From: Paenibacillus tianmuensis
GTDB taxonomy: Bacteria; Bacillota; Bacilli; Paenibacillales; NBRC-103111
Direction: 5' to 3'
Length of the DNA: 64,000 bases
Assembly (NCBI RefSeq): GCF_900100345.1
Contig: NZ_FMTT01000023.1
Span: 1-64,000 of the forward strand
Below, in pieces: positions 1 through 64,000 of this stretch (position 1 is its first letter; every line of letters starts with the position of its first letter). Under the pieces are notes generated by a model. That model had not been told where the DNA came from. It saw nothing but the letters and a program-made list of their open reading frames with translations, and made no database searches. Position numbers and translations under genes: made by a program.

Positions 1-144
1 TAATCGTGAGTGCTACAAAGCTGGTATATTAATTGAATGCAATCGACTCCGTTTACCATGTTGAAAAGTTCAACCGCTAATTTTTAGATTGAGCCAATAT
101 TTATATTGGGAAATATATGATTCATGATTCGAGAGGATGTTAAA

Positions 145-966
145 ATGACAAAAATGATAATTGAAGAAACTTTACATTCTGCCTGTTACGACCAAAATAA
201 AGATTTGGTTCAAAAACTTTTGATTAATGTTAAGCCAGGTATGCTCAATAAAAAACTTACGGACTATTCAAATCCAATCCAAGGGACTTCGCTACAAATT
301 TGTTGCAAAAACGGGAATCTGGATATTGTGAAACTTTTAATTGAAGCAGGGGCAGACAAAGAAATTAAAGATGTTGGAAGAAAATCGCCTTTATCGATTG
401 CTATCACTAACAACCACTACGAAATAACCAAATATTTAATAGAAGTTGGAGCAGACATCCATTCTAAAGGTCCTAACAATCTTCAACCAATTCATTTTGC
501 ATGTGCTCACGGAAGTAGGAAGATCATTGAATTGCTATTATCCCGGGGCGTAGATATAAATCTAGTCGACAGTCTAAAAAGCTCTCTGCTTGATTTTACA
601 ACGAATCCTAATGGAGGGAATTTAGAAGCGACTAAAACATTAGTAGAAAACGGAATCGATACAAAGTATTTTTCAACAGCGTTTAAGTGGGCTTGTTGGA
701 GAAACAATCTCAAAATTGCTGAATATTTATTAGCGAATGGGGCGGATTATAAAATAGAGACAACCCCTAAATCAGAGTTGTTGTTTTGGATTTGCGGTTT
801 AGGATATAAGGAGATCGTTCAACTGTTATTAGAACTAGGTGTTGACTTTAAAACAAAGGTAAAATTTAAAGGAAAAATGCTATCTTATAATGGAAGTCCT
901 CTGGACAGAGCTATTGAAACAAATCAAATCGAAATCGTAAACCTGATTAATTCTAACCATACATAA
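145..966 (+). CDS. Ankyrin-repeat protein
   Basis: Protein of 273 residues made almost wholly of ankyrin repeats, which bind other proteins; no catalytic domain is visible. Repeat signatures recur about every 33 residues: NLDIVKLLIEAGADKEIK, YEITKYLIEVGADIHSK, KIIELLLSRGVDINLV, LKIAEYLLANGADYKIE and EIVQLLLELGVDFKTK. An in-frame ATG at 124 exists, but GAGAGG at 131-136 sits 8 bases before the ATG at 145, so 145 is preferred. No signal peptide or membrane segment is seen, so it should be cytoplasmic. It is AT-rich compared with the NRPS downstream, and a terminator follows at 1022. Small lone ankyrin proteins in Bacillales sometimes act as immunity partners of toxins, but no toxin gene is visible beside it, so the role is unknown. 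Confidence 0.85.
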   Translation: MTKMIIEETLHSACYDQNKDLVQKLLINVKPGMLNKKLTDYSNPIQGTSLQICCKNGNLDIVKLLIEAGADKEIKDVGRKSPLSIAITNNHYEITKYLIEVGADIHSKGPNNLQPIHFACAHGSRKIIELLLSRGVDINLVDSLKSSLLDFTTNPNGGNLEATKTLVENGIDTKYFSTAFKWACWRNNLKIAEYLLANGADYKIETTPKSELLFWICGLGYKEIVQLLLELGVDFKTKVKFKGKMLSYNGSPLDRAIETNQIEIVNLINSNHT

Positions 967-1021
967 GGTTATAAACCGCCTGCTCTATAGTAGTAATAAA
1001 ACTTGTTGTCGCTGGAAAGAG

Positions 1022-1047
1022 AAAAAGTCCCTTAGGAGGGGCTTTTT
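1022..1047 (+). terminator. Rho-independent terminator after the ankyrin gene
   Basis: Arms AAAAAGTCCC (1022-1031) and GGGGCTTTTT (1038-1047) pair with one G-U wobble around a 6-base loop and end in a T run. It lies 56 bases after the ankyrin stop codon. Confidence 0.75.
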
Positions 1048-1049
1048 AA

Positions 1050-1279
1050 TTTGTGTCCTACTTTCTCCGGATTTTCTGAAGCAAGGCAATTCGGAAGAAA
1101 ATATACAGCCTGGCAAAAGCGGCGGTGGAGACAGCGGTTGGCGACTGACGGGAGGATTCAATAAAGGAACGGATGCGGTTACGTTTAAGGCCAGTGTGAA
1201 GGAAGTTGAGTATTACGATGGTTCCAAGTGGGAGAATCCGTATTACCCGTATTGGGTAGAGGAGAAGCCTATACAGTAG
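1050..1279 (+). pseudogene. C-terminal remnant of a secreted-type Bacillales protein
   Basis: An open frame without a start codon ends at TAG 1277-1279 and reads as a protein tail: a glycine-rich linker (GKSGGGDSGW) and then KASVKEVEYYDGSKWENPYY. That tail style, with an aspartate-glycine-x-x-tryptophan stretch just before the C terminus, occurs in uncharacterised exported proteins of Firmicutes, possibly of the DUF5780 type; that name is a recollection and not verified. The 5' part is absent and the frame starts right after the ankyrin terminator, so this is a rearrangement remnant. A terminator follows at 1293. Confidence 0.45.
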
Positions 1280-1292
1280 GCATAGTTGCGGG

Positions 1293-1328
1293 AGTGTTGA
1301 TGTTAGTGGCATCGGCACTTCTTTTTTA
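1293..1328 (+). terminator. Terminator of the remnant gene
   Basis: Arms AGTGTTGATG (1293-1302) and CATCGGCACT (1310-1319) pair with two wobbles and are followed by TCTTTTTT. It probably ended the now truncated gene at 1050-1279. Confidence 0.65.
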
Positions 1329-1447
1329 TGGGATCAAGTTCTTGTCAATTATGACATCAAGTTCTTTGTAATGTGAATTAAAGTAGATTGCATAACACAC
1401 GGTCACAATGTAAAATATCACCATAAATGGTTATTGGAGGTTTTTTT

Positions 1448-1552
1448 ATGAAATACGAATTCTCGGTATGACCAGCCTCTAACCCTATTATCTCGTAAGC
1501 GCTTTTCATAAGGGGGCATGTAGAAATACAAACAAGAGGGGCTGGTGTAGCG
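1448..1552 (+). promoter_or_regulatory. Possible leader mini-ORF and hairpin upstream of the NRPS
   Basis: TTGGAGG at about 1434-1440 precedes a seven-codon frame, ATG 1448 to TGA 1471 (MKYEFSV). Directly after it, ACCAGCCTCT (1471-1480) can pair, with a two-G bulge, with AGAGGGGCTGGT (1535-1546). That second arm holds the GAGGGG ribosome binding site of the NRPS. The layout resembles a translational attenuator, but the loop is long (54 bases) and the mini-ORF could equally be the severed start of a lost gene. Confidence 0.3.
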
Positions 1553-4500
1553 ATGACACCTGAAAAGAGAATGCAGAGTGATCACGCTTTTCAGAAGATC
1601 CGTTTAGAGGATAGACAAGTTCGGACAATGACGGAATTCGTCCGCAGGCACCGTCTTTGTATGTCTTCTTGTTTAACGGCAATATGGTCTGTTTTACTAT
1701 CCCATTACACTGATCAATACGAGGTGCCCGTTTTATATTCCATCATGCGCGATGAAGCCGGAGACGACGGCAGTCAGTGCTATCCACTTCTCATAGACAT
1801 ACGAAAAGAAGACCGCTTTGTTGATTTGGTTCATAAGGTCGAGATGCAATTAGATAAAAGAAGCGGCGGTGTATGGAGCGAAACGTTGGCGAAGCAAGCC
1901 GAAGGAGGTTCCGCGGCGCTGGAACCCGGGAAATTTCTCAATTTCGGCATTGTAGAGACACAGGATATGAACCCGCTTGACAGCATAAAGGCGTCTGTTT
2001 CTTTGCACGAAATGGATCACCCGACGATCGCACTCTTACATCGATACAGACTCAACAAACTCGAATGTGCGGTTCAATACGATAGCAGTCATTTCAGCAA
2101 AACGCAGATCTCCAGACTTGCAGGACATTTCGGGGTACTCCTGACCAACGCATTGAATGATCCGGAGAAGCCCGTGCTTTTCCACCCGTTCCTGACCTTG
2201 AAGGAAGGGAATCAGTTCATCCGATGGAACGATACGGACAGGACGTATCCTGTGCATAAAACCGTTCATCAATTGGTAGAGGAACAGGCGGCCAAGACGC
2301 CGGAGGCGGTCGCCTTGGAGTTTCGTCAGCAGAAGCTGACCTACTCCGAATTAAACCGCCGGGCTAACCGAATCGCCCGCGTCATTGTGGATGCATATCC
2401 GAGGAACGAGCAGGGCGATCTACCGCGAGGGACGCTGATTCCTATCATGATGGAACGAAGCGCGGACGTGCTCCCGGCCATGCTGGGAGTGATGAAGACG
2501 GGAGGGGCTTACCTTCCGATCGATCCCCAATATCCGGAGGAACGCATTCGGTTTATTTTGCAAGACGCTCAAGCCAAAATCATCATGACAACGAGCCAAT
2601 TGGCCGTTAAGCTGAAGTCGGTGATTTCTCAAGCCGGTATGAAGGAGCCGTCGGTGATTTGTATCGACGACTGGCTTGCGCAGCCCTGCGACTCCGTTGA
2701 CAATTTGAACGTTGAGGTCAAGCCCGACGATCTGGCATACGTCATCTATACGTCCGGCTCCACCGGAAACCCGAAGGGCGCGCTCATCGAACACGCCGGA
2801 CTTGTTGCTTTGATTCCTTATCTTATCGACAGGTTTGGGCTGACTTCGGAGACGCGAGTTCTGCAATTCGCCTCCATCAGCTTCGACGCGTCGGTTTACG
2901 AATGGATCGGAATATTGACGGTCGGCGGAACGCTCGTTGTCTTGTCGGACGAGGAACTGCCTCCATATGCCGATATTTCGGACGTACTCGAACAAAAAAA
3001 TATTCATATCGCTATGCTGCCGCCATCCGTGTTAAAAACGATGAAAAAGCGTGACTTGCCCGATTTGCAGACGATCGTGTCAGGTGGTGAGGCCTGTACG
3101 CCGGATATTGTGGAGGATTGGGGAAAAGAGCGGGTATTCCTGAACGCCTACGGTCCGACGGAAGTGACCATTATTTGTTCCGTGGGGATCTGCCGACCGG
3201 GTAAAAAAGTGACGATCGGGTGGCCTGTTTATAACAAACGGCTGTTTGTCCTGAATCCGTTCGGCCAGCCGGTTCCGGTCGGCGTTCCCGGCGAGCTGTG
3301 GGTGGGCGGCGTCGGGCTGGCCAGAGGCTACCTGAACCGCGAAGAGCTAACCAAGGAACGGTTCGTTTACAAAGAGCTTGTGATGGGCGACGGGCATGCT
3401 CCGCAAATTGAACGGTTATATAAAACCGGAGATATCGTCAAATGGACGCCGGACGGGGAATTATTATTTATCGGCCGCAGTGACGATCAGGTCAAGATTA
3501 GAGGCTACCGCATCGAGCTGGGGGAAATCGAGCATCAGCTTCGTCAGTATCCGGGCATTCGTCAATGCATGGTCCGGGCATGGCACAACGGGCATTATCA
3601 GAAGCTGGCGGCTTACTATACCTCCTCCCAAGAGCTGAAAGAGGCCGAATTGGCGCAGCACCTGACCTCTGTGTTACCGGCCTACATGATTCCGTCTTAC
3701 TTTTGCCAACTGGAAGCGTTTCCTTTGAATACAAACGGCAAAGTGGACCGGTCGGCGCTTCCTCATCCGAATGCGGTGTGGGAGCACACTTTCGAAAAGG
3801 CGCCGGAAGCGGGCGAAGACGAAATGGAAACGCGGCTGCTTCACATTTGGCGGCACCTGCTGAAACGGCAAAATATCGGGGTCAACGATCATTTTTATGC
3901 CGTTGGGGGAGATTCCATCCTCGCCATTCAGATGGTTTCCATGGCCAGGGATCACGGAATTGTCGTGACTCCCAGACAAGTGGCAGAGCATCCGACCGTG
4001 AAAGATTTGGCAGCCGTAGCCGCTTGGGCGGATGGCGGGAAGGAAAAGGAGCAGGCCGTCGATTTGGCGGGCGAATTCGGGCTGACGCCGATTCAACACT
4101 GGTTTTTCGAGCAGCAGTTCGAAGAGCCGAACTATTTCAATCAGTCGCATATGCTGCTGCTCAACCCTTGCGACCCTGCGAGGCTGGAGGATGCCGTCAA
4201 CCGGCTGGTCCGGTTGCATCCGGAGCTGGCGGCGCAATTCGTAAAGCGGGGGCATACGTATGTGCAGCGCTACCGAACGGACGCCGTCGTGCGGCTCGCT
4301 TCCCACACCATTCGGGAGCCAGAGCGCCCCGATCCGGAAATTGCCGCCGTCTGCGTGAAGTGGCACGGTCAACTGAACTACGAGACGGGAACGATGCTTC
4401 GTGCCGGGTTGATCGAAGGCCACCCTGACGGTAAAATTCGTCTGTTCCTTACCGTTCATCATCTGGTCATCGACGGGGTTTCCTGGAGGATATTGCTTCA

Positions 4501-7500
4501 AGAGCTGTATCAGTTGTATCACGGCGCCGAGCTGCCTCCGGTTCCAAGCCCGTTCAAAAAATGGCAGGCTGCGATCACGGACTATGCTCAAAAAGAGGAC
4601 CTACGTGACCATATCAGCGATTGGACCGACGTGTTGGCCGGTTCCGCCGCATTCCAGTTACCCGTAGACCGTTGCGCGGATAACCGAAGCAGCGCCGAGT
4701 CCGCGGAGCTAATTGCAACGCTGCCGCCAAGCGATACACAGCTGCTGCTGCACCGGTGCGCTCACGCTTACCATACGCAGATCAACGATCTGCTGCTTAC
4801 CGCCTGGTCGCTGATGCTGTCCGCCTGGACCGGACAGGGGACGGTCGCCTTCCGGCTGGAGGGTCATGGACGGGAGCACTCCGTATCCGATATGAATTTG
4901 ACCCGAACGATCGGCTGGTTCACGTCGATGTTTCCCGTGTGCATCCGTTTGTCGGCTGACGCTTCTTTGGGAGAAACGATCAAATCCGTCAAGGAGCAGC
5001 TGCGCCGCATCACTGACCGGGGCATCTCGTACGGGGCGCTGCGGTACTGCCATCCGGACGAGGCGGTTCGAACGACCTTGACCGCTTCCGAGCCGCAGGC
5101 GCTGTTCAATTATTTGGGCCAGTTCGATCAGGCCGAAGCCGGGGAAGCGAACGAATGGTTAAGCTTCACGCGCGATGCCGCACAGGATTATAGTTCGCCT
5201 CGGAACCACGGAACGAGTCTGTTGGAGCTTAATTGCTCCATCGTTCAGGGCCAGCTGCATATGTTCATGAAATACAGCAGACGTCATTACGAGGAAGCGA
5301 CGATTACCGGGTTGACCGAATCCTTCATCTCTTATCTGCTTTCCATTATTGAACACTGCGAGGGAAAAGAGAGCGAAGAGTTTACGCCGAGCGATTTTCC
5401 GCTGCAGAAAGGACTTTTTTTTCATTATTTGGATCATCCGTCCTCCGACCAATATTTCGTGCAGACAAGCTGGAAATACGAAGGCAGGCTCGATGTTACC
5501 CGTTATCGGGAAGCGTGGCAGCGTGTCGTTGCCGAAAACGATTGTTTGCGGACAGGCTTCATCTGGGAAGTGCTGGACGAGCCGGTACAGTGTGTCGTCC
5601 AAACAGTGGAAGCGGATTGGACGGTAGAGGATATCGCCTCACAACCTGCGGATCGGCAGCAAGAGTACTTCGAACGGTGGATGACGCTGGACCGCGAGCG
5701 CCGCTTCGACCTGCGACGGCCCGCGTACCGCCTTGCGCTAATTTGCAGCGGTCCGGAGGAATGGACGGTAGTTTGGAGCTACCATCACATCTTGCTGGAC
5801 GGATGGAGCCTGCCGCTGCTGCTCAATCGGGTTCATGATCTTTATGAATGCAGCCTACAGGGCATAGCGCCTCACCGCAATCCGTCGCTTCCTTTCGAAT
5901 CTTACATGCGGTGGCTGATGCCGAAGGATCGGAGTGAGGCCGAAACCTTCTGGAAGGCTTATTTGGCTGACGTTACCGAACCGACCCCGCTGCCGATGGA
6001 GAAAAGCGGCATGCGCTTCGATGCACACCAACCGATCCGCAGTCAGCAGACCGAGACGCTGCAACTGGATGCAAGCTTTACCGGGCGCATGACAGCGTTT
6101 GTGCAGCAAACGCAAATATCGCTGAATACTTTGGTGCAGTTCGCTTGGGGAAAAGTACTGCAAGTGCTTCATGATGCGGATATAACCGTATTCGGCATGG
6201 TCGTGTCCGGCCGTGGGTCCGATCTTGCCAAAGCGGACCGTATCACCGGCTTGCTGATAAATACGCTTCCTTTGGTGATGCATTGGAATACGGAGCAGTC
6301 CGTCGCCAGCTATGTAAAGGAGCTTCATCACACGATTCAAAAGCTGAACGATTACTGCCACGTCAGCCTGAACGAATTGAAGGACTGGAGCTCCGTGCAA
6401 GGCCATACGTTGTTCCGCAGCATCGTTGCTTTCGAAAATTATTTGAACGACTATCGTCAGCCGGCAAACGGACTGAACATGTCGGCGATGGAGGAACGCG
6501 AGAAAACGAATTACTCGCTGACGATCACCATCGTGAGCGACGGAGACCGGATCGTCATCAAGCTGATTTACGATGCCGACCGATTGGAGCAGGAAACGGT
6601 CCGCCGGTTGACGGAGCATCTGCGTCATGCTTTGCATTATGCGGTGGAGCATCCAGATGGCGCTGTTGGAGACATTACTTTAATGACTACAGACGATTAC
6701 GACCGGATCGTCTACGATTGGAACCGTACGTTCACGGAGTACCCAAGGGAGAGCTCGGTTCCCGAGCTGTTCGAGGAACAGGTCCGGCTCCGGCCTTCCC
6801 AACCGGCGGTGATCACATACGACCGGGTCGTGACTTACGAACGGCTTGACCAATTGTCACGGCATGTGGCGAGCTTGCTCGCGGAGGATGTGCCGGTTCG
6901 CGGGAAGCTGATCGGCGTCTGTCTGCCGCGCTCGCTCGAATTTATCGTTTCCATCTTGGGCATCTTGAGGTCCGGCTGCGCCTATGTGCCGATCGATCCC
7001 GATTTCCCGGCGGAACGCATACGTGACATGATCCGGGACGCCGGACTGGACACGATCATCACCTCGCGCAGCGGAGCGGATAGCCTTGCGGAAGCGTGCA
7101 GGGATGTGAGCTTAAAGCTGATCTGCGCCGATGATTTCGACACCATGACCTTTGTGGGGCAGGAAGAAAAAGGGACTCGTCCCGCGGCCGCTTGCGATCT
7201 TGCTTATCTGATGTATACGTCCGGTTCGACGGGCAAACCAAAGGGGGTTATGGTCGAACACCGCAGCATCGTCCGTCTGGTGAAGCATACGAACAATTTC
7301 CCGTTTTCCCCGGATATCAAGCTGCTTTATACCGGTTCGCCGGTATTTGACGCTTCCACGTTTGAAATTTGGGGCACGCTGTTGAACGGGGGCCGCCTGT
7401 TCGTCGTTTCCAAAGACGATCTGATGAACGTCCGCCTGCTGGAGCAGGGGATGAAAGTATGGGGTATTAATGCATTATGGCTCAGCGCCGCATTATGCAA

Positions 7501-8854
7501 TCAATGGATTCAGGAGAACGAAACGATGTTCGCCGGACTCCGTTGGCTGCTTGTAGGCGGCGAAGCATTATCGCCGAAGCCGATCAATCGTCTGCGGCTG
7601 GGGTATCCGGCGCTTACAATCCTCAACGCCTACGGTCCGACGGAGAATACCACCTTTTCGACGAGTTATCCGATCAAGCGGCCCTTTGAACGCGACATCC
7701 CCATCGGCAAGCCGATCAGCAATACGACCTGCTACATTTTGGACAAAAGGGGACGTGTCCAGCCTGTCGGAGCCATCGGAGAAATCTACGTGGGAGGAGA
7801 CGGCGTCGCGCGCGGCTATTGGAAGCAGGAGGAGCTGACGCGGAAGGCGTTTGTTCCGAATCCGTACGCTTCCGCCGAGGATCGCGAAAAAGCAAGAAAT
7901 CTGGTGCTGTACCGGACAGAAGATCTCGGGAGATGGCTTCCGGACGGCAACATCGAATATATCGGGCGAAGCGACGGCCAGTTGAAGCTTCGCGGCTTCC
8001 GAATCGAACCGGGAGAGATCGAGCACCGTCTTGGGTGCTGTCCCGCCGTCAAGCAAAGTCTCGTCATCGCCCGCGAGCTCCATGAGGAGCTGCGGCTGAT
8101 CGCTTATTATACATCGGAGATGGATGAACAGGATGTCCAGGAAGAACGGCTTCGAGCCTTTATGGCCGACGGTCTGCCTTCGTACATGCTTCCTTTCAGG
8201 TACGTTCGGCTGGAGTCGTTTCCGTTAACGGTTAATGGGAAAATTGACCAAGCACGATTGCCTCTGCCGGAAGCGTGGCGTACCGGCCAAACGTCCGAAC
8301 CCGGTGCCGCAACCGAGATGGAGCAGCTGATAGAGCAGATCTGGTGCGCTGTGCTGAAGCTCGATCATATCCGCAAGGATGAAGATTTTCACGCGTTGGG
8401 AGGCCATTCGCTGCATGCGCTGCGCATCGTCAGCCTACTGCAAAAGAACGGCTACTCGGTGACGGTCAACCAAATCTTTCGGGAGCAAACGATCGAACGT
8501 TTGGCCCGCTCCTTGAGCGGAACGCTTTCGGCTTCGGCGGCCCGCCCGGATACGGAAAAGGCCTTGGGACAGCACACGTACCCGAAGGACGGATTTCCTC
8601 TGTCGGCGGTGAAGAGACGTTTTTTCAACCGCGACTTGAAGAACCGCAACATGTTTAATGTGCCTTACCTGGCTTTGCTCAAGCAGCGGATGACGAAGGA
8701 GGAGATGAACCATGCGCTGCAGCTTCTGGTCAATCGGCATGCGGCGTTGAAGCTGACCTTTGCCCGGCTCGATCACGGAGAATGGTACCAGTACGAACGA
8801 GACATCGATATGGACCGGGCTTGTGGATCTGCGGGAGGCCGCGGCGTCCCATGA
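1553..8854 (+). CDS. Nonribosomal peptide synthetase, modules 1-2 and start of module 3
   Basis: Large NRPS of 2433 residues. Domains in order: C-terminal half of a condensation domain (about 1-225, without HHxxxDG); adenylation A1 (about 245-745: TSGSTGNPKG, YGPTEVTI, YKTGD, NGKVDR); carrier T1 (FYAVGGDSIL, Ser near 788); epimerisation (about 845-1290, HHLVIDGVSW); condensation C2 (about 1295-1720, HHILLDG near 1411); A2 (about 1735-2240: TSGSTGKPKG, YGPTENTTF, NGKIDQ); T2 (ALGGHSLHAL, Ser near 2286); and the first 95 residues of condensation C3. GGDS in T1 fits a carrier followed by an E domain, so module 1 should give a D-residue. Reading PheA-type specificity positions by eye, A1 gives DAYMVGAII(K), no clear match, and A2 gives DAFWLGATF(K), valine-like. 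The frame ends early because of an extra G within 8817-8819; C3 continues in the next frame. GAGGGG at 1536-1541 is the likely ribosome binding site. Confidence 0.93.
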   Translation: MTPEKRMQSDHAFQKIRLEDRQVRTMTEFVRRHRLCMSSCLTAIWSVLLSHYTDQYEVPVLYSIMRDEAGDDGSQCYPLLIDIRKEDRFVDLVHKVEMQLDKRSGGVWSETLAKQAEGGSAALEPGKFLNFGIVETQDMNPLDSIKASVSLHEMDHPTIALLHRYRLNKLECAVQYDSSHFSKTQISRLAGHFGVLLTNALNDPEKPVLFHPFLTLKEGNQFIRWNDTDRTYPVHKTVHQLVEEQAAKTPEAVALEFRQQKLTYSELNRRANRIARVIVDAYPRNEQGDLPRGTLIPIMMERSADVLPAMLGVMKTGGAYLPIDPQYPEERIRFILQDAQAKIIMTTSQLAVKLKSVISQAGMKEPSVICIDDWLAQPCDSVDNLNVEVKPDDLAYVIYTSGSTGNPKGALIEHAGLVALIPYLIDRFGLTSETRVLQFASISFDASVYEWIGILTVGGTLVVLSDEELPPYADISDVLEQKNIHIAMLPPSVLKTMKKRDLPDLQTIVSGGEACTPDIVEDWGKERVFLNAYGPTEVTIICSVGICRPGKKVTIGWPVYNKRLFVLNPFGQPVPVGVPGELWVGGVGLARGYLNREELTKERFVYKELVMGDGHAPQIERLYKTGDIVKWTPDGELLFIGRSDDQVKIRGYRIELGEIEHQLRQYPGIRQCMVRAWHNGHYQKLAAYYTSSQELKEAELAQHLTSVLPAYMIPSYFCQLEAFPLNTNGKVDRSALPHPNAVWEHTFEKAPEAGEDEMETRLLHIWRHLLKRQNIGVNDHFYAVGGDSILAIQMVSMARDHGIVVTPRQVAEHPTVKDLAAVAAWADGGKEKEQAVDLAGEFGLTPIQHWFFEQQFEEPNYFNQSHMLLLNPCDPARLEDAVNRLVRLHPELAAQFVKRGHTYVQRYRTDAVVRLASHTIREPERPDPEIAAVCVKWHGQLNYETGTMLRAGLIEGHPDGKIRLFLTVHHLVIDGVSWRILLQELYQLYHGAELPPVPSPFKKWQAAITDYAQKEDLRDHISDWTDVLAGSAAFQLPVDRCADNRSSAESAELIATLPPSDTQLLLHRCAHAYHTQINDLLLTAWSLMLSAWTGQGTVAFRLEGHGREHSVSDMNLTRTIGWFTSMFPVCIRLSADASLGETIKSVKEQLRRITDRGISYGALRYCHPDEAVRTTLTASEPQALFNYLGQFDQAEAGEANEWLSFTRDAAQDYSSPRNHGTSLLELNCSIVQGQLHMFMKYSRRHYEEATITGLTESFISYLLSIIEHCEGKESEEFTPSDFPLQKGLFFHYLDHPSSDQYFVQTSWKYEGRLDVTRYREAWQRVVAENDCLRTGFIWEVLDEPVQCVVQTVEADWTVEDIASQPADRQQEYFERWMTLDRERRFDLRRPAYRLALICSGPEEWTVVWSYHHILLDGWSLPLLLNRVHDLYECSLQGIAPHRNPSLPFESYMRWLMPKDRSEAETFWKAYLADVTEPTPLPMEKSGMRFDAHQPIRSQQTETLQLDASFTGRMTAFVQQTQISLNTLVQFAWGKVLQVLHDADITVFGMVVSGRGSDLAKADRITGLLINTLPLVMHWNTEQSVASYVKELHHTIQKLNDYCHVSLNELKDWSSVQGHTLFRSIVAFENYLNDYRQPANGLNMSAMEEREKTNYSLTITIVSDGDRIVIKLIYDADRLEQETVRRLTEHLRHALHYAVEHPDGAVGDITLMTTDDYDRIVYDWNRTFTEYPRESSVPELFEEQVRLRPSQPAVITYDRVVTYERLDQLSRHVASLLAEDVPVRGKLIGVCLPRSLEFIVSILGILRSGCAYVPIDPDFPAERIRDMIRDAGLDTIITSRSGADSLAEACRDVSLKLICADDFDTMTFVGQEEKGTRPAAACDLAYLMYTSGSTGKPKGVMVEHRSIVRLVKHTNNFPFSPDIKLLYTGSPVFDASTFEIWGTLLNGGRLFVVSKDDLMNVRLLEQGMKVWGINALWLSAALCNQWIQENETMFAGLRWLLVGGEALSPKPINRLRLGYPALTILNAYGPTENTTFSTSYPIKRPFERDIPIGKPISNTTCYILDKRGRVQPVGAIGEIYVGGDGVARGYWKQEELTRKAFVPNPYASAEDREKARNLVLYRTEDLGRWLPDGNIEYIGRSDGQLKLRGFRIEPGEIEHRLGCCPAVKQSLVIARELHEELRLIAYYTSEMDEQDVQEERLRAFMADGLPSYMLPFRYVRLESFPLTVNGKIDQARLPLPEAWRTGQTSEPGAATEMEQLIEQIWCAVLKLDHIRKDEDFHALGGHSLHALRIVSLLQKNGYSVTVNQIFREQTIERLARSLSGTLSASAARPDTEKALGQHTYPKDGFPLSAVKRRFFNRDLKNRNMFNVPYLALLKQRMTKEEMNHALQLLVNRHAALKLTFARLDHGEWYQYERDIDMDRACGSAGGRGVP

Positions 8855-9941
8855 TGCCTTCATCTCGGAGTACTGCTCGAAGCTTCAGCATGAATTCGAT
8901 ATCGGGGACGGTCCTTTGTGGAAAACCGTATTGTTTGACCATTATGGCGGCGGAAGCGGGCAGGTGCTGCTGCTTTTGTTCCATCATCTGATTTTTGACG
9001 GGATGTCGATGAACATCTTTTTGGAAGATTTCCGACAGCTTCTTAACTCGGACCTGGGGACCGAGGAGGCGCTGGACAGGGAATCGGGAAGCAGCTACCG
9101 CGATTGGTGCCTGGCGCTGACGCAATACGCAGCCAGAGGCATTCCGGCCGAGGTGGCAGCCTATTGGAGAAGCGTTGTCGGAGGCGGCAAGTCCTTGCAG
9201 GTCGATTGGGAAGCGCAGGAATGGCCCGTTCACCGTCATATGGCGACGATCACCTATGATTTGTTGGAAGGCACCGAGCAGATCGGCTTGTTGAAAGCAT
9301 TGGCGGCACAGCGGCAAACCACTCCGCTCGGCGTCCTGTTAACGGCATTGTCCCAGGCTTGCTTCGACTTGAAAAAGCAGTCGGACCTGCTGCTGTATCT
9401 GATGTCCTACCAGCGCGAGTCCTTTTTGCCGGGCATCGCGATTGACCGCACGGTCGGATTTTTTGCCGGGGCGTATCCCGTGCGAATCCGCATCGGCAAG
9501 CAGGAGCTTGCAGGCGATACTGAGGCGCTGCTGGAGCATGTCAAGCGGACGCTGCAAGATATTCCCAATGAAGGCATGGACTATTTTGCCTTGCGGCATA
9601 TCGTACCGGAGCTTCATCCGGAGGCTGAGTCGCTTATCGATGAAAGCCGCATGCTGTTCCATTACCAATCGGAGGAAACGGCTTGGCAAGCCGACGACTT
9701 CTACGAGCCGTTGACCCTTCCGTACGGAAATACCAATGCGCCGGGCAACCCTTCCGCTTATTGGTTAAACATGACGGCTTGCTTGAAGCGGGACAGGCTG
9801 AGCTTGACCTGCTATTACAGCACGCTGCACTACGAAGAACAAACGATGGCCGGGCTGGTGCACCGGTTTGCAGGACATTTGCGCCAATGCATCGAGGTTA
9901 ACTCGCTCACAACGACAGGAGAAGGGAGCTTCCGGTCATGA
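8760..9941 (+). CDS. NRPS condensation domain C3, continuation after frameshift
   Basis: This frame completes the condensation domain begun at the end of the preceding NRPS frame. Only the part from about 8817 is meaningful. It carries HHLIFDG (about 8982-9002), so the active-site histidine is intact, and later LMSYQRES and VGFFAGAYPVRI typical of C domains. Removing one G from 8817-8819 restores a continuous reading (IDMDRLVDLREAAASHD). The domain ends at 9941 without A or T domains; the matching A-T pair is encoded separately from 10828. The stop overlaps the next start by 4 bases (ATGA), indicating translational coupling. As an independent ORF it would lack the first quarter of the C domain and probably be inactive. 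Confidence 0.85.
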   Translation: MPGSITENGTSTNETSIWTGLVDLREAAASHDAFISEYCSKLQHEFDIGDGPLWKTVLFDHYGGGSGQVLLLLFHHLIFDGMSMNIFLEDFRQLLNSDLGTEEALDRESGSSYRDWCLALTQYAARGIPAEVAAYWRSVVGGGKSLQVDWEAQEWPVHRHMATITYDLLEGTEQIGLLKALAAQRQTTPLGVLLTALSQACFDLKKQSDLLLYLMSYQRESFLPGIAIDRTVGFFAGAYPVRIRIGKQELAGDTEALLEHVKRTLQDIPNEGMDYFALRHIVPELHPEAESLIDESRMLFHYQSEETAWQADDFYEPLTLPYGNTNAPGNPSAYWLNMTACLKRDRLSLTCYYSTLHYEEQTMAGLVHRFAGHLRQCIEVNSLTTTGEGSFRS

Positions 9942-10822
9942 AAATTTATGAATTTTGCCCGTTTTTCAACGAAAACCGGGTGGCGGAGATCAAACTGAAA
10001 GAAGATGCCCGCTGGATCGACGAGCTTCACGTGATCGAGGCCAACAAGACATTCAGCTATGCGGACAAGCCCCGAAACTTCGATCCGGCTTATCTCGGTC
10101 CGAAGGTGAATTACCATTCGCTTCATGCCGACAACGTGTTTCGCAGGCCGGAGCGGCACCAATTGTATTTTAACCCGGAGACTTGCCAAGCGGCGAACTT
10201 TGACCGCTGGTATTGGCGCTTGCTGAGCTACAACAGCGCATTTCATAACGAAGCGTATCAGAGAAGCCGGTGCTCTGACATCTTGCGGGAGCGGGTCGAG
10301 GATGACGATGTGATCATTCTGGCCGATTTTGACGAGATCATCGACAGCCGGATGGCGGACCGGATTGTCTCCGAGGTGAAAAGACGTCAAGTCATTACCG
10401 TCAAAATGCACTATTCCGTCTTTTTTCTGAATCTATTCTGCCGTTCCAATCACGGCGCTCCTCATTGGAGCTATCGCGTCTTTGCGATGACCGGACGATT
10501 TTTGAGAAGCATGCCTTTCTCGGGGGATTATCTAAGGAAGAAAGGGATTGCCGAAGGGCTCTATCAAGAAATCTACTGCCTGGAGGAACCGGCCGGGTTT
10601 CATCATTCGTGGCTGGACTATCGCCAAACCGCACTGCCCAAGCTTCAAGCGTTTGCAGCCAATGTCAAGGACAAAAGTATCGTGAACGAGGATTACATCA
10701 AGCAGTGTCTGGATGATAAAAAGCTGTACTATCTTGATACCGAGCTGTACGTGGATAACGAAAAATCGTTTTTGTCCGCTCTGCAAGACATCCAAACGGG
10801 GGATCTTTTGTACTGGAGGTAA
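9938..10822 (+). CDS. Glycosyltransferase family 17-like protein inside the NRPS operon
   Basis: Protein of 294 residues resembling bacterial family-17 glycosyltransferases (the family of the bisecting N-acetylglucosaminyltransferase). Visible family traits are an N-terminal segment around NENRVAEIKLKE, the strand LHVIEANKTFSY, and an acidic motif DDVIILADFDEIIDSR at the place of the DxD-type metal/nucleotide-sugar site. There is no signal peptide or membrane helix, so it is cytoplasmic. The start ATG overlaps the end of C3 and has GGAGAAGGGAG about 10 bases upstream. The next NRPS gene begins 5 bases after its stop. Position and coupling suggest it glycosylates the peptide or a precursor; donor and acceptor cannot be read from sequence. 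Confidence 0.75.
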   Translation: MKIYEFCPFFNENRVAEIKLKEDARWIDELHVIEANKTFSYADKPRNFDPAYLGPKVNYHSLHADNVFRRPERHQLYFNPETCQAANFDRWYWRLLSYNSAFHNEAYQRSRCSDILRERVEDDDVIILADFDEIIDSRMADRIVSEVKRRQVITVKMHYSVFFLNLFCRSNHGAPHWSYRVFAMTGRFLRSMPFSGDYLRKKGIAEGLYQEIYCLEEPAGFHHSWLDYRQTALPKLQAFAANVKDKSIVNEDYIKQCLDDKKLYYLDTELYVDNEKSFLSALQDIQTGDLLYWR

Positions 10823-10827
10823 TCACG

Positions 10828-11670
10828 ATGGAGGGGAAGTCAATCTACCAACTGTTCGAGAAGCAGGCGGAACGTACGTCGGACCAAATTGCAGTCGTTT
10901 TCGAGGAACAGCAGTTGACGTATGGCGAGCTGAATGAGCGTGCCAACCGGCTGGCGCGGACCCTTCGGGCGGAAGGCGTGCAGCCGGATCAACCGGTCGG
11001 CATTATGGCCGAGCGTTCCCTGGACATGATCGTGGGCATCCTTGGCATCTTGAAAGCCGGGGGTGCGTACATGCCGATCAATCCCGGATACCCTGAGACA
11101 CGCATCCGATATATGCTTGAGGATTCGGGTGCGAAAATATTGTTAACCAAAAAAAATTTACTGGGGCATCTGGCCTTTGGCGGGAAAACGGTGAACCTGG
11201 ACGACCAACATGTTTACGATGTGGACGGATCGAATCTGGAGCCCGGATCGGGTCCGTATGATTTGGCCTATGTCATCTATACGTCGGGATCGACCGGCAT
11301 GCCGAAAGGCGTTATGGTCGAGCAGCGAAACGTGGTTCGGTTGGTAAAAAATTGCAACTATGTTGCGCTAAATGAAACGACGCGAATCTTGCAAACAGGC
11401 GCAGTCGTTTTTGACGCCTCCACGTTTGAAATTTGGGGAGCGCTACTGAATGGCGGGCGACTTTATCTCGTGAACAACGAGGTCATTTTGAACGCGGAAA
11501 AATTGAAGGAAGCGATCCGGTGTTACGGAATTACAACGATGTTTCTTACCACACCTCTCTTTAATCAATTGTCAGAAGGCTGTTTGGCGACTTGCAAACC
11601 CTGCTTGTCGGAGGCGAAACCCTATCCGTACCGCAAATCAATCTTGTGCTGCGCGATAATCCCGGATTAG
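10828..11670 (+). CDS. NRPS adenylation domain A3, N-terminal part (frameshifted)
   Basis: Starts directly with an adenylation domain, with GGAGGT at 10815-10820 as ribosome binding site. Core motifs include YTSGSTGMPKG and FDASTFEIWG. Meaningful sequence stops near 11580: after PLFNQLSEG the frame runs into unrelated residues and a stop. The missing remainder (LQTLLVGGETLS and so on) is in the frame starting at 11592. One base seems deleted at the 11580/11581 junction, since inserting one base gives a continuous EG-LFGDLQTLLVGGE. Being a stand-alone A-T unit following a separately encoded C domain, it forms the second half of module 3. Confidence 0.88.
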   Translation: MEGKSIYQLFEKQAERTSDQIAVVFEEQQLTYGELNERANRLARTLRAEGVQPDQPVGIMAERSLDMIVGILGILKAGGAYMPINPGYPETRIRYMLEDSGAKILLTKKNLLGHLAFGGKTVNLDDQHVYDVDGSNLEPGSGPYDLAYVIYTSGSTGMPKGVMVEQRNVVRLVKNCNYVALNETTRILQTGAVVFDASTFEIWGALLNGGRLYLVNNEVILNAEKLKEAIRCYGITTMFLTTPLFNQLSEGCLATCKPCLSEAKPYPYRKSILCCAIIPD

Positions 11671-14192
11671 TACTTATGAACGTTTACGGCCCGACAGAGA
11701 ATACGACGTTCTCAACAGCGCATCGGATCGAAGGCGAGCAGACCGGACCGGTGCCGATCGGCCGTCCGATCAGCCGTTCCACGGCTTACGTGACGGCCGA
11801 TTCAATGAAGTTGCTCCCAATCGGAGCATGGGGAGAACTGCTCGTCGGCGGAGAGGGTGTGGCGCGCGGGTATTTGAATCGGCCGGATCTGACAGCGGAG
11901 AAGTTTATCGAAAGCCCTTTTCGCCCGGAAGAGCGCTGCTTCAGGACGGGCGATTTGGCCCGCTGGCGGGCAGACGGCACGCTGGAATACAAAGGCCGGA
12001 TCGACGGGCAGGTGAAAATTCGCGGATACCGGATCGAACTGGGTGAGATCGAGGCACAGCTTGCAAAAGTGGAGATGGTCCGGGAGGTTGTTGTGATCGC
12101 CAAGGAGGATAGCGGGCAGAAGCTGTTATGCGCCTACTTTGTGGCGGACCGGACTTTCACAGCAAGCGAGGTGCGAAGTGCTCTAGAGCAAAAACTGCCC
12201 GGCTACATGATTCCGTCCTACTTCGTGCAACTGGAGCAATTTCCGCTCACCGTCAACGGCAAAGTGGACCGCAAAGCGCTGCCGGTTCCGGAAGAAAGCC
12301 TGCAGAACGGAGCAGAACAAGCCATGCCCGCGACGGAGCTGGAGGCCAAGCTGGCGAAGATTTGGCAAGTGGTATTAGGTGTTCCAAGCCTCGGTGTCCT
12401 GGACAGCTTCTTTGACCTCGGCGGGCATTCTCTCAAAGCGCTGGTGTTGATGTCGGGAATGGAACAGGCAGGTTGTAGTGTTACCTTAACGGATATTTTT
12501 CACTATAAATCGATCCGAGCGCTCGCCGCTTACCTTCAATCGGCGAAGGAGCAGGAAGGCCTTATCGAAGCGAAAGAAGCTCTCGTTTCCTGGCTGCACC
12601 GGGGAACGGAGGGCGTGTATGAACTGGTCTCGTATCAAGTTAGAGATGTGTTCGAAGAAACGAAAAATATTAACGTTCTATACAGCGACGATGTGGAAAA
12701 GGATCACGTCGAAAGACTCGTTCAGACGATGAACGGAAAGGTCGCCAAAAATCTGCTGCCACACTATATTGTACCTCTGCATCGAAGGATTGAAGTGGAT
12801 CCGAACGAAACGATCGATGAAGAAGTTTTTTGTCGGCGTCTCGGTTTAAACGAAATAGAACCAGATGAGGCAGCAACCATTCGCGTGCGGCTTCAAGATG
12901 ATTACCGTCAAACGGATCGGTGGATCAAAACGGGGGATGTGACGCAGGAATATCCGTTTGGGGCGATACAACAGATGCAAATCAAGTTCCAAACGCCTCC
13001 TAGCGTCGTTTTCTTCAAGCTGGACGAGTACGTGGATTATACGCTACTGGACCAGTCCTACGCTCAACTCGTGCAGCGCCAAGGTTTGCTGAGAAGCGTT
13101 TCCGTCCAAGGGGAGCCATGCGTTTGCTGGAAAGAATACGCCTTTCCTTCCTCTCGTCCGCCGAAGCTTTACCTGCTCGACGTATCGGGCTGCAATCCTT
13201 GCGGTCCGTTTATGGACATGCTGCAGGATTTCATTCACAACACCCGGTACGACGGGGAACGCATCTTGTATCAAATGATTCTGTTAAAACGAAATTTGCG
13301 CGAGCATTATGTGATCGGACTTTTGCATCATGCTCTTTGCGACCGGGTGACAACCGAAGTCGTCGAGCGGCAGATGGTCTCTTGCTACAGAAGTCTTCTG
13401 CTAAATCAAGCTCCGCCTTCTGACGAAGTGAAGCCTTTTCTTGAGTATGTCAAGCAAATTCAAAGCGGCCCGCAAGGCATCACCGAGCAAGAATTGATTT
13501 CGGCCTTTGAACTGGAGGCATTTCACCGGAGCAAGCAGGATATTTTGCGTCGGCTGGAGCATCGAACGAGTGACGAAGCCTTCTTGTTCAACGTTTCTAT
13601 TCCGGCCAAAGAACATTCTTTGGGGCGTGCGCTTTCCGTTTATACCAAGGGCCTGCAGGCCTACTTGGAGACGGATCATTTTCCCTTGCTGTTCTTATAC
13701 GACGGACGAAGATATGAAGAAGCGTCATACTACAATACGGTCGGCGAATTTATTGATTTCGTGCCTCTCTTCATTGATGCGGGGTGGAATCAGGATAAAA
13801 CATTGCGCTCCGTCAGAACCCGGCTGGATCTTTTGAAGGATAAAAACCTTAATTTTATGCATCTGCTCACCGATCCTGCTTGTCGTTACGACTGGTCCGG
13901 AACCAAGAGGTTCGTACAGTTTGGGGAACAGTATGAGCATCTTGATCTGTTCATGTTTAATTATTTGGGCAATAGCGTCAAGGGAAATTTGCGGGAAAGC
14001 TACGACGATACCGTCGTGAAACAGCCAAATCCGCTGCCGATCCATTCGCTGTTTAACTGTATCGCAACATCTTACGCCGACGGGTTCATTTTCTCCCTTC
14101 GCTGTAGCTACAAGATTGACGTTGGGGAAGTCAGGATGGCTTTTCACAAGGTAGCATGTGCAGAGGGGATGAATAATATAACCGCCCCTTAA
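11592..14192 (+). CDS. NRPS A3 C-terminal part, carrier T3 and terminal condensation-like domain
   Basis: Continuation of A3 (NVYGPTENTTFS, LLVGGEGVARGYL, FRTGDLARW, NGKVDRKALP), then carrier T3 (FFDLGGHSLKAL, Ser near 12430), a linker of about 130 residues with no recognised domain, and a C-terminal condensation-like domain of about 400 residues. Combining both A3 pieces, the specificity positions read DAFFLGVTF(K), isoleucine-like. The terminal domain has HHALCDR (13326-13346) where C domains have HHxxxDG: the histidines and aspartate are kept but the glycine is replaced. No thioesterase or reductase follows, so release may rely on this domain or on a distant enzyme. The stop codon lies in the loop of a terminator. 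Confidence 0.88.
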   Translation: MQTLLVGGETLSVPQINLVLRDNPGLVLMNVYGPTENTTFSTAHRIEGEQTGPVPIGRPISRSTAYVTADSMKLLPIGAWGELLVGGEGVARGYLNRPDLTAEKFIESPFRPEERCFRTGDLARWRADGTLEYKGRIDGQVKIRGYRIELGEIEAQLAKVEMVREVVVIAKEDSGQKLLCAYFVADRTFTASEVRSALEQKLPGYMIPSYFVQLEQFPLTVNGKVDRKALPVPEESLQNGAEQAMPATELEAKLAKIWQVVLGVPSLGVLDSFFDLGGHSLKALVLMSGMEQAGCSVTLTDIFHYKSIRALAAYLQSAKEQEGLIEAKEALVSWLHRGTEGVYELVSYQVRDVFEETKNINVLYSDDVEKDHVERLVQTMNGKVAKNLLPHYIVPLHRRIEVDPNETIDEEVFCRRLGLNEIEPDEAATIRVRLQDDYRQTDRWIKTGDVTQEYPFGAIQQMQIKFQTPPSVVFFKLDEYVDYTLLDQSYAQLVQRQGLLRSVSVQGEPCVCWKEYAFPSSRPPKLYLLDVSGCNPCGPFMDMLQDFIHNTRYDGERILYQMILLKRNLREHYVIGLLHHALCDRVTTEVVERQMVSCYRSLLLNQAPPSDEVKPFLEYVKQIQSGPQGITEQELISAFELEAFHRSKQDILRRLEHRTSDEAFLFNVSIPAKEHSLGRALSVYTKGLQAYLETDHFPLLFLYDGRRYEEASYYNTVGEFIDFVPLFIDAGWNQDKTLRSVRTRLDLLKDKNLNFMHLLTDPACRYDWSGTKRFVQFGEQYEHLDLFMFNYLGNSVKGNLRESYDDTVVKQPNPLPIHSLFNCIATSYADGFIFSLRCSYKIDVGEVRMAFHKVACAEGMNNITAP

Positions 14193-14206
14193 AGGGCGGT
14201 TTATTA
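14178..14206 (+). terminator. Terminator of the NRPS operon
   Basis: Arms AACCGCCC and GGGCGGTT flank the stop codon of the last NRPS gene and are followed by TATTA. The hairpin overlaps the end of the coding sequence. Confidence 0.7.
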
Positions 14207-14292
14207 AGCTATCGTATCCGTTAGAGTTGGACGAAATCCAAGCTACAAATAAATAGCCATTCCGTTATACTTCGAAGTTAAATGGTGAATTA

Positions 14293-14700
14293 TTAATCAT
14301 TCACGCCAAGCTCAAGTCCATAATAAATCATGCCATGAGGCTTTTTCACTTGGAACGTAATGCAATCAGCGTCATTATAATAACCGTTTAAAACCGTTCC
14401 CACATGGTAGTAAATAACATCATTTCCTAAATGATGGGTTAATAGTTCGCAAAATTTTTCTACGCGGTAATCCTTGCTCGTGTTATCTTTTTCATAGAAC
14501 CATCTTTCCAAAATACCTATGAATCCATTGATGTCGATTTCATTGAGAGTACCATTGCATAAAGCACCAAAATGTTGCTTACTGGCATCAATTGCGTTTC
14601 GAGCTCCTTTCATTTTCAAAAATTCAAACGTGTATCCGTGATCCGGTCGGTCGTTTATGGCTTGCATTGCTTCTAAATATCCATTTACAACATCGCTCAT
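14293..14700 (-). CDS. Hypothetical protein, 135 residues
   Basis: Not assigned to a known family. It is acidic, soluble and without signal peptide or membrane helix. The N-terminal half is helix-like (DVVNGYLEAMQAINDRPD); the C-terminal half has short strand-like stretches (DVIYYHVGTVLNGYY, ITFQVKKPHG). Such size and composition are common among immunity-like and orphan proteins of Bacillales islands, but no toxin partner is visible. The ATG at 14698-14700 has only a weak upstream GGGATG. It lies convergent to the NRPS operon and is AT-rich compared with it. Confidence 0.6.
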   Translation of the reverse strand: MSDVVNGYLEAMQAINDRPDHGYTFEFLKMKGARNAIDASKQHFGALCNGTLNEIDINGFIGILERWFYEKDNTSKDYRVEKFCELLTHHLGNDVIYYHVGTVLNGYYNDADCITFQVKKPHGMIYYGLELGVND

Positions 14701-14825
14701 TATTTCGCATCCCTTACTTGAAGAATTCGCGAAGCTTTTCGACTATTATATGGTATAATACAACTACGGTAAAACGCTGATGAAAGAATGATTTTATCAA
14801 CGAATGCAAAGGAAGAACATAGTGT

Positions 14826-15010
14826 ATGACTGATTCAAGATTTAGGGATGAAGGTGAACGAATTTATGACTTTTTATTCAAACACGACATTTTGGTCAAA
14901 GTATAGTACCAATTGTAACAGAAGGCTCTTCCTATCCCATTGGTTCATACATAAAAATTCAAAGCCCAAACGTCAAGTTATATGATATAGGCATTTTAGA
15001 TTTTGAATAA
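14826..15010 (+). pseudogene. Frameshifted small hypothetical gene
   Basis: ATG 14826 opens a frame (MTDSRFRDEGERIYDFLF) that stops at TAG 14904-14906. In another frame the sequence continues sensibly as HFGQSIVPIVTEGSSYPIGS to a TAA at 15008-15010. Together they read as one small protein of about 60 residues disrupted by a one-base change near 14890-14900. The family is not recognised. Confidence 0.35.
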
Positions 15011-15339
15011 AACATGGATCTTATAATGCACAGAGGGTGAATCTTTGACGCTAAGCAAAAAGGGTTCTAGGAAAATAGTTGTTGGGGATGAATAATACAG
15101 ATGGACTATCTCTCCAACTAGCCGGCAAGATCGAGCTGACGGTCGTGGCGCGATCGTGATGTAGCCGTGCAACCGGCTGCCAGCGCAGCTATTCGTGCCT
15201 CAGCGAAGAATACGGCAATTTTTTAAGTCGTGAATATCAAATCTTTCATCTGCGGCCGCTTGACCTGCGAGATCTTTGCAAACTGTAATTCAGAAGCAAA
15301 ACGACTGACTTCTTACCAACAGCAACCGGCATATCCCTA
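15011..15339. other. Intergenic stretch, nothing recognised
   Basis: No convincing gene, repeat or RNA was found. The middle part (15120-15270) is GC-richer than its flanks and may be debris of a lost gene, but no protein family could be read from it. Confidence 0.4.
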
Positions 15340-16419
15340 CTATACAAAAATATCCTTCATATATTCTCCCGGTCCAGTATCATTTTCCCTTTCGATATCG
15401 TGAAGATATATTTGGGTCGTTCTGATATCGGCATGGCCTAACCAATCTTTCACCTTGATTATGTTAGCGCCCCCCAATAAGGAGTAGCTTGCCGCGCTAT
15501 GTCTAAACCAGTGTGGGCTAATTTGCCTGCTTATACCTGCCCGAACGGCGGCTCGCTCAATCATTTTTCGGACCACGCGATCGTTTAATTGATTGCGCTT
15601 AGAATTGGTAATAAGCCACTGGTCCAGTTCTTTTCCAATGATAATGCACTCCCCACGTTCGCTTCGGTAGCGAAGGAGTAATTGAAAAGCCGTTGGATCT
15701 ATTCTCAGATGACGTTCTTTGTTCCCCTTCCCGATTACTTTCATAAAGATTTGTCCGTTGTTCCCCTCGTACAGATCCCCCCATTTGGCAAAGCAAAGTT
15801 CTGATATCCGTAAGCCCATCATAAGTAGAAAGGCACCTATCAATCGATTTATTGGTTTTTTACGAAGCTCTTCGAGGATCAAAGCCATTTCTTTCTTAAT
15901 TAGTTTTCGTTCTTGGCGAATCATACGAAGCTTTGGCGGACGTAAATATACACTCAGATCCCTATCAAAGAATTGAAATTCAACCCCGTACCTTAATAAA
16001 GCGCGAATAATCGTTATTTTCCTACGGGCTGTAGCAGGGGCATATTCACTGGCATCCATTTTTCCCTTTATAAATTTTTGGTAACCTTCGAGTTGAATAA
16101 ACCCAACTTCTGCCAAAGAGCAAGGGGGAAGACCAGCGGCAGAATGTGACCGGCCATAAATAAAATCTAAAAACTCAAAAATAGCTTGTTTGTAGATGTT
16201 CAAAGAACCACCAGTCAAAACTTCTGACTTACGTACAGTATTCTTGAACAGAAAAAAAAAGATAAAAGATAGGTCTGTGAGAGCCGGGTCCTGATCTTGA
16301 CTTTTTAACTTGGCGAAACTGAGATATTTTCCATCCTCCAAAAACATATCCCAATTCGGCTCAAAATTACTGAATTCCGAAAATGATGGAGCAGAAGAGG
16401 TTGCTATTCTTTCTAACAA
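15340..16419 (-). CDS. Tyrosine recombinase/integrase
   Basis: Protein of 359 residues of the phage-integrase/XerC-D family, catalysing site-specific strand exchange through a covalent phosphotyrosine. An N-terminal SAM-like core-binding domain (about 20-150) precedes the catalytic domain. Visible active-site residues are the Arg in LRISELCFAKW, the HxxR motif in SPHWFRHSAAS, the His in DWLGHADIRTT, and the nucleophile Tyr in TTQIYLHD near residue 338. The apparent start is TTG 16417-16419 with a weak AAGAAG upstream. No excisionase is adjacent. A perfect inverted repeat with 11-bp arms and a 7-bp spacer lies 150 bases upstream and may be its core site. Gene size and context (IS630 remnant, orphan genes) suggest an integrated element or its relic. 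Confidence 0.9.
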   Translation of the reverse strand: MLERIATSSAPSFSEFSNFEPNWDMFLEDGKYLSFAKLKSQDQDPALTDLSFIFFFLFKNTVRKSEVLTGGSLNIYKQAIFEFLDFIYGRSHSAAGLPPCSLAEVGFIQLEGYQKFIKGKMDASEYAPATARRKITIIRALLRYGVEFQFFDRDLSVYLRPPKLRMIRQERKLIKKEMALILEELRKKPINRLIGAFLLMMGLRISELCFAKWGDLYEGNNGQIFMKVIGKGNKERHLRIDPTAFQLLLRYRSERGECIIIGKELDQWLITNSKRNQLNDRVVRKMIERAAVRAGISRQISPHWFRHSAASYSLLGGANIIKVKDWLGHADIRTTQIYLHDIERENDTGPGEYMKDIFV

Positions 16420-16816
16420 ACCGTATCACTTCTTTCGTTTAAACTTTCAAGTAGGGGAGAGGCCTTCAAGAATTTACATTTTATCGGCCATTATCGGCCA
16501 ATACTTTTGCGGGCTGTTGCCGCCATACATTTATCCAATTACTGCAATTTTCGTTCCCTTTTTTGTTCGTATCCGAAAATAACTAGTTTTCGGATACTTT
16601 AATTTGAGCACTATGTTACACCATAATTTTCTATTTCGTCAATGATTTTTCTTGCTTTTTTATTTTTAGTAAGAATTATTAAATTGCTTCTTACTTTTTA
16701 AAATTGATAGAGACAAATTAAACTATATAAGTTGAACCAAAGATTGGGGAACCATGGTAAGGAAAATCATACCTGCTTGTCGAATAAGTAATGAAACATG
16801 AACAGACAGGCAGGGA
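16420..16816. other. AT-rich non-coding stretch between integrase and IS630 remnant
   Basis: Besides the inverted repeat at 16569-16597 there is a direct repeat TTATCGGCCA in tandem at about 16481-16500. No gene is supported; the frames running through it overlap the integrase start antisense. Confidence 0.4.
16569..16597. repeat. Inverted repeat with recombination-core geometry
   Basis: Arms GTATCCGAAAA (16569-16579) and TTTTCGGATAC (16587-16597) are perfect complements separated by the 7 bases TAACTAG. Tyrosine recombinase core sites typically have two arms of about 11 bp around a 6-8 bp spacer, and a recombinase gene lies immediately downstream on the minus strand. An operator for that gene is the alternative. 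Confidence 0.5.
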
Positions 16817-17058
16817 ATGAATATGGGAAACACATCAAAACTTGAAGAAGTAAAACAAGCGATGAAAAAAGCAAAGGATCGCCGCATGTTCGAGCGTTAT
16901 CAGGCACTGTATTTACATTTACAGGGCACTCCGGCAGAGGCGATTGCACCTGTTCTAGACCGAAGTGTCAAAACTTATTCCAATATCCCAACGAAAAAAT
17001 ACGTATTCTGGACTTAGTTGCCCCTTTTAAGGTAACACTTCCGCGTGACGCAAAATGA
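16817..17058 (+). pseudogene. IS630-family transposase remnant with internal deletion
   Basis: The 5' part encodes the helix-turn-helix N terminus typical of IS630 transposases (MKKAKDRRMFERYQALYLHL ... LDRSVKTYSN). The frame then jumps to the 3' end of the same kind of ORF, read one base over as QYPNEKIRILDLVAPF and ending with RDAK at TGA 17056-17058. The DDE catalytic core between them is missing, so an internal deletion of several hundred bases fused both ends. It is not functional. Terminal inverted repeats could not be defined. Confidence 0.65.
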
Positions 17059-17103
17059 AAATGTCCTGCTTTGTTTTGATGATTCTCAATCTACATACCT
17101 CCT

Positions 17104-17133
17104 GAAAAGAAAATGACCCCTCGAAAAGGGGTC
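17104..17133 (-). terminator. Terminator of the ada operon
   Basis: Arms GACCCCT (17115-17121) and AGGGGTC (17127-17133). On the minus strand the hairpin is followed by CATTTTCTTTT. It lies 49 bases after the stop of the ICL/PEPM-family gene. Confidence 0.7.
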
Positions 17134-17181
17134 TTGGCTCTAGTCACAAAACAAAAAGACATTACGCTCACGGTCTTGTGC

Positions 17182-17961
17182 TCACAATTCTTGCAAGGCT
17201 ATCGCTCTAGCGCTGGCTTGTTTTAACGCATCCATCATTAGAAGATAAGGATGCGGACCGTAGCTGATACGAGCGACGCCTAATGCGGCCAGTCTCTGAA
17301 GAGAAGGCGACTCCGGGGATATCATAACATTAACGGGGATTGGGGATTGCCGGCACAAACGCTCGATGTACTTCTCGTTACACAAACCTGGTACGAAGAT
17401 CCCGTGAGCGCCAGCTTCCGCATAGGCACGTGCCCGGCGAAGGGCAGCTTCTACATAAGTATCATCATATTCATGTGCGGCGGCTTGGAAGAAAATATCG
17501 GTTCGAGCATTGATGAAAAGGGGAATCGACGTATGCTCGGCGGCGTCGCGCACGGCTGCGATACGCAGAGTTTGCTCTTCTACGGAATAAAGTCCTGAAC
17601 CATCCATCCACTGATCCTCAAGATTGATTCCTACGGCTCCGCAATCGATGATCTTTATAACATTTTCTTTCACGATCTCCGGAGATCGCCCATAACCGCC
17701 TTCGATATCAATTGTAATGGGGACATCCACGCTATTACGAATCCGCTGAAGATTCGAGAGAACAAGGTCGAAAGGGAGTTTCTCTCCGTCGTCGTATCCA
17801 TGCGCGGCGGCTACTGACCAACTACCCGTAGCGATGGCTCGGGCCCCCGCTTCTTGAACGACTCGCGCACTTCCGGCATCCCAAGCATTGACAAGAATTA
17901 GCGGGTTACCGCTTCTGTGCAAATCGTGAAATATCTGTGCTTGCTCAAGTTGTTTATTCAT
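17182..17961 (-). CDS. Isocitrate lyase/PEP mutase family protein
   Basis: Protein of 259 residues of the ICL/PEP-mutase superfamily, a TIM-barrel of Mg2+-dependent enzymes cleaving or forming C-C or P-C bonds next to a carboxylate. Visible traits are the strand LILVNAWDAGSARVVQ, the metal-region DIEGGYG, GINLEDQ and FINARTDIF. The KKCGH-type motif of true isocitrate lyases is absent, so an oxaloacetate decarboxylase-like or carboxy-PEP mutase-like role is more likely; the substrate is unknown. GGAGGT at 17967-17972 fits the ATG at 17959-17961 and makes the upstream TTG at 17976 unlikely. The start overlaps the ada stop by 4 bases, so the two genes are co-transcribed. Confidence 0.88.
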   Translation of the reverse strand: MNKQLEQAQIFHDLHRSGNPLILVNAWDAGSARVVQEAGARAIATGSWSVAAAHGYDDGEKLPFDLVLSNLQRIRNSVDVPITIDIEGGYGRSPEIVKENVIKIIDCGAVGINLEDQWMDGSGLYSVEEQTLRIAAVRDAAEHTSIPLFINARTDIFFQAAAHEYDDTYVEAALRRARAYAEAGAHGIFVPGLCNEKYIERLCRQSPIPVNVMISPESPSLQRLAALGVARISYGPHPYLLMMDALKQASARAIALQEL

Positions 17962-19016
17962 TTTGTTGACCTCCAACTTTGCTCATGATTTAGCAGCCAT
18001 TCTTTGCGTGCAACTCCGCCACCATACCCACCGAATTTGCCATCTGTATTGATTACGCGGTGACAGGGAACGACAATCGCCAGCTGATTGGCGCCATTTG
18101 CTTGCGCTACCGCGCGATAAGCGGTGGGTTTTCCAAGCGCCAGCGCGATGTCGGCGTAGGAACGGGTTTCCCCAGGTGGAATCTGCTGTAATTGCTCCCA
18201 TATGCTCCGTTGAAAAGGTGATCCAATAAGATGAAGAGGGGTCCTGAACTCGGTTAACGTACCCTCGAAGTATTGAGTCAGTTCTTGTTCAATCGATTGA
18301 ATGGGTTTTGTTTGGCCGGGAATTATAGCTGCTTTCAATCTTTTTCTCAGTCGTTCAACCTCGCGTTCTAGTCCTCGACGGTCCACGAATTCCAACAGAA
18401 ACAGCTCGATCTCGTCCGATATGGCGATCATAGGGCCAAGCCGCGTGTCCAACCACGCTGCCTTGAGAATACGGCTGTCATCCAAGAGCGTAGGAGGTGC
18501 GCCCATTATGCGAGAGAATGCATCTCTAAATCCGCTACTGGAATCGTAGCCTGAAGCTAATTGCGTATCGATAATCTTCTCCCCCGATCGGATGCTCTTT
18601 AAAGCCAGTCCCATTCGACGTGCCCGAGCGTATTCGACGAATGTCATGCCAAAGCGTTTTTTGAACTGACGGCGGGCAGTGGATTCATCGATGGATAGAG
18701 TCTTAAAATCGTGCTGCTTCCAACGTTTCTCTGGGTTTTGCTCAACTGCTTCGACGAGTAGCCGGACGATATCCGAGACTTGATTTGGATGCGACAAGGG
18801 TCGGCAGCGCTGACAGGGACGGAAGGAAGCCAGAAGCGCTTGCTGAGCAGTCTCATAGAACTCGCAGTTTTCGTATTTCGGTTTCCTGGCAGGACAAGTC
18901 GGCCGGCAAAACACACCTGTGGACGTGACACCAACGTAGAAGACGCCTTCATAGTCAGATCTTTTCTCGACAAGCGCATTATAATATTCGATTTTGCGTT
19001 CCTCGTTATGGATCAT
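17958..19016 (-). CDS. ada: Bifunctional Ada: methyl-sensing transcription activator and O6-methylguanine-DNA methyltransferase
   Basis: Three domains in one 352-residue protein. The N-terminal zinc domain has Cys 37, 41, 68 and 71 (FCRPTCP and PCQRC), where methylphosphotriesters are accepted. An AraC-type helix-turn-helix follows (about 85-185, ARRMGLALKSIRSGEKI). The C-terminal methyltransferase domain carries IVVPCHRVI with the acceptor cysteine that removes methyl groups from O6-methylguanine. This matches full-length Ada rather than the split AdaA/AdaB of Bacillus subtilis. AGGTG lies upstream of the ATG at 19014-19016. The overlapping downstream ICL/PEPM gene is an unusual partner for an alkylation-response gene. 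Confidence 0.95.
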   Translation of the reverse strand: MIHNEERKIEYYNALVEKRSDYEGVFYVGVTSTGVFCRPTCPARKPKYENCEFYETAQQALLASFRPCQRCRPLSHPNQVSDIVRLLVEAVEQNPEKRWKQHDFKTLSIDESTARRQFKKRFGMTFVEYARARRMGLALKSIRSGEKIIDTQLASGYDSSSGFRDAFSRIMGAPPTLLDDSRILKAAWLDTRLGPMIAISDEIELFLLEFVDRRGLEREVERLRKRLKAAIIPGQTKPIQSIEQELTQYFEGTLTEFRTPLHLIGSPFQRSIWEQLQQIPPGETRSYADIALALGKPTAYRAVAQANGANQLAIVVPCHRVINTDGKFGGYGGGVARKEWLLNHEQSWRSTK

Positions 19017-19291
19017 AATTGTTGCACCTACGCTTTAAGAATGAGTTTATTATACCCTGCGCTTACGACAGTCGTAGCCGAAAATCAGGCATTAATTTTA
19101 AAGAATCGTGTCGATATCCAAAGTCCGTTGGAGTGTATCAGCTAATAATGATAATCTTCAAAACCCTCGTGAAATAAACCATTGGATGTAGTACTAGTTG
19201 TTCGCGCTGAATAATAGTATTAAGAACAACTGCATGTTTTTACACATGCGCTTGCACCAATAGGGAATGGAACGCCAAGAGGAGGGTATTT

Positions 19292-20506
19292 ATGAAACAG
19301 CAACGTATGAGAAAAGGAACTAGGAAAAAAGCGCTTCATCTGCTAATGGGGTTCGCGCTAGCGGGACTCGTAGCGGGATGCGGAGGGACGCAAGGAGAGA
19401 CGGGAAAGTCGGGCGATGCGGTAGTAGGGGACGTTATTAAAATCGGAGCCAACTTAGAGCTTTCCGGTCCGGTAGCTTCATACGGTCAGTCGATTGCCGA
19501 GGGGATCGATCTGGCTGTCGAAAACTTGAACAAAAGCGGCGGCATTAACGGTAAGAAATTGGAAGTCATCAAAGTGGACAATAAGTCGGATGCGGCTGAA
19601 GCAACCAATGCGGCGATCAAATTGACCAGCCAAGATAAGGTGGCAGCTATTATCGGTGCAGCCACTAGCGGTAATACGGTTGCTCAGGCGCAAGTCGCAA
19701 CCAATAGCAAAACCGTGCTTCTGACGCCTACAGGCACCAGTCTGAATATCACGCTGAAAGCGGACGGGAGCGTCAACGATTATATGTTCCGGACCTGCTT
19801 TATCGATCCGTTTCAAGGTCGCGTTGCCGCCAACTTTGCGGCCGGCGAACTGAAGGTGAAGTCGGCGGCTATCTTTGCAGACAACGCCAGTGAGTATGCG
19901 AAAGGGCTGGCGGCTTCTTTCAAAGAAACGTTCACGAAGGCCGGAGGGACGATCGTTGCCCAAGAAGCGTATGTCGCGAAGGACACCGATTTCCGCGCGA
20001 CATTGACTCGCATTAAATCGCTGAACCCGGATTCGATCTTTATCCCCGGCTATTATGAAGAAGTGGGCTTGATCGTGAAGCAAGCGCGCGAATTGGGAAT
20101 TACCATACCGCTTATCGGAGCTGACGGATGGGATTCTCCCAAATTAGTGGATTTGGCTGGCGCCGCTGCTTTGAATAATACGTATATAGCCAATCATTAT
20201 TCGTCCGAAGACCCGGATAAGATGATTCAGGATTTTGTCCAAGCGTTCAAAGGCAAGTACAGCGGCAAAGCTCCGGATGGGTTTAGCGCCTTGGGCTACG
20301 ATTCGGTCTATTTGTTGGCGGACGGCATCAAGCGCGCGGGCTCGACCGACGGAAGCAAAATTAAGGACGCTTTAGCGCAAACGAAAGATTTGCTGTTGGT
20401 TACCGGCAAAATTACGGTCGATAAGCAGCACAATCCGATCAAGACGGCAACTGTGCTGGAATATAAAGATGGGAAGCAAACGTTTAGAACGAAAGTGAAT
20501 CCATAA
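19292..20506 (+). CDS. livJ: Branched-chain amino acid ABC transporter substrate-binding lipoprotein
   Basis: Protein of 404 residues: lipoprotein signal peptide (KKALHLLMGFALAGLVAGC with the lipobox cysteine at the end), then a type-I periplasmic-binding fold (IKIGANLELSGPVASYGQSI, GYYEEVGLIVKQARELG, DGFSALGYDSVYLLADG). It would be anchored outside the membrane and deliver leucine, isoleucine, valine or related amino acids to LivHMGF encoded downstream. AAGAGGAGG at 19276-19284 is the ribosome binding site. A GC-rich hairpin follows the stop, as expected if the binding protein is made in excess of the membrane parts. Confidence 0.94.
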   Translation: MKQQRMRKGTRKKALHLLMGFALAGLVAGCGGTQGETGKSGDAVVGDVIKIGANLELSGPVASYGQSIAEGIDLAVENLNKSGGINGKKLEVIKVDNKSDAAEATNAAIKLTSQDKVAAIIGAATSGNTVAQAQVATNSKTVLLTPTGTSLNITLKADGSVNDYMFRTCFIDPFQGRVAANFAAGELKVKSAAIFADNASEYAKGLAASFKETFTKAGGTIVAQEAYVAKDTDFRATLTRIKSLNPDSIFIPGYYEEVGLIVKQARELGITIPLIGADGWDSPKLVDLAGAAALNNTYIANHYSSEDPDKMIQDFVQAFKGKYSGKAPDGFSALGYDSVYLLADGIKRAGSTDGSKIKDALAQTKDLLLVTGKITVDKQHNPIKTATVLEYKDGKQTFRTKVNP

Positions 20507-20519
20507 AGCATTCGACAGG

Positions 20520-20551
20520 GCCGTGGGGGGCCTCCTCCCGTGGCGCTTTTT
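20520..20551 (+). terminator. Intercistronic hairpin between livJ and livH
   Basis: GCCGTGGGGGG (20520-20530) pairs with CCTCCCGTGGC (20534-20544) with wobbles, followed by GCTTTTT. It probably terminates part of the transcripts and protects the livJ message, giving more binding protein than permease. Confidence 0.6.
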
Positions 20552-20597
20552 GAAGATCAATCAAATTCGAGTCTGAGCGGTTCGGAGGTTGAGTGTG

Positions 20598-21473
20598 ATG
20601 GATTGGGCACAGCAAATTGTCAACGGCATTTCGCTCGGGAGCATTTATGCGTTAATTGCGCTGGGATACACGATGGTTTATGGCATTATCAAACTGATTA
20701 ATTTCGCGCATGGCGATGTCTTCATGATTGGTGCGTTTGTTGGCTTCTATGCCATTAAGGGATGGGGCATGGGCATCGTCCCCGCTTTGCTGCTCTCGAT
20801 GGTGGTGTGTGCAATTCTTGGCGTGCTGATTGAAACGATCGCCTACAAGCGGCTGCGGAACGCGACGAGAATCGCTGCGTTGATTACGGCAATCGGCGTA
20901 TCGCTTCTTATTGAATACGGCACGATTTATCTTCGTGGCGCCCAACCTGAAGCTTACCCGAGCGGATTCCCGAATCAGTTTTTTACTATTTTTGGCGCCT
21001 CGATCAGCAGCCAATCGCTGTATATTTTGCTGATTTCTATCGTCTTAATGATCATTTTGCAATGGGTGGTGTATCGGACCCGAATTGGCAAGGCGATGCG
21101 CGCCGTATCTCATGACGCGGAAGCAGCACGTTTGATGGGCATCCATGTAGACCGGACGATATCGGCTACTTTCGCCATCGGTTCTGCACTGGCCGGAGCG
21201 GCAGGTGTTATCTTCGGGATGTACTATACGAAAATAGAACCGTTGATGGGCGTCGTCCCCGGACTCAAAGCTTTCGTTGCCGCTGTTCTGGGCGGGATCG
21301 GCATTATTCCCGGTGCCGTCATCGGCGGCCTCGTGCTGGGAACGGTAGAAACGTTTGTAAGCGCTTTGGGCTATTCTCCGTGGAGGGATGCCGCAGCTTT
21401 TATTATTCTTATTTTGATCCTGATTTTCAGACCGTCTGGCGTGCTGGGGAAAAATATGCGAGAGAAAGTTTAG
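20598..21473 (+). CDS. livH: Branched-chain amino acid ABC transporter permease LivH
   Basis: Hydrophobic protein of about 291 residues with roughly eight membrane segments and the LivH signature GISLGSIYALIALGYTMVYG at its N terminus, plus the cytoplasmic EAA-like loop (RAVSHDAEAARLMGIHVDR) that contacts the ATPases. GGAGG at 20584-20588 is 9 bases before the ATG at 20598, which is preferred to TTG 20589 or GTG 20595. It forms the membrane channel with LivM, whose gene begins 13 bases after its stop. Confidence 0.94.
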   Translation: MDWAQQIVNGISLGSIYALIALGYTMVYGIIKLINFAHGDVFMIGAFVGFYAIKGWGMGIVPALLLSMVVCAILGVLIETIAYKRLRNATRIAALITAIGVSLLIEYGTIYLRGAQPEAYPSGFPNQFFTIFGASISSQSLYILLISIVLMIILQWVVYRTRIGKAMRAVSHDAEAARLMGIHVDRTISATFAIGSALAGAAGVIFGMYYTKIEPLMGVVPGLKAFVAAVLGGIGIIPGAVIGGLVLGTVETFVSALGYSPWRDAAAFIILILILIFRPSGVLGKNMREKV

Positions 21474-21486
21474 GTGACGCATAGTG

Positions 21487-22437
21487 ATGAAAAATAAGGC
21501 AGCATTTTGGTTATTTCTCATTCTATCTGCAGTCATTTATGGCAGCGTTCAATTGCTGGTCAGCGTGGAATGGTTAACCCCTTTTTATACGAATGCCTTG
21601 ATTTTTATCGCGATCAATATAATCTTAGCCGTCAGCCTGCATCTGGTCATTGGGATAACGGGGCAGTTTTCTATCGGCCATGCCGGGTTTTTAGCTGTTG
21701 GCGCCTATGTCGCTGCTATTGCGACCATGAAATTTCATCTTCCGTTTCCTGTCGCATTGCTAGCCGGAGGAGCCATGGCTGCCTGTTCAGGCTTGCTGGT
21801 CGGCATACCGAGCTTGCGCCTGAAGGGCGATTATTTGGCGATTGCTACGCTGGGCTTCGGCGAGATTATTCGGGTCGTATTCATTAACATGGAATATGTC
21901 GGGGGCGCGGCCGGCATGCAGGTGGCGCATTTGACAACCTGGACAACGACGTTTTTATGTCTCTTTATGACCATGCTGGTCATTATGAACTTTACGAATT
22001 CAACACATGGACGGGCATGCATATCGATCCGTGAAAATGAAATTGCCGCCGATGCTATGGGGATCAACACCACGTACTACAAAGTGGTCGCCTTTACGAT
22101 CGGTTCATTTTTCGCGGGAATTGCCGGCGGGCTGTATGCCCATAACTTTTATATGATTCAACCGACAAATTTCGGGTTTTTGAAGTCGTTTGACATCTTA
22201 ATCTTTGTCGTTCTGGGGGGGCTGGGCAGTTTGTCGGGCGCCGTCTTGGCGGCGATATTGCTGACCATTGTGTCTACCTTCCTGCAAGGCTATCCGGAAA
22301 CGCGAATGATTATTTACAGCGTCATCCTGATCGTTGTCATGCTGTATCGGCCACAGGGATTGATGGGGACCACGGAAATGACCTCATACTTGCGCAAGTG
22401 GACGGCGATGAAACGGAGGGATGCGTATGGAAAATAA
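21487..22437 (+). CDS. livM: Branched-chain amino acid ABC transporter permease LivM
   Basis: Second permease subunit of the importer, about 316 residues with multiple membrane helices. Family signatures are LVIGITGQFSIGHAGFLAVG, SLRLKGDYLAIATLGFGEII and the EAA-like loop SIRENEIAADAMGINTTYYK. AGGTGA at 21472-21477 serves the ATG at 21487; an in-frame GTG at 21484 is less well placed. The end of the gene overlaps the start of livG by 11 bases, indicating coupled translation. Confidence 0.94.
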   Translation: MKNKAAFWLFLILSAVIYGSVQLLVSVEWLTPFYTNALIFIAINIILAVSLHLVIGITGQFSIGHAGFLAVGAYVAAIATMKFHLPFPVALLAGGAMAACSGLLVGIPSLRLKGDYLAIATLGFGEIIRVVFINMEYVGGAAGMQVAHLTTWTTTFLCLFMTMLVIMNFTNSTHGRACISIRENEIAADAMGINTTYYKVVAFTIGSFFAGIAGGLYAHNFYMIQPTNFGFLKSFDILIFVVLGGLGSLSGAVLAAILLTIVSTFLQGYPETRMIIYSVILIVVMLYRPQGLMGTTEMTSYLRKWTAMKRRDAYGK

Positions 22438-23230
22438 CCCCTTGCTCCACGTTCGCGGTGTCGGTATGCAATTTGGCGGGTTGAAAGCCGTTTCCGGTCT
22501 TCATATGGAAATCCGCAAAGGCGAGCTGGTAGGGCTTATCGGACCGAATGGGGCCGGAAAAACGACCAGTTTTAATTTGTTGACCGGTGTGTACGTACCG
22601 ACAGAAGGAGAAATCTTACTTGAAGGAAAGCGACTGAACGGTCTTGCTCCTTATCAAATTACCCGCATGGGTATTAGCCGAACTTTCCAAAATATTCGCC
22701 TTTTTAATGAGATTTCCGTATTGGACAACGTGAAAATCGCCTACCATTCCTTGGCCAAGCATTCGATGGTGAGCTCTATTTTGCGGCTTCCGTCCCATTT
22801 TGCCGGTGAGAAAGAAATGGAAGAGAAGGCGATTCAGTTTCTGCGGATGTTCCAATTGGAAACTTGCATGCATGAAACGGCTAAGAACTTGCCTTACGGA
22901 CAACAGCGCCGTCTGGAAATCGTCAGGGCGTTGGCCGCCGGGCCCAAGCTGCTCTTGCTGGACGAACCTGCGGCAGGCATGAATCAACAAGAGACGCGCC
23001 AGCTCATGGAATTGATCGCGTTTATCCGCCATGAACTGGATTTGACGATTTTGTTGATTGAGCACGATATGAAGCTGGTCATGGGCATCTGCGAGCGGAT
23101 TTACGTACTGGATCACGGACAGCTTATTGCGCAAGGAACGCCGGAGGACATCCGCAACCATGTCAAGGTGATCGAGGCCTACTTGGGAGAGGAGGTAGCA
23201 AGTAACCATGTTGAACGTGGAGCAAATTGA
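22427..23230 (+). CDS. livG: Branched-chain amino acid ABC transporter ATPase LivG
   Basis: ABC ATPase of 267 residues. Walker A is GPNGAGKTT, the Q-loop region is ISRTFQNIRLF, the signature is LPYGQQRRLEI and Walker B is LLLLDEPAAGM, with the H-loop in LLIEHDMKLVM. The segment GEILLEGKRLNGLAPYQI and its length match LivG rather than LivF. GGAGGG at 22415-22420 is well spaced for the ATG at 22427 and too close to the ATG at 22421. Its 3' end overlaps livF by 23 bases. Confidence 0.94.
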   Translation: MENNPLLHVRGVGMQFGGLKAVSGLHMEIRKGELVGLIGPNGAGKTTSFNLLTGVYVPTEGEILLEGKRLNGLAPYQITRMGISRTFQNIRLFNEISVLDNVKIAYHSLAKHSMVSSILRLPSHFAGEKEMEEKAIQFLRMFQLETCMHETAKNLPYGQQRRLEIVRALAAGPKLLLLDEPAAGMNQQETRQLMELIAFIRHELDLTILLIEHDMKLVMGICERIYVLDHGQLIAQGTPEDIRNHVKVIEAYLGEEVASNHVERGAN

Positions 23231-23912
23231 TGTGTACTACGGGCATATTCAAGCTCTGAAAGGGGTCACGCTGGATGTTCGTCATGGAGAAATTGTTACC
23301 TTGATTGGAGCCAACGGGGCAGGCAAAAGTACGCTTCTGAAAACGATTTCCGGTCTGCTGAAGCCTAACCGAGGTTTCATCCATTATACCGGCGTTTCGA
23401 TGAACGAGAAAACGGCGCAAGATATTGTCAAAGCGGGAATTTCCCATGTACCGGAAGGCCGCCGTGTGTTTGCGAATATGTCCGTGCTGGAAAATTTGGA
23501 ATTGGGCGCCTACGTCAGAAGAGATACAATGGGTATTCGGCATGATTTGCAAAAAGTATTCGAACTCTTCCCGCGTCTGCATGAGCGTCGCAAGCAGCTA
23601 TCCGGGACGCTGTCCGGCGGTGAACAGCAAATGTTAGCTATGGGACGGGCGCTGATGGCGCGCCCCAAGCTCCTGCTGCTTGACGAGCCTTCCATGGGGC
23701 TTGCGCCGCTGCTCGTGAAAACGATTTTTGCCATTATCGAAGAAATCAATCGCAACGGCACGACTGTTCTGCTAGTGGAACAAAATGCCAATCTGGCGTT
23801 ATCCATCGCCACCCGCGTTTATGTCATTGAAACAGGCAGCGTCGTCCTTTCCGGCACGCCGGAGGAGTTAGCCTCCAGTGAGCAGGTCAAGATGGCTTAT
23901 CTTGGCAGTTAG
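23208..23912 (+). CDS. livF: Branched-chain amino acid ABC transporter ATPase LivF
   Basis: ABC ATPase of 234 residues, the usual LivF length. Walker A is GANGAGKST, the signature is LSGGEQQMLAM, Walker B is LLLLDEPSMGL and the H-loop region is VLLVEQNANLAL; VPEGRRVF and AYVRRD are typical of LivF. It completes the five-gene importer. GAGAGGAGGT lies 12-22 bases before the start, inside livG. A strong hairpin follows at 23954. Confidence 0.94.
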   Translation: MLNVEQIDVYYGHIQALKGVTLDVRHGEIVTLIGANGAGKSTLLKTISGLLKPNRGFIHYTGVSMNEKTAQDIVKAGISHVPEGRRVFANMSVLENLELGAYVRRDTMGIRHDLQKVFELFPRLHERRKQLSGTLSGGEQQMLAMGRALMARPKLLLLDEPSMGLAPLLVKTIFAIIEEINRNGTTVLLVEQNANLALSIATRVYVIETGSVVLSGTPEELASSEQVKMAYLGS

Positions 23913-23953
23913 CTGTTTGCAATTGCAAAAGGGGAAAAGGAACGCGTATTAAA

Positions 23954-23990
23954 CAAAACTCCCTCGCTGAACGAACAGCAAGGGAGTTTG
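23954..23990. terminator. Terminator after livF, possibly bidirectional
   Basis: AAACTCCCT pairs with AGGGAGTTT around an inner GCTG/CAGC stem. It stands between livF and the convergent gene at 24020 and has A/T tracts on both sides, so it may serve both. Confidence 0.75.
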
Positions 23991-24019
23991 TCTGCAATCT
24001 TAAGGTTTCTTCCAAAGTC

Positions 24020-24592
24020 TCATTTTCTACTAGATTGCTGCGCATTTTCATATAGCTGATACATATCCATCTCCGCGTCCAGAGACTTGGCGTTTTGGAA
24101 AGCTTCCTTGACGCTTCGTTTGTTCTGAATGAGGTCGTAGAAAAGCCTCAGAACAAACATAAGCGCGTCATTTCCATCTGGATAATCATTTGGCCCGATA
24201 TAGACTTCGCAACCACTGTCGAGAAATGCTTGTGCCGTCTCTAGTTCACCCACTGAGCATCCGGTGCCGATTACTGTTTTTCCTGCCAGCTTGGCAAAGC
24301 GTCTGATCTCCTCCGGCCCGAAGTTACCCTTGGGTTCTCCCGGTTCATAGATACTTTCATCCAGCTCTGGCATGATGAGTTGACCTTCATCGCCATGAAA
24401 GCTAAGAATGATCAAATCCGTATTCGGATACAGGTCCTTACCGGATAGGATATCAATTAGATCATTCGGTCTGCCAATCCAATAAGTAAAAACTCTTGCA
24501 CCAAAATACTCCAGAGTGGCTCGGATTGCTTGGACTTCCATATCGCAATCAGGTCCGCATACCAATGCTACGTTCATTTCAGGCTTACTCAT
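24020..24592 (-). CDS. Small protein with possible caspase/CHAT-like fold
   Basis: Soluble protein of 190 residues with no firm family call. Two short motifs stand out: LIILSFHGDEGQ, a strand followed by His-Gly, and KTVIGTGCSVGE, a strand followed by a cysteine. That His-Gly plus Cys pairing after two parallel strands is the layout of clan CD cysteine peptidases (caspase, CHAT), suggesting a minimal protein of that fold; this is inference from motif spacing only. GGAGG at about 24599-24603 fits the ATG at 24590-24592 better than the upstream ATG at 24607. It ends next to the livF terminator, convergent with that operon. An 11-bp inverted repeat lies over its start region. Confidence 0.6.
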   Translation of the reverse strand: MSKPEMNVALVCGPDCDMEVQAIRATLEYFGARVFTYWIGRPNDLIDILSGKDLYPNTDLIILSFHGDEGQLIMPELDESIYEPGEPKGNFGPEEIRRFAKLAGKTVIGTGCSVGELETAQAFLDSGCEVYIGPNDYPDGNDALMFVLRLFYDLIQNKRSVKEAFQNAKSLDAEMDMYQLYENAQQSSRK

Positions 24593-24600
24593 CTTCTTAT

Positions 24601-24653
24601 CCTCCATATGATCTCAATTTTTGTATAAATAATAGAGTACACTCATATGGAGG
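24601..24653. repeat. Inverted repeat at the 24592 gene start
   Basis: CCTCCATATGA (24601-24611) and TCATATGGAGG (24643-24653) are perfect inverted copies 31 bases apart. The left copy contains the ribosome binding site of the minus-strand gene. It could be an operator or part of a mobile remnant. Confidence 0.5.
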
Positions 24654-24800
24654 TCCTCGGGCTTTGGGGCTAGAGGCTATACGTTACATCTGATCTCGGA
24701 TCATTGAAAAAACTCCTTTTTTTTGATTTTTTATATTTTACCATTTGACAAAAATGAATGCAAACGGGGTAGACCAGCGTAGCTGACACCACCCGCCCGA

Positions 24801-24890
24801 GGCTATTTGCATGTGGATGGTTATCCCCGTTATCATAAAGTGACAGGGGTCACGCTGGTGGGATGCTGGGCGCATGCGCGGCGCAAATGA
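24801..24890 (+). pseudogene. IS66-family TnpC transposase remnant
   Basis: Thirty codons read GYLHVDGYPRYHKV ... LVGCWAHARRK before a TGA at 24888-24890. This is the highly conserved catalytic-region stretch of IS66 transposases (GYLxxDGYxGYxK and xGCWAHARRKF). Everything else of the element is gone. It lies just before the beta-lactamase-like gene, so that gene may have been moved or joined by this IS. Confidence 0.75.
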
Positions 24891-24904
24891 GGAGGAAAAT
24901 ACCA

Positions 24905-25537
24905 ATGAACAATCGGGAATGGTCGCAATCGTTTGAAAAGTATATGAGAAAGACAATGGAAGCTGTTCCGCTCGCAGGGGCGTCCGTCGGCCTAGCCAAG
25001 GATGGGGAGCTTGCTTATCATCAGGGGTTTGGATACCGGGATATAGAGGAGAAAGCTGAAATTACGCCAGATACTATTTTTGGAATTGGTTCGGTGACGA
25101 AGTCGTTTACGTGCGTGGCGCTTATGCAGTTACAGGAAGCTGGAAAGCTATCGGTTCACGAACCAGCGGTAAACTATTTACCTGAATTTCGACTGAAGGA
25201 TGGTCAAAGTGTGGAAAATATCACGATCCACCATTTTATGACACACACATCGGGGATACCTGCGTCGCCTTCTTTAGGATACGCAATGAAACGCACGATG
25301 CTGGGTGATCCTGCTGTTGATGAACTGGATTACGATATTGAACAACATGAGCCGATTGATACATATGAAGAACTGATGGATTATATCGCCTCGTTGGATT
25401 TTGAATTGCTGGGGCCACCTGGTTCTCTCCCCGACTATAACAACGACTGTTATGCCTTGTTAGGTGCCATCATTGAGCGGGTGAGTGGTATATCATATGA
25501 ACAATATGTGATTAAGAGCATATCCTGGTGCCCGTAG
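24905..25537 (+). CDS. Serine hydrolase (beta-lactamase/PBP4*-like), N-terminal part, frameshifted
   Basis: N-terminal part of a penicillin-recognising serine hydrolase of the class C beta-lactamase/ClbP/EstB type. The nucleophile motif SxxK is SVTK (GIGSVTKSFTC) and YxN is in LPDYNNDCYALLG. No signal peptide, so likely cytoplasmic. ATGAGGAGGAAAATACCA precedes the ATG at 24905. Around 25519-25523 one base appears to be missing: the frame leaves VIKSI and runs to a stop, while the next frame continues LVPVGMTRS. Beyond that point the last residues are not authentic. Together with the next entry it would make a protein of about 480 residues. Confidence 0.85.
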   Translation: MNNREWSQSFEKYMRKTMEAVPLAGASVGLAKDGELAYHQGFGYRDIEEKAEITPDTIFGIGSVTKSFTCVALMQLQEAGKLSVHEPAVNYLPEFRLKDGQSVENITIHHFMTHTSGIPASPSLGYAMKRTMLGDPAVDELDYDIEQHEPIDTYEELMDYIASLDFELLGPPGSLPDYNNDCYALLGAIIERVSGISYEQYVIKSISWCP

Positions 25538-26352
25538 GAATGACACGCAGCGTATTTACTCCTAAGGAGGTAGCCGAGTTTACGAACGTCTCTATAAATT
25601 ACGCCAACAGAATGACCAATGGAACAAGCGAGGTGTATGCTGCCCCCATCTGGTGGGATGCACCAGCTATGCGTGCGGCAGGATTCCTCAAGTCAACAAT
25701 CCGGGATATGCTACGCTACACGGAGATATTTCGAACAGGTGGAATGGTAGGGGAACAGCGGATCTTGTCTGCCGCCAGTGTAGACCAGATGGTGAAGCCG
25801 CACGTTAGAGTAACTGCGAATTCCTTTTACGGATATGGGCTGGAGATTCATCCTGACTATCACGGCTTATCATTAGTAGAGCATTCGGGTGGTTTGAAGA
25901 GTATTTCAGCTGAGATGTTCATAGCGAAAGAAACAGGGTTGACAGGGATGATACTAAACAATACGGGCAATGCTCCTTCTTCGGAAATGTTGTCCCGGTT
26001 GGTGTGCAGTATCCAATCCTTGCCTATTGAAACGCCTCTTTACACCTACGATGATTATGATGTCACTGCCGATCGTCTGCCTGATTATGCAGGGAAATAT
26101 ATGGCGTTCGCTGGTATGGGTGGTGTGTCGGTTGCACAGGAAAACGGCAACCTGGTTGTAAGTATCATGGATGGCGAGCCTCTTCCGATGAGAGCCATTG
26201 CTAGAGATCATTTTTTGACAATACTTGAAGGCTCGGAAACGGAGGTGCGATTTTTCCGAGATTCGGAAGGACATGTGAATGCAGTTAGCGTAGGTGGATT
26301 ATTTACAGTGAGGAAGTGGAAGGGAGCCCGTGCTGAACAGGGACAATTTTAG
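25528..26352 (+). CDS. Serine hydrolase, C-terminal part after frameshift
   Basis: Continues the preceding hydrolase one frame over. It begins meaningfully at LVPVGMTRSVF and includes VEHSGGLKSIS, the HSGG equivalent of the KTG motif, completing the three active-site motifs. The C-terminal 120 residues form the strand-rich extra domain often found in PBP4*-like proteins. Without the N-terminal SxxK half this fragment cannot be active. A single-base deletion, real or an assembly error, separates the two. Confidence 0.82.
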   Translation: MPVGMTRSVFTPKEVAEFTNVSINYANRMTNGTSEVYAAPIWWDAPAMRAAGFLKSTIRDMLRYTEIFRTGGMVGEQRILSAASVDQMVKPHVRVTANSFYGYGLEIHPDYHGLSLVEHSGGLKSISAEMFIAKETGLTGMILNNTGNAPSSEMLSRLVCSIQSLPIETPLYTYDDYDVTADRLPDYAGKYMAFAGMGGVSVAQENGNLVVSIMDGEPLPMRAIARDHFLTILEGSETEVRFFRDSEGHVNAVSVGGLFTVRKWKGARAEQGQF

Positions 26353-26469
26353 CAGTTTGCGAAGCGTCTTGGAACGTTTTAATTCTTTGGACCAGCCTAC
26401 CGCGTACCACACACATGGAAAGGTTTCATAATCCTCGCTGTGGTTTTCCCGATACTGAATATCTGTCAT
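26347..26469 (-). pseudogene. N-terminal fragment, possibly a Rieske-type oxygenase
   Basis: GGAGGAACTTCT precedes ATG 26467-26469 on the minus strand, and about 41 sensible codons follow: MTDIQYRENHSEDYETF, then PCVWYAVGWSKEL. That WYAVGWSxEL motif is where vanillate demethylase-like Rieske oxygenases begin. The frame then runs into the end of the serine hydrolase, so the rest, including any iron-sulphur ligands, is missing. Confidence 0.4.
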
Positions 26470-26682
26470 TAGAAGTTCCTCCAGTCCTGCAAGTCATAGG
26501 TAGTAGTGAAGGGAGACCTAATTATTGTAGACCAATGGTAACATTTGGGGCTTGGTAGTTATGATTCGGGTGGATTATGTTATGTCGAAATGTTAATAGA
26601 AAAGATAGGAACAGAGAATCTATTGAATTTAATAACAAAATAGTAAAATATAGGTGAAACAAATATCTGGGAGGGGTATTTT

Positions 26683-27036
26683 ATGAAACGGATAGGCAAA
26701 CTACTTCTCTGCGCAGTCTTAACATTTTCGTTAGCATCAGGAGTTGCTTCTGCAGCAGAGTCAAACGTAAAGCAAACTGTACAGAGCCAGGATCAAAGTG
26801 TAGATGTTGAATGGATAAACCTCAAGGTGGGAGAAAGTTTATATCTTTTTGCTAAATTCCCAGGAGACACTTCGATTAAAACTGAAGTCATATCAGGCAC
26901 ATCGGTTAGCATATATCCCCATATTTGGTTCAAGATATTAAAAATTTACGCTGTTGCGTATTCTGAAGGTGAGACGGTTGTGAGGGTTACAACACCGGGA
27001 AAAGTGACCGAAAAACATTTTGTTGTATCCCGATAA
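26683..27036 (+). CDS. Small secreted protein of unknown function
   Basis: 117 residues with a clear Sec signal peptide (MKRIGKLLLCAVLTFSLA, cleavage near ASA-AE). The mature part of about 90 residues looks beta-strand-rich (VEWINLKVGESLYLFAKF, EGETVVRVTTPGKVTEK), suggesting a small Ig-like or bacterial Big-type sandwich; this is inference. GGGAGGGG lies 7 bases before the ATG. No operon partner is seen; a hairpin follows at 27063. Confidence 0.7.
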   Translation: MKRIGKLLLCAVLTFSLASGVASAAESNVKQTVQSQDQSVDVEWINLKVGESLYLFAKFPGDTSIKTEVISGTSVSIYPHIWFKILKIYAVAYSEGETVVRVTTPGKVTEKHFVVSR

Positions 27037-27062
27037 TGTTTAACTCACGGCATATTTTTGAG

Positions 27063-27095
27063 AAGAGCGGCGACGGATGTCGGCGCTCTTTTGTT
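27063..27095 (+). terminator. Terminator after the secreted-protein gene
   Basis: AAGAGCGGCGAC (27063-27074) and GTCGGCGCTCTT (27079-27090) pair with one mismatch and are followed by TTGTT. Group II intron sequence starts immediately after. Confidence 0.75.
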
Positions 27096-27175
27096 GTACG
27101 CCCAGCATGGGCGTCATCTCTAGGGTGAAAGTCCCGAACGGGGGCTCGCGAGCGCCTACCGTAGCCAAGGGCTTG
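27096..27175 (+). mobile_element. 5' fragment of a group II intron
   Basis: The stretch matches the conserved 5' end of bacterial group II introns: GTACGCCCAGCATGGGCG, then TAGGGTGAAAGTCCCGAACG and TACCGTAGCCAAGGGC. The canonical 5' start GTGCG appears here as GTACG. The remaining ribozyme and the reverse transcriptase are missing. It sits directly after a terminator hairpin, the usual insertion site of class C introns. Confidence 0.75.
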
Positions 27176-27236
27176 AAGAATATTGGGGAGATGGGATTTA
27201 TCCCTTGTATATAGACATTATGGTATGATGAATTAG

Positions 27237-27860
27237 ATGAAAATTGAAGAAGCAAAGGAGAGGTTACGCCAGCATATCGGGGAAGTCGATTCCGTTTTCC
27301 ACGAAATCCTATCGGATGTCGTTCATATTGACGTCCACTTCATAAAACCGACTCCCGAACGCAATTAGTATACTTTATTCACAACGGGCATGAGCTTTAT
27401 GCCCATGAATACGCCAGAAGGAGCGGAAGGCTACGAATACGCGGAATTGATGATCTGCTTGCCGCCGGATTGGCGGATCTCGCAAGAAGATTTACAAAAT
27501 CCGGATCACTATTGGCCTATTCGATGGCTGAAAATGTTGGCCCGTTTTCCTCATGATTACGACACTTGGCTAGGCTGGGGGCATATGATACCTAATGGAG
27601 ATCCGGCCGAACCGCTATCGCAGCAAACGGGAATGAGCGGAATCATTTTGCTGCCTCCCCTTGAAGTGAACGAAGATTTTCTTTCGCTAGACATGGAGGA
27701 TGGGCGGACCGTACACTTCTATGCCATCGTCCCTCTCTATTCGGAAGAAATGGACTTCAAGTTGAAGCACGGCAGCGACCCGCTGCTGGATAAGTTCGAC
27801 GAATACGGCATTAACGAGATTATCGATTTGAATCGGCGCAATACGTGCAAAGCTGGCTAG
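27237..27860 (+). pseudogene. Suppressor-of-fused (SUFU)-like domain gene with a premature stop
   Basis: From ATG 27237 the frame reads MKIEEAKERLRQHIGEVDSV to an in-frame TAG at 27366-27368, then continues without shift as YTLFTTGMSFMPMNTPEG and on to a normal stop at 27858-27860. The second part has the features of bacterial SUFU-domain proteins (ELMICLPPDW, WPIRWLKMLARFP, ILLPP, FYAIVPLYSEEMDFKLKHG). These proteins often act as immunity or partner proteins in toxin systems. The stop replaces what is probably a tyrosine codon, so this is a one-base nonsense mutation. Re-initiation at the internal ATG near 27390 could still yield about 157 residues. Confidence 0.75.
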
Positions 27861-27883
27861 AAATTTTGGAAGCAAATCACATG

Positions 27884-27915
27884 CAAAGAGAGGATAACGC
27901 TATCCTCTCTTTGGA
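27884..27915 (+). terminator. Terminator after the SUFU-like pseudogene
   Basis: CAAAGAGAGGATA (27884-27896) and TATCCTCTCTTTG (27901-27913) are perfect 13-bp arms around ACGC. Confidence 0.8.
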
Positions 27916-27920
27916 GCATA

Positions 27921-28058
27921 TACTATTACTCCAATATTTACAAAAATCCATATAATTTTGAAGATGAAGAGTTAGTTAGTTGGGCTAGAGATCTGGAGAG
28001 ATTCGCCGCCGTCGAGCGCGATACCGGCCCAAACTTTAAACTGAGAGAAGACCAATAA
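27921..28058 (+). pseudogene. C-terminal fragment of an unknown protein
   Basis: A frame without start codon reads SNIYKNPYNFEDEELVSWAR, then DLERFAAVERDTGPNFKL, to TAA 28056-28058. The composition looks authentic but the family is not recognised. It lies between two SUFU-like genes and was probably truncated by rearrangement. Confidence 0.35.
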
Positions 28059-28070
28059 AGAAAAAAGGTG

Positions 28071-28688
28071 ATGGATGTGCAAATCAATAGAGAGTCAAGC
28101 CAAGAAAAAATTCTGGACTTCGACATCAGAAGAACAATAATTCTTAATTTATATATTAAAGAATGGACTATGCCAGAATATAGAGTCATAATGACAAAAC
28201 CGGAGATTGGCGTATATATTGAGATATATTATTTCCCATCAATTAATGATAAAATTCCTGCAAGATTCGCAACAGTCGGCCTATCTAATTCCATTCGAAA
28301 AACTGGAAAACCTACTGAGACTGAATGGATGCTAGCTTTAAAACCAGATTTGGGACAAGAAAGCATTGATCGCATATTCTCATATTTCTGCGACCTAATT
28401 GCCCATAATATTGAAAATATAAAAGCTTCGGAAATACCACGAGTAATGACTGAGAGCGCACTCGCACCAGAGAACTGGACTACAAAAGCCCTCTTGATTG
28501 ATGAACTAAGAGGAGAAAGTGAGGATTTAGAAGAAATAAAAATAGGTGAAGAAATAATTAGTGTCTTGTGGGTTATACCAATTACTCATAAAGAAGCACG
28601 TATAATTTTACAAGAAGGCATAGATGCTTTTGATGCTTACATAGAAAAGCTTCAGCATTCAATAATAGATCCCACTCGTCCTTATTAA
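28071..28688 (+). CDS. SUFU-like domain protein
   Basis: 205-residue soluble protein. The C-terminal motif VLWVIPITHKEARIILQEG, followed by GIDAFDAYIEK, is the typical end of bacterial suppressor-of-fused-like proteins, and the middle (RFATVGLSNSIRKTGKP, EWMLALKPD) fits as well. It is therefore a second, AT-richer SUFU paralogue 200 bases from the broken one. Such paralogue runs are common in immunity gene arrays of polymorphic toxin loci, but no toxin is visible here. AAAAAAGG precedes the start closely; ATG 28071 is chosen over GTG 28068. A terminator follows. Confidence 0.7.
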   Translation: MDVQINRESSQEKILDFDIRRTIILNLYIKEWTMPEYRVIMTKPEIGVYIEIYYFPSINDKIPARFATVGLSNSIRKTGKPTETEWMLALKPDLGQESIDRIFSYFCDLIAHNIENIKASEIPRVMTESALAPENWTTKALLIDELRGESEDLEEIKIGEEIISVLWVIPITHKEARIILQEGIDAFDAYIEKLQHSIIDPTRPY

Positions 28689-28782
28689 TAAGCAGTTCGA
28701 GTATTACTTATTTTTCAAAAGCAATCGATTTCTCGGCTCCAAAGTCCATTTCATGGAAATTAAAAGTTAGGCAGTTCACGGG

Positions 28783-28818
28783 GAAGGTGTTAGGTCAATT
28801 AACACCTTCTTTGTGTTT
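28783..28818 (+). terminator. Terminator after the second SUFU-like gene
   Basis: GAAGGTGTTA (28783-28792) and TAACACCTTC (28800-28809) are perfect arms followed by TTTGTGTTTT. Confidence 0.8.
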
Positions 28819-28837
28819 TCAAGGTAAAATCGTATAA

Positions 28838-29083
28838 GTGGTTTGTTACGATTGTGGTGAGGTAGACGTTCTCCATCCTTTCCAGTCAAGGATGACGAGC
28901 AAGCAACTGGTCTTCAAGTTCTTTACGAACCGGGAGTTTAACGGATCAGACAGTCCACATACGGGAGAGCTTTTCAATTATTTATTGAAGAGCTTCTTCT
29001 TTTCATTTACACTAGATCCTAATGATAACCATTATCAACAATTGGAGGCGTTAATCTCCAAGACGACAATTACCGAAGGGTAG
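28838..29083 (+). CDS. Hypothetical short protein, doubtful
   Basis: 81 codons from GTG 28838. The N terminus has a CYDCGE pair of cysteines and later NDNHYQQLEALISKT. No family is recognised and the ribosome binding site is poor (AAGG 17 bases upstream). Immediately downstream, 29086-29172 holds another short frame ending VELIRESAGRMHLQVLG, which looks like the tail of a lost gene. The region may be debris. Confidence 0.3.
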   Translation: MVCYDCGEVDVLHPFQSRMTSKQLVFKFFTNREFNGSDSPHTGELFNYLLKSFFFSFTLDPNDNHYQQLEALISKTTITEG

Positions 29084-29221
29084 GCGTGGAAACGCCCGCT
29101 TATTATATGGATAGCGATGTCGAGCTGATCAGGGAATCGGCAGGCCGCATGCATCTTCAGGTCCTCGGCTGAACGGAATGACGGACGGTTAGCCGAATTA
29201 ACGGAGAAAGGAACGTAACGG

Positions 29222-31195
29222 ATGAAACTTAACGACCATACGATTCTGTGGAATTATGCTACCATACGGATTATGGATGTGCGGCATACGAGTCTAGAGC
29301 AAGGAGAAGTGCTGAGCTCCTACCAGCTGCCGGCCAGCGCTTTCCTTTATGTAACCCGAGGGAGCGGGCGCATTCGGCTGGACGGCGCTGAGAGCGAGGT
29401 GAAGCCTTTCCAGTTAATGCATGGGGGCAAAGGGCTTTGCCTCGATTTGATGGCTGAAGAGCTGCTGAACTATTACTTGATTCTGTACAAAGCCGCAATG
29501 CCGCTGACGAGCCGTCGGGAGCTGCTTGCGTTATGGGAAGCAGTTGATAACCCGTTCCAGCTGCAGTTCAGCTTCACTCCTCACGATCCGATCGCCATGT
29601 TGGACAAGGCGCAGGCGATGTATAAGGCATGGGAACGGACGGATGAACTGGAGAAGCTGCATGTGAAATCGCTCTTCTACCAATTCGTTCACGAACTGCT
29701 GCAGCAGCTGGCAAGTCAGTCAGTGCAAGCGCAGAGACCGGACCCTGTTGCCCAGGCGATCCGCTATATTCATGAGCACTACAAGGAGCCGATCACGCTC
29801 GAATCGCTTGCGGACATGCTCGATTGCAATCCGCGACAGTTCCTGAGAATGTTCAGAAACAGCTGGCAGACGAGTCCGATCGATTATTTGATACAAGTCC
29901 GCATGGACAAAGCGAAGGAGCTGCTCCTGAACACGGAGTGCACAATGAAGCAAATTTCCGAGAGCGTCGGCTACTCGGACAGCTACTACTTCAGCCGCAT
30001 GTTCAAGAAGTGTACGGGCGTATCCCCGACAGCTTTCAAAGAGACTGCCCAGGCCGCGAGCTCAAGTCGAAATAATCCATCTGCGGTGTCCACATATCCC
30101 ATTGCTGCGATATGGCTTCAACGATATAGTGATCATGATAATCATTATCACTATATCGGGAAGGGAGATTTACCCGTGCTTAGAAGGACTAGAGCATCAT
30201 TCGCCGCCTCCTTGCTGTTTTGCATGATTTTGCTGTTAAGTAGTTGTACGGCGGGAACGATCAGTACAGATCCGGGCGCTGCCGGCGCTGCCAAAAACGG
30301 CGCGACGGCGACCGCTCCGGCGGGAGCGGGCAGTACGGAAGCGGACTCGCCAAGGATCATCAAACATGCGATGGGGGAAGAAACCGTCAAAGGGACGCCG
30401 AAGCGCGTGGTCATCCTGACGAACGAAGGAACGGAAGCGCTGTTGGCCGTAGGCGTCAAGCCGATCGGTGCGGTGCAATCGTGGATTGGTAACCCATGGT
30501 ACGATCATATTAAGAATGAGATGAATGATGTCGCCGTCGTGGGCGACGAGCTGCAGCCGAATATCGAGCTGATCGCGAGTTTGAAGCCAGATCTCATTAT
30601 CGGCAATAAGGCGAGACAGGAGAAAATATACGGCCAGCTGAAGCAAATTGCACCTACCGTATTCGCGGAAGATTTGGGCGGTGACTGGAAAATTAATTTC
30701 AAGTTGTACATGGACGCGATCAACAAGAAGGAAGAAGGGGAGAAGGCGATGACTGCGTTTGACATGCGGGTTGCCGACGTGAAGGCCAAGCTTGGCAGCA
30801 AGGCGGCTACGAAAGTGTCCGTCGCCCGCTTCTCCGCCTCACAGGTGCGCATCTACCAGAAGCAGACGTTCTCCGGTGTTCTCTTGAGCCAGCTTGGATT
30901 CGCCCGTCCCGCTTCACAGGACAAAGATTCGTTCATCGAGGTGATGTCCAAGGAGACAATTCCGAGCATGGATGGGGACGTGCTGTTCTACTTCGTCACG
31001 AAGACGGCGGGCAAAACCGATGCTGCAAAACTCGTGCAAGAATGGATAAACGACCCGCTGTTTAAAAATTTGAATGTAGCCAAGACGAACAAAGTCGTGC
31101 AGGTCGACGAAGCGATCTGGAACTCAGCGGGAGGGTATAAGGCGGCCAACCTACTTCTGGACGAGCTTGTCAAATATTTCGATATAAAAAAATAG
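29222..31195 (+). CDS. AraC-type regulator fused to an iron-siderophore-binding protein
   Basis: One uninterrupted frame of 657 residues. Residues 1-165 form an AraC sensor-like cupin region, and about 175-280 is the two-helix-turn-helix AraC domain (LESLADMLDCNPRQFLRMF, ISESVGYSDSYYFSRMF). From residue 319 it reads as a complete lipoprotein: signal segment SFAASLLFCMILLLSSC and then an FhuD/FecB-type substrate-binding domain (GTPKRVVILTNEGTEALLAV, LKPDLIIGNKARQEKIYGQL). The link between them (codons about 300-318) is what an intergenic region would encode: it contains a Fur box and a ribosome binding site. AraC-binding-protein fusions are known (Btr of Bacillus subtilis). If made full length, the segment near 325-345 would span the membrane, putting the sensor outside. 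Alternatively the lipoprotein is also started internally at GTG 30176. Confidence 0.88.
   Translation: MKLNDHTILWNYATIRIMDVRHTSLEQGEVLSSYQLPASAFLYVTRGSGRIRLDGAESEVKPFQLMHGGKGLCLDLMAEELLNYYLILYKAAMPLTSRRELLALWEAVDNPFQLQFSFTPHDPIAMLDKAQAMYKAWERTDELEKLHVKSLFYQFVHELLQQLASQSVQAQRPDPVAQAIRYIHEHYKEPITLESLADMLDCNPRQFLRMFRNSWQTSPIDYLIQVRMDKAKELLLNTECTMKQISESVGYSDSYYFSRMFKKCTGVSPTAFKETAQAASSSRNNPSAVSTYPIAAIWLQRYSDHDNHYHYIGKGDLPVLRRTRASFAASLLFCMILLLSSCTAGTISTDPGAAGAAKNGATATAPAGAGSTEADSPRIIKHAMGEETVKGTPKRVVILTNEGTEALLAVGVKPIGAVQSWIGNPWYDHIKNEMNDVAVVGDELQPNIELIASLKPDLIIGNKARQEKIYGQLKQIAPTVFAEDLGGDWKINFKLYMDAINKKEEGEKAMTAFDMRVADVKAKLGSKAATKVSVARFSASQVRIYQKQTFSGVLLSQLGFARPASQDKDSFIEVMSKETIPSMDGDVLFYFVTKTAGKTDAAKLVQEWINDPLFKNLNVAKTNKVVQVDEAIWNSAGGYKAANLLLDELVKYFDIKK
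30131..30149. promoter_or_regulatory. Fur box inside the AraC/binding-protein frame
   Basis: GATCATGATAATCATTATC matches 18 of 19 positions of the classical Fur box GATAATGATAATCATTATC. It is also framed by perfect 11-bp arms GATATAGTGAT (30123-30133) and ATCACTATATC (30147-30157). It lies 27 bases before a well-spaced internal start with ribosome binding site, as expected for an iron-repressed gene. Confidence 0.8.
30176..31195 (+). CDS. Possible internally initiated siderophore-binding lipoprotein (same frame as the fusion)
   Basis: AAGGGAG at 30161-30167 is 8 bases before GTG 30176, which is in frame with the upstream AraC gene. Starting here gives 339 residues with an N-terminal RR, a hydrophobic stretch and the lipobox LSSC, a standard lipoprotein signal peptide. 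The iron-siderophore-binding domain follows, and the Fur box lies just upstream. The product would bind ferric siderophore outside the membrane for an ABC importer encoded elsewhere. This entry describes an alternative product, not an additional locus. Confidence 0.55.
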   Translation: MLRRTRASFAASLLFCMILLLSSCTAGTISTDPGAAGAAKNGATATAPAGAGSTEADSPRIIKHAMGEETVKGTPKRVVILTNEGTEALLAVGVKPIGAVQSWIGNPWYDHIKNEMNDVAVVGDELQPNIELIASLKPDLIIGNKARQEKIYGQLKQIAPTVFAEDLGGDWKINFKLYMDAINKKEEGEKAMTAFDMRVADVKAKLGSKAATKVSVARFSASQVRIYQKQTFSGVLLSQLGFARPASQDKDSFIEVMSKETIPSMDGDVLFYFVTKTAGKTDAAKLVQEWINDPLFKNLNVAKTNKVVQVDEAIWNSAGGYKAANLLLDELVKYFDIKK

Positions 31196-31215
31196 ATGGA
31201 TGCAGTCTTCGCGGC

Positions 31216-31249
31216 AAGCTGATGTCGGTACAGCAGACGTCGGCTTGTT
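31216..31249 (+). terminator. Weak terminator after the fusion gene
   Basis: AAGCTGATGTC (31216-31226) and GACGTCGGCTT (31236-31246) pair with two wobbles; followed by GTTTG. Confidence 0.5.
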
Positions 31250-31321
31250 TGCCGTGCGGCCGTTGAGTCGGGCGCTGATTGCGGCCGGGGTGGGGGAAAA
31301 GTCTGGAAGAATAATGTACAG

Positions 31322-31377
31322 TGACACAAAAGTACCCTTTTACAAGGAGATTGACACAAAACTCCCCTTTTACGAGG
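31322..31377 (+). repeat. Two direct repeats resembling IS end repeats
   Basis: TGACACAAAAGTACCCTTTT (from 31322) and TGACACAAAACTCCCCTTTT (from 31352) are 30 bases apart and share the following TACAAGG/TACGAGG. Repeated TGACACAAAA-type blocks occur at ends of IS21-like elements; similar TTTGTGTCA and GACACAAAAC blocks occur near 37823 and 35372. No transposase is left nearby. Confidence 0.35.
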
Positions 31378-31545
31378 CGGAACACCTACCACCAACTAGC
31401 GGAATAACAAATTTCACACTTAAAATACCATTTAAAGTATATAAATGGAAAATCGCCACCGGATGTTTCCTTCCCGCCACCTGTTGTTACTCCCTGGTCT
31501 TGAATTCATAAATCTCATCATACATTTCATAGTAATCCTGCTCAT

Positions 31546-31665
31546 TTAGATCTTCAACCTGGTCCAGTTGCTGACAAGCCCCATGACGTAGAGGAAGCAG
31601 ATCAGCCAGGACAGCGTTCCGCCGCGCTTCATCATGCCGGACTGGGTAAGCAGGAGGGAGATGTC
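31546..31665 (-). pseudogene. C-terminal fragment of a membrane protein
   Basis: Minus-strand frame reading SGMMKRGGTLSWLICFLYVM and then GLVSNWTRLKI to a TAA at 31546-31548. It looks like the last membrane helix and short tail of an integral membrane protein. It abuts the choice-of-anchor remnant, so both are rearrangement debris. Confidence 0.3.
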
Positions 31666-32180
31666 GAATCGGTCCCACAAACTTTTCCGTCTTCCGGTTC
31701 AGGACCTTTGCCGGAGTTCCGATTGTCGAACTTGACGCTTTCATGGTCCGAGTTAAAATATACGGGCAGCAACTGAGCCGTAATCTGCTCGAAAGCATCG
31801 CCGACAGGCCCGGCTTGGATGTCGTCAGCATCCCAAATCGAGAACGAGCGGCCTCCGAAACCATATAGAGCGTCGTAATAAACGGCACCGGTCACGCTAT
31901 AGACGGCATTCGAAACTTGGAGTCTTCCCAGCTTTTTGTCGTCTGTAAAGGTCCCGTCCGTTTTCATAAGATCAAGCTGCTCCTTAGTAAACCCTTTGAG
32001 CTTGGCGGCATCCAGCTTGATTTTGGCGGTGATATCCTTCACGCGCACTTCTTCGCTGTAACCCTTTCCTCCGTCGTTCCAATCCGCACGCGCGTCATCC
32101 TCATTGGCGGTCACCAAGTACGTTTTATCGCCGTATTGGTAGAGCGACATACCGTCCGGCGTATAGGTAGAGTAACTGGG
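31632..32180 (-). pseudogene. Fragment of a choice-of-anchor I type secreted protein
   Basis: Minus-strand frame with motifs of the secreted 'choice-of-anchor I' proteins, often annotated near alkaline phosphatases: YTPDGMSLYQYGDKTYLVTA, ANEDDARADW, FGGRSFSIWDA and FDNRNSGKGPEPEDG. Normal members are several hundred residues longer at both ends and begin with a signal peptide. Here only about 170 residues remain, entered at 32180 and lost after about 31690. Confidence 0.65.
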
Positions 32181-32287
32181 GGTTCGAGAAATTGGAGTAA
32201 TTTAAGGATTGACTGTTATAAACGCCGCCGCGTAGCAATTAGCTGAGTAGATGTGCTAGAATATGTAAACACATCCCGAATGATGAG

Positions 32288-32749
32288 GTGATTAACATAT
32301 ATCCAGATCTATGTGTAAGGCTGGTAACTCTGACCGATGCGGAGGAACTTTCGAGGCTAAATCAAGAGTTTAACGGAGGTGAACAAAGACCTCCAGCTAA
32401 GATAGTTGAACATCTGAGTAGAAACCATAACGAATTAATCGCCGTGGCAGAGGTTAGTGGTAAAATCGTTGGTTTTGGCTGTGCTCAAAGTTATTATTCA
32501 TTTTGTTATGAAGAACCATATGGGGAAATTACTGAATTATATGTAGAAGAAGCTGCTCGAAGAAGGGGAATTGCAATTGCAATAATTTCTTGTCTGGAAG
32601 AAAACCTTAGAACACGTGGAGTAAAAAGTATGAAGGTACTGACAGGTAGCAAAAATAACGCTGCAATAAAAACGTATGAACATTGCAACTATGTTAAAGA
32701 TGATGAACAGTTGTTAACGAAAAGGTTGGAGTTAATCAAACGGGAGTAG
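32288..32749 (+). CDS. GNAT family N-acetyltransferase
   Basis: 153-residue acetyltransferase of the GNAT fold, transferring acetyl from acetyl-CoA to an unknown amine. Visible are the strand ELIAVAEVSGKIVGFGCAQS, the core ITELYVEEAARRRGIAIAII with the R/Q-x-x-G-x-A CoA-binding motif (RRRGIA), and the C-terminal NNAAIKTYEHCNYVKD. The start is GTG 32288 with GATGAG directly upstream, so the exact start is uncertain. AT-rich; no clear operon partner. Confidence 0.85.
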   Translation: MINIYPDLCVRLVTLTDAEELSRLNQEFNGGEQRPPAKIVEHLSRNHNELIAVAEVSGKIVGFGCAQSYYSFCYEEPYGEITELYVEEAARRRGIAIAIISCLEENLRTRGVKSMKVLTGSKNNAAIKTYEHCNYVKDDEQLLTKRLELIKRE

Positions 32750-33046
32750 CAGATGAATTACCTACAAACAGGCAGCGAGTACTTCCACGGCTTTTTCGTA
32801 TGTTATAAGCCACAATCTGAAGGGGGTTATATGATTGCGCTATGACATTGATATTGCCATAGAAGAAGTAGTTATAGAGTGGAGTTGAAACAGATGGAAC
32901 AAGAAGTAATCTCCTTCCAGTCTCAATGGGTGGGATTCTCATCCGGAAGAAATTGAGCAGTCTTCTTTTGTTCAGTGCTCCATCGATGTGTGCTTGGGCG
33001 GAATGATTGTAAAGCGTGGCTGCGAATTAAGGTCTTAGAGGTATGG
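32750..33046 (+). other. Debris region between GNAT and the 33047 gene
   Basis: Short frames such as one from ATG 32753 (MNYLQTGSEYFHGFFVCYKP) and one from ATG 32894 have no ribosome binding site or recognisable family and are broken by stops. It looks like decayed coding sequence; nothing functional is supported. Confidence 0.35.
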
Positions 33047-33361
33047 ATGATTCAAGATTTTGATAATCGTTTTCCGGCCCGAAATGGATGCCAGGGGTAT
33101 TTGGATGATTTTAAGATGTTCAGGAACACGTACATCTACCATTATGGGAAATGGTTATTTATCAGTGCAGGCGCTGAAGGGGATCTTGGCGTATGGGGGC
33201 TCGTAAAACAAACAGATAGTCAGTACCATATGCTAGTATATGCAGATTGGGGCTTTCATAAGAATAATGCTTTTGGAGGCAACATCCTGTTACCTAAGCA
33301 TGAAATTGAGGAATGGATCGAGCAGGCAATGCAGAATAATCGCTACGAGAAGGCAGAGTAA
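33047..33361 (+). CDS. Hypothetical protein, 104 residues
   Basis: Soluble small protein, family not recognised. It reads MIQDFDNRFPARNGCQGYLD, then a strand-rich middle (YIYHYGKWLFISAGAEGDLG, YHMLVYADWGFHKNNAFGG) and a helical tail (EIEEWIEQAMQNNRYEKAE). AGAGG about 8 bases before ATG 33047 supports this start over an upstream GTG/TTG. It is 58 bases ahead of the DUF4085 gene on the same strand. Confidence 0.55.
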   Translation: MIQDFDNRFPARNGCQGYLDDFKMFRNTYIYHYGKWLFISAGAEGDLGVWGLVKQTDSQYHMLVYADWGFHKNNAFGGNILLPKHEIEEWIEQAMQNNRYEKAE

Positions 33362-33419
33362 CAGGAAGCAGTCTCGCTAAAGGGATCGGGCCAATGGAGG
33401 CCAATGAAGGAGTGTTTCT

Positions 33420-34286
33420 GTGAAATATTTGACAAAAGAATGGTATGAATTATGCCAGCGGACAGGACTTCATTTTGGCATGAGGGCGCACAAGAGTGCC
33501 TACGAACATGACGAAGCACTTTATTTGCAGCTCTATAAAAAGAAGGAAAAGGAATTTATTAGTCAGAGGCGCGAAGTTTACGACGTCGATCCCCGGTTTA
33601 TGCTGGAGCAGGATGGCGCGCAAATTGTGGCTCTCGATAAATTTTTGAATGGGGATCAGATCGGTGAAGAGGATACAATGGACTATCACATGTCTTCTGA
33701 AGAAAGGGATCGGATACAGCAATTAATTGCCGCTTACGATGCCCGGCCTCCTTTTGATAAAATGAAATGTAAGGAAGAATTCAGCGAGATTCAGGAATGG
33801 GCATATAAGGAAGCGTTTCATAAACTTCCGGGCGAGCTATCCTCACGCATTGCGGATATGCGGGTGTTTGTACTGGGTTACTGTACGAGAGAGGTATTGC
33901 GCGAACTGAAGCAAATGAGCAAAGAAAATGAAAAGCACATGATGCTGGTCTTGGATGAATATAGGCAGGCACAACAAGCGGAGAACATTCCCGAACATAT
34001 CCGCAGCCAATTCGGTTTTCACGATTGCACAGTGACGGAGCTTACGTCCGGCAAGCAGATGGTTATGAGACTGGACACGCGAGGCGGATTTACCAACAAT
34101 AACAAGGTTACATTTGATGCAGTCGACAAAATCATCAGACAAGACGAGCACATTGTGGGCAGCTATTGGATTTATAATGAGCTGTATCGTACGGATTGCG
34201 GCTATGAAGTCCATATCCTGTTTTCGGGCGAAGGAATGTCTGAACTCATTATTCACTGCGCAGACATTGTTGTAGAACAAGAATGA
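33420..34286 (+). CDS. DUF4085 family protein
   Basis: 288-residue soluble protein matching the DUF4085 family of Bacillales from its N-terminal MKYLTKEWYELCQRTGLHFG through the charged YLQLYKKKEKEFIS and DPRFMLEQDG. A strand-rich C-terminal half follows (FGFHDCTVTEL, GYEVHILFSGEGMSELIIHC) resembling the end of other small Bacillales cytosolic families. Function unknown. The start is GTG 33420 with AAGGAG at 33408-33413. A catalytic motif is not evident. Confidence 0.8.
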   Translation: MKYLTKEWYELCQRTGLHFGMRAHKSAYEHDEALYLQLYKKKEKEFISQRREVYDVDPRFMLEQDGAQIVALDKFLNGDQIGEEDTMDYHMSSEERDRIQQLIAAYDARPPFDKMKCKEEFSEIQEWAYKEAFHKLPGELSSRIADMRVFVLGYCTREVLRELKQMSKENEKHMMLVLDEYRQAQQAENIPEHIRSQFGFHDCTVTELTSGKQMVMRLDTRGGFTNNNKVTFDAVDKIIRQDEHIVGSYWIYNELYRTDCGYEVHILFSGEGMSELIIHCADIVVEQE

Positions 34287-34457
34287 CTTAAATATAGTAG
34301 CTAAAGGAGCTGCTGCGGTATAGGTTTAGAGCTAAAGAAATTCTGGAAAGTTATATAGGGCTGTCGTTTTTTGAGTGGAACATCCTCGTCACATCACACA
34401 GAGAGAAGGGAGTATCGTGAGCCGGAGGCCGTTTTGCCGTAACAATGATTTGTAAAA

Positions 34458-34652
34458 TTGTATTGGACGGGGCGCGAGCATCATTTGGCAGGAGCACTCG
34501 GGCAAGGACTCAGTATTAAAGAAGTTATACAGTCCAAATGTCCTTCAGCCAAATGCTACGTACATTTTGGAGTTGGAACAGAGCAATCTGTCATTGATCC
34601 GAAGGGAATTATCGCCGCACTTTCAGAGAGGGACGCTTCTATTGTCGGATGA
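34458..34652 (+). pseudogene. C-terminal fragment of an unknown protein
   Basis: Reads LAGALGQGLSIKEVIQSKCP and VHFGVGTEQSVIDPKGIIAA to a TGA at 34650-34652 with no ribosome binding site at its apparent start. It looks like the tail of a longer protein; a terminator follows 21 bases later, consistent with a former gene end. Confidence 0.35.
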
Positions 34653-34673
34653 CAAGAATATAGTCCGATTATG

Positions 34674-34697
34674 ATCCGCAGAAATTGCGGATTTTTT
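34674..34697 (+). terminator. Terminator used as group II intron insertion site
   Basis: ATCCGCA (34674-34680) and TGCGGAT (34686-34692) followed by TTTTTT. The group II intron sequence starts two bases after the T run. Confidence 0.8.
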
Positions 34698-34699
34698 AT

Positions 34700-35235
34700 G
34701 TGCGACGGGCAGTCGTAACTGTAGCGAGTTAATCGCTACGAGTAATCCGTTAAAAGCAGCGGTTACGTTACCATAGGTAAACACGAACCGAGAGCTTGGA
34801 AAGATGATTTATCGAGGGTGAAAGTCCCTCCTCAAGCGCTCTGGTGCGATTTGGGAAGCCTAATCTAGGGCAATATCGCGAGGTAGTTGTCTGAAGGAGA
34901 TGCGGACAATCGAGAGACCCGCAGGCGGATGAGCAGACCCAAATGCGAAAGCGTGAAGCACGCAGCGGCAGGATAAGTCGGCGAAAAAAAATCGTTGTCC
35001 AATGAACCAGACGGAGGGCGGTGGCTTATCAAGTGAAGGTGCTGGGTATGTTCAGAAGGAAGATACGATGACCCCGTGAGGTTCTCTGCTCACCTGGAAA
35101 GGATGGCTGTATATAAGGCTTCGCCGAAGTTGTAGACATGGCAGAGAATGCAGACGTTCTCGTAGTACGGGAGTAGGCAGATGACCAAACATCTGCTGAA
35201 CGGAAGGGGAGCGACCTCGTGGACAAACACTTGAA
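34700..35235 (+). mobile_element. Truncated class C-like group II intron (5' ribozyme part)
   Basis: It begins with GTGCGACGGGC, matching the GTGCG 5' boundary of group II introns, directly after a terminator hairpin; class C introns characteristically insert there. Conserved ribozyme blocks follow, such as GAGGGTGAAAGTCCCTCC and the long structured region to about 35220. The intron-encoded reverse transcriptase is missing: after GTGGACAAACACTTGAATG (about 35218) the frame stops within a few codons. Domains IV-VI are therefore lost and the intron should be immobile. Confidence 0.65.
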
Positions 35236-35424
35236 TGTAGCCAGAGTTGGTTGATTTGCTGATTCGGATGGAACAATATATTGCATATTAGAATCAGCAT
35301 TGGTTGAAAAACGAATTTGAGAAGTTCACGTAGTACGAATCGAAAAAATGACACATTAGCAGTAACTGTGCAACGACACAAAACTACTCAATTTAAATCA
35401 TCGGAAAACTGCATATTTGTCTAT

Positions 35425-35478
35425 AATAATTAAGCACACTTATGTCGCATCAGCGCGACATAAGTGTGCTTAATTATT
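35425..35478. repeat. Long perfect palindrome
   Basis: Two perfect 24-bp arms (35425-35448 and 35455-35478; inner part GCACACTTATGTCGC and its complement) surround ATCAGC. No long T run follows beyond the arm's own AATTATT. It may be a bidirectional terminator, a cruciform-forming mobile-element end, or a miniature element. Confidence 0.7.
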
Positions 35479-35570
35479 GATGGTGCGACACAATTAAACT
35501 TGAATAATTCTCAGGTCTAATCTCTCACTCTCTAATGGGTGGGGGGGAACTATTGGGGAACTTTAATGCA

Positions 35571-35598
35571 GGAGCTGCTTATGCCGCAGCTTCTTTTT
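35571..35598 (+). terminator. Orphan terminator-like hairpin
   Basis: GGAGCTGC (35571-35578) and GCAGCTTC (35586-35593) followed by TTTTT. No gene directly upstream is supported; it may belong to lost sequence. Confidence 0.5.
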
Positions 35599-35815
35599 GG
35601 TTTGTTCAAATCGGGCAGGAGAGTTTAACAATAATTGTCTTTTACCAGCCTTCCCCTAAATTATTTGTTATCATGTTTGGTAGTGACTTTATTTTGGTGG
35701 AGTTTAACATTCGGGGTGGGGGACTGACATGATACTAGCTCATCGACAAGAGGGCTCGAAACAAAACGATCGCCATGTGGAGCAAGCAAACGAAGAGAAA
35801 CGGAGGATGGAAGAA

Positions 35816-36832
35816 ATGAATATTAAATTCGAAGCGCTGATCTATGCCTTAAGCCGAAGGTTCAAGAAGGATATCATCTCGGCCGACTGCCAAACCATGC
35901 CGTTACAGGGCGGAACTGTGGGAAATGTGTACCTGGTAACGGGGATCGCCGAAACCGCGGATGGAGAAAAATTGCCATACCGAATCGTTCTGAAAATCCA
36001 GAAGAAATGGGAGCGTTACGGCGATCCGGGTTCATGGCGCCGGGAATATGATCTCTATGCGTCTGACTTGGGAGCGACGTTCTCGGATGCCTTCCGCTGG
36101 CCGACATGTTATCACGCCGAGATCAATGCCGAAGAAAATAAATTCCAGCTGTGGCTGGAATTTATCGATGGCGTAACCGGTTTAGACTTGACCGGTGACA
36201 TGTATGAACAGGCCGCGCTGGAGTTAGGATGCTATCAAGGCAAGCTGTATGCGGAGCAGCCCGCTGTGCTACAGAGCCTGACCAACCTGAGCCATGCGGA
36301 TTTCATGAAGAATACGTATCTGCATTACCGGTCATGGCCGGTCGTCTACGATTATATACGCTCGGAGGACTGCGAATTCCCGCAGCACGTGCGGCAAATG
36401 CTCATCGACATCGATGAGCACACAGACGAGATACTCGCCCGCATCGAAAAATTGCCCCTCGTGCTATGCCACCGGGACTTCTGGGTGACCAACCTGATCT
36501 ATGCCGACGGGAAAATCGCCCTCATCGACTGGGATACATCCGGATGGGGCTACCTTGGCGAGGACCTCGCAAGCCTGATTGCGGATGAAGCGGATATCGA
36601 TCACATGGTCGAATACTACCAGCGATGTGTCCCCGCGTATTACAAAGGCTTTTCGGAGTATGCGGATGTATCCCCTATCGCCGATCATTGCGTCTACGAG
36701 CTGATCCTTCTCGTATTCGGGTACAGGCTTGTGGAGTGGTATCTCCACACAGAGGACGATGACGAGAAGACGAAGCGTGTCCATACGCTCCAAAAAATCT
36801 ATGAAATGAAGACCAGCCCTGTGCAGATTTGA
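35816..36832 (+). CDS. APH-like phosphotransferase (aminoglycoside/choline kinase fold)
   Basis: 338-residue protein of the aminoglycoside phosphotransferase/choline kinase superfamily. The nucleotide-binding lobe has GGTVGNVYLVTG and the lysine strand RIVLKIQKKW. The catalytic loop is LVLCHRDFWVTNL with the catalytic Asp, and the metal-binding IDWDTSG stands in place of the DFG-like motif. CGGAGG at 35801-35806 is 9 bases before ATG 35816, so this start is chosen over in-frame codons further up. Substrate unknown: antibiotic resistance or a metabolic kinase are both possible. It stands alone, with IS and intron debris on both sides. Confidence 0.85.
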   Translation: MNIKFEALIYALSRRFKKDIISADCQTMPLQGGTVGNVYLVTGIAETADGEKLPYRIVLKIQKKWERYGDPGSWRREYDLYASDLGATFSDAFRWPTCYHAEINAEENKFQLWLEFIDGVTGLDLTGDMYEQAALELGCYQGKLYAEQPAVLQSLTNLSHADFMKNTYLHYRSWPVVYDYIRSEDCEFPQHVRQMLIDIDEHTDEILARIEKLPLVLCHRDFWVTNLIYADGKIALIDWDTSGWGYLGEDLASLIADEADIDHMVEYYQRCVPAYYKGFSEYADVSPIADHCVYELILLVFGYRLVEWYLHTEDDDEKTKRVHTLQKIYEMKTSPVQI

Positions 36833-36932
36833 CTCTAAAAAAAGAACTCCGAAAACCCTTGAATGATTAAACATTGTATCCAATAAAAGTTATGTTGAAT
36901 TCGACCTTCTGAGTCCATGGGGGGAGAGAAGG

Positions 36933-37326
36933 ATTAAAGTAAGCGCGCCTGGAAGATTCAGCATATATAACGGGTGGTATGTGTATTCGGTTGTGGTGGT
37001 GACAAGGATAGGATAAACAGGCCGCTTATGGGTGAAATCTCCGGAAGGATCGCGGATTTTACCATAATCACTTCCGACAATCCCCGTACGGAGGAGCCTT
37101 ACGCTATTATCAGGGAAATTGAAGAAGGTATAAAAAAGACAGGTGCTGAATTTATAGCAATTGTAGACCGTAGGGAAGCTATCAAATACTCTATCATAAA
37201 TGCCAAACCCGAGGATATAATAATCCTGGCAGGCAAGGGTCATGAGACATATCAGATTTTTAAACCATTCATTTTGATGAGCATGAAGTTGTAAAAGAAA
37301 TTATTGATGAGCTGGGATGTATCTGA
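36933..37326 (+). pseudogene. Remnant of a MurE-like UDP-N-acetylmuramyl-tripeptide synthetase
   Basis: Three collinear pieces of a Mur ligase. KVSAPGRFSIYN (from 36933) is the conserved start of the central domain. After a deletion, from about 36974, comes VCVFGCGGDKDRINRPLMGE, then TIITSDNPRTEEP and IIILAGKGHETYQIF, the C-terminal domain with the DNPR motif that contacts the third amino acid. After a frameshift, HFDEHEVVKEIIDELGCI runs to TGA 37324-37326. The DNPR motif is that of meso-diaminopimelate-adding MurE. Being shifted and internally deleted it is dead, and it is AT-rich, suggesting transfer rather than decay of the resident murE. Confidence 0.75.
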
Positions 37327-37836
37327 AATAAATGTTCAGCAAACGAAGGACAAACAAAAATCAGAATGATTGAAAATCATCGCATCACCGATTGGAACCA
37401 TTCCGATCGGTGATTTAACTTCGGTGATTTAACTTATCAGAACTTATTTTTATTCTGATTAAAAAATGGGGTTGTTATATGAAAATTCAATAGTGACAAG
37501 GGATTTAACCGGATTCTTGACATATGTACAAAATACGAGTTTTGTGAATATGTATAATGATTTTAATATGTATATTTTCTTGATATCCCCACACAGGCTA
37601 GCCTTCTTCGCTACAGAGCTTTTCACGGGCCTGATTCTTTAATCGCAGATACTTCATACTTAACTTTGATTTCTTCACGATGATCCCTTTAGCTTTCGTA
37701 CATTGCGGTTATTTTCCGGCTTGAGCTGACCGTTGTCTTACTGTAGCTATTCCGATTCCCTAAAATTTCTTCATGCATTTCATACTTTTGAAGGCGTGTC
37801 CCCTTTCAAGAATTTTGACAACTTTGTGTCACTAAA
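37327..37836. other. Non-coding stretch upstream of the PadR-like gene
   Basis: It contains a hairpin ATCACCGAT (37384-37392)/ATCGGTGAT (37406-37414), whose right part CGGTGATTTAACTT is duplicated in tandem. An IS-end-like TTTGTGTCA lies near 37823. Short broken frames on the minus strand around 37590-37790 give no recognisable family. Confidence 0.4.
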
Positions 37837-37884
37837 TATGTGATAAATACACTATGTGATAAATACACTATGTGATAAATTCAC
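37837..37884. promoter_or_regulatory. Triple tandem 16-bp repeat, candidate operator
   Basis: TATGTGATAAATACAC occurs at 37837-37852 and 37853-37868, and as TATGTGATAAATTCAC at 37869-37884. The inverted half-site TATCACATA recurs next to the ribosome binding site of the PadR-like gene (about 37966-37975). Spacing at exactly 16 bp, 1.5 helical turns, and the position upstream suggest operator sites for that regulator; this is inference. Confidence 0.5.
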
Positions 37885-37992
37885 ATTAAATTAACAGTTC
37901 GAAACCCGGTTGAAACGTAAGGTTTTCTGTGTTAAAATCAATATGTGGATTTAGCACACGATGTAATTATCACATATTGGAGGTTATGCATT

Positions 37993-38346
37993 GTGGCACG
38001 TCAAGGAACTCTTGTCGCGTTAAAAGCTATTATAAAGCTGTATTGCATTGATTATATCGACCAAAACGCATATGGATACGAGATCACCGAAGCTGTTTCT
38101 TCTCGTCTGAAGCCTTTTGGTTTTAGCCCACACCATTCAGAAGTTTACCGTACTCTTCACGAAATGGCCGACGAAAGTATGATTCTCCGGCATGAACGGC
38201 ACATCGGCCCTCGTCAAAAAGTCGTTTACTACACGTTTACTGATGATGGCCGTGCAGCAGCGGCAGCATACAAGAAAACATTGAAAGAAAACCTTGACCG
38301 TTCTATCGCACTCCTCAATGCTGCTGTCGCAGATAATTACTCATAG
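37993..38346 (+). CDS. PadR-type transcriptional regulator
   Basis: 117-residue winged-helix protein of the PadR family: ALKAIIKLYCIDYIDQNAYG, YEITEAVSSRLKPFGFSPHH, SEVYRTLHEMADESMILRHE and VVYYTFTDDGRAAAAAYKK. This order (helix, recognition helix, wing with VVYYTFTDDG) is the PadR-N pattern; only a short C-terminal helix follows, so it belongs to the small PadR class. GGAGGT at 37980-37985 is 7 bases before GTG 37993; the ATG at 37987 is out of frame. It is convergent with an azoreductase gene, a class of gene that small thiol/phenolic-responsive regulators often control. Target unproven. Confidence 0.85.
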   Translation: MARQGTLVALKAIIKLYCIDYIDQNAYGYEITEAVSSRLKPFGFSPHHSEVYRTLHEMADESMILRHERHIGPRQKVVYYTFTDDGRAAAAAYKKTLKENLDRSIALLNAAVADNYS

Positions 38347-38418
38347 GCCGATTTGTAGTGTCTAAATATTTTTCTTCAAGAGATAACCAATTAAGAAATA
38401 CATCGGTTGAAAAACGAA

Positions 38419-38456
38419 AAAAGTGCTCAACTCTCCCCACAGAGTTGAGCACTTTT
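38419..38456. terminator. Bidirectional terminator between the PadR-like gene and azoR
   Basis: Perfect 16-bp arms AAAAGTGCTCAACTCT (38419-38434) and AGAGTTGAGCACTTTT (38441-38456) around CCCCAC, A-rich on the left and T-rich on the right, between two convergent genes. Confidence 0.88.
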
Positions 38457-38498
38457 ACTACAAATCGTGTACTTGATCTTTGAATCTCTTCCAACATA

Positions 38499-39125
38499 TT
38501 AGAAGGTTTCTGCCGCTCTAGCTGCTCTTTCAATTCCATTTTGAATAATATCTACCGCTTTATCCTGGAACTGATTGTGACCTTCTACGATAACTGTTGT
38601 AAGGTCTTTTATACCAAAAAAATTCATCATGTTCGTTACATAGTTTACGGACATTTCCAAAGAGGCTTTAGGTCCTTCAGAATAGACACCACCTCTTGCA
38701 TTTAAGAGTGCTACTTTCTTGTCAGAGAGTAAACCAACTGAACCTTCTGAAGTATATCGGAAAGTTTTACCCGCTTGACATAAATAATCAAAATACGTAT
38801 GTAACACAGCAGGTACGGTAAAGTTCCATAGAGGAAACGCAAATACAACCTTATCAGCTTCGAGAAACTGTTTTAGATACTTATTCACAGTTTCTGTAGC
38901 TTCTTTTTCTTCTGAATTCAATTCCATACCTGTCGCCAATTTAAAAATACCGTTAAGTGTATTTGCATCATAATAAGGTAGATTTTCTGAGAACAGATCA
39001 AGCTCGATAATCAGATCTTCAGGATGGGACTCTTTATAACTATCGAGAAAAGCCTTATAAAGTTTTACACTAACAGCCTGTTCGATTGGACGGAAATTTG
39101 CTTTTACAAATAAAACTGTAGACAT
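38499..39125 (-). CDS. azoR: FMN-dependent NADH-azoreductase
   Basis: 208-residue flavodoxin-fold reductase of the AzoR family, reducing quinones and azo bonds with NADH through FMN. Family motifs are VLFVKANFRPIEQAVSVKLY at the phosphate-binding N terminus (here NFRP in place of the usual SPR), VFAFPLWNFTVPAVLHTYFD, and ALLNARGGVYSEGP. Length is typical. AGGAGG lies about 8 bases upstream of the ATG at 39123-39125. It is cytoplasmic and likely serves quinone or electrophile detoxification. A shared terminator separates it from the convergent PadR-like gene. Confidence 0.92.
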   Translation of the reverse strand: MSTVLFVKANFRPIEQAVSVKLYKAFLDSYKESHPEDLIIELDLFSENLPYYDANTLNGIFKLATGMELNSEEKEATETVNKYLKQFLEADKVVFAFPLWNFTVPAVLHTYFDYLCQAGKTFRYTSEGSVGLLSDKKVALLNARGGVYSEGPKASLEMSVNYVTNMMNFFGIKDLTTVIVEGHNQFQDKAVDIIQNGIERAARAAETF

Positions 39126-39451
39126 TAGAATCCTCCTCGGTTAATGAATCCATTTTTAAGATATCAACAGCAAGATTTCGTTTAAAGTTGCCACAAATGC
39201 TCTGCTTGATATGTTCACATTATAGTGAAAATCTTCTTTGAAAAATATATTCAATACATCTATTTTGGGCAGTTAGGAGACAGAATCAGATAAATGCCTG
39301 AGAAATGAAGATGTATTTTGTCTCCCTGCCGCTCACTGTGCCTGCTGGCGAACAAATGATTTTACACCGCGATAAATATAGGTATTGTAACCCAAAGAAT
39401 ACCTTCCTGCATATATTACATTAGCCCACCTTAGAAAAGGAGTGAAATAAA
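39126..39451. other. Intergenic stretch between azoR and the 39452 gene
   Basis: It should hold the azoR promoter on the minus strand and that of the 39452 gene on the plus strand. No gene, repeat or RNA is recognised; short frames here lack ribosome binding sites. Confidence 0.4.
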
Positions 39452-39742
39452 ATGGCGTTTTTGCCTCCACCTGGACCACCGCCTGGAACGATTGGGCAGC
39501 AGGGGCCTGTATCCCCTCCTCCACCTTTTGAACCGCCCATTTCTGCTTTTGCTGTTGACCCCCGAGCTATTTCCCGTTGCTTGTTTCGAAACACTTTTGT
39601 TTGGCTTACGAATGGGAGCCGTTTCTGGTTTTTTCCAACCTTTGTTGGACGCGTTTCGGTTACTGGTTATAGGTGGACCGGTAGGTTTTGGGTGGTCTTT
39701 GGAATTAGTCTAAGAGAAATTAGCTCATTTTCATGCTTTTAA
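39452..39742 (+). CDS. Small proline-rich protein of a Bacillales family
   Basis: 96 residues: a proline/glycine-rich N terminus (MAFLPPPGPPPGTIGQQGP), then AVDPRAISRCLFRNTFVWLT and a compact aromatic C-terminal part (FWFFPTFVGRVSVTGYRWTG, FGISLREISSFSCF). Proteins with this head and the FWFFPTFVGRxSVxGxRW core are found as short uncharacterised, sometimes 'transporter'-labelled, proteins in Bacillales. AAAAGGAG ends 9 bases before the ATG at 39452. No signal peptide. Possibly associated with the spore or cell surface; that is a guess. Confidence 0.65.
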   Translation: MAFLPPPGPPPGTIGQQGPVSPPPPFEPPISAFAVDPRAISRCLFRNTFVWLTNGSRFWFFPTFVGRVSVTGYRWTGRFWVVFGISLREISSFSCF

Positions 39743-39839
39743 ATTTTTTATCAGCTTCCGCAATCAACGCATTTTGAGTTATCGATAAAGCCCATCTGAA
39801 CAAAACACCGGTTTTGGTGAAGATGTTCCATAAAACAAT

Positions 39840-39872
39840 AAGGGGGCTGTCGCGGCAGCTCCTTCGCTTTTA
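39840..39872 (+). terminator. Terminator-like hairpin
   Basis: AAGGGGGCTGTCGCGGCAGC pairs with itself, AGGGGGCTG against CAGCTCCTT, and is followed by CGCTTTTAT. It lies about 100 bases after the proline-rich gene and may end its transcript. Confidence 0.5.
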
Positions 39873-39878
39873 TAAAAC

Positions 39879-40154
39879 TTATCCGCAATAACATGCCAGA
39901 TGGAGAGTTATTTCACTCGCCGGTAAACCGTAAGCTTTTTCATACTGATTCGATGCATAGCCTCCGTCGCGGTAACCGAATATAACGCCTTCGTCTCCAT
40001 AGTGCAGACTCAACCTTTCTGCCTCGCGGTAGACGCCCTGCCCTCCGGCAAAAAAAATTTCCGCTGACCCTCGAGGCGTTACCCCCGAGTTCGGATATAA
40101 ACCCCTAGTCCAAGGCTCAGCGAGACTTGAACCCGCCTGCTGCCACACACGCAC
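39879..40154 (-). pseudogene. Unassigned C-terminal protein fragment
   Basis: The last half of this minus-strand frame reads like authentic protein (GVYREAERLSLHYGDEGVIF, GYRDGGYASNQYEKAYGLPA, LHLACYCG), but there is no ribosome binding site and the upstream part has no family features. It could be the tail of a polymorphic or exported protein. Family not recognised. Confidence 0.3.
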
Positions 40155-40528
40155 TACGGCTTCCGCTGCTAGGTGGGGCCTATTTGACGTTCACGGAAAT
40201 CATCATGAATCAAATTGATTTCCTTCTGTTTAATGTTTTGAAATATACAAGAAATTTGTATCGTGCTCATCATCCCATTTCAAATTGTAAAAACCTCTTA
40301 CGACTTACGGTGTCGCATTTAGCTCAAACGTTGCAATTTTCTCAATGTAATCTCAATGGACTTGCACACATCTCAACACTTTACTATATGCTGTTTTCAA
40401 AGGCGAGGTGGTGAAAATCAAAAAAGTGTATTAGTTCTCATCATATCTGGATATTAGGGGATTGGATTGTTTCCTATACTCTCGGATTACGAGTTTTGAA
40501 TTACTTTCATAAGAAGAGGTGAGTTCGC
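40155..40528. other. Intergenic stretch, nothing recognised
   Basis: It contains a tRNA T-arm-like sequence at its left border (rejected as a gene) and otherwise AT-rich DNA without supported gene. GTG 40411 starts an eight-codon frame behind GAGGTG, too short to interpret. Confidence 0.35.
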
Positions 40529-40738
40529 ATGTACTATTGCACCGTTTGTTCAAAATTACACAATGAAAGATATTCCCATGGAATTATTTTCGAGAAAGGA
40601 TTTTATATAGAACCAGGAACTGGAGGAAGGTTTCATCTAGGTATGTGTGGTAAAGAAGACGATAGAGGTATTCAAACACTGGAGAAAGATTGTTCCATCA
40701 TGGAAACTATACGCACTTATTCTCATGCATCTATATAA
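40529..40738 (+). CDS. Hypothetical small cysteine-containing protein
   Basis: 69 residues starting MYYCTVCSKLHNERYSHGII, with a CxxC pair near the N terminus and further cysteines in GMCGKEDD and EKDCS, suggesting a small zinc-binding fold. AAGAGGTGAG ends 6 bases before the ATG. No family is recognised and there is no clear operon partner. Confidence 0.5.
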   Translation: MYYCTVCSKLHNERYSHGIIFEKGFYIEPGTGGRFHLGMCGKEDDRGIQTLEKDCSIMETIRTYSHASI

Positions 40739-40769
40739 ATCGTGATGCATTTAGCGGCTATTAATTCTT

Positions 40770-41141
40770 TCAGCCACACGAACATCTGTTGGTTTTGCTT
40801 CTTAGCTTCTTCCAGCGGCGTTTCGTGCACCCCGACTTATGCGGAGTTACCGCCCGCCAAAGCCTCCGGAAGAAGTCGTAGAAGGTACCGATGCCAGGCG
40901 TAATAGTGCGAAGCGCACGGACTCTGTTATCCACGCTCATCCCGAGCTTGGTCATGAGCAGCGTACTGCGCGGCATGAACGGTGAAGGAGAGGTCAATGC
41001 GCTGTAATCCAGAAGATCAGGTGCCCATCGATCGCCTGCTGGATTTCGGCCTTTGGCCGCTCTCCCGTCGGGACTTGCACCCTTGAGCATAGTACGCTGC
41101 CATGCGTACAAAAACATCACCAGTAATGGCGATGTCGGCAT
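40770..41141 (-). pseudogene. Transposase fragment
   Basis: Minus-strand frame with WAPDLLDYSALTSPSPFMPR, STLLMTKLGMSVDNRVRALR and ITPGIGTFYDFFRRLW, a pattern I associate with the N-terminal region of DDE transposases of a poorly named Firmicutes IS group. After that it loses sense (KSGCTKRRWKKLRSKTNR). Only about 120 residues of what would be over 400 remain. Family assignment is tentative. Confidence 0.4.
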
Positions 41142-41210
41142 ATGATCAGATTTAAGTCTGATAGCTTTTTCCTAAAAGAAAAGCTCCCCCAGACGCCGCC
41201 GAAATGGCTA

Positions 41211-42005
41211 TCAATCAAGGCGCCTCCGGCGGCTAACGAAATCCAGGTATACCTCTTCCAACGTCGGAAACCGCTCAGCGGGAATTTCCGCGGCCCTGCT
41301 ATTGCCGAGCGTCTCGTGCAGCATGACCGATTTCCACTGCTGCGGCGATTTCGGCCCGGACATGACCCCACCCGCCAAGAAAAGCACCTGATCGACCCAA
41401 TCCTCGATCTCCATAAACATATGACCGACCAGCAGTATGATGCAGCCGTTCGCATGTTCGTGCAGGAGATTCATCACATGGGCCCGCTCTTCCAAATCCA
41501 GCCCTTCCAGAGGCTCATCCAGAAGCAGCAGATGCGGGTCGCTGAGCATCGCTTGAGCGATCGACAATCTTCTTCTTTGGCCGGTGGATAACGATTTGAT
41601 GCGGAATTGCCCGAATCGGGCAAGGCCAAAGTCCGTCAGCACCTCCGCAACCCTGTCCGGAATTAGGCGGGGCGGGATTAGCTTCATTTCCGCCGTATAA
41701 GTCAAAAAATGTTCCGCCTTCATCTCCTCGTATAAGGAAAATTGCTGGGAAACGTAGCCGAGCCGTTCCCGAAACCGTTTGCCCCCGAGCTGTCTATCCT
41801 GCAGTGTAAAGCGAATGTCGCCTTTGCCGAATGTCCGGATGCCGGCAATGCATTCGAGCATCGTCGTTTTGCCGCTTCCATTGGGGCCGAATAAAGCGTT
41901 TATTCCCGGCGACAAGGAAAACTCCACACCTTCAAACACCCAAGGAGCCGACGACGAATGGCGGAACGCCGCTTTGCGCACATCAAGCCGGATCATATCG
42001 CCCAT
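41211..42005 (-). CDS. ABC transporter ATP-binding protein
   Basis: 264-residue ABC ATPase with Walker A GPNGSGKTT, Q-loop YVSQQFSLYEE, signature LSTGQRRRLSIAQ, Walker B LLLLDEPLEGL and an H-loop-like LLVGHMFMEIE. The start region has FEGVEFSLSPGINALFGPNG. It is the last gene of a minus-strand operon with two membrane components upstream and overlaps the preceding permease by 23 bases. Type (export of a peptide or drug) cannot be set from sequence; the operon resembles Bacillales cassettes of two ATPases plus a permease carrying an M1-peptidase-like domain. Confidence 0.88.
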   Translation of the reverse strand: MGDMIRLDVRKAAFRHSSSAPWVFEGVEFSLSPGINALFGPNGSGKTTMLECIAGIRTFGKGDIRFTLQDRQLGGKRFRERLGYVSQQFSLYEEMKAEHFLTYTAEMKLIPPRLIPDRVAEVLTDFGLARFGQFRIKSLSTGQRRRLSIAQAMLSDPHLLLLDEPLEGLDLEERAHVMNLLHEHANGCIILLVGHMFMEIEDWVDQVLFLAGGVMSGPKSPQQWKSVMLHETLGNSRAAEIPAERFPTLEEVYLDFVSRRRRLD

Positions 42006-42441
42006 TATCCCCTTTCCCGCCTTTTCGGATTGTCTGGCAAGCGACGAAGAAGAGAATCCCCGTTATCGCGAATGCGATCATGCGGCTGCTTCCCCAAAAT
42101 GCATAACCGGTGTCGCTCATGAAATAAAAAGGCCCGAGCAAGTCCCTCAATGCTAATTGCGCCGCCCATACCGCCAGCGACAAACCGGCTCCAATCCGCG
42201 GCCCAAAAAGGACGATGGCGGCAAATGCCAGCGCGGTGCAAAAGCATAAAGGCGCCAACCAACCGATGATAAATGCGAACAACGGACCGGTCTGACCGGT
42301 CAGCGATAAGAGGACGCTTGCCGTCAAAGCCAGTACCATATCATACAGAACGATGATGCCCAGCCTTCCCATCATCATCTCGACCGGAGAGACCGGGAAA
42401 GTCGCCTCCAGCTTGGACATCGGCGTGCCATACGATCTCAA
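41983..42441 (-). CDS. Short ABC-type membrane protein, possibly N-terminally truncated
   Basis: Hydrophobic protein with about four to five membrane segments (LGIIVLYDMVLALTASVLLS, FAFIIGWLAPLCFCTALAFA, MIAFAITGILFFVACQTIRK). The frame opens at TTG 42441 overlapping the previous stop; ATG 42420 (MSKLEATFPV) is the first methionine. The phrase LEATFPVSPVEMMMGRLGI usually lies in the cytoplasmic part of a longer permease or anti-sigma-like membrane protein, so an N-terminal domain seems missing. It would work with the neighbouring ATPases. Confidence 0.65.
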   Translation of the reverse strand: MRSYGTPMSKLEATFPVSPVEMMMGRLGIIVLYDMVLALTASVLLSLTGQTGPLFAFIIGWLAPLCFCTALAFAAIVLFGPRIGAGLSLAVWAAQLALRDLLGPFYFMSDTGYAFWGSSRMIAFAITGILFFVACQTIRKGGKGDNGRYDPA

Positions 42442-43490
42442 CGTTTTCCTTCATAACGGCGCGCGTACTCGTATATTTGCCGGATCGCCTCGGGAAAATG
42501 CGCTTTCCTGAACGCTTCATACACTTTGTTCATCGCCAAGTAAACCGGGTGCGGCACACCGTTCCATTTATGCATGCTCGGGATAAACAAAGGTTCGCCC
42601 TGCCCGTTACCGTTATGCCTGATCGATTGCGATATCGCTTCCGTCATATATCCGGCCAGTTTAGATAAGGAGACGGACATAATGTTTGCATCAAGAACCG
42701 TTGCCCGCAAAAGATCCTCGTCGAAATAAGACAAGCCGTTAAAGGTCATCGAAGCAGGATGGTTCGGGTAAGACAAATAGTAGAAGCCATTGCTATCGAT
42801 CGGTTTAAGAAATTCACCTTTGATCGGTGGCGATCTGTATAGCAACTGGTTGTTGAACGATTCGTTTTGCACCCGGCCCGGATAATCCGCGCGGATGAAA
42901 TGTATGCGACTCGGATAAAAAGCATCCGGATTGAGCATCTTCGCTATTTGGGATAGCTCCGCATAATGTGCAAGCAGGTTGCCGGCAATGCTCTTCGCCC
43001 GGGACGGAGGAATCTGATTCGATAAAACGATCGAAACCGTCGATTGGTGATTCGATTCCCTCCACTCGGTCATATTCCCACCAATGAGGTTGAAACCGCG
43101 AACGCCCGACGCATCGAATACGACACGCTGTCTCCCATCCGCCGCTTGGGAATTCTTCCGCTCCCCGTTCGCGATAAGCTGCATCCGTCCGCCCGCTTCA
43201 ACCTCCACATGAAATTCGGCAGGCAGCCGGTAAGGCTCGCTTTCTCTAACGGCTTCATCCACAACGGGACTTGACAGTCTTTCGTCGAAACGTACTTGCT
43301 CCAATTCGGCCAGCCTGTCGGTTCCCGGGTAAGGGTACCATCCGTAATATCCCGGCAGGAACAGCTTATCCGAATCGACAAACACTCTTCGCTCCCAATG
43401 GGCATCAAGGGAATCGTCGATTCCTCCAGATCCTTGCGGATCATACCAATCGTTGATCGTACCTGCATATTCCATCGTCGTCTCCACCAC
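42438..43490 (-). CDS. M1-peptidase-like extracellular domain of the ABC permease (frameshifted 3' part)
   Basis: This frame is the direct continuation of the permease gene at 43070-44746, one base out of phase from about 43497. It reads MEYAGTINDWYDPQGSGGID, WERRVFVDSDKLFLPGYYGW and YPYPGTDRL, the pattern of the beta-sandwich and catalytic-like domain of aminopeptidase-N-fused permeases. The HExxH zinc motif of active M1 peptidases is not present in the readable part, so it is likely a non-catalytic relative. The original protein would have spanned 42438-44746. Confidence 0.75.
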   Translation of the reverse strand: MVETTMEYAGTINDWYDPQGSGGIDDSLDAHWERRVFVDSDKLFLPGYYGWYPYPGTDRLAELEQVRFDERLSSPVVDEAVRESEPYRLPAEFHVEVEAGGRMQLIANGERKNSQAADGRQRVVFDASGVRGFNLIGGNMTEWRESNHQSTVSIVLSNQIPPSRAKSIAGNLLAHYAELSQIAKMLNPDAFYPSRIHFIRADYPGRVQNESFNNQLLYRSPPIKGEFLKPIDSNGFYYLSYPNHPASMTFNGLSYFDEDLLRATVLDANIMSVSLSKLAGYMTEAISQSIRHNGNGQGEPLFIPSMHKWNGVPHPVYLAMNKVYEAFRKAHFPEAIRQIYEYARRYEGKR

Positions 43491-44746
43491 CGTTCGAGGC
43501 TGAACGGGCCGAGCCGGGACAACCCATACGACATCCTCTTCGGGCTCCCACTCGAAGGCTGCGGCATCCCTTCGACCTTTACTTCATGGATTTGGAAATG
43601 ATGCCGGAGCGACAGCGGAAAGCGGTCAATTGCCTCCTGGCCTCCATGGTGCAATTGGATCGCGCTCTGCACTTCCATGAGGTGCTTTTCCCCGATATTC
43701 ACCTTCAAATCGTATTTGAGTGCCGTCAGCATGGCGTACTTCCGGCCCAGAAGGAGCATGTTCTTATGCTGCTGCGTCAGTGGATTCACGCTCGGGTCCG
43801 CTTCTTCACCTGCCAGAAACCGTTCGACAGCAATTCGATTGATCTCCGAAGGATTTTCCTGAAACAGCTTTCTGTAAAATGCGAAATTCCCTTTGGACGA
43901 TTCGGTACGCTCCTTCCATATGGACGCATAGCCGAGGACGCTCATAACCATTGTGACGACGGCTGCGGCGGCAATCGGGTACAAGACGGTATTCCGACTC
44001 TTTTCCTTTCTTCCCCTCTTCGCGCTGTACACGATTCCTCCGAATAAGAGGACGATCAGCGCGGTATGGAACAAACGGAGAAGCCCGTATGCCGTAGCGT
44101 CCGTAAAGCCCCATAATTCCGAATAAAAGCCCAACCGGGTTAAGTCGGTTAATCCAATATCGGCCAAATAGGTCCACTGGGCCGGCATCCATTCGAGAAA
44201 AATAACATTGGCCAAAAACAAAACAGCCGCGACAATCGCCAAGCTGTACAAATAAACGATGCGGTTGCGGGTCCAAGTGCCGATCCAATAACCGAGCAAG
44301 ATCGTAAAGGTCGTCGGAATGACGAATGAGCCGAGCATAAATAATCCTGCTGACATAGAGGAAAACGTCATTCCCGCACGCAAAGCATGATAGGCGTAAA
44401 AGCACGCGGGCAGCAGGGAGAGCGCGCCCAGCGGAATAATCAAGGCGAGTAGTCTGGCCGCAATCAATTGTACGGAACGATAGGGCAAAGCGTCTTGTAT
44501 CGGACGAATCTTCACTGCGGTATCTCTTCGCGCAGCCGATACAGCCAAAAATGGTGCCATCATAAACATAAACCACATGAACTTGTAGGAACTCGATAGG
44601 GTATACCACCCGATATCATCCGCATACGCGTTATTGATCAGGGAGATTGCCCAAGCCCCGCCTGTTACGGCCAGCAGGATCAAACCGAACCATCCCCGGA
44701 ACATAAGTTTCCATTCGACGACGACATATTTCCAAATAGCAATCAT
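43070..44746 (-). CDS. ABC transporter permease with fused peptidase-like domain (5' part, frameshifted)
   Basis: Membrane protein starting MIAIWKYVVVEWKLMFRGWF with about seven to eight membrane helices in the first 260 residues (FGLILLAVTGGAWAISLIN, LLALIIPLGALSLLPACFYA, YLYSLAIVAAVLFLANVIFL), then an extracellular part. Authentic sequence ends near 43497 at GPFSLERW; a one-base deletion there moves the remaining domain into the frame of the 42438-43490 entry. The start overlaps the upstream ATPase stop (ATGA). Broken genes on both sides suggest the whole operon is decaying. Confidence 0.8.
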   Translation of the reverse strand: MIAIWKYVVVEWKLMFRGWFGLILLAVTGGAWAISLINNAYADDIGWYTLSSSYKFMWFMFMMAPFLAVSAARRDTAVKIRPIQDALPYRSVQLIAARLLALIIPLGALSLLPACFYAYHALRAGMTFSSMSAGLFMLGSFVIPTTFTILLGYWIGTWTRNRIVYLYSLAIVAAVLFLANVIFLEWMPAQWTYLADIGLTDLTRLGFYSELWGFTDATAYGLLRLFHTALIVLLFGGIVYSAKRGRKEKSRNTVLYPIAAAAVVTMVMSVLGYASIWKERTESSKGNFAFYRKLFQENPSEINRIAVERFLAGEEADPSVNPLTQQHKNMLLLGRKYAMLTALKYDLKVNIGEKHLMEVQSAIQLHHGGQEAIDRFPLSLRHHFQIHEVKVEGMPQPSSGSPKRMSYGLSRLGPFSLERWWRRRWNMQVRSTIGMIRKDLEESTIPLMPIGSEECLSIRISCSCRDITDGTLTREPTGWPNWSKYVSTKDCQVPLWMKPLEKASLTGCLPNFMWRLKRADGCSLSRTGSGRIPKRRMGDSVSYSMRRAFAVSTSLVGI

Positions 44747-45417
44747 GGCAGCGGCACCTCCGGCTTCATGACATCCATATAAGCATCCTCCAACCCACTT
44801 GCCGCCGGCTCCGCGCCTTCAAAGGGCTTGGCTCCATCACTGGACAACACGTGTGTTTCCCGACCGTAAGCCGTCTTCCGGGAGGAGAGTACTTTGAGGT
44901 GCAGTTTGATGATATCGAACCGGGTCTCCTCGACCATTCCCGTCCATACCCGGCCCTTCACCCGTTCAAGCAGCTGCGCTTGCGTGCCTTGGTAGACGAC
45001 TCGGCCCTCTTTCATCATGGCAAGCCGATCGCAGCTGCAGCCGATATCGGCCGCGATATGGGTCGACAAAATGACAATACGATCTTTGACCATTTGATTA
45101 AGCCACTTGCGAAAACGAATCCGCTCCTCCAGATCGAGTCCCGCCGTCGGTTCGTCAACCATAATCAGCTTCGGCGATCCGAGCATCGCATGAGCGATTC
45201 CGATCCGCTGCTTCATACCGCCGGAATAGCTCCCCATCCGCTTCTTCGCTTGATCGGTCATATTCACTTGTTCCAGCAGCGAAGCAACCTCCTCTTTCCG
45301 CTTGCGCGAATTCGTTATTCCTTTCATCAGCGCCACATAATCGAGATACTCGGAACCGGATAAGTTGCCGTATAAACCGAACTCCTGCGGCAAGTACCCG
45401 AGCACCGCCCGAATCGC
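44743..45417 (-). pseudogene. ABC transporter ATPase truncated at its 5' end
   Basis: It begins inside the nucleotide-binding domain at AIRAVLGYLPQEFGLYGNLS (Q-loop) and keeps the signature SYSGGMKQRIGIA, Walker B LIMVDEPTAGL and H-loop LSTHIAAD, but Walker A is absent: an in-frame stop and unrelated sequence lie upstream of 45417. It therefore cannot bind ATP normally. GTG 45405 could start the remnant but has no ribosome binding site. It is the first gene of the decayed operon, and its loss probably also removed the promoter. Confidence 0.8.
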
Positions 45418-45546
45418 CTATGTGGCTAAAAAGATTTGGTATGGCCGCAATTTTTTTCGAAACATTTGGAATGGATAAAGCACTGCGCTCGCAATGACAA
45501 ACGTTGAACCTTCGGATTCGAGAATGAAGTTAAACTTTCTTACTCT

Positions 45547-45585
45547 AAAAAAAGCACGCGACAGGATTATCCTGTGCGTGCTTGG
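45547..45585 (-). terminator. Terminator of the 57-residue gene
   Basis: AGCACGCGACAGG and CCTGTGCGTGCT form a strong imperfect hairpin; on the minus strand it is followed by TTTTTTTAGAG. Confidence 0.8.
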
Positions 45586-45591
45586 ATCTTC

Positions 45592-45765
45592 TTATTGTTC
45601 CTCCAACTCATCGGGTACATCGTATTTATTGATATGCGAAGTGATCGCCTCGACGGCTTCGTTTACATCCGTCGTCGCAGGCACTTCGTTCACCACGTCG
45701 TCCGTCTGGTCATAAAAATTCAACCGGTTCGCCTCGGCCGCTTTCTCTTTGTCACTTTCTTTCAT
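45592..45765 (-). CDS. Small acidic protein, 57 residues
   Basis: ATG 45763-45765 to TAA 45592-45594 on the minus strand, preceded by GGAGG about 10 bases upstream and followed by a strong terminator. The product starts MKESDKEKAAEANRLNFYDQ and ends INKYDVPDELEEQ, is acidic and probably helical or disordered, with no membrane segment. Family not recognised; gene structure rather than homology supports it. Confidence 0.65.
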   Translation of the reverse strand: MKESDKEKAAEANRLNFYDQTDDVVNEVPATTDVNEAVEAITSHINKYDVPDELEEQ

Positions 45766-45963
45766 CCTCAAGATGCCTCCTTCATAGCATACGTTCGCCT
45801 TTACTATACACGAAGTTAATATTTGTTATGCATAAAATGACGCAAGATAATTTCCCGATCGCTTCCATTTAAGATGATGATGTTTACTTCTCTTCATTGA
45901 AAAAAAGAGTGATTCCCTATGTTCTTTCGTCAATATCTTCACACGAACCCAATTGCATTAATT

Positions 45964-46190
45964 TCAAGTCGCACGCCGCTGCCGTTTTCTACGCCACGCA
46001 TACAATACCATAAAACCGAGAACACTCATTCCCGTGTCCAGCAGCCCCGCTTCCGGCCCGAAGTCCCCACCGGTTAGCCAGCTTAAATGCGTTTGAAACG
46101 AGGCCGCGAATATCCCGTTCACATCGCTCCCGCTGACGGCTAGCCCATGACCTCGATGGAATAAAGCAAGAATTGTCGACAGACTCCCGA
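45964..46190 (-). pseudogene. C-terminal remnant of a CPBP-type membrane protein
   Basis: A minus-strand frame reads STILALFHRGHGLAVSGSDV, then IFAASFQTHLSWLTGGDFGP and EAGLLDTGMSVLGFMVLYAW and RRKRQRRAT to TGA 45964-45966. FGPEAGLLDT before a last hydrophobic helix and basic tail is typical of the C terminus of CPBP intramembrane metalloprotease-family proteins. No start exists; the upstream part is lost. Confidence 0.45.
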
Positions 46191-46344
46191 AATCCTGCTA
46201 AAATGCACTATAGACTTCCCCCTATAAAAGAATAAAGGTGAAAAAATAATGCTATCTTTTTCCAGATTAAGTAAGTGCAAACCCCCTATCCCGTAATTTC
46301 TTTGCCGGCCCATTGAGATTTTTGAATTATAGGGGGAATTGGCT

Positions 46345-47514
46345 ATGCAAAGAAAAATCTCATCACCATCATTACTGTTGTTAATTGTCCTTGTGGCTTT
46401 TCCGCAAATTAGCGAAACGATCTATACACCTTCATTACCGGATATCGCGAAGAGCCTGCATACAACCGGCAATGCGATCCAACTGACACTCAGTATATAT
46501 TTCCTCGGTTTCGGCGTTGGCGTTTTTTGCTGGGGAAGGCTTTCGGATTCTATTGGGCGGCGTCCCGCTATGCTTTGGGGAATCTTGGTTTATGCCCTAG
46601 GCAGCTTGGGATGTTACCTGTCCGGTTCGGCTGAATGGTTGCTAGTAAGCCGATTCATTCAGGCTTTTGGCGCCAGCACCGGCTCGGTGGTGACTCAAAC
46701 CATACTTCGTGAGAGTATCGAAGGAGCCAAGCGTCATGCGGTGTTTGCTCAGATCTCTGCGGCACTTGCCTTTACACCGGCCATCGGGCCGTTAATTGGA
46801 GGATGGGTCGATCAAGCGTTCGGTTTTAGAGCTGTGTTCTTCACTCTGGTTGTGATGAGCGTCGCCATTTTTACGTACACAATGGTTTCTCTGCCCGAGA
46901 CAAGAGTATCCACGAGCTCCGGCATTCGTACGTTTTCTGTAGCTAAGCGCTTGATTTCTGACAGAAGAATATGGGCATTCGGTTTTCTCATAGGAGCATC
47001 AAACGGCATACTGTTCAGTTACTACGCCGAGGCCCCGTTCATTTTTATCGAGTTTTTTCACATGAGTCCGGGTGTGTTTGGTTTTTTAGGAATTTTCGTG
47101 GCGCTGTCTTCCATTATTGGTGCAATGCTGTCGAAAAAACTGCTAAACCGGGTCCCGGCAGAAAAAATTATTTTTCTTGGTTCCCTCGTCACGATGGCGG
47201 GGGCCGTATGTCTCACCGTTCTTGCACTTTATGGCATGAGTCCTTCCGTAGCAGGATTGGCATTCATGGTAGCTTCGATCTTTATCCTCCTGCTAGGAAT
47301 CGGTATGGCCATTCCTAACTGCCTGAGTCTGGCGCTCGTCAATTACGACGATGTCCTTGGTACCGCGGGCGCTATTTTCGGATTGGGCTATTACATGGTG
47401 GTCAGCCTGATTACCAGCGGGATGAGCTATCTTCACGATGGTTCGTTATTAACCATGCCTATCTATTTTCTCGTATTAGCGATAGGTATGGCCTTTGTGA
47501 GCAAGAAGCTTTAA
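46345..47514 (+). CDS. MFS multidrug efflux transporter, Bcr/CflA-type
   Basis: 389 residues, 12 predicted membrane helices. Typical of the DHA1 Bcr/CflA drug:H+ antiporters: SETIYTPSLPDIAKSLHTT after helix 1, motif A in GRLSDSIGRRPAM between helices 2 and 3, RFIQAFGASTGSVVTQTIL with the antiporter motif-C-like SAALAFTPAIGPLIGGW in helix 5. AGGGGG about 9 bases before ATG 46345 supports this start over TTG 46339. A strong terminator follows. Substrate cannot be inferred. Confidence 0.92.
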   Translation: MQRKISSPSLLLLIVLVAFPQISETIYTPSLPDIAKSLHTTGNAIQLTLSIYFLGFGVGVFCWGRLSDSIGRRPAMLWGILVYALGSLGCYLSGSAEWLLVSRFIQAFGASTGSVVTQTILRESIEGAKRHAVFAQISAALAFTPAIGPLIGGWVDQAFGFRAVFFTLVVMSVAIFTYTMVSLPETRVSTSSGIRTFSVAKRLISDRRIWAFGFLIGASNGILFSYYAEAPFIFIEFFHMSPGVFGFLGIFVALSSIIGAMLSKKLLNRVPAEKIIFLGSLVTMAGAVCLTVLALYGMSPSVAGLAFMVASIFILLLGIGMAIPNCLSLALVNYDDVLGTAGAIFGLGYYMVVSLITSGMSYLHDGSLLTMPIYFLVLAIGMAFVSKKL

Positions 47515-47519
47515 ACATT

Positions 47520-47557
47520 GGGAAGCCGGTTCTCTCTAAGCAGAGAATCGGCTTCTC
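47520..47557 (+). terminator. Terminator of the MFS gene
   Basis: GAAGCCGGTTCTCT (47522-47535) and AGAGAATCGGCTTC (47542-47555) pair with one wobble, followed by TCTG. Confidence 0.75.
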
Positions 47558-47593
47558 TGCATTCCCCCCGCTAAGCGCCCTCGACTGATGGCC

Positions 47594-47621
47594 AAAAAAA
47601 TAGGCTCCCGGGCGGGAGCCT
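47594..47621 (-). terminator. Terminator of the copper-amine-oxidase-type stalk gene
   Basis: AGGCTCCCG (47602-47610) and CGGGAGCCT (47613-47621); on the minus strand followed by ATTTTTTT. Confidence 0.85.
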
Positions 47622-47625
47622 AAAC

Positions 47626-48687
47626 TTAGTTTTCGACAACGATTTTAACGGCTTGGCCGATTGGCGGCAAGCTTTTGGTCAAGATCGGACCATAGAAGGC
47701 ATACACTTTATCGCCTTTTTTAAGCTGATCTGCGGCAACCGGTTGATTATCCTTCGTTCCGATCACAGGTGTATCCCCTGCCACATTCAGGACTACCGTG
47801 TCATGCGATCCGTCGCTAAGCTTATTCCCTTTGATCGTAAGACGCGTTGTCCCCTCAGCCGAAGAAGTAATCTCCTCGATCTCGCCTGCCGTACCTAAAG
47901 TTTGCTGCGCGGCAGAGCTCTGTTTCACGATAATTTTTTTCGCATGGGTCATCGGCGGCATGCTCATGGCCATCGCCAGACCATGCTCCGCTTCAATGAA
48001 CACGCCCAGCTGCAAATCGGCAAGCGTCAGCTTCTGGTTATTGTCGGATACGATTTCCGTTTCGCCCGAAATGTTCAGTCGGACGCCGTGCCCATAGCCG
48101 TTAAGGCCGATCTCTCCGCCTTTATCGCGATAGGTGATGCTTGTGATCGTTCCTTGCTTGGTCGTGTTCAAAACCTGTTCTTCGCTTTCTTGCTTCTTGG
48201 AATGGATAGTAATCGTACCCGTCGCGTTCACCTTCACTTGAAGCTTCATCACCTTTTCGAAATAGGACAGCGGCACATACGTTTTTTCATTCGTTAATTC
48301 CGGCGCCGCTTCGAGCGGAACAAGCATTTTGGCAAAGCTGTATTTGTCTTGTCCGATCTGAAGGGTTAGCCATTGGTTGCCTTGAACCAGTTCCAGCGAC
48401 TGGGTATCCTGCTTCCAGGTCAGCTTATAGCCAAGCGCTTCGGCTGCAGCGCGAATCGGTACCATAATTTGATTTTTAGCGCCTACGTATATTGGGTTCT
48501 CTTCGGGAGAGAATCCTTTTCCATCGATCACGAGAACAAACTTAAGACCGCCGTAGGAATCCTGCGGAGCAGGAGCGGAAATCGGCAGCGGTTTTACCGT
48601 CGCAGACTCGCCTGGAGCAGCGGACACGACGTTGGTTGCCAGCAGCGCGCCGGCCAGGACAGTCCCGAGTACTTTGAATGGTTTCAT
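47626..48687 (-). CDS. Secreted copper amine oxidase N-terminal (stalk) domain protein
   Basis: 353 residues with a signal peptide (MKPFKVLGTVLAGALLATNV, cleavage near SAA-PG). The first part holds the Cu_amine_oxidN1/stalk domain so common in Paenibacillus: VLVIDGKGFSPEENPIYVGA, MVPIRAAAEALGYKLTW and LTNEKTYVPLSYFEKVMKL. Two similar strand-rich blocks follow (QGTITSITYRDKGGEIGLNG; GEIEEITSSAEGTTRLTIKG), each with a SMPPM/LPPIGQA-type motif near its end, suggesting an internal duplication of a small beta domain. Secreted or wall-associated; no enzyme domain. AGGAGG precedes the ATG well. Confidence 0.85.
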   Translation of the reverse strand: MKPFKVLGTVLAGALLATNVVSAAPGESATVKPLPISAPAPQDSYGGLKFVLVIDGKGFSPEENPIYVGAKNQIMVPIRAAAEALGYKLTWKQDTQSLELVQGNQWLTLQIGQDKYSFAKMLVPLEAAPELTNEKTYVPLSYFEKVMKLQVKVNATGTITIHSKKQESEEQVLNTTKQGTITSITYRDKGGEIGLNGYGHGVRLNISGETEIVSDNNQKLTLADLQLGVFIEAEHGLAMAMSMPPMTHAKKIIVKQSSAAQQTLGTAGEIEEITSSAEGTTRLTIKGNKLSDGSHDTVVLNVAGDTPVIGTKDNQPVAADQLKKGDKVYAFYGPILTKSLPPIGQAVKIVVEN

Positions 48688-48817
48688 GATGTCACATACC
48701 TCCTGTTATAACCTTATGTAAGAGAACAAACCTTTGAGCTAAGGCTCCATATTTGCTGTTCTCAATCTCCTAAACGCGATGTCCGGATAAAATGTTGCAC
48801 GGCAGGGAGTTCCAAGC

Positions 48818-48851
48818 AAAAAAATGCCTGCTCTCGAAACCGAGGGCAAGC
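48818..48851 (-). terminator. Terminator of the second GNAT gene
   Basis: GCCTGCTCTCG (48826-48836) and CGAGGGCAAGC (48841-48851) pair with mismatches; on the minus strand followed by ATTTTTTTGC. Confidence 0.6.
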
Positions 48852-48886
48852 GTCTTGATGTTGTTCTTCGGATGTTCATGGGATTG

Positions 48887-49348
48887 TCAAAGAAGCTTTT
48901 TCTCCATACATATACTGCTGGGGCAATCCACATATTCTCCAAAAGGATCGATATCGATAAATCCGAATTTCTTGTACAACGCTATCGATTCGGGCTGCAT
49001 AGGCCCGGTTTCGAGGAATAAGGATCTAAATCCTGCCCGCGCCGCTTCCTGCTCCAAAAATGACAAGATACTTGACGCAATTCCTTTATTTCTGAACGAA
49101 GGATCTACAAAAATCCGTTTCAATTCGGCAGCCTGTGCGTCTAGAGGACGGTAAGCCCCGCAGCCGGCAGCCACACCGTTACAACAAGCGAGGACGAATA
49201 CCATCTCGTTAACCTTGGCCCCTTCCAAATCAACGCCAAACACTTCGTCCGCAGGGTACAACGAATATAAATAATCGTCCAGTTTCGCAATCAATGCGAT
49301 CAAATGCTCATTGTTCGGCTCCACGACTTGTATTGTGAACGTTTCCAT
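48887..49348 (-). CDS. GNAT family N-acetyltransferase
   Basis: 153 residues. GNAT core motifs are VFVLACCNGVAAGCGAYRPL, AELKRIFVDPSFRNKGIASS with the acetyl-CoA loop RNKGIA, and the C-terminal SLFLETGPMQPESIALYKKF followed by GFIDIDPFGEY. This YKKFGF(I)xxxxFGEY ending is typical of a common Bacillales group (YjhQ/PaiA-like) acting on unknown small substrates. GGGAGCAGAG is 10-20 bases upstream of the ATG at 49346-49348. It is monocistronic, with its own terminator. Confidence 0.88.
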   Translation of the reverse strand: METFTIQVVEPNNEHLIALIAKLDDYLYSLYPADEVFGVDLEGAKVNEMVFVLACCNGVAAGCGAYRPLDAQAAELKRIFVDPSFRNKGIASSILSFLEQEAARAGFRSLFLETGPMQPESIALYKKFGFIDIDPFGEYVDCPSSICMEKKLL

Positions 49349-49862
49349 TCTCTGCTCCCTCTGTATAAAATCTAGTTCCGATTACACAGAATCCACTTTA
49401 TTCCGACAACCATCATATCTTGATTTGTTACATAACATTACATAAAATAGATCACGTCTATCCGCTGAGGTTTGGACACATGTTGCATCTCGATAAATAC
49501 ACGATTTGCTTCAATGATAAACTCTCCTAAAGGATCGCTGAATAAATGTGAGAACTCTCCAAGTCTGGAGAGTTCTTTTTTTACTACATCAGAAAGTAAA
49601 GGTTTTCACTTTATACTTTGGCTGATTCCGCTACGGTAAACGCGCTCGTCCAAAGGACCGCGTAAGCCGTTTATCCTTGTGAGTGTACATAATACCATCG
49701 GTAGCCTGTTTGTTGAACGTTTAGCTTCCAATGCTTACCACTAACTTACCGGCAAATCGTTTGTAGAGCTGCTTCATGAACTTAGAATCAGTTATGCATT
49801 CCATGAAGCAAGACAGTGTTAACCGACGGAACAGAGGGGATGGGATAATCCAGCCATTGCTA
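49349..49862. other. Gene-free stretch with an orphan terminator
   Basis: It holds the GNAT promoter region, a direct repeat TTACATAACATTACATAA near 49428-49445, and an isolated terminator at 49551-49582. Beyond that only short unsupported frames. Confidence 0.4.
49551..49582 (+). terminator. Orphan rho-independent terminator
   Basis: Perfect arms AGAACTCTCC (49551-49560) and GGAGAGTTCT (49567-49576) followed by TTTTTTT. No protein gene precedes it on the plus strand for several kb, so it may end a small RNA or be a relic. Confidence 0.7.
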
Positions 49863-50675
49863 TTACTCGATATGATACCGAACAGCACCTTTGAAGTCTA
49901 CCGAATCTTGATTGGAAGTCAACTTGGCTTGGAATATACACCGGTCACCGCGGGCGAAGGATTCCGTATATTCAAATGGAATACAGGACTTGGTAAAAGC
50001 AATACGCTTCACATGGAAGGCAGGACTGCCTGCAGCGGTTTGAAGCAGTTTGGCGGTTTCCTTGGACAAACTGACACACTCGTAGGTTTCGGTAGCGTGT
50101 CCCATCTGGACATGGTATTCATCGCGTAGCAGACGGTACAGCGATTGAGAGGTGAAATCGACTGTTTCCAAAGATGGAAACTTGGTCATGGGAAGATACG
50201 TATGTTCAAGAAGAATCGGTTCTCCATTTGCTTTTCGTATCCGGCTTAGACGTAAAACTTGCTCATCATAAGGCAGATTCAGCATATTGCCGATGGTTAA
50301 ACCTGCGGAAAATATGATGCTCTCGAGTACAATGGATTCCGGAACAGCCTGTAAAACTAGCATGTCTTCCGTAAAATTATACAGATGGTCTAACGTTCGG
50401 TGTAACTTCGGTGAAGCGACGGTGGAGCCGCGACCTCTCCGGCGAACAATAAGTCCTTGTTCCGAGAGCTGATCCATGGCAAGTCTGATGGTGGTACGGC
50501 TTACTTGCAGCCATTTACAAAGTTGGCTCTCGGAGGGAAGCGGATCACCAGCCTTCAACGATCCGCTTTGAATGGCCTGTTTCATCGTTTCAAGCAATTG
50601 GGAATAAAGTGGCGTGTCAGATTCCGTATCATTCATTTTAAAATTCAAGAGCCATGCGGGGAGTTGATGATTCAT
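49863..50675 (-). CDS. GntR/UTRA family transcriptional regulator
   Basis: Winged-helix GntR domain (LYSQLLETMKQAIQSGSLKA, GDPLPSESQLCKWLQVSRTT, IRLAMDQLSEQGLIVRRRGR) followed by a UTRA ligand-binding domain (LSRIRKANGEPILLEHTYLP, SLYRLLRDEYHVQMGHATE, SFARGDRCIF). Length 271 from ATG 50675; an in-frame ATG at 50738 has no ribosome binding site and would put coding sequence over a candidate operator, so 50675 is preferred but not certain. Divergent from deoC with GTATGATAC-type sites between them, so it probably controls deoxyribose or nucleoside catabolism. The likely ligand is a phosphorylated sugar. Confidence 0.88.
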   Translation of the reverse strand: MNHQLPAWLLNFKMNDTESDTPLYSQLLETMKQAIQSGSLKAGDPLPSESQLCKWLQVSRTTIRLAMDQLSEQGLIVRRRGRGSTVASPKLHRTLDHLYNFTEDMLVLQAVPESIVLESIIFSAGLTIGNMLNLPYDEQVLRLSRIRKANGEPILLEHTYLPMTKFPSLETVDFTSQSLYRLLRDEYHVQMGHATETYECVSLSKETAKLLQTAAGSPAFHVKRIAFTKSCIPFEYTESFARGDRCIFQAKLTSNQDSVDFKGAVRYHIE

Positions 50676-50716
50676 AGCATTACCTGCTTCCGGTTGTAAT
50701 AATGGATCGTCTTTAC

Positions 50717-50794
50717 TTGTATGATACTTTACAAACATTAAAGGAGCAAGTCACGGTTGAACTTAAATCAAACGTATGATACATTTGATACATA
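50717..50794. promoter_or_regulatory. deoC promoter region with candidate GntR operators
   Basis: TGTATGATAC at about 50718-50727 and CGTATGATAC at about 50775-50784 carry the odd-centred palindrome GTATGATAC, and a third partial copy TTTGATACATAA follows. They lie between the divergent GntR gene and deoC, the usual place for sites of a UTRA-type repressor. Confidence 0.5.
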
Positions 50795-50816
50795 ACATAT
50801 ATTAGGAGGAACTACA

Positions 50817-51542
50817 ATGACCACTGTTCAAGATATTGCTAAGATGATTGACCATTCCCTCTTAAAGCCGGAACTCACAGAACAAGAGGTACGTGAAGGT
50901 TGCAGAATCGCAAAACAATACGATGTCGCGTCCGTATGTGTAAAGCCTTGCGATGTGAAAATTGCCCAGGAGGAACTTCAAGGTACCAATGTCCTTGTCA
51001 CGACAGTTATTGGGTTTCCACACGGGTCGAATTTGACCCAGATCAAAGTACTTGAAGCAGAAGAAGCGATTCGTGACGGAGCAGTTGAGCTCGATATGGT
51101 TCTGAACATAGGAAGACTGTTATCCCGCAGGTTTGATTATGTAGAACAAGATATCCGAGCAGTGGTGGAGATTGCCCATAATCATCAAGTAGCCGTCAAG
51201 GTGATTCTTGAGAATTGCTATCTAACGGATGAACTGAAAGAGATTGCTTCTCGTTTGTGCGAAAACGCCGGAGCGGATTTTATCAAAACTTCAACCGGTT
51301 ACGGTTCGGGTGGAGCAACGATTCCAGACCTTGAATTGATGCGCCGCGTCACCGGACCACGTGTACAGATAAAAGCCGCTGGAGGTGTACGCACATTGGA
51401 CAATGCACTCGCGATAAGGGCAGTCGGCGCATCCCGATTCGGTGCGACCGCAACCATTGCTATTTTGGAGGGAGCCAAAAAGCGAGTAGTGAACGGAGGA
51501 GTTCTACAGGCTGACAAGAACGCTCTAGGTAAGGGATATTAA
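50817..51542 (+). CDS. deoC: Deoxyribose-phosphate aldolase
   Basis: 241-residue class I aldolase that splits 2-deoxy-D-ribose 5-phosphate into glyceraldehyde 3-phosphate and acetaldehyde. Signatures are MIDHSLLKPELTEQEVREGC, VLVTTVIGFPHGSNLTQIKV, ELDMVLNIG, the Schiff-base lysine in ADFIKTSTGYGSGGAT and the second lysine in VQIKAAGGVRT. Length is typical of the Bacillales enzyme. TAGGAGG is 8 bases before the ATG. No other deo genes adjoin, so it is a single-gene unit under the divergent GntR regulator; a terminator follows at 51632. Confidence 0.96.
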   Translation: MTTVQDIAKMIDHSLLKPELTEQEVREGCRIAKQYDVASVCVKPCDVKIAQEELQGTNVLVTTVIGFPHGSNLTQIKVLEAEEAIRDGAVELDMVLNIGRLLSRRFDYVEQDIRAVVEIAHNHQVAVKVILENCYLTDELKEIASRLCENAGADFIKTSTGYGSGGATIPDLELMRRVTGPRVQIKAAGGVRTLDNALAIRAVGASRFGATATIAILEGAKKRVVNGGVLQADKNALGKGY

Positions 51543-51631
51543 TAACTTTGGCTTAAAGCTGACGTCTGCTCGTAGTTCCACAGCATTGCTTGTTATGCGT
51601 CGAATCGCCATATCTCTATGTTTTGCTCCAA

Positions 51632-51679
51632 CAAAAAGCAGACCAAAACTGGAATAAAACAGGCCTGGTCTGCTTTTTG
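51632..51679 (+). terminator. Terminator of deoC
   Basis: CAAAAAGCAGACCA (51632-51645) and TGGTCTGCTTTTTG (51666-51679) are perfect arms around a 20-base loop with its own T run. Confidence 0.85.
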
Positions 51680-51682
51680 TTA

Positions 51683-52024
51683 TCAACTTTCCATCAAATC
51701 ACTGAACTCTCGTTCCCTATAGTTCATCCCGAACGATCTCATCCAGCCCAAGGCTTACGAATAAAATCATTGTACGCTTCCTTTGAGTTCCTGATAAGCA
51801 ACGCTCACCTGACGAGGTATGTCAACATGTGACAAATAGTTTTTACCTTTCTTCCACTTACTTTGCGGGTGGTGACAGCTTCGCTGGTACTGCCCCTTCA
51901 TACGCCATGGAAGGGATGCGGGAGCGGTTTTCCTCCCATGCAATAATTGCACGATCGCTTCCCAGAAACTTTTCAAACCTAATCTCGTATAACAGAATAA
52001 CGAACCTAAAAGGAGGTTTTTCGG
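51683..52024. other. Intergenic stretch before the PMP3 gene
   Basis: No convincing gene. Minus-strand frames around 51767-51976 lack a ribosome binding site and family. The right end carries the strong ribosome binding site of the PMP3 gene. Confidence 0.4.
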
Positions 52025-52213
52025 ATGTATCTTCTAGCTATACTGCTCCCTCCTGTAGCCGTTCTATTTTGCGGAAAACCGATACAGGCCCTTCTCAACT
52101 TTATTCTGACGCTCTTCTTCTGGCTGCCGGGCGTCATTCACGCTTGTCTGGTCGTTCACGAACGCAAGCAGGATCAACGGATGGAAAGAATGTCCCGGAA
52201 CTCGTACAGGTAA
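52025..52213 (+). CDS. PMP3/YqaE family small membrane protein
   Basis: 62 residues with two membrane helices: LLAILLPPVAVLFCGKPIQA and LLNFILTLFFWLPGVIHACL, plus a charged tail. This is the PMP3 (UPF0057) pattern, in which the PP in helix 1 and the LxxLPGxIHA end of helix 2 are conserved. Related proteins modulate membrane potential and salt tolerance. AAAGGAGGT sits 8 bases before the ATG. Monocistronic, with a terminator at 52241. Confidence 0.9.
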   Translation: MYLLAILLPPVAVLFCGKPIQALLNFILTLFFWLPGVIHACLVVHERKQDQRMERMSRNSYR

Positions 52214-52240
52214 TTGGGTATGGGAAGCGGGTCACCGCAA

Positions 52241-52277
52241 AAAAACACTTCTCTCATCGGAAGTGTTTTTTGTTTTT
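52241..52277 (+). terminator. Terminator of the PMP3 gene
   Basis: AAAAACACTTC (52241-52251) and GAAGTGTTTTT (52260-52270) followed by TGTTTTT. Confidence 0.85.
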
Positions 52278-52295
52278 AAGGGTTGTATTTTGTTG

Positions 52296-52326
52296 TTGAC
52301 TCTAACGTTACTTTATACTCTATAGT
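52296..52326 (+). promoter_or_regulatory. MerR-type promoter with 19-bp spacer
   Basis: TTGACT (52296-52301) and TATAGT (52321-52326) are 19 bp apart, the over-long spacing typical of promoters that MerR-family proteins activate by DNA distortion. CTAACGTTAC between them resembles their operator core. The gene below encodes a MerR/TipA-like protein, so autoregulation is likely. Confidence 0.6.
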
Positions 52327-52356
52327 GATGCTTGAAAGGAGGTCTCGACGATTCCG

Positions 52357-53097
52357 GTGAAAGTGAAAGAGGTTGCGGATTTAGTCGGCATCAGTGTGCG
52401 CACGCTTCATCATTACGATGCGATTGGATTATTGACCCCGGATGGGACTACGGAAGCCGGGTATCGCTTGTACTCTGACGATAATCTTGAAATGCTGCAG
52501 CAGATTTTATTTTTCAGAGAACTTGACTTCCCTTTAACGAAAATCAAAGAAATGATACACAGTCCTTCCTTTAACCGTCTGGAAGCGCTGGAGCTGCACC
52601 GGAACATGCTGTTCGAAAAACGCAGCAGGCTCGATAACATGATAGCGACGATCGATAAAACGATGCGACACGCGAAAGGAGAAATTCAAATGACGACGAA
52701 AGAAAAATTTGAAGGCTTTGACTTCAGCCGAAATCCTTATGAGCAAGAAGCCCACGAACGCTGGGGCAATGAAGCGGTCGATAAGGCCAACGCCAAGGTC
52801 GGCTCCATGTCGAAAAACGAACAGGAAGCGATGGGCAAAACGATGAATGGGATCTACGCCCAGCTGGCCGAACTTCGCGGCGGCTCGCCGGATTCCGCGG
52901 AGGCACAGGCGGCCATCAAAGAATGGTACGAGCTATTGAACCAAATGGGTCCTTACTCGCTCGAAGCCTTCAAAGGCTTGGGTCAAATGTATATGGATGA
53001 CGAGCGCTTCACCCAAAGCATCGACCGCTTCGGCGACGGATTGGCGAAATTTATGCGCGATGCGATGGCCGTTTATGCGGATACGAACCGGAAATAG
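52357..53097 (+). CDS. MerR family regulator with TipAS-type ligand domain
   Basis: 246 residues: N-terminal MerR winged helix (VKEVADLVGISVRTLHHYDA, TEAGYRLYSDDNLEMLQQIL), the linking coiled coil (LELHRNMLFEKRSRLDNMIA), and a C-terminal TipAS antibiotic-recognition-like domain (EKFEGFDFSRNPYEQEAHER, WGNEAVDKANAKV, FTQSIDRFGDGLAKFMRDAM). Such proteins bind hydrophobic drugs and activate multidrug genes and themselves. The start is uncertain: AGGAGG at about 52337-52342 is 14 bases from GTG 52357 but only about 8 from an in-frame ATT at 52351. The upstream promoter has the MerR spacing. Confidence 0.9.
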   Translation: MKVKEVADLVGISVRTLHHYDAIGLLTPDGTTEAGYRLYSDDNLEMLQQILFFRELDFPLTKIKEMIHSPSFNRLEALELHRNMLFEKRSRLDNMIATIDKTMRHAKGEIQMTTKEKFEGFDFSRNPYEQEAHERWGNEAVDKANAKVGSMSKNEQEAMGKTMNGIYAQLAELRGGSPDSAEAQAAIKEWYELLNQMGPYSLEAFKGLGQMYMDDERFTQSIDRFGDGLAKFMRDAMAVYADTNRK

Positions 53098-53103
53098 TAC
53101 GAT

Positions 53104-53153
53104 GGGCAGTCCCACAAGTCATTCCCGGATGACTTCGGGGCTGCCCTTTTTCG
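53104..53153 (+). terminator. Terminator of the MerR-like gene
   Basis: GGGCAG with AAGTCAT pairs with ATGACTT and CTGCCC, with small internal bulges, followed by TTTTTC. Confidence 0.75.
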
Positions 53154-53222
53154 TTGTTGGAGCCTCGAATAATCGCTTTTTGGATCGGTTAAGCTAAACT
53201 ATGGAAAGGATGGGATTCGCAG

Positions 53223-53852
53223 ATGGAGCATTTGGAATGTGACGTTTCCCCTTTAAAAAAGGAGCTCAAGGAACAATTAACGGACATCCTACACAGCATC
53301 GGAAAGGTCGTTTCCAGCCTGGACGAGGTCAATACGTGCCTGCTTAACGAGATCGAGCATATTTCCAAGCGGTTCTCCAAGACAGGGGCGCTTGCATCGA
53401 CCTATTATTTGAACTGTTTTCTGTCGCCCTATACGAGCAAGTATAGAGAGATTTCCCGTTCGGTGAACCACCTGGGTCTCAAACGCCAAGGCGCTCTCAT
53501 TGTCATCCAGCGGGAGGATAGCATCGATTCCTGGATCACCCCGGGCATCCTCCTGTCCGCGGAAATTACCAGTTCCTTGCTAGAGTCCATCTTCGTTCCG
53601 GGCAGCCCGCTGCATGACGGGGCCGTATTTATACGCTCCGATCAGATCGTCTCGGCCGCCAACATCCTCCCTCTGACCGAACGAACCTTCCCCAATCAAA
53701 AGCTGGGAACCCGTCACCGCGCCGCCATCGGGCTGTCGGAGCGGACCGATGCGTTAATCATTGTCGTATCCGAGGAAACCGGGAAAACCTCCTTTTGTCT
53801 GAACGGCCATCTTTATCCTTTCTCGATCCCCTCGGGATTCGTTATCCCTTAG
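53223..53852 (+). CDS. cdaS: Sporulation-type diadenylate cyclase CdaS
   Basis: 209 residues. An N-terminal two-helix autoinhibitory part (LKKELKEQLTDILHSIGKVV) is followed by the DisA_N diadenylate cyclase domain with its two catalytic motifs SPLHDGAVFI (DGA) and LGTRHRAAIGLSE (RHR), plus VVSEETGK. It makes c-di-AMP from two ATP. Lack of membrane helices separates it from CdaA, and lack of the helix-hairpin-helix part from DisA; CdaS acts in spore formation and germination in Bacillus. The gene ends overlapping, tail to tail by 4 bases, the DinB-like gene on the other strand. Confidence 0.92.
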   Translation: MEHLECDVSPLKKELKEQLTDILHSIGKVVSSLDEVNTCLLNEIEHISKRFSKTGALASTYYLNCFLSPYTSKYREISRSVNHLGLKRQGALIVIQREDSIDSWITPGILLSAEITSSLLESIFVPGSPLHDGAVFIRSDQIVSAANILPLTERTFPNQKLGTRHRAAIGLSERTDALIIVVSEETGKTSFCLNGHLYPFSIPSGFVIP

Positions 53853-54346
53853 CACAGCGCTTTCAGCTCTTTAATTTGCTCGATATGTCGTTCCTCATGC
53901 AAATACAATAATTCAACCCATTGATCTAAGGGCAAGTCGCCAAAAACAGGATGATTTACTGATATTGCCTTCAAAATGGATTTGTCGTCTATCTTACTAA
54001 GAACATCCATCAATTTATTTCTTGATTCGCTTAATAGTTGAACGATTTGCAAAACTTGAAAAGCTTCGGAGCTTGGTTCCGAAATCTTGGGGGCTTGAAT
54101 CTTATTAGACCGATCTGACACAAAGTGAACCGGTATGTGTTCTGAACCGGTTGGATTCTTTTGTTCAAGCCCAAACACAATTGCTTTTGCGAACAACTTT
54201 TCTGTAATAAACAAATGATGACAAACCTGAGCTATACTCCATTTACTCATCTCAAACCGACGATTGAATTCATCAAAACTTAGAGAAGAAACCTCATTTA
54301 GCAACTGCTCTCTGGTTGTAAATAATGTCTCTTCAAATTTATCCAT
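53849..54346 (-). CDS. DinB-like four-helix metalloprotein
   Basis: 165 residues of the DinB/YfiT-like superfamily: MSKWSIAQVCHHLFITEKLF (first metal-ligand His) and the C-terminal EERHIEQIKEL with the other histidine, in a four-helix bundle with a Ni/Zn site. These enzymes use bacillithiol or similar thiols as co-substrate in some cases. GAAAGGAGAT is 6 bases before ATG 54344-54346, so the longer frame to 54379 is not used. Function unknown in detail. Confidence 0.85.
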   Translation of the reverse strand: MDKFEETLFTTREQLLNEVSSLSFDEFNRRFEMSKWSIAQVCHHLFITEKLFAKAIVFGLEQKNPTGSEHIPVHFVSDRSNKIQAPKISEPSSEAFQVLQIVQLLSESRNKLMDVLSKIDDKSILKAISVNHPVFGDLPLDQWVELLYLHEERHIEQIKELKALC

Positions 54347-54451
54347 ACGATATCTCCTTTCGTTTCCAAATATCCACATTTATTATAACAAATTCCTTGC
54401 CTCTCTCAAGCAAAAAATAAACCATCATCTTGAAGCGATAAATGCCTTGCA

Positions 54452-54487
54452 CGAAAAAAACCGGACCCTTAAAGGATTCCGGTTCTC
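54452..54487 (-). terminator. Terminator of the DUF523 gene
   Basis: AACCGGACCCTTAAAGGATTCCGGTT forms a stem (AACCGGA with TCCGGTT and an inner CCTTTAAGG); on the minus strand followed by TTTTTT. Confidence 0.75.
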
Positions 54488-54493
54488 ATATGA

Positions 54494-54949
54494 TCAAAGA
54501 AAATCAGCAAGTCTCTCTTCTGAAACGACTTGAATTCCGTTTCTTCTAAGTAGAGCAGTTGTTACTCCATTTCCAACAATTTTCTTACCTTTAAATTCAC
54601 CGTTATAAATCATCGAACTTCCACAAGAGGGGCTAAACTCCTTAAGAATAACTACTGTTGCGTCGACCTCTTGAGCTTTTCTTAGAGTAGCATAAGCTCC
54701 CTTTACATACAGTTCTGTAACGTCTCTCCCCGATTTCTCGACAACTTTAGCCTTACCATCAAGGACATCTTCCCCACTACCACCAACGATCTCAGCTGGT
54801 TCTCTTGGAGTTGAAAATCCCCCGAGCAATTCTGGACATACAGTTATCGCTTGGTTATCTTCTAACAATTGGCGTATCTTGTTATCCAAACAATGCGTAC
54901 CATTATATCTTACCTCTAGCCCTGCTAAACAAGAGCTCACTAATATCAT
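54494..54949 (-). CDS. DUF523 domain protein (YbbK-like)
   Basis: 151 residues with the DUF523 signatures VSSCLAGLEVRYNGTHCLDN, ITVCPELLGGFSTPREPAEI and ILKEFSPSCGSSMIYNGEFK. The conserved cysteines (SCLAG, CPE, SPSCG) suggest a redox or metal role; the family also occurs fused to DUF1722. Cytoplasmic. The ATG at 54947-54949 has GAGGTGG about 6 bases upstream. Monocistronic. Confidence 0.9.
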   Translation of the reverse strand: MILVSSCLAGLEVRYNGTHCLDNKIRQLLEDNQAITVCPELLGGFSTPREPAEIVGGSGEDVLDGKAKVVEKSGRDVTELYVKGAYATLRKAQEVDATVVILKEFSPSCGSSMIYNGEFKGKKIVGNGVTTALLRRNGIQVVSEERLADFL

Positions 54950-55012
54950 TTATACCACCTCAATCTAATTGTACCATATTTCTTGGAGAGAATTTGCCTT
55001 GGCAATTAGAGC

Positions 55013-55055
55013 AAAAAACTCGAGTCCCTTCGTGTACAGGAAATCGAGTTTTTAA
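55013..55055 (-). terminator. Terminator of the 55076 gene
   Basis: AAAAAACTCGA (55013-55023) and TCGAGTTTTT (55044-55053) pair; on the minus strand the right arm comes first and the stem ends in TTTTTT. Confidence 0.6.
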
Positions 55056-55075
55056 TTGTGTCCAAGACCTAAAAC

Positions 55076-55468
55076 TTATTCCAATGATTTTTTTATTAAT
55101 TTGAATCGCTCGTTGATCATTTCATGGGGATTAATATGCTTTACTCCAGCAGCCTTCGCTGCAAAACTGGCGAAATTTAACCCTGCGCCAAATATTTGTA
55201 ACGCTCCGTCGGCGAGGTTTCCTTTTTTTAATTCTTCGATGCCGTCTTTAATAAAATTGTTACTTTCGTCCAGATGGCAATCAGCTATATATTTATTTCC
55301 TTCGTGAAATAATTTAAGATTTTCCAATACTTGATTTGCTGTTTCTTCTGAAATGCCCGCATCGATTTCCATAAGCATTTCGTTTATAGGTTTTACTAAT
55401 CTTCCATACAAGCTATCATATTCTTCACAGTAAGATGCTATTTTTTCCCGTAATTCTTTTGCATTCAT
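55076..55468 (-). CDS. Hypothetical helical protein, 130 residues
   Basis: Soluble and almost entirely alpha-helical (MNAKELREKIASYCEEYDSL, ANQVLENLKLFHEGNKYIAD, LADGALQIFGAGLNFASFAA). The alanine/glycine-rich C-terminal helix could be amphipathic. AAAGGAGCG is 6 bases upstream of the ATG at 55466-55468. Family not recognised; similar helical proteins in Bacillales are sometimes secreted WXG-like effectors or their chaperones, but no WXG motif is present. Confidence 0.65.
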   Translation of the reverse strand: MNAKELREKIASYCEEYDSLYGRLVKPINEMLMEIDAGISEETANQVLENLKLFHEGNKYIADCHLDESNNFIKDGIEELKKGNLADGALQIFGAGLNFASFAAKAAGVKHINPHEMINERFKLIKKSLE

Positions 55469-55586
55469 TGTTTTCGCTCCTTTAATTATATTTTTTCATC
55501 TGCTTTTTCACAACTCCAAATCCTAACATATTTAGCATGACATCTTTTATATACTTTGTAAATAATAATATATTATAAATATAAAA

Positions 55587-55661
55587 AAATAGGGCGGCCG
55601 CCAACATATCCTTGAAAAACATGCGTACGTTTTTCGCGTTTTGTTGGCGGTACCCCTATTT
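55587..55661. repeat. Nested long inverted repeat
   Basis: AAATAGGGCGGCCGCCAACA (55587-55606) and TGTTGGCGGTACCCCTATTT (55642-55661) are imperfect inverted copies. Inside them AAAAAC and GTTTTT form a second hairpin around 55615-55634. It lies between divergent transcription units and may be a terminator pair or a miniature mobile element. Confidence 0.55.
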
Positions 55662-55729
55662 CCGGTGATGGTTTCTACAGTGCGCACCCTTCGTTTGACG
55701 ATACCGAGCGTTTTCGCAGAACGCTGTGC

Positions 55730-56704
55730 TTACGGCATGGTGCGGCCCCGTGAGGCAACGTAGAGCGTGTACCACTCTTCCCTCGTAAGCGTGATCCGCT
55801 CCGCTTCGCCGCAAGCCTGGATGCGATCGGGACGCACAGTGCCGATCACCGGCTGGATCTTCGCGGGATGACGCAGCAGAAACGCGAGCACAATCGCTTC
55901 GGGCGATACGTCCTTCTGCTCAGCCATACGGCTGACCAAGGCTGCGGTGGCCCGGACGGATTCCGGCTGCCCCGACAAGTCGCCGCCTGTGAACAGACCC
56001 CGCGCGAGCGGGCTCCATGCCTGGATCTGGATATGTTCCATCTGGCAAAATTCCATCGTCCCTTCCGGGAACGAGACGCCGGTGCCCTGCGGCTGGTTTA
56101 AATGCACGCCTGCATCCAGCCAGTCCAGCTTGAGCAGACTCATTTCCAGCTGATTCGCGATGAGCGGCTGCCGGATCGCGGACTGCAGGAAGCGGATTTG
56201 CGCCGCGCTCATGTTCGAGACGCCGAACGCTCTCACTTTCCCCGCTTCGTGCAGTCGCTGGAACGCTTCCGCCACTTCTTCCGGTTCCATCAGCGGATCG
56301 GGCCGGTGCAGCAGCAAAATATCCAGCGTCTCGATGCCGAGCCGGCTTAAAATCCCGTCGACACTCGCTTCAATATGCTCCTTCGAGAAATCGTACCGCC
56401 CCGGAACCCCCTCTTCCTCGAAGCGGATGCCGCATTTGGATTGAATGATGATCCGCTCCCGCAGATCGGGACGCTCCTTCAACACTTGACCGAACACTTG
56501 CTCGGCCTTGCCCTTGGTGTAAATGTTCGCGTGATCGAACATATTGATGCCTGCGGAGAGCGCCGCCTCGACCGCTTCATGCGCCTGCTTGACGTGTTCC
56601 GCCGTGTACGGCTCCCGGTCCCAGCTTCCGCCAAGCCCCATGCAGCCGAGCACAATCCGGCTGGCGGGAAATCCGTGTTTATGTAATGGAATGGGTTTGT
56701 TCAT
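55730..56704 (-). CDS. Aldo/keto reductase
   Basis: 324 residues of the AKR superfamily, similar to Bacillus/E. coli YdhF-type oxidoreductases. Start RIVLGCMGLGGSW; catalytic tetrad Asp in MFDHANIYTKGKAEQVFG (with the usual Tyr), Lys in IIIQSKCGIRF and His in DILLLHRPDPLMEPEEVAEA; NADPH loop near VIGTVRPDRIQAC. GAGGAGC lies about 11 bases upstream of ATG 56702-56704, making the longer frame to 56737 unlikely. It is convergent with nothing and 86 bases after the arylamine N-acetyltransferase gene on the same strand. Substrate unknown. Confidence 0.92.
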   Translation of the reverse strand: MNKPIPLHKHGFPASRIVLGCMGLGGSWDREPYTAEHVKQAHEAVEAALSAGINMFDHANIYTKGKAEQVFGQVLKERPDLRERIIIQSKCGIRFEEEGVPGRYDFSKEHIEASVDGILSRLGIETLDILLLHRPDPLMEPEEVAEAFQRLHEAGKVRAFGVSNMSAAQIRFLQSAIRQPLIANQLEMSLLKLDWLDAGVHLNQPQGTGVSFPEGTMEFCQMEHIQIQAWSPLARGLFTGGDLSGQPESVRATAALVSRMAEQKDVSPEAIVLAFLLRHPAKIQPVIGTVRPDRIQACGEAERITLTREEWYTLYVASRGRTMP

Positions 56705-56790
56705 TGATAAGTACGCTCCTCTGCCTTGTTCTCGCAAGTCTGTCGTTATTATATGTCATGCTCGTGAACCGCTGCAATGGTGCGCCGGAC

Positions 56791-57540
56791 TTAGGGAGCG
56801 AGAAACCGCTCCAAGATGTCGTCGATGCGGCCGGCTTCGATCGTCTCTTTGGCTTTAGTCGGGCCGTCGACTACGGTCAAGGAATGATCGAACAGCGTCA
56901 TCCGGCCTGCCTCCGTCACTTTCATCAAAAAATAAACTTTGTTGAACGGCGATTCCGGGGCGTATTGCGTCTCGTTGCACACCTCGGCAAAATCCTCGAG
57001 CTGCTTCGGTTCCAGATCAAACCTGTACAGGATGGTCCAGTCCCGCTCCTCCTTCTTTTCCAAAATATATCCGTTCCGCAGCTCAGGATACGCTCTGATC
57101 CGATAGAAACCGTCCGCGTCCTGAATCTCCTCCCCGGTTATGGGCACCGGACGGCGCGGGGAGTTGCCGCCAAAGCCGACGTCAACCAAATATAGACGCC
57201 CCTCCAAACGAACGAGATTGGTGGCATGCGAGCCTTCCGTCCCCCATTGGCTTTCCCCCCGATAGACGGTTGCGGCAATCATATGGGTCTCGAACCCAAT
57301 CCGGCGCAGCAGCTCGCAGAACAATCCGTTTAACTCGTAGCAGACGCCTCCCCTGCGCTGGTTTACCAGTTTATCGAAGAGGTCGCCGGTCCGAAGCGCG
57401 ATCGGAATGCCGCGCAGAATATCTAAATTTTCAAAAGGAACCCGGGTCACATGCCGCTTTTGCAGCAGCGTCAAGCCTTCCAAGGTCTGTTGAACAGGCT
57501 CTGCTACTTCGATGCGCTGCAAGTAAAGACGCGTATCCAT
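56791..57540 (-). CDS. nat: Arylamine N-acetyltransferase
   Basis: 249 residues, the usual NAT length. Catalytic triad is visible: Cys in QRRGGVCYELNGLFCELLRR, His in GSHATNLVRLEG and Asp in LVDVGFGGNSP. RVPFENLDIL at the N-terminal helical part is the conserved PFENL motif. The enzyme acetylates aromatic amines and hydrazines by a ping-pong mechanism with acetyl-CoA; relatives close macrolactams in ansamycin pathways. ATG 57538-57540 is about 10 bases after GGGGG; ATG 57546 is also possible. A terminator separates it from the upstream biosynthetic-like operon, so it is probably independent. Confidence 0.92.
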   Translation of the reverse strand: MDTRLYLQRIEVAEPVQQTLEGLTLLQKRHVTRVPFENLDILRGIPIALRTGDLFDKLVNQRRGGVCYELNGLFCELLRRIGFETHMIAATVYRGESQWGTEGSHATNLVRLEGRLYLVDVGFGGNSPRRPVPITGEEIQDADGFYRIRAYPELRNGYILEKKEERDWTILYRFDLEPKQLEDFAEVCNETQYAPESPFNKVYFLMKVTEAGRMTLFDHSLTVVDGPTKAKETIEAGRIDDILERFLAP

Positions 57541-57692
57541 GTTCATTTTCCCCCATTTCTTATTTTTGGAATCCATGCTGCGGCGCCGAGGCACACGCAG
57601 GCAGTATCGTGTCGCAGATCGTTTCGATCTAGTATATGTCGAAGCGGCGATCGGTTCAACCACAATAATGCGGCTCCAAACCGCGGTGCATG

Positions 57693-57723
57693 AAAAAACA
57701 GCCGCCCGCAAGCAGCTGTTTTC
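57693..57723 (-). terminator. Terminator of the 57731-62482 operon
   Basis: AAAACAGCC (57695-57703) and AGCAGCTGTTTT (57711-57722) pair imperfectly; on the minus strand the stem ends in TTTTTTCA. It lies right after the stop of the last gene of the operon. Confidence 0.7.
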
Positions 57724-57730
57724 CTTCTGG

Positions 57731-58789
57731 CTATGTTCCTACCGGCTGTCCCGATTCCACGCGCTTTAACAGCCGCTCCAGCAGTGCCGGCTCTCTTTCC
57801 TTAAACGCCTCCAGCTTGGCGGGCATCTTCGCGAAAATCCGCTCATCGCCCTTCGTTTCCGCGATAGCCAGCTGATCGCGCAGCAGCTTCGCCTTGTTCG
57901 CGAGCTCTTCAAACGACTGATGCAGTTCCTCGTCCTGTTCGATGATGCCGTGCCGCGTGAAGTACCGGATTCGGTCCGCCATCACCTTTTTGTGCTCCCA
58001 GAGCAAATGCAGATGCCTTACGCCGTTGGGCGACACCAACGAAGGATGCCGCTCCGCTGCGGCTCTGAAGTACATTTGGAGATACTCGTATGTCGCCAGA
58101 CCGAACACTTCGCCATCCGGGTTATAATTGATCCGGTTCAAATGAGTCTCGCTGTTCAAATAATCACGCAACTGATCCGCGACCGCCACCGGATCAAACG
58201 CAAAGGGATGCTCCCCGTTGAACCGGTAAAAAAACGTATGGTGATCCGCCGTAAGCCCGCTTTCGATAAGCCGCCTCATCGATTCGCAGGCGCTTATGAA
58301 TTCCTCGAACGGAATTTTGAGGGTCCGGTACACCAGATTGCCATCGAACATCGAGACGTCGAACGTTCGTTCCTTTAGATCGTATCCGGAGAGCATCAGA
58401 TGATGGGGAAAGGCGTCGCCCCCATAGGCGGGGCCGATCGTAATTTTCGATTCGTCGATGAAGACGATCGCATAATAGCCTTGGCGAATGCGCCCGACCA
58501 TAAACTCGACAAGCTCATCCGGCCGAAAACCGGACAGCAGTTCATAATTGACCGCGCAGGTCAAAAGAAACGGATTGTTGAAATTCAGCTCGTTCGGCTT
58601 GCCCCGGAAAAAATCGAAAAAAAACTGCTGCCGTTTCTCCAGAAAGTGCTTCGTGCACGACATTTGGATGAAATTGGTATAGTACCAAGGCAGCGTCTCC
58701 TCGTAATTGTGCGTAATCGATAACGTATACGCCCAACGCAAGAAGCCTTTGATCGGCGGCGGCTGCAGCGGCAATTGATACCGACTCAT
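57731..58789 (-). CDS. Papain-like / BtrH-N-like protein of a biosynthetic operon
   Basis: 352-residue soluble protein. The central block has the order of a papain-like fold: Cys in FLLTCAVNYELLSGFRPDEL, a helix and strand (IRQGYYAIVFIDESKITIGP), His in GGDAFPHHLMLSGYDLKERT, and a strand FDVSMFDGNLVYRTLKI. This C-then-H order with a GYDxxxxxFxVxxxDG segment resembles the BtrH N-terminal/C39-like family found in natural-product loci; BtrH in butirosin synthesis moves an ACP-bound acyl group onto the aminoglycoside. The C-terminal 130 residues are helical. It is the last gene of the operon, 57 bases after the ABC ATPase. The family call is by eye and uncertain. Confidence 0.55.
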   Translation of the reverse strand: MSRYQLPLQPPPIKGFLRWAYTLSITHNYEETLPWYYTNFIQMSCTKHFLEKRQQFFFDFFRGKPNELNFNNPFLLTCAVNYELLSGFRPDELVEFMVGRIRQGYYAIVFIDESKITIGPAYGGDAFPHHLMLSGYDLKERTFDVSMFDGNLVYRTLKIPFEEFISACESMRRLIESGLTADHHTFFYRFNGEHPFAFDPVAVADQLRDYLNSETHLNRINYNPDGEVFGLATYEYLQMYFRAAAERHPSLVSPNGVRHLHLLWEHKKVMADRIRYFTRHGIIEQDEELHQSFEELANKAKLLRDQLAIAETKGDERIFAKMPAKLEAFKEREPALLERLLKRVESGQPVGT

Positions 58790-58846
58790 AACATAAACTC
58801 CCCCCTTGCCCTCCTCAAGTAGATGCGGTTGTTTTCGCTTGCGGGG

Positions 58847-59833
58847 TTATCCGGTGGCTGCTTCTTTGCCGTACAGCTTGGCAATGCTCTCTTCAAGCGG
58901 GAGGTCCGCCACCGTGAAATCGACGACCGGAAACCGGTCAAGCAGCATCCGGGATACCGGCTTCAACTGCTCCTTCGGCAGCTCGATTACCGCGTGATAC
59001 GAGTCGCGCTTCGTGACGCAGCCGAGCGATCTCAGACTTTCTTCCGGCACCGGCTCAGAAAACTGAACGTTCAGCACCTTGACTTCGTTGAACAGCTCGT
59101 TGATTTTCTTGAAATCGCCGTCGTACAAGATACGGCCTTCGTTAATGACAATCGTACGCTTGCAGACGTCCTCGATATCCTTCATATAATGGCTGGTCAA
59201 AATCAAGGTTGCCTTGAATTGCTCGTTGTAATAGGTCAGAAACTCCCGGATCTTCTTCTGCGAGATCAGATCGAGGCCGATCGTCGGCTCGTCCAGAAAC
59301 AATAATTTGGGACTGTGGATGAGCGCCGCGATCAGCTCCATCTTCATCCGTTCGCCAAGCGACAGCCGCCGGACCTGCACGTGCAGCAAATGCTTCACAT
59401 CCAGCATCTCCGACAGCTCGGCAAGCATCCGCTCGTAGGCGTCATCCGGAATCTGGTAAATGCATTTGTTCAGGTAGATCGACTCGATGGCGGGCAAATC
59501 GACCCACAGCTGATTTTTTTGCCCCATAACGAGCGAGAAGATGCGCTTGAATTCGTTTTTGCGCTCCCAAGGCGTATGCCCGAATACCGAGGCTTCCCCG
59601 CTGGTCGGATGAAGAATCCCGGAAAGCATCTTCAGCGTCGTCGTCTTCCCGGCGCCGTTCGGCCCGATGAAGCCGACGCATTCCCCGGAAGCGATCTCGA
59701 ACGAAATGGACTTGACCGCCTCCTTCGTCAACGTTTTGCGGGAAAACAAATTTTTCAAGGAATGCCGGAGCCCCGCTTCCTTCGTATAATAATCGTAGGC
59801 TTTGTGCAGTCCGCTCACCCAGATCCGTTCCAT
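58847..59833 (-). CDS. ABC transporter ATP-binding protein (export type)
   Basis: 328 residues: long N-terminal lead (LHKAYDYYTKEAGLRHSLKN, LFSRKTLTKEAVKSISFEIA) typical of ABC ATPases that work with ABC-2-type exporters. Walker A is GPNGAGKTT, the Q-loop is SLVMGQKNQLW, the signature is LSLGERMKMELI, Walker B is LLFLDEPTIGL and the H-loop is ILTSHYMKDIE. A C-terminal domain of about 85 residues follows. No permease gene is adjacent, so the membrane partner must be elsewhere. AGGAGGACGCC precedes ATG 59831-59833. Placed 25 bases after the glycosyltransferase gene. Confidence 0.9.
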   Translation of the reverse strand: MERIWVSGLHKAYDYYTKEAGLRHSLKNLFSRKTLTKEAVKSISFEIASGECVGFIGPNGAGKTTTLKMLSGILHPTSGEASVFGHTPWERKNEFKRIFSLVMGQKNQLWVDLPAIESIYLNKCIYQIPDDAYERMLAELSEMLDVKHLLHVQVRRLSLGERMKMELIAALIHSPKLLFLDEPTIGLDLISQKKIREFLTYYNEQFKATLILTSHYMKDIEDVCKRTIVINEGRILYDGDFKKINELFNEVKVLNVQFSEPVPEESLRSLGCVTKRDSYHAVIELPKEQLKPVSRMLLDRFPVVDFTVADLPLEESIAKLYGKEAATG

Positions 59834-59858
59834 GGCGTCCTCCTGATCGTATAATGGG

Positions 59859-60965
59859 TTAGACGTAACGCTCGTTTGGAGCCGTATCCCATTCCCTTCC
59901 GTAGTGGCAGGCTGTGCTGCGCTGCTTTCGCAGCCGTTCGTGGCAGGACTGCAAAGACGCGGCCGGAAATCCGGCCTCCTCCCAATCGTCATAGTCGATG
60001 CCGAATCCGCACCGCTTCCAAAAGGCGGCATTGCTTTCCTCGTGATTTCCGAACGGCTCCAGCAGCAGCAGCGGCGTGGCGTACACCAGCGAATCGTTCA
60101 AGGTAGCGCCTCCCGGCTTGCTGATAATCGCCCGGCTTAAGCGAACGAGCTCCAAATAGGATGCGTAGTCCGGCAGCCTGCGCCGCTCGATCGTCCCCTG
60201 CCGCCTCACGAGCTCCAGCATCGGGGGATAGGTGTATGCTCCCCCCGTATCCCTGATCCACGGACTCCACTCGGAATCCACCATAAAATAGCGGGTTTCC
60301 CCGTCGTCCTCCTGCACTTCGCTCTCGTCATACGCAATGATATCCAGCCGGCAGCCGCCGCGCCGCAGCCGCTCGATTTTGTCCCGATAGGTGCCGATCC
60401 CCCAGCCGCCGCCATGAATAAGAAATCGGTCGTTCCGTTCCTCAAAGGACGCGGCATCGGCGTCCGGCGGCGCGATCCAAAAACCGGGGCTTCCGAGCCC
60501 GGGATCGTAAAACTGCACATTGCGATACGCTTGGTAGGAAGACTTATAAACCTTATACGAAGGGGTGTCGCAAGCATCCATATGAATCCATTCGATATGG
60601 ACGGGAAAGCCTGCAACCTCCTTGTAGGCTTCCAAAATAGGCAGCCAAAACCCCGTAAATGCGATAAACGTCGCGCAGCCCGTTTGCTGCCAATGCGCGT
60701 GCAGCCCGCGGACCGCCGAATCATCGAGATTCGGACTGATGTCCTTGGCCATCCGATGCCCGGTCAAGGCGACGGAAAAATTGTTGTGAAACGCTTTTTT
60801 ATACCCATTGATTTTGCTGCGGATCTCCTCGAGATAGAGCGTTTCAAGCACCCGCACTTCCGCCCGGATATGTTGGCGCGCAAGGGTTTCCCGAAGATGT
60901 ATCGCAGGAATATAGGCGCCAAGCGAATTACCTGAGGCCAACAGCGTGATTGCGTCCTTGGTCAT
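59859..60965 (-). CDS. GT-B-fold glycosyltransferase-like protein
   Basis: 368 residues. The C-terminal half has the nucleotide-sugar-binding pattern of MurG/UGT-type GT-B enzymes: SRAIISKPGGATLNDSLVYA, then PLLLLEPFGNHEESNAAFWK with the conserved acidic/asparagine residues, and RCGFGIDYDDWE. The N-terminal half starts ITLLASGNSLGAYIPAIHLR, the GxxLGxxxPAxxL entry loop of this fold. No signal peptide or transmembrane helix. It lies between the ATP-grasp gene (21-base gap) and the ABC ATPase gene (25 bases) in one operon, so it likely glycosylates the operon's product. Confidence 0.7.
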   Translation of the reverse strand: MTKDAITLLASGNSLGAYIPAIHLRETLARQHIRAEVRVLETLYLEEIRSKINGYKKAFHNNFSVALTGHRMAKDISPNLDDSAVRGLHAHWQQTGCATFIAFTGFWLPILEAYKEVAGFPVHIEWIHMDACDTPSYKVYKSSYQAYRNVQFYDPGLGSPGFWIAPPDADAASFEERNDRFLIHGGGWGIGTYRDKIERLRRGGCRLDIIAYDESEVQEDDGETRYFMVDSEWSPWIRDTGGAYTYPPMLELVRRQGTIERRRLPDYASYLELVRLSRAIISKPGGATLNDSLVYATPLLLLEPFGNHEESNAAFWKRCGFGIDYDDWEEAGFPAASLQSCHERLRKQRSTACHYGREWDTAPNERYV

Positions 60966-60986
60966 GGACAGCCCCCTGTCCTTCCG

Positions 60987-62357
60987 TTAATGGAATACTG
61001 TCACCGAGAGGTCATGCAGCACTTGCTTCAGCCGCTCCAACGCCACTTCCCGGGTCTCCTCCGTCTGTCCGATCACCGACACGTACAACCGGCCTTTCGG
61101 CTTCGCCGAAGACCGCCCGCCCGGGCCACCATTTACGGTTAGCGTACCGGAGGATAGCGGCATGATGCCGCTTGACCGCAGCGGGGTAAACAACAGCTGC
61201 TCATCCTCCAGCGCTTGAAGCAGCCGATCGAAGCGGAAGCCATCCGGCAGAGCGACGGACAGATAGGTAAGCCAGCCCTTGAGACTCCAGCCTGCAAGCA
61301 GCCGGTCCAGATGCGCATTGATGAGCCCCATCGACATCCGGGCGTTCACCTCGACGATGGGGACAAGCTCTCCGCCCTCCAGCACCATCGAGTCGAAGCA
61401 AACGTATCCGAAATAGCCGTCGAGATGCAGTTCGCGCAGCGCCACCTCAAGCATCCGGAAGTACCCTTTTTGTTCGAGGGAGTTCACAAAGGCGGCTTCC
61501 GCCGTGACGGAGCCGCCATAATTTTGCTGGCGGTTTATCATGCGCTGCACCGAAATCAGCTCTCGGGAGCCGTCCGACTCAAGCAGCCATTGACTGGAGA
61601 AGTCGGCTGCTTTGGGCAACAGCGGTTCGAGCAAAAAGAGCGTCTGGGAGCCGGCTTCTTCTTGCTTCCGCAAGTACGAAACGATCCGTTTCAGCAGCGA
61701 CGGGCTTTCGATCAGCAAATTGCCTTTGCCCGATACGCCGAACAGGTCCTTGATCAGAAAAGCGCCTTTAAGCAGCAGCTCGGTGCCGTATTGCTCCACT
61801 TCCTCCGCACTCATAGCCGGCGTACCGTAAGCGTGCAGTCCCGTATCCTCCAGCAGCCGATGGTGATACAGCTTGGAGTTCACGCGCTTCACTACAGCCA
61901 AATCCGGAAGAGGGTTGGCGAAAACTACCTTTCCCGCATACTCTTGCGCCTCTTCGGTTACCGCGTACGGAGCAAGCACATACGGCTTGTCCGCATTGAA
62001 GCTGGGGATTCCGTCTTGGGGAGCGAGCTTAAAGATACACGACGCGAAATCCTGCGAGCGCAGCGCTTCTTCGGCTTCCGGCGAAGTCAAGTCCACGACG
62101 CTGTGGTGGTGAAACGAAACGCCCAGCCTGGCGAAATAATCCAGCAGCACTTCGTCGATCCCGCAGCGACTATACAATATATCGTTAGGTCCGCACAGCG
62201 GAAAAAGCAGTTCATCCATACAAAGAACGATCCGGTCCCTTTCCGGGTCGGGAATTCGGGGCAGCATCGACAGCAAAGGATCTCTCCAACGCGTTTCCGG
62301 GTCAAATGTGCCCATGACCGTTTTGCGCACAGCGACGGCAGATTTACTCGACAGCAT
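60987..62357 (-). CDS. ATP-grasp ligase-like protein
   Basis: 456 residues with an ATP-grasp core: central lysines in AFLIKDLFGVSGKGNLLIES, the strand TLFLLEPLLPKAADFSSQWL, the glycine-rich start of the metal site in YFGYVCFDSMVLEGGELVPI, and the metal-binding VEVNARMSMGL (usually E-x-N-x-R). Such enzymes join a carboxylate to an amine or thiol through an acyl-phosphate. It is the second gene of the operon, its ATG 2 bases after the stop of the carrier-like short ORF. This pair recalls BtrI (carrier protein) and BtrJ (ATP-grasp) in butirosin side-chain synthesis. Substrate unknown. Confidence 0.75.
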   Translation of the reverse strand: MLSSKSAVAVRKTVMGTFDPETRWRDPLLSMLPRIPDPERDRIVLCMDELLFPLCGPNDILYSRCGIDEVLLDYFARLGVSFHHHSVVDLTSPEAEEALRSQDFASCIFKLAPQDGIPSFNADKPYVLAPYAVTEEAQEYAGKVVFANPLPDLAVVKRVNSKLYHHRLLEDTGLHAYGTPAMSAEEVEQYGTELLLKGAFLIKDLFGVSGKGNLLIESPSLLKRIVSYLRKQEEAGSQTLFLLEPLLPKAADFSSQWLLESDGSRELISVQRMINRQQNYGGSVTAEAAFVNSLEQKGYFRMLEVALRELHLDGYFGYVCFDSMVLEGGELVPIVEVNARMSMGLINAHLDRLLAGWSLKGWLTYLSVALPDGFRFDRLLQALEDEQLLFTPLRSSGIMPLSSGTLTVNGGPGGRSSAKPKGRLYVSVIGQTEETREVALERLKQVLHDLSVTVFH

Positions 62358-62359
62358 GA

Positions 62360-62482
62360 TTAAGTGCCCATGGAACGAAGACGAAAATCGTTGTTCAAAT
62401 CCGTTTCGAGCGTAAGCCTTTCCCGCAGCGGCGGGTTGTCCTCCTTAATTTGGCGCAAAATTTGGACGATCGTAGTAAACAC
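62360..62482 (-). CDS. Short ORF resembling the first half of an acyl/peptidyl carrier protein
   Basis: GTG 62480-62482 with GAGGAGGG at 62490-62497 opens a 40-codon frame reading FTTIVQILRQIKEDNPPLRE, then RLTLETDLNNDFRLRSMGT, to TAA 62360-62362. Helix I, the 'LTxETDLxxDFxLxSM' loop and the start of helix II match acyl carrier proteins, with a serine at the phosphopantetheine position, though the preceding Asp is replaced by Arg. Carrier proteins normally have about 80 residues; helices II-IV are missing. Either it is a truncated carrier or an unusual short partner of the ATP-grasp enzyme encoded 2 bases later. An alternative ATG at 62484 in another frame gives a basic 32-residue peptide. 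Confidence 0.45.
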   Translation of the reverse strand: MFTTIVQILRQIKEDNPPLRERLTLETDLNNDFRLRSMGT

Positions 62483-62746
62483 ATCAATTCCCTCCTCTTG
62501 GCATATAAGGTACTTTAGGCTCATTCCTTTTCATTATGGCATATCGGTACGGTGATGACGAGGGATAAATTTCCACTATTATGGGATACAATCCATTTCA
62601 TTTTCAGGTTGAGAAGGGAATGATTTGCGCGAAGGATGTTGCAAGTAAAGGACGCATAGGCCGAAAGACCTTCTTGATCTTCGTCTATCCTCCCAACGGT
62701 GACGGTGATCGTGCCCGAATCAGGGCGAGCCAGGGCAAAGCTGCTT

Positions 62747-62776
62747 TTGTCATGGTATACACGGGTATGGTATAAT
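62747..62776 (+). promoter_or_regulatory. SigA-type promoter of the PCYCGC lipoprotein gene
   Basis: TTGTCA (62747-62752) and TATAAT (62771-62776) with an 18-bp spacer, about 30 bases before the coding start. Confidence 0.7.
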
Positions 62777-62812
62777 TTGATCGAATAAAGCGAATGAGAC
62801 GAGGTGAATCCA

Positions 62813-63301
62813 TTGTTTCGACATGCAACTGTAGTTCTGGCTTCAACCGCCCTTCTGCTGATGCTGAGCGCTTGCGGCGGTTCCAAGGCGGCGGAGGAGT
62901 CTCATGCCCCGCATCAGACGCCAAGCGGCGATCTGCAAGAGAAGACGGCTTCGCTGACCACGCTGCCCTCTTTCTTGGACAAGCAGCCGGAGCAGATGAA
63001 GAAAGCGTATTTGGTCGCGGCCCAGACGAAGGATCTGCTGCGCAATATCCCCTGTTATTGTGGCTGCGGCGAGAGCGCAGGGCATCAAAGCAACATGAAC
63101 TGCTTCATTAAAGAAACCGCCTCCGACGGTTCGGTCGTGTGGGACGATCACGCCACCCGCTGCGGCGTATGTCTGGAAATTGCCGTCAAATCGGCGCAGT
63201 GGCAGCAGCAGGGCCAATCAGCCAAAGACATCCGCGAGCAGATCGACAAGCAGTATCAAAAAGGCTTCGCCAAACCGACTCCGACTCCCCTGCCCTCCTA
63301 A
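62813..63301 (+). CDS. PCYCGC-motif lipoprotein
   Basis: 162-residue exported protein: lipoprotein signal peptide (VVLASTALLLMLSAC with the lipobox cysteine) and the family motif IPCYCGCGESAGHQSNMNCF plus a second pair in HATRCGVCLEIA. The six cysteines suggest a metal or redox site facing outside the membrane. The PCYCGC family is widespread in Paenibacillus and Bacillus; its function is unknown. CGAGGTG at 62800-62806 fits TTG 62813 better than the in-frame GTG at 62804. It has its own promoter and terminator. Confidence 0.88.
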   Translation: MFRHATVVLASTALLLMLSACGGSKAAEESHAPHQTPSGDLQEKTASLTTLPSFLDKQPEQMKKAYLVAAQTKDLLRNIPCYCGCGESAGHQSNMNCFIKETASDGSVVWDDHATRCGVCLEIAVKSAQWQQQGQSAKDIREQIDKQYQKGFAKPTPTPLPS

Positions 63302-63318
63302 ATTGCACGCAAGTTTAG

Positions 63319-63366
63319 AAAAACGCCGTCTGCTTGAACTTGAAATTCAAGCAGACGGCGTTTTTT
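63319..63366 (+). terminator. Terminator of the PCYCGC lipoprotein gene
   Basis: AAAACGCCGTCTGCTTGAA and its complement form a perfect stem around CTTGAAA, ending in TTTTTT. Confidence 0.9.
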
Positions 63367-63474
63367 GCATCGGTGTTTGCCGGGAAGAAAAAACATCCCG
63401 CTAAATTGACAGACCTGTTCCTGCTCTCCATAATAAATGAAGAACCCGGAAAGGTTCAGGATATTTCCCGATAA

Positions 63475-63559
63475 GTTTACATAATTATTATTATGTAAAC
63501 AAAATATGAAGGGTTGACTATTCCTTCGACAATTTCATTACATAACATTTATTATGTAA
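63475..63559. promoter_or_regulatory. Twin palindromes upstream of xerS
   Basis: GTTTACATAAT (63475-63485) and ATTATGTAAAC (63490-63500) are perfect arms 4 bases apart. A second copy TTACATAA (63538-63545)/TTATGTAA (63552-63559) has a 6-base centre. TTGACT (63514-63519) lies between them. They look like two operators around a promoter; a recombinase-binding role is an alternative because xerS follows. Confidence 0.55.
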
Positions 63560-63586
63560 ACTATTATGCATATGGAGGCGGTTCGC

Positions 63587-64000
63587 ATGAATATTATCAA
63601 AATCAAAGACCGCAGCGAGCTGGAGAAAAAATTGCCCTCCATGCCATGGTATGTAGAGAAATTCATCAATTACAAGCTGCCCGACCTCTCCCCTTCTTCG
63701 CTGCTCGAATATGTGCGGGACTACGATACTTTCTTATCATGGCTGCTTGCGGAAGGCTTGTCGTCCGCGCCAACGGTAAAGGACGTGCCGCTCATCGACC
63801 TGGAACGGCTGCATATGGACAGCATCGACAATTTCAAAATGTTCCTTGCCACGCGCAAAGAAAATTCGAACGGCAAGACGACGATCGCCCGCAAGCTGTC
63901 CTCGCTGCGGTCGCTGTTCCATTACTTGAGCCAAATTGCCGAGGACGAGGACTTTTATCCGCTGCTGAAGCGCAACGTAATGGCCAAAGTCGAGATCAAG
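63587..64000 (+). CDS. xerS: Tyrosine recombinase XerS, 5' part (runs off the window)
   Basis: 138 codons to the end of the window. The start LEKKLPSMPWYVEKFINYKL, then SLLEYVRDYDTFLSWLLAEG and TTIARKLSSLRSLFHYLSQI, matches the N-terminal core-binding domain of XerS, the single-subunit chromosome dimer-resolution recombinase of some Firmicutes. The catalytic domain with R-H-R-Y lies beyond the window. ATG 63587 has GGAGG about 7 bases upstream. It is distinct from the integrase at 15340-16419. Confidence 0.85.
   Translation, partial: MNIIKIKDRSELEKKLPSMPWYVEKFINYKLPDLSPSSLLEYVRDYDTFLSWLLAEGLSSAPTVKDVPLIDLERLHMDSIDNFKMFLATRKENSNGKTTIARKLSSLRSLFHYLSQIAEDEDFYPLLKRNVMAKVEIK

Follow-up and report, generated by a model that had tools for sequence, protein, structure and literature searches.

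Does a small gene cluster of Paenibacillus tianmuensis encode a complete carrier-dependent biosynthetic system, and of what kind? The window analyzed here is a stretch of 64,000 nucleotides, in which a preliminary description had recognized a butirosin-like operon of carrier, ATP-grasp ligase, glycosyltransferase, export-type ABC ATPase, and papain-like/BtrH-N-like acyltransferase genes.

Gene organization of the locus and its relatives

The five genes are co-directional on the minus strand and closely spaced, with gaps of 2, 21, 25, and 57 bases (Table 1). They are also kept together: all nine near orthologues (9 of 9) share this order, one with a degenerate carrier gene, and such conservation is beyond chance. 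The ABC reading frame as listed (394 amino acids, start at 60031) overlapped the glycosyltransferase gene; alignment with orthologues places the start at 59833, giving 328 residues. A NAT gene at 56791–57546 was rejected as an operon member because it is separated by other genes in L032 and by ∼1.9 kb of additional sequence in several further relatives. Promoter and terminator scans were uninformative (6 promoter-like sites versus a shuffle mean of 3.0, SD 1.8; 6 terminator-like sites versus 7.3, SD 3.1), and tRNA and Rfam scans of the whole window returned no matches. A link between the operon and the NRPS reading frames at 1.5 to 14 kb of the window was considered and set aside, with their distance noted.

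Table 1. Features of the locus, in window coordinates
Feature	Position	Strand	Description and basis
Carrier gene remnant	62360..62482	minus	40 codons from a GTG start; deletion of the phosphopantetheine segment
ATP-grasp ligase, PGM1/BtrJ-like	60987..62357	minus	456 aa; conserved residues and PDB profile matches
GT-B glycosyltransferase	59859..60965	minus	368 aa; profile versus PDB 9wde, invariant motifs
ABC exporter ATPase	58847..59833	minus	328 aa; PF00005, 2e-25
BtrH-like protein	57731..58789	minus	352 aa; 26-member alignment, PF14399 matches of other family members

An initial genome search gave matches in at least 75 of 197 genomes, and 40 stretches around matches were fetched. The core was found in at least 79 loci, 71 of those 79 in Paenibacillus; these named loci come from the best 80 of 120 relatives, and their gene calls were BLAST-based with set thresholds, such that a gene may be scored absent because a contig ends or because ORFs were chosen greedily; in L080, L081, and L087, some genes were masked by antisense ORFs. 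The relatives' order is ACP, ATP-grasp ligase, glycosyltransferase, radical SAM/SPASM enzyme, ABC ATPase, and two permeases, the BtrH-like gene often being last. In 78 of the 79 loci, the glycosyltransferase gene comes immediately after the ATP-grasp gene; a radical SAM gene is present in 69, and the ligase, glycosyltransferase, radical SAM, ABC, and both permease genes occur together in 59. Of the 10 loci that lack a radical SAM gene, nine make up the clade to which the window belongs, and the remaining one is a contig of 3.2 kb. Within the genus, 25 genomes comprise 10 split and 4 compact arrangements. Two same-genus clusters, L085 and L086, share the core and add BtrI-, BtrJ-, BtrK-, and BtrH-type genes as well as nucleotide-sugar genes; a third, L087, has the core with butirosin-type and nucleotide-sugar additions in part.

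A broken local carrier and an intact one on a second contig

The preliminary description assumed a working carrier in the window, and this did not survive inspection: the short reading frame is what is left of a carrier gene, and the phosphopantetheine serine is missing. Its ancestry as a carrier gene was nevertheless borne out, both full-length orthologues tested matching PF00550 at ∼1e-8. Intact carriers of relatives are 89 to 90 amino acids long with the DSL motif present, and a (D/E)S(L/I) carrier motif is found in 78 of the 79 named loci, missing from the window copy. DNA alignment with seven relatives revealed a 90-base deletion that removes the DSL region, common to the window and its sister locus L031, and a further loss of ∼44 bases in the window only. 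The short reading frame was also considered as a functional “half carrier” and rejected, since its tail serine does not correspond to that of the DSL motif. The remnant's stop codon lies 2 bases upstream of the ATP-grasp start, and the remnant may persist because this stop still abuts the ligase start.

Contig C28 of the same genome carries a permease pair, two radical SAM/SPASM enzymes, a GFO/IDH/MocA oxidoreductase, an intact carrier, and a ketosynthase-III-like protein. Of the 25 genus genomes, the same 10 have near orthologues of both the window locus and the C28 locus; these 10 are one clade rather than 10 independent events. All 10 genomes have, at the second locus, the parts absent from the window locus, and all 10 have an intact carrier there, the one on C28 with its phosphopantetheine serine present; the C28 oxidoreductase has an in-frame stop in 4 of the 10 (tblastn). 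The simplest account is that the local carrier gene became dispensable because C28 supplies a carrier. The set of genes in the preliminary description was the right ancestral one, but here the local carrier is broken and the window operon is not the whole system, since the permeases, radical SAM enzymes, and intact carrier are located at C28.

Selection and gene trees

The four non-carrier genes remain under constraint. Between the window and its sister, both with the 90-base deletion, dN/dS values were 0.156, 0.168, 0.119 (ABC ATPase), and 0.214 (BtrH-like protein). The latter two exceed most other pairs, which ranged from 0.013 to 0.089 for the ABC gene and from 0.105 to 0.163 for the BtrH-like gene, with 0.234 for L031–L033; some relaxation is therefore possible, though a flanking gene rises too. 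In midpoint-rooted FastTree trees, the window clade groups with the same large cluster group for six of six genes, while its exact sister varies; for PERM1, the clade attaches to that large group at a node with 0.17 support, and the next node outward has 0.967. The nearest sisters of window-locus genes differ from those of C28 genes, and the two halves may therefore have separate histories.

Predicted activities of the encoded proteins

ATP-grasp identity of the ligase was supported by profile comparison with the PDB, which matched the ATP-grasp peptide ligase 8ynd (4e-17), PGM1 3wvq (2e-6), and 8yi6 (2e-6), with homology extending across most of the protein and with the motif residues conserved. 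Unlike PGM1, the window ligase falls under the Pfam PGM1_C cut-off as a single sequence (0.033; CPSase_L_D2, 0.09). Residues K203, S209-G210-x-G212, E244, D322, and E336-x-N338-x-R340 are invariant, in the window protein and in a wider set alike; we take them to be the ATP- and metal-binding residues of the ATP-grasp motif. BtrJ-like proteins of relatives share 23 to 26% identity and the motif residues with the ligase. A literature search with the PDB codes of the top-scoring ligase match found no paper. From these similarities, the enzyme is predicted to be a PGM1/BtrJ-like ligase that loads an amino acid onto a carrier; since 78 of 79 loci contain a carrier, and 78 an adjacent glycosyltransferase, the acceptor is more likely to be a carrier thiol.

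The GT-B assignment, weak for the single sequence (NCBIfam 4e-7, 29 bits versus a cut-off of 500), was strengthened by profile comparison with the PDB processive diacylglycerol glucosyltransferase 9wde (5e-8), and processive diacylglycerol glucosyltransferases are the nearest family by both routes. Motifs HGGGWG and SKPGG are unchanged in 10 of 10 sequences. The export-type ABC ATPase call likewise held (PF00005), and the protein is 95 to 98% identical across nine near orthologues. Both parts of an ABC-2 exporter are present in the genome, non-contiguously: the ATPase in the window and, on C28 (G000:C28), the permease pair, which shares 48 to 52% identity with a relative's PF06182 proteins. 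We infer that they form one exporter.

The BtrH_N relation claimed for the 352-residue protein holds by way of its family. The window protein itself gave no meaningful E-value with any Pfam or NCBIfam family, the PDB contains no sequence relative of it, and a PF14399 search of the window's own genome (E ≤ 0.001) gave no match; three family members pass the PF14399 cut-off, their matches spanning the domain's second half. Family alignment with BtrH-like proteins by hhalign was weak (E 0.0042, probability 8%). The anticipated Cys-His pair was half retained: His129 is present in 26 of 26 members, but the N-terminal Cys, at a site assigned by eye because the hhalign alignment fell short of it, is present in 3 of 26 and not in the window protein. 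Another cysteine, Cys45 of the window protein, is shared by 17 of the 26 members, counting the window protein itself. Among 16 distant BtrH-like loci, the stretch that was fetched contained a carrier in 10, and none was detected in six; six of the 16 seeded the carrier profile and match by construction, and four of the other 10 match (reversed-sequence control, 0 of 16). One locus, L064, has an NRPS-PCP-BtrH_N fusion, and BtrH-like genes occur without the core in L052 and L054. The window protein is a predicted carrier-dependent acyltransferase or partner.

A proposed split pathway and its alternatives

The window probably contains half of a carrier-dependent pathway whose product would be a glycosylated aminoacyl metabolite for export; C28 would carry the remaining half. 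The ATP-grasp ligase would load an amino acid onto carrier phosphopantetheine, now that of the C28 carrier. The GT-B enzyme would then glycosylate the carrier-bound unit; action on a carrier-bound acyl group is proposed by analogy with the ACP-dependent MitB of mitomycin synthesis. Editing of the sugar, or of its linkage with the amino acid, may fall to one or both radical SAM enzymes and the oxidoreductase; the acyl unit may be taken off the carrier by the BtrH-like protein, the ketosynthase-III-like protein, or both, and the window ATPase would export the product with the C28 permeases. Counting against this reading are the differing nearest sisters of the two halves, the single-clade origin of their co-occurrence, the raised dN/dS of the ABC and BtrH-like genes, the oxidoreductase stops, the BtrH-like genes that occur apart from the core or from a detected carrier, and the weak hhalign match. 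An undescribed glycosylated aminoacyl product, as in the preliminary description, is a fair inference.

A cell-envelope system, in which an exported glycolipid or wall polymer would be decorated with the amino acid bound to the carrier, by Dlt-like logic with an ATP-grasp loader, would account for the nearest family of the glycosyltransferase, the ABC-2 exporter, and the GH3 gene in 13 of 79 named loci. We consider it unlikely: occurrence within the genus is patchy (14 of 25 genomes, split and compact forms together), and the variable accessory genes (methyltransferases, nucleotide-sugar genes, AMP ligase) resemble specialized metabolism. Likewise unlikely is a strict butirosin-type side-chain system making aminoacyl-ACP for an aminoglycoside-like acceptor from elsewhere. 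The PGM1/BtrJ-like ligase and BtrH-like relative are consistent with it, as are the PLP decarboxylase, BtrJ, BtrI, and BtrH_N genes added to the same core in L085 and L086 (partly in L087). However, core ligase and carrier in L085 and L086 sit beside a second, more BtrI/BtrJ-like pair, and the core therefore has its own job; moreover, the window protein is without Cys at the usual N-terminal site, and no decarboxylase, monooxygenase, or cyclotransferase was recognized among the ORFs examined at both loci.

That the window copy is a decaying, functionless leftover of a fuller operon appears very improbable. The broken carrier, the radical SAM and permease genes missing at this locus, and the somewhat raised dN/dS of the ABC and BtrH-like genes are in keeping with decay, but dN/dS is still 0.12 to 0.21 between both strains with the carrier deletion, and the missing parts stand at the second locus in every one of the 10 genomes.

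Relation to known systems

Butirosin synthesis, which also employs a radical SAM enzyme (BtrN) and a glycosyltransferase (BtrM), resembles the split pathway in its side-chain branch (BtrI/BtrJ/BtrK/BtrO/BtrH/BtrG): common to both are a stand-alone carrier (here in relatives and at the second locus), an ATP-grasp ligase, and a BtrH-superfamily protein. In contrast to butirosin, no BtrK, BtrO, or BtrG counterparts were recognized among the ORFs examined at both loci, the BtrH-like protein is without the usual N-terminal Cys, the glycosyltransferase gene follows the ligase gene (78 of 79 loci), the exporter has a permease pair, and the pathway extends over two loci.

The early mitomycin pathway, according to PMC8621148, comprises MitE, the MmcB ACP, the ACP-dependent glycosyltransferase MitB, the radical SAM enzyme MitD, and the reductases MitF/MitH, and thus the same activity set: an acyl unit on a discrete carrier, glycosyltransferase, radical SAM enzyme, and reductase. 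Compared with mitomycin synthesis, the loader here is an ATP-grasp enzyme instead of a CoA ligase, the radical SAM enzymes have SPASM domains, and a BtrH-like protein and ABC-2 exporter are added. On the best reading, the system would work like butirosin side-chain and mitomycin chemistry while being a member of neither.

Implications

A literature search for a matching pathway or cluster description found none. It is possible, and we suggest it tentatively, that these loci define a new class of carrier-templated glyco-aminoacyl metabolites, with ATP-grasp charging, GT-B action on the bound amino acid, rebuilding by SPASM radical SAM enzymes, and release by a BtrH-like protein without the N-terminal Cys; in the P. 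ehimensis/elgii/tyrfis group, the pathway would be split into two complementary loci, the second-locus carrier replacing a decayed one in two strains. With its split and its broken carrier, the system provides a natural setting in which to test whether loci can exchange carriers. It is also a warning for cluster-mining tools, as a single locus may be only half a pathway. With 71 of 79 scanned loci of this carrier, ATP-grasp, glycosyltransferase, and radical SAM core in Paenibacillus and no matching description, this would mean that a common product class has been overlooked.

Conservation of the operon and loss of its carrier gene

The five closely spaced minus-strand genes of the preliminary description were borne out by ORF coordinates, with intergenic gaps of 2, 21, 25, and 57 bases; the start of the ABC exporter ATPase gene was set by comparison with orthologues. 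Near orthologues of the block are found in nine other genomes of the genus, where the BtrH-like protein is 89–96% identical and gene order is unchanged in 9/9, the conserved synteny that the preliminary description named as a check.

Features of the operon and its neighbors in the window, and a related fusion at locus L064
Feature	Position	Strand	Basis
ORF 1, carrier remnant	62482–62360	−	ORF list
ORF 2, ATP-grasp ligase	62357–60987	−	ORF list
ORF 3, GT-B glycosyltransferase (GT)	60965–59859	−	ORF list
ORF 4, ABC ATPase	59833–58847	−	ORF list
ORF 5, BtrH-like 352-residue protein	58789–57731	−	ORF list
Arylamine N-acetyltransferase (NAT)	downstream of block		PF00797
Aldo/keto reductase (AKR)	downstream of block		PF00248
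PCYCGC protein	upstream of block, divergent		
NRPS module, BtrH_N region directly behind PCP	L064:12–3542		

The short first ORF, earlier read as a carrier-protein-like peptide, proved to be a remnant of one. Eight of the nine near orthologues (L032–L039) encode a carrier of 89 to 90 residues with a (D/E)(I/V)GLDSLQM motif, and the single one tested, from L032, matches PF00550 at 1e-8. DNA alignment with relatives showed that a 90-base stretch bearing the DSL motif is missing from the window gene and that ∼44 further bases are lost downstream, leading to an early stop. Because the sister strain's locus (L031 of genome G015; 96%), assembled separately, has the identical 90-base deletion, an assembly error is unlikely for this loss; the L031 carrier gene bears an additional, different 72-base loss. 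In L032 the stop of the carrier gene and the start of the ligase gene share a 14-base overlap, and in the window the stop of the remnant falls 2 bases short of the ligase start, suggesting that translational coupling may be retained.

Elsewhere in the window, large NRPS-like ORFs were noted by eye at 1553–8854 and 8760–9941, and overlapping plus-strand ORFs in different frames (10828–11670 and 11592–14192) seem to encode a single NRPS protein broken by a change of frame. Also by eye, a serine-hydrolase-like gene (24863–25537 and 25528–26352, plus strand) and a membrane-protein gene (42438–43490 and 43070–44746, minus strand) each seemingly extend over two overlapping ORFs, and a 657-residue ORF (29222–31195, plus strand) resembles a fusion of an AraC-type regulator with a siderophore-binding protein.

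Constraint on the remaining genes

The view that the window copy is decaying and does nothing is opposed by dN/dS between window and sister, both of which share the deletion: values of 0.156 (ligase), 0.168 (GT), 0.119 (ABC), and 0.214 (BtrH-like) place these four genes under constraint, and flanking genes gave 0.197 (NAT) and 0.115 (AKR). In favor of decay, the ABC value exceeds all six other pairs tested (0.013–0.089) and the BtrH-like value exceeds five of six (0.105–0.163; the exception is L031–L033 at 0.234), and these two genes may be mildly relaxed. Since the flanking AKR value likewise exceeds its other pairs (0.046–0.094), the raised ratios may partly reflect short divergence.

A second locus with the probable remaining genes

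The window operon is probably half a pathway. Loci with a 50–55% identical homologue of the 352-residue protein (L040–L051, gene families assigned from L043) have a radical SAM gene between GT and ABC in 12/12, two permease genes after ABC in 12/12, and zinc dehydrogenase and GH3 genes preceding the BtrH-like gene in 7/12; in L047–L051 the carrier or ligase lies beyond the end of the stretch examined. Core genes were not found within the 19 kb examined at the BtrH-like loci L052 and L054; L053 is a 4.9-kb contig. A search of the genus with permease and radical SAM queries placed both on another contig of the window's own genome, C28 (48% and 60% identity), in the order permease 1, permease 2, radical SAM 2, GFO/IDH/MocA oxidoreductase, an intact 91-residue carrier, radical SAM 1, and a KAS-III-like protein.

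All seven C28 genes are present in 10/10 genomes with a window-type locus (divided between two contigs in one), and the carrier motif is intact in all ten. Four of ten tblastn alignments of the oxidoreductase contain an in-frame stop (L080, L089, L200, L203), which may reflect an end effect or true disruption of the gene; L089 still has a 339-residue ORF at this position. Both loci occur in the same 10 of 25 genus genomes and a compact single cluster in four (G006, G012, G013, G016), and no close match to either locus was found in 11 of the 25 searched. In G024 the second locus is >100 kb from both contig ends and the first is on a different contig, so in that genome the two loci are genuinely separate.

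Distribution and gene trees

One profile scan of GTDB genomes, from which the best 80 of 120 relatives were kept, gave 79 loci: 71 in Paenibacillus, one in Cohnella, three in Clostridium, and others in MAGs of Bacillota (2), Margulisbacteria (1), and Chlorobiaceae (1). Among these best-scoring loci, a (D/E)S(L/I) carrier is present in 78/79 (the exception, L120, was taken as the same sequence as L031, their contigs having equal lengths of 54,924) and GT directly follows the ligase in 78/79. ABC and radical SAM genes each occur in 69, permease 1 in 60, permease 2 in 59, and ligase, GT, radical SAM, ABC, and both permeases together in 59; the BtrH-like gene is present in 47, GFO/IDH in 21, a second radical SAM in 20, and GH3 and zinc dehydrogenase in 13 each. 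The ten loci without radical SAM are nine of the window clade (L120–L128) and L181, a 3.2-kb contig.

The 10 window-clade members form a monophyletic group in each of six gene trees and fall with one large cluster group (L129–L152, L159, L160, and near relatives). Window-locus ligase, GT, and ABC are sister to this group (support 0.83–0.97); the C28 radical SAM groups with L193/L197 (0.65) and the permeases with L156/L158/L184/L186 (0.91 and 0.87), the node to the large group in the PERM1 tree being supported at 0.17 and one node further out at 0.967. Given these differing nearest sisters, the two loci could have arisen by the breakup of one ancestral cluster or by two related halves coming into the same genome.

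The ligase and the BtrH-like protein

The ATP-grasp assignment held for a profile, while single-sequence Pfam matches fell below cut-off. An alignment of 16 members, four of them BtrJ-type proteins from relatives, has invariant residues at places expected for ATP-grasp enzymes. Its profile matched the PDB entries “ATP-grasp peptide ligase” 8ynd (4e-17), PGM1 (2e-6), and L-propargylglycine–glutamate ligase (2e-6), scores helped by the BtrJ-type rows; one of the four, from L085, was tested and has PreAtp-grasp and PGM1_C above cut-off.

A papain-like or BtrH_N-like nature, proposed earlier for the 352-residue protein, is apparent in its family: members in G030, G063, and G099 exceed the curated BtrH_N cut-off over the domain's second half, and the window protein itself has no useful match in Pfam, NCBIfam, or PDB sequences. 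The L043 orthologue scores 0.057 against BtrH_N, and a 25% identical member adjoining a carrier and an AMP ligase (L174) scores 4e-4. The L064 NRPS has a BtrH_N region fused behind a PCP (2e-7) and also matches the window protein (1e-5). BtrH_N matches inside ORFs of >1000 residues were also seen in G030, G037, G048, G052, and G099.

The Cys-His active site suggested previously is retained in part. In hhalign comparison with three BtrH-like proteins (E 0.0042 but probability 8%), the family's invariant His paired with a BtrH His. The HC pair invariant in 3/3 BtrH-like proteins, which presumably contains the nucleophile, is not matched in the window protein, where Gly occupies its position; Cys occurs there in 3/26 family members (L066, L069, L070), both placements being by eye. 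A separate Cys (45 in the window), kept in 17/26, might correspond to a second invariant Cys of BtrH-like proteins. BtrH_N has been assigned to the papain-like superfamily, close to C39 and C70, and BtrH is described as an ACP:aminoglycoside acyltransferase (PMC10318531); BtrH-family proteins were earlier listed as possible transacylases on ACP-bound groups (PMC2922099). The 352-residue protein is a BtrH-superfamily relative probably working at carrier-bound acyl groups, either through a modified active site or as a noncatalytic partner. From its sequence, the C28 KAS-III-like protein (PF08541; PDB ChlB3, 1e-5; Cys conserved in 6/6 aligned) is a candidate alternative acyltransferase.

The family of the 352-residue protein is expanded in G037, G106, G114, and G191 (8–10 matches per genome among the matches listed), and L090–L104 are 15 tightly grouped BtrH_N proteins with high scores (about 142–154 bits). 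In other clusters the place of the BtrH-like gene, at the operon end, is taken by proteins of 370 to 376 residues with a TTDCWHF motif (L084:11671–12801, L184:13121–14233), which have no Pfam match.

Relation to known systems

By parts, butirosin is the nearest relative of the system. L085 and L086, of the same genus, combine the core with second carrier, BtrJ, BtrH_N, PLP decarboxylase, and nucleotidyltransferase genes (Pfam was run on the L085 cluster and, in L086, on the BtrH_N gene), and L087 likewise has a second carrier and both a BtrJ-like and a BtrH-like gene, with a BtrH_N match that does not reach cut-off; the three derive from G006, G012, and G013. Since the core carrier and ligase are present alongside this Btr-like set, the core and the set probably have distinct roles. 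A butirosin-like glycoside is a candidate product of L085 and L086 and, in part, of L087.

By analogy, the nearest functional logic for the core would be that of mitomycin, for which one account describes AHBA carried on a discrete ACP together with an ACP-dependent GT, a radical SAM enzyme, and reductases (PMC8621148). The loader there is MitE, whereas here the ATP-grasp ligase would act as loader, given its likeness to BtrJ and PGM1; the order of events would otherwise fit that account. The acceptor would be the carrier thiol, as ligase and carrier genes are constantly paired. A literature search, mostly outside subscription papers and without bioRxiv, found no description of this gene set, a weak absence. 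The biosynthetic system is real and conserved, and the window probably shows half of it.
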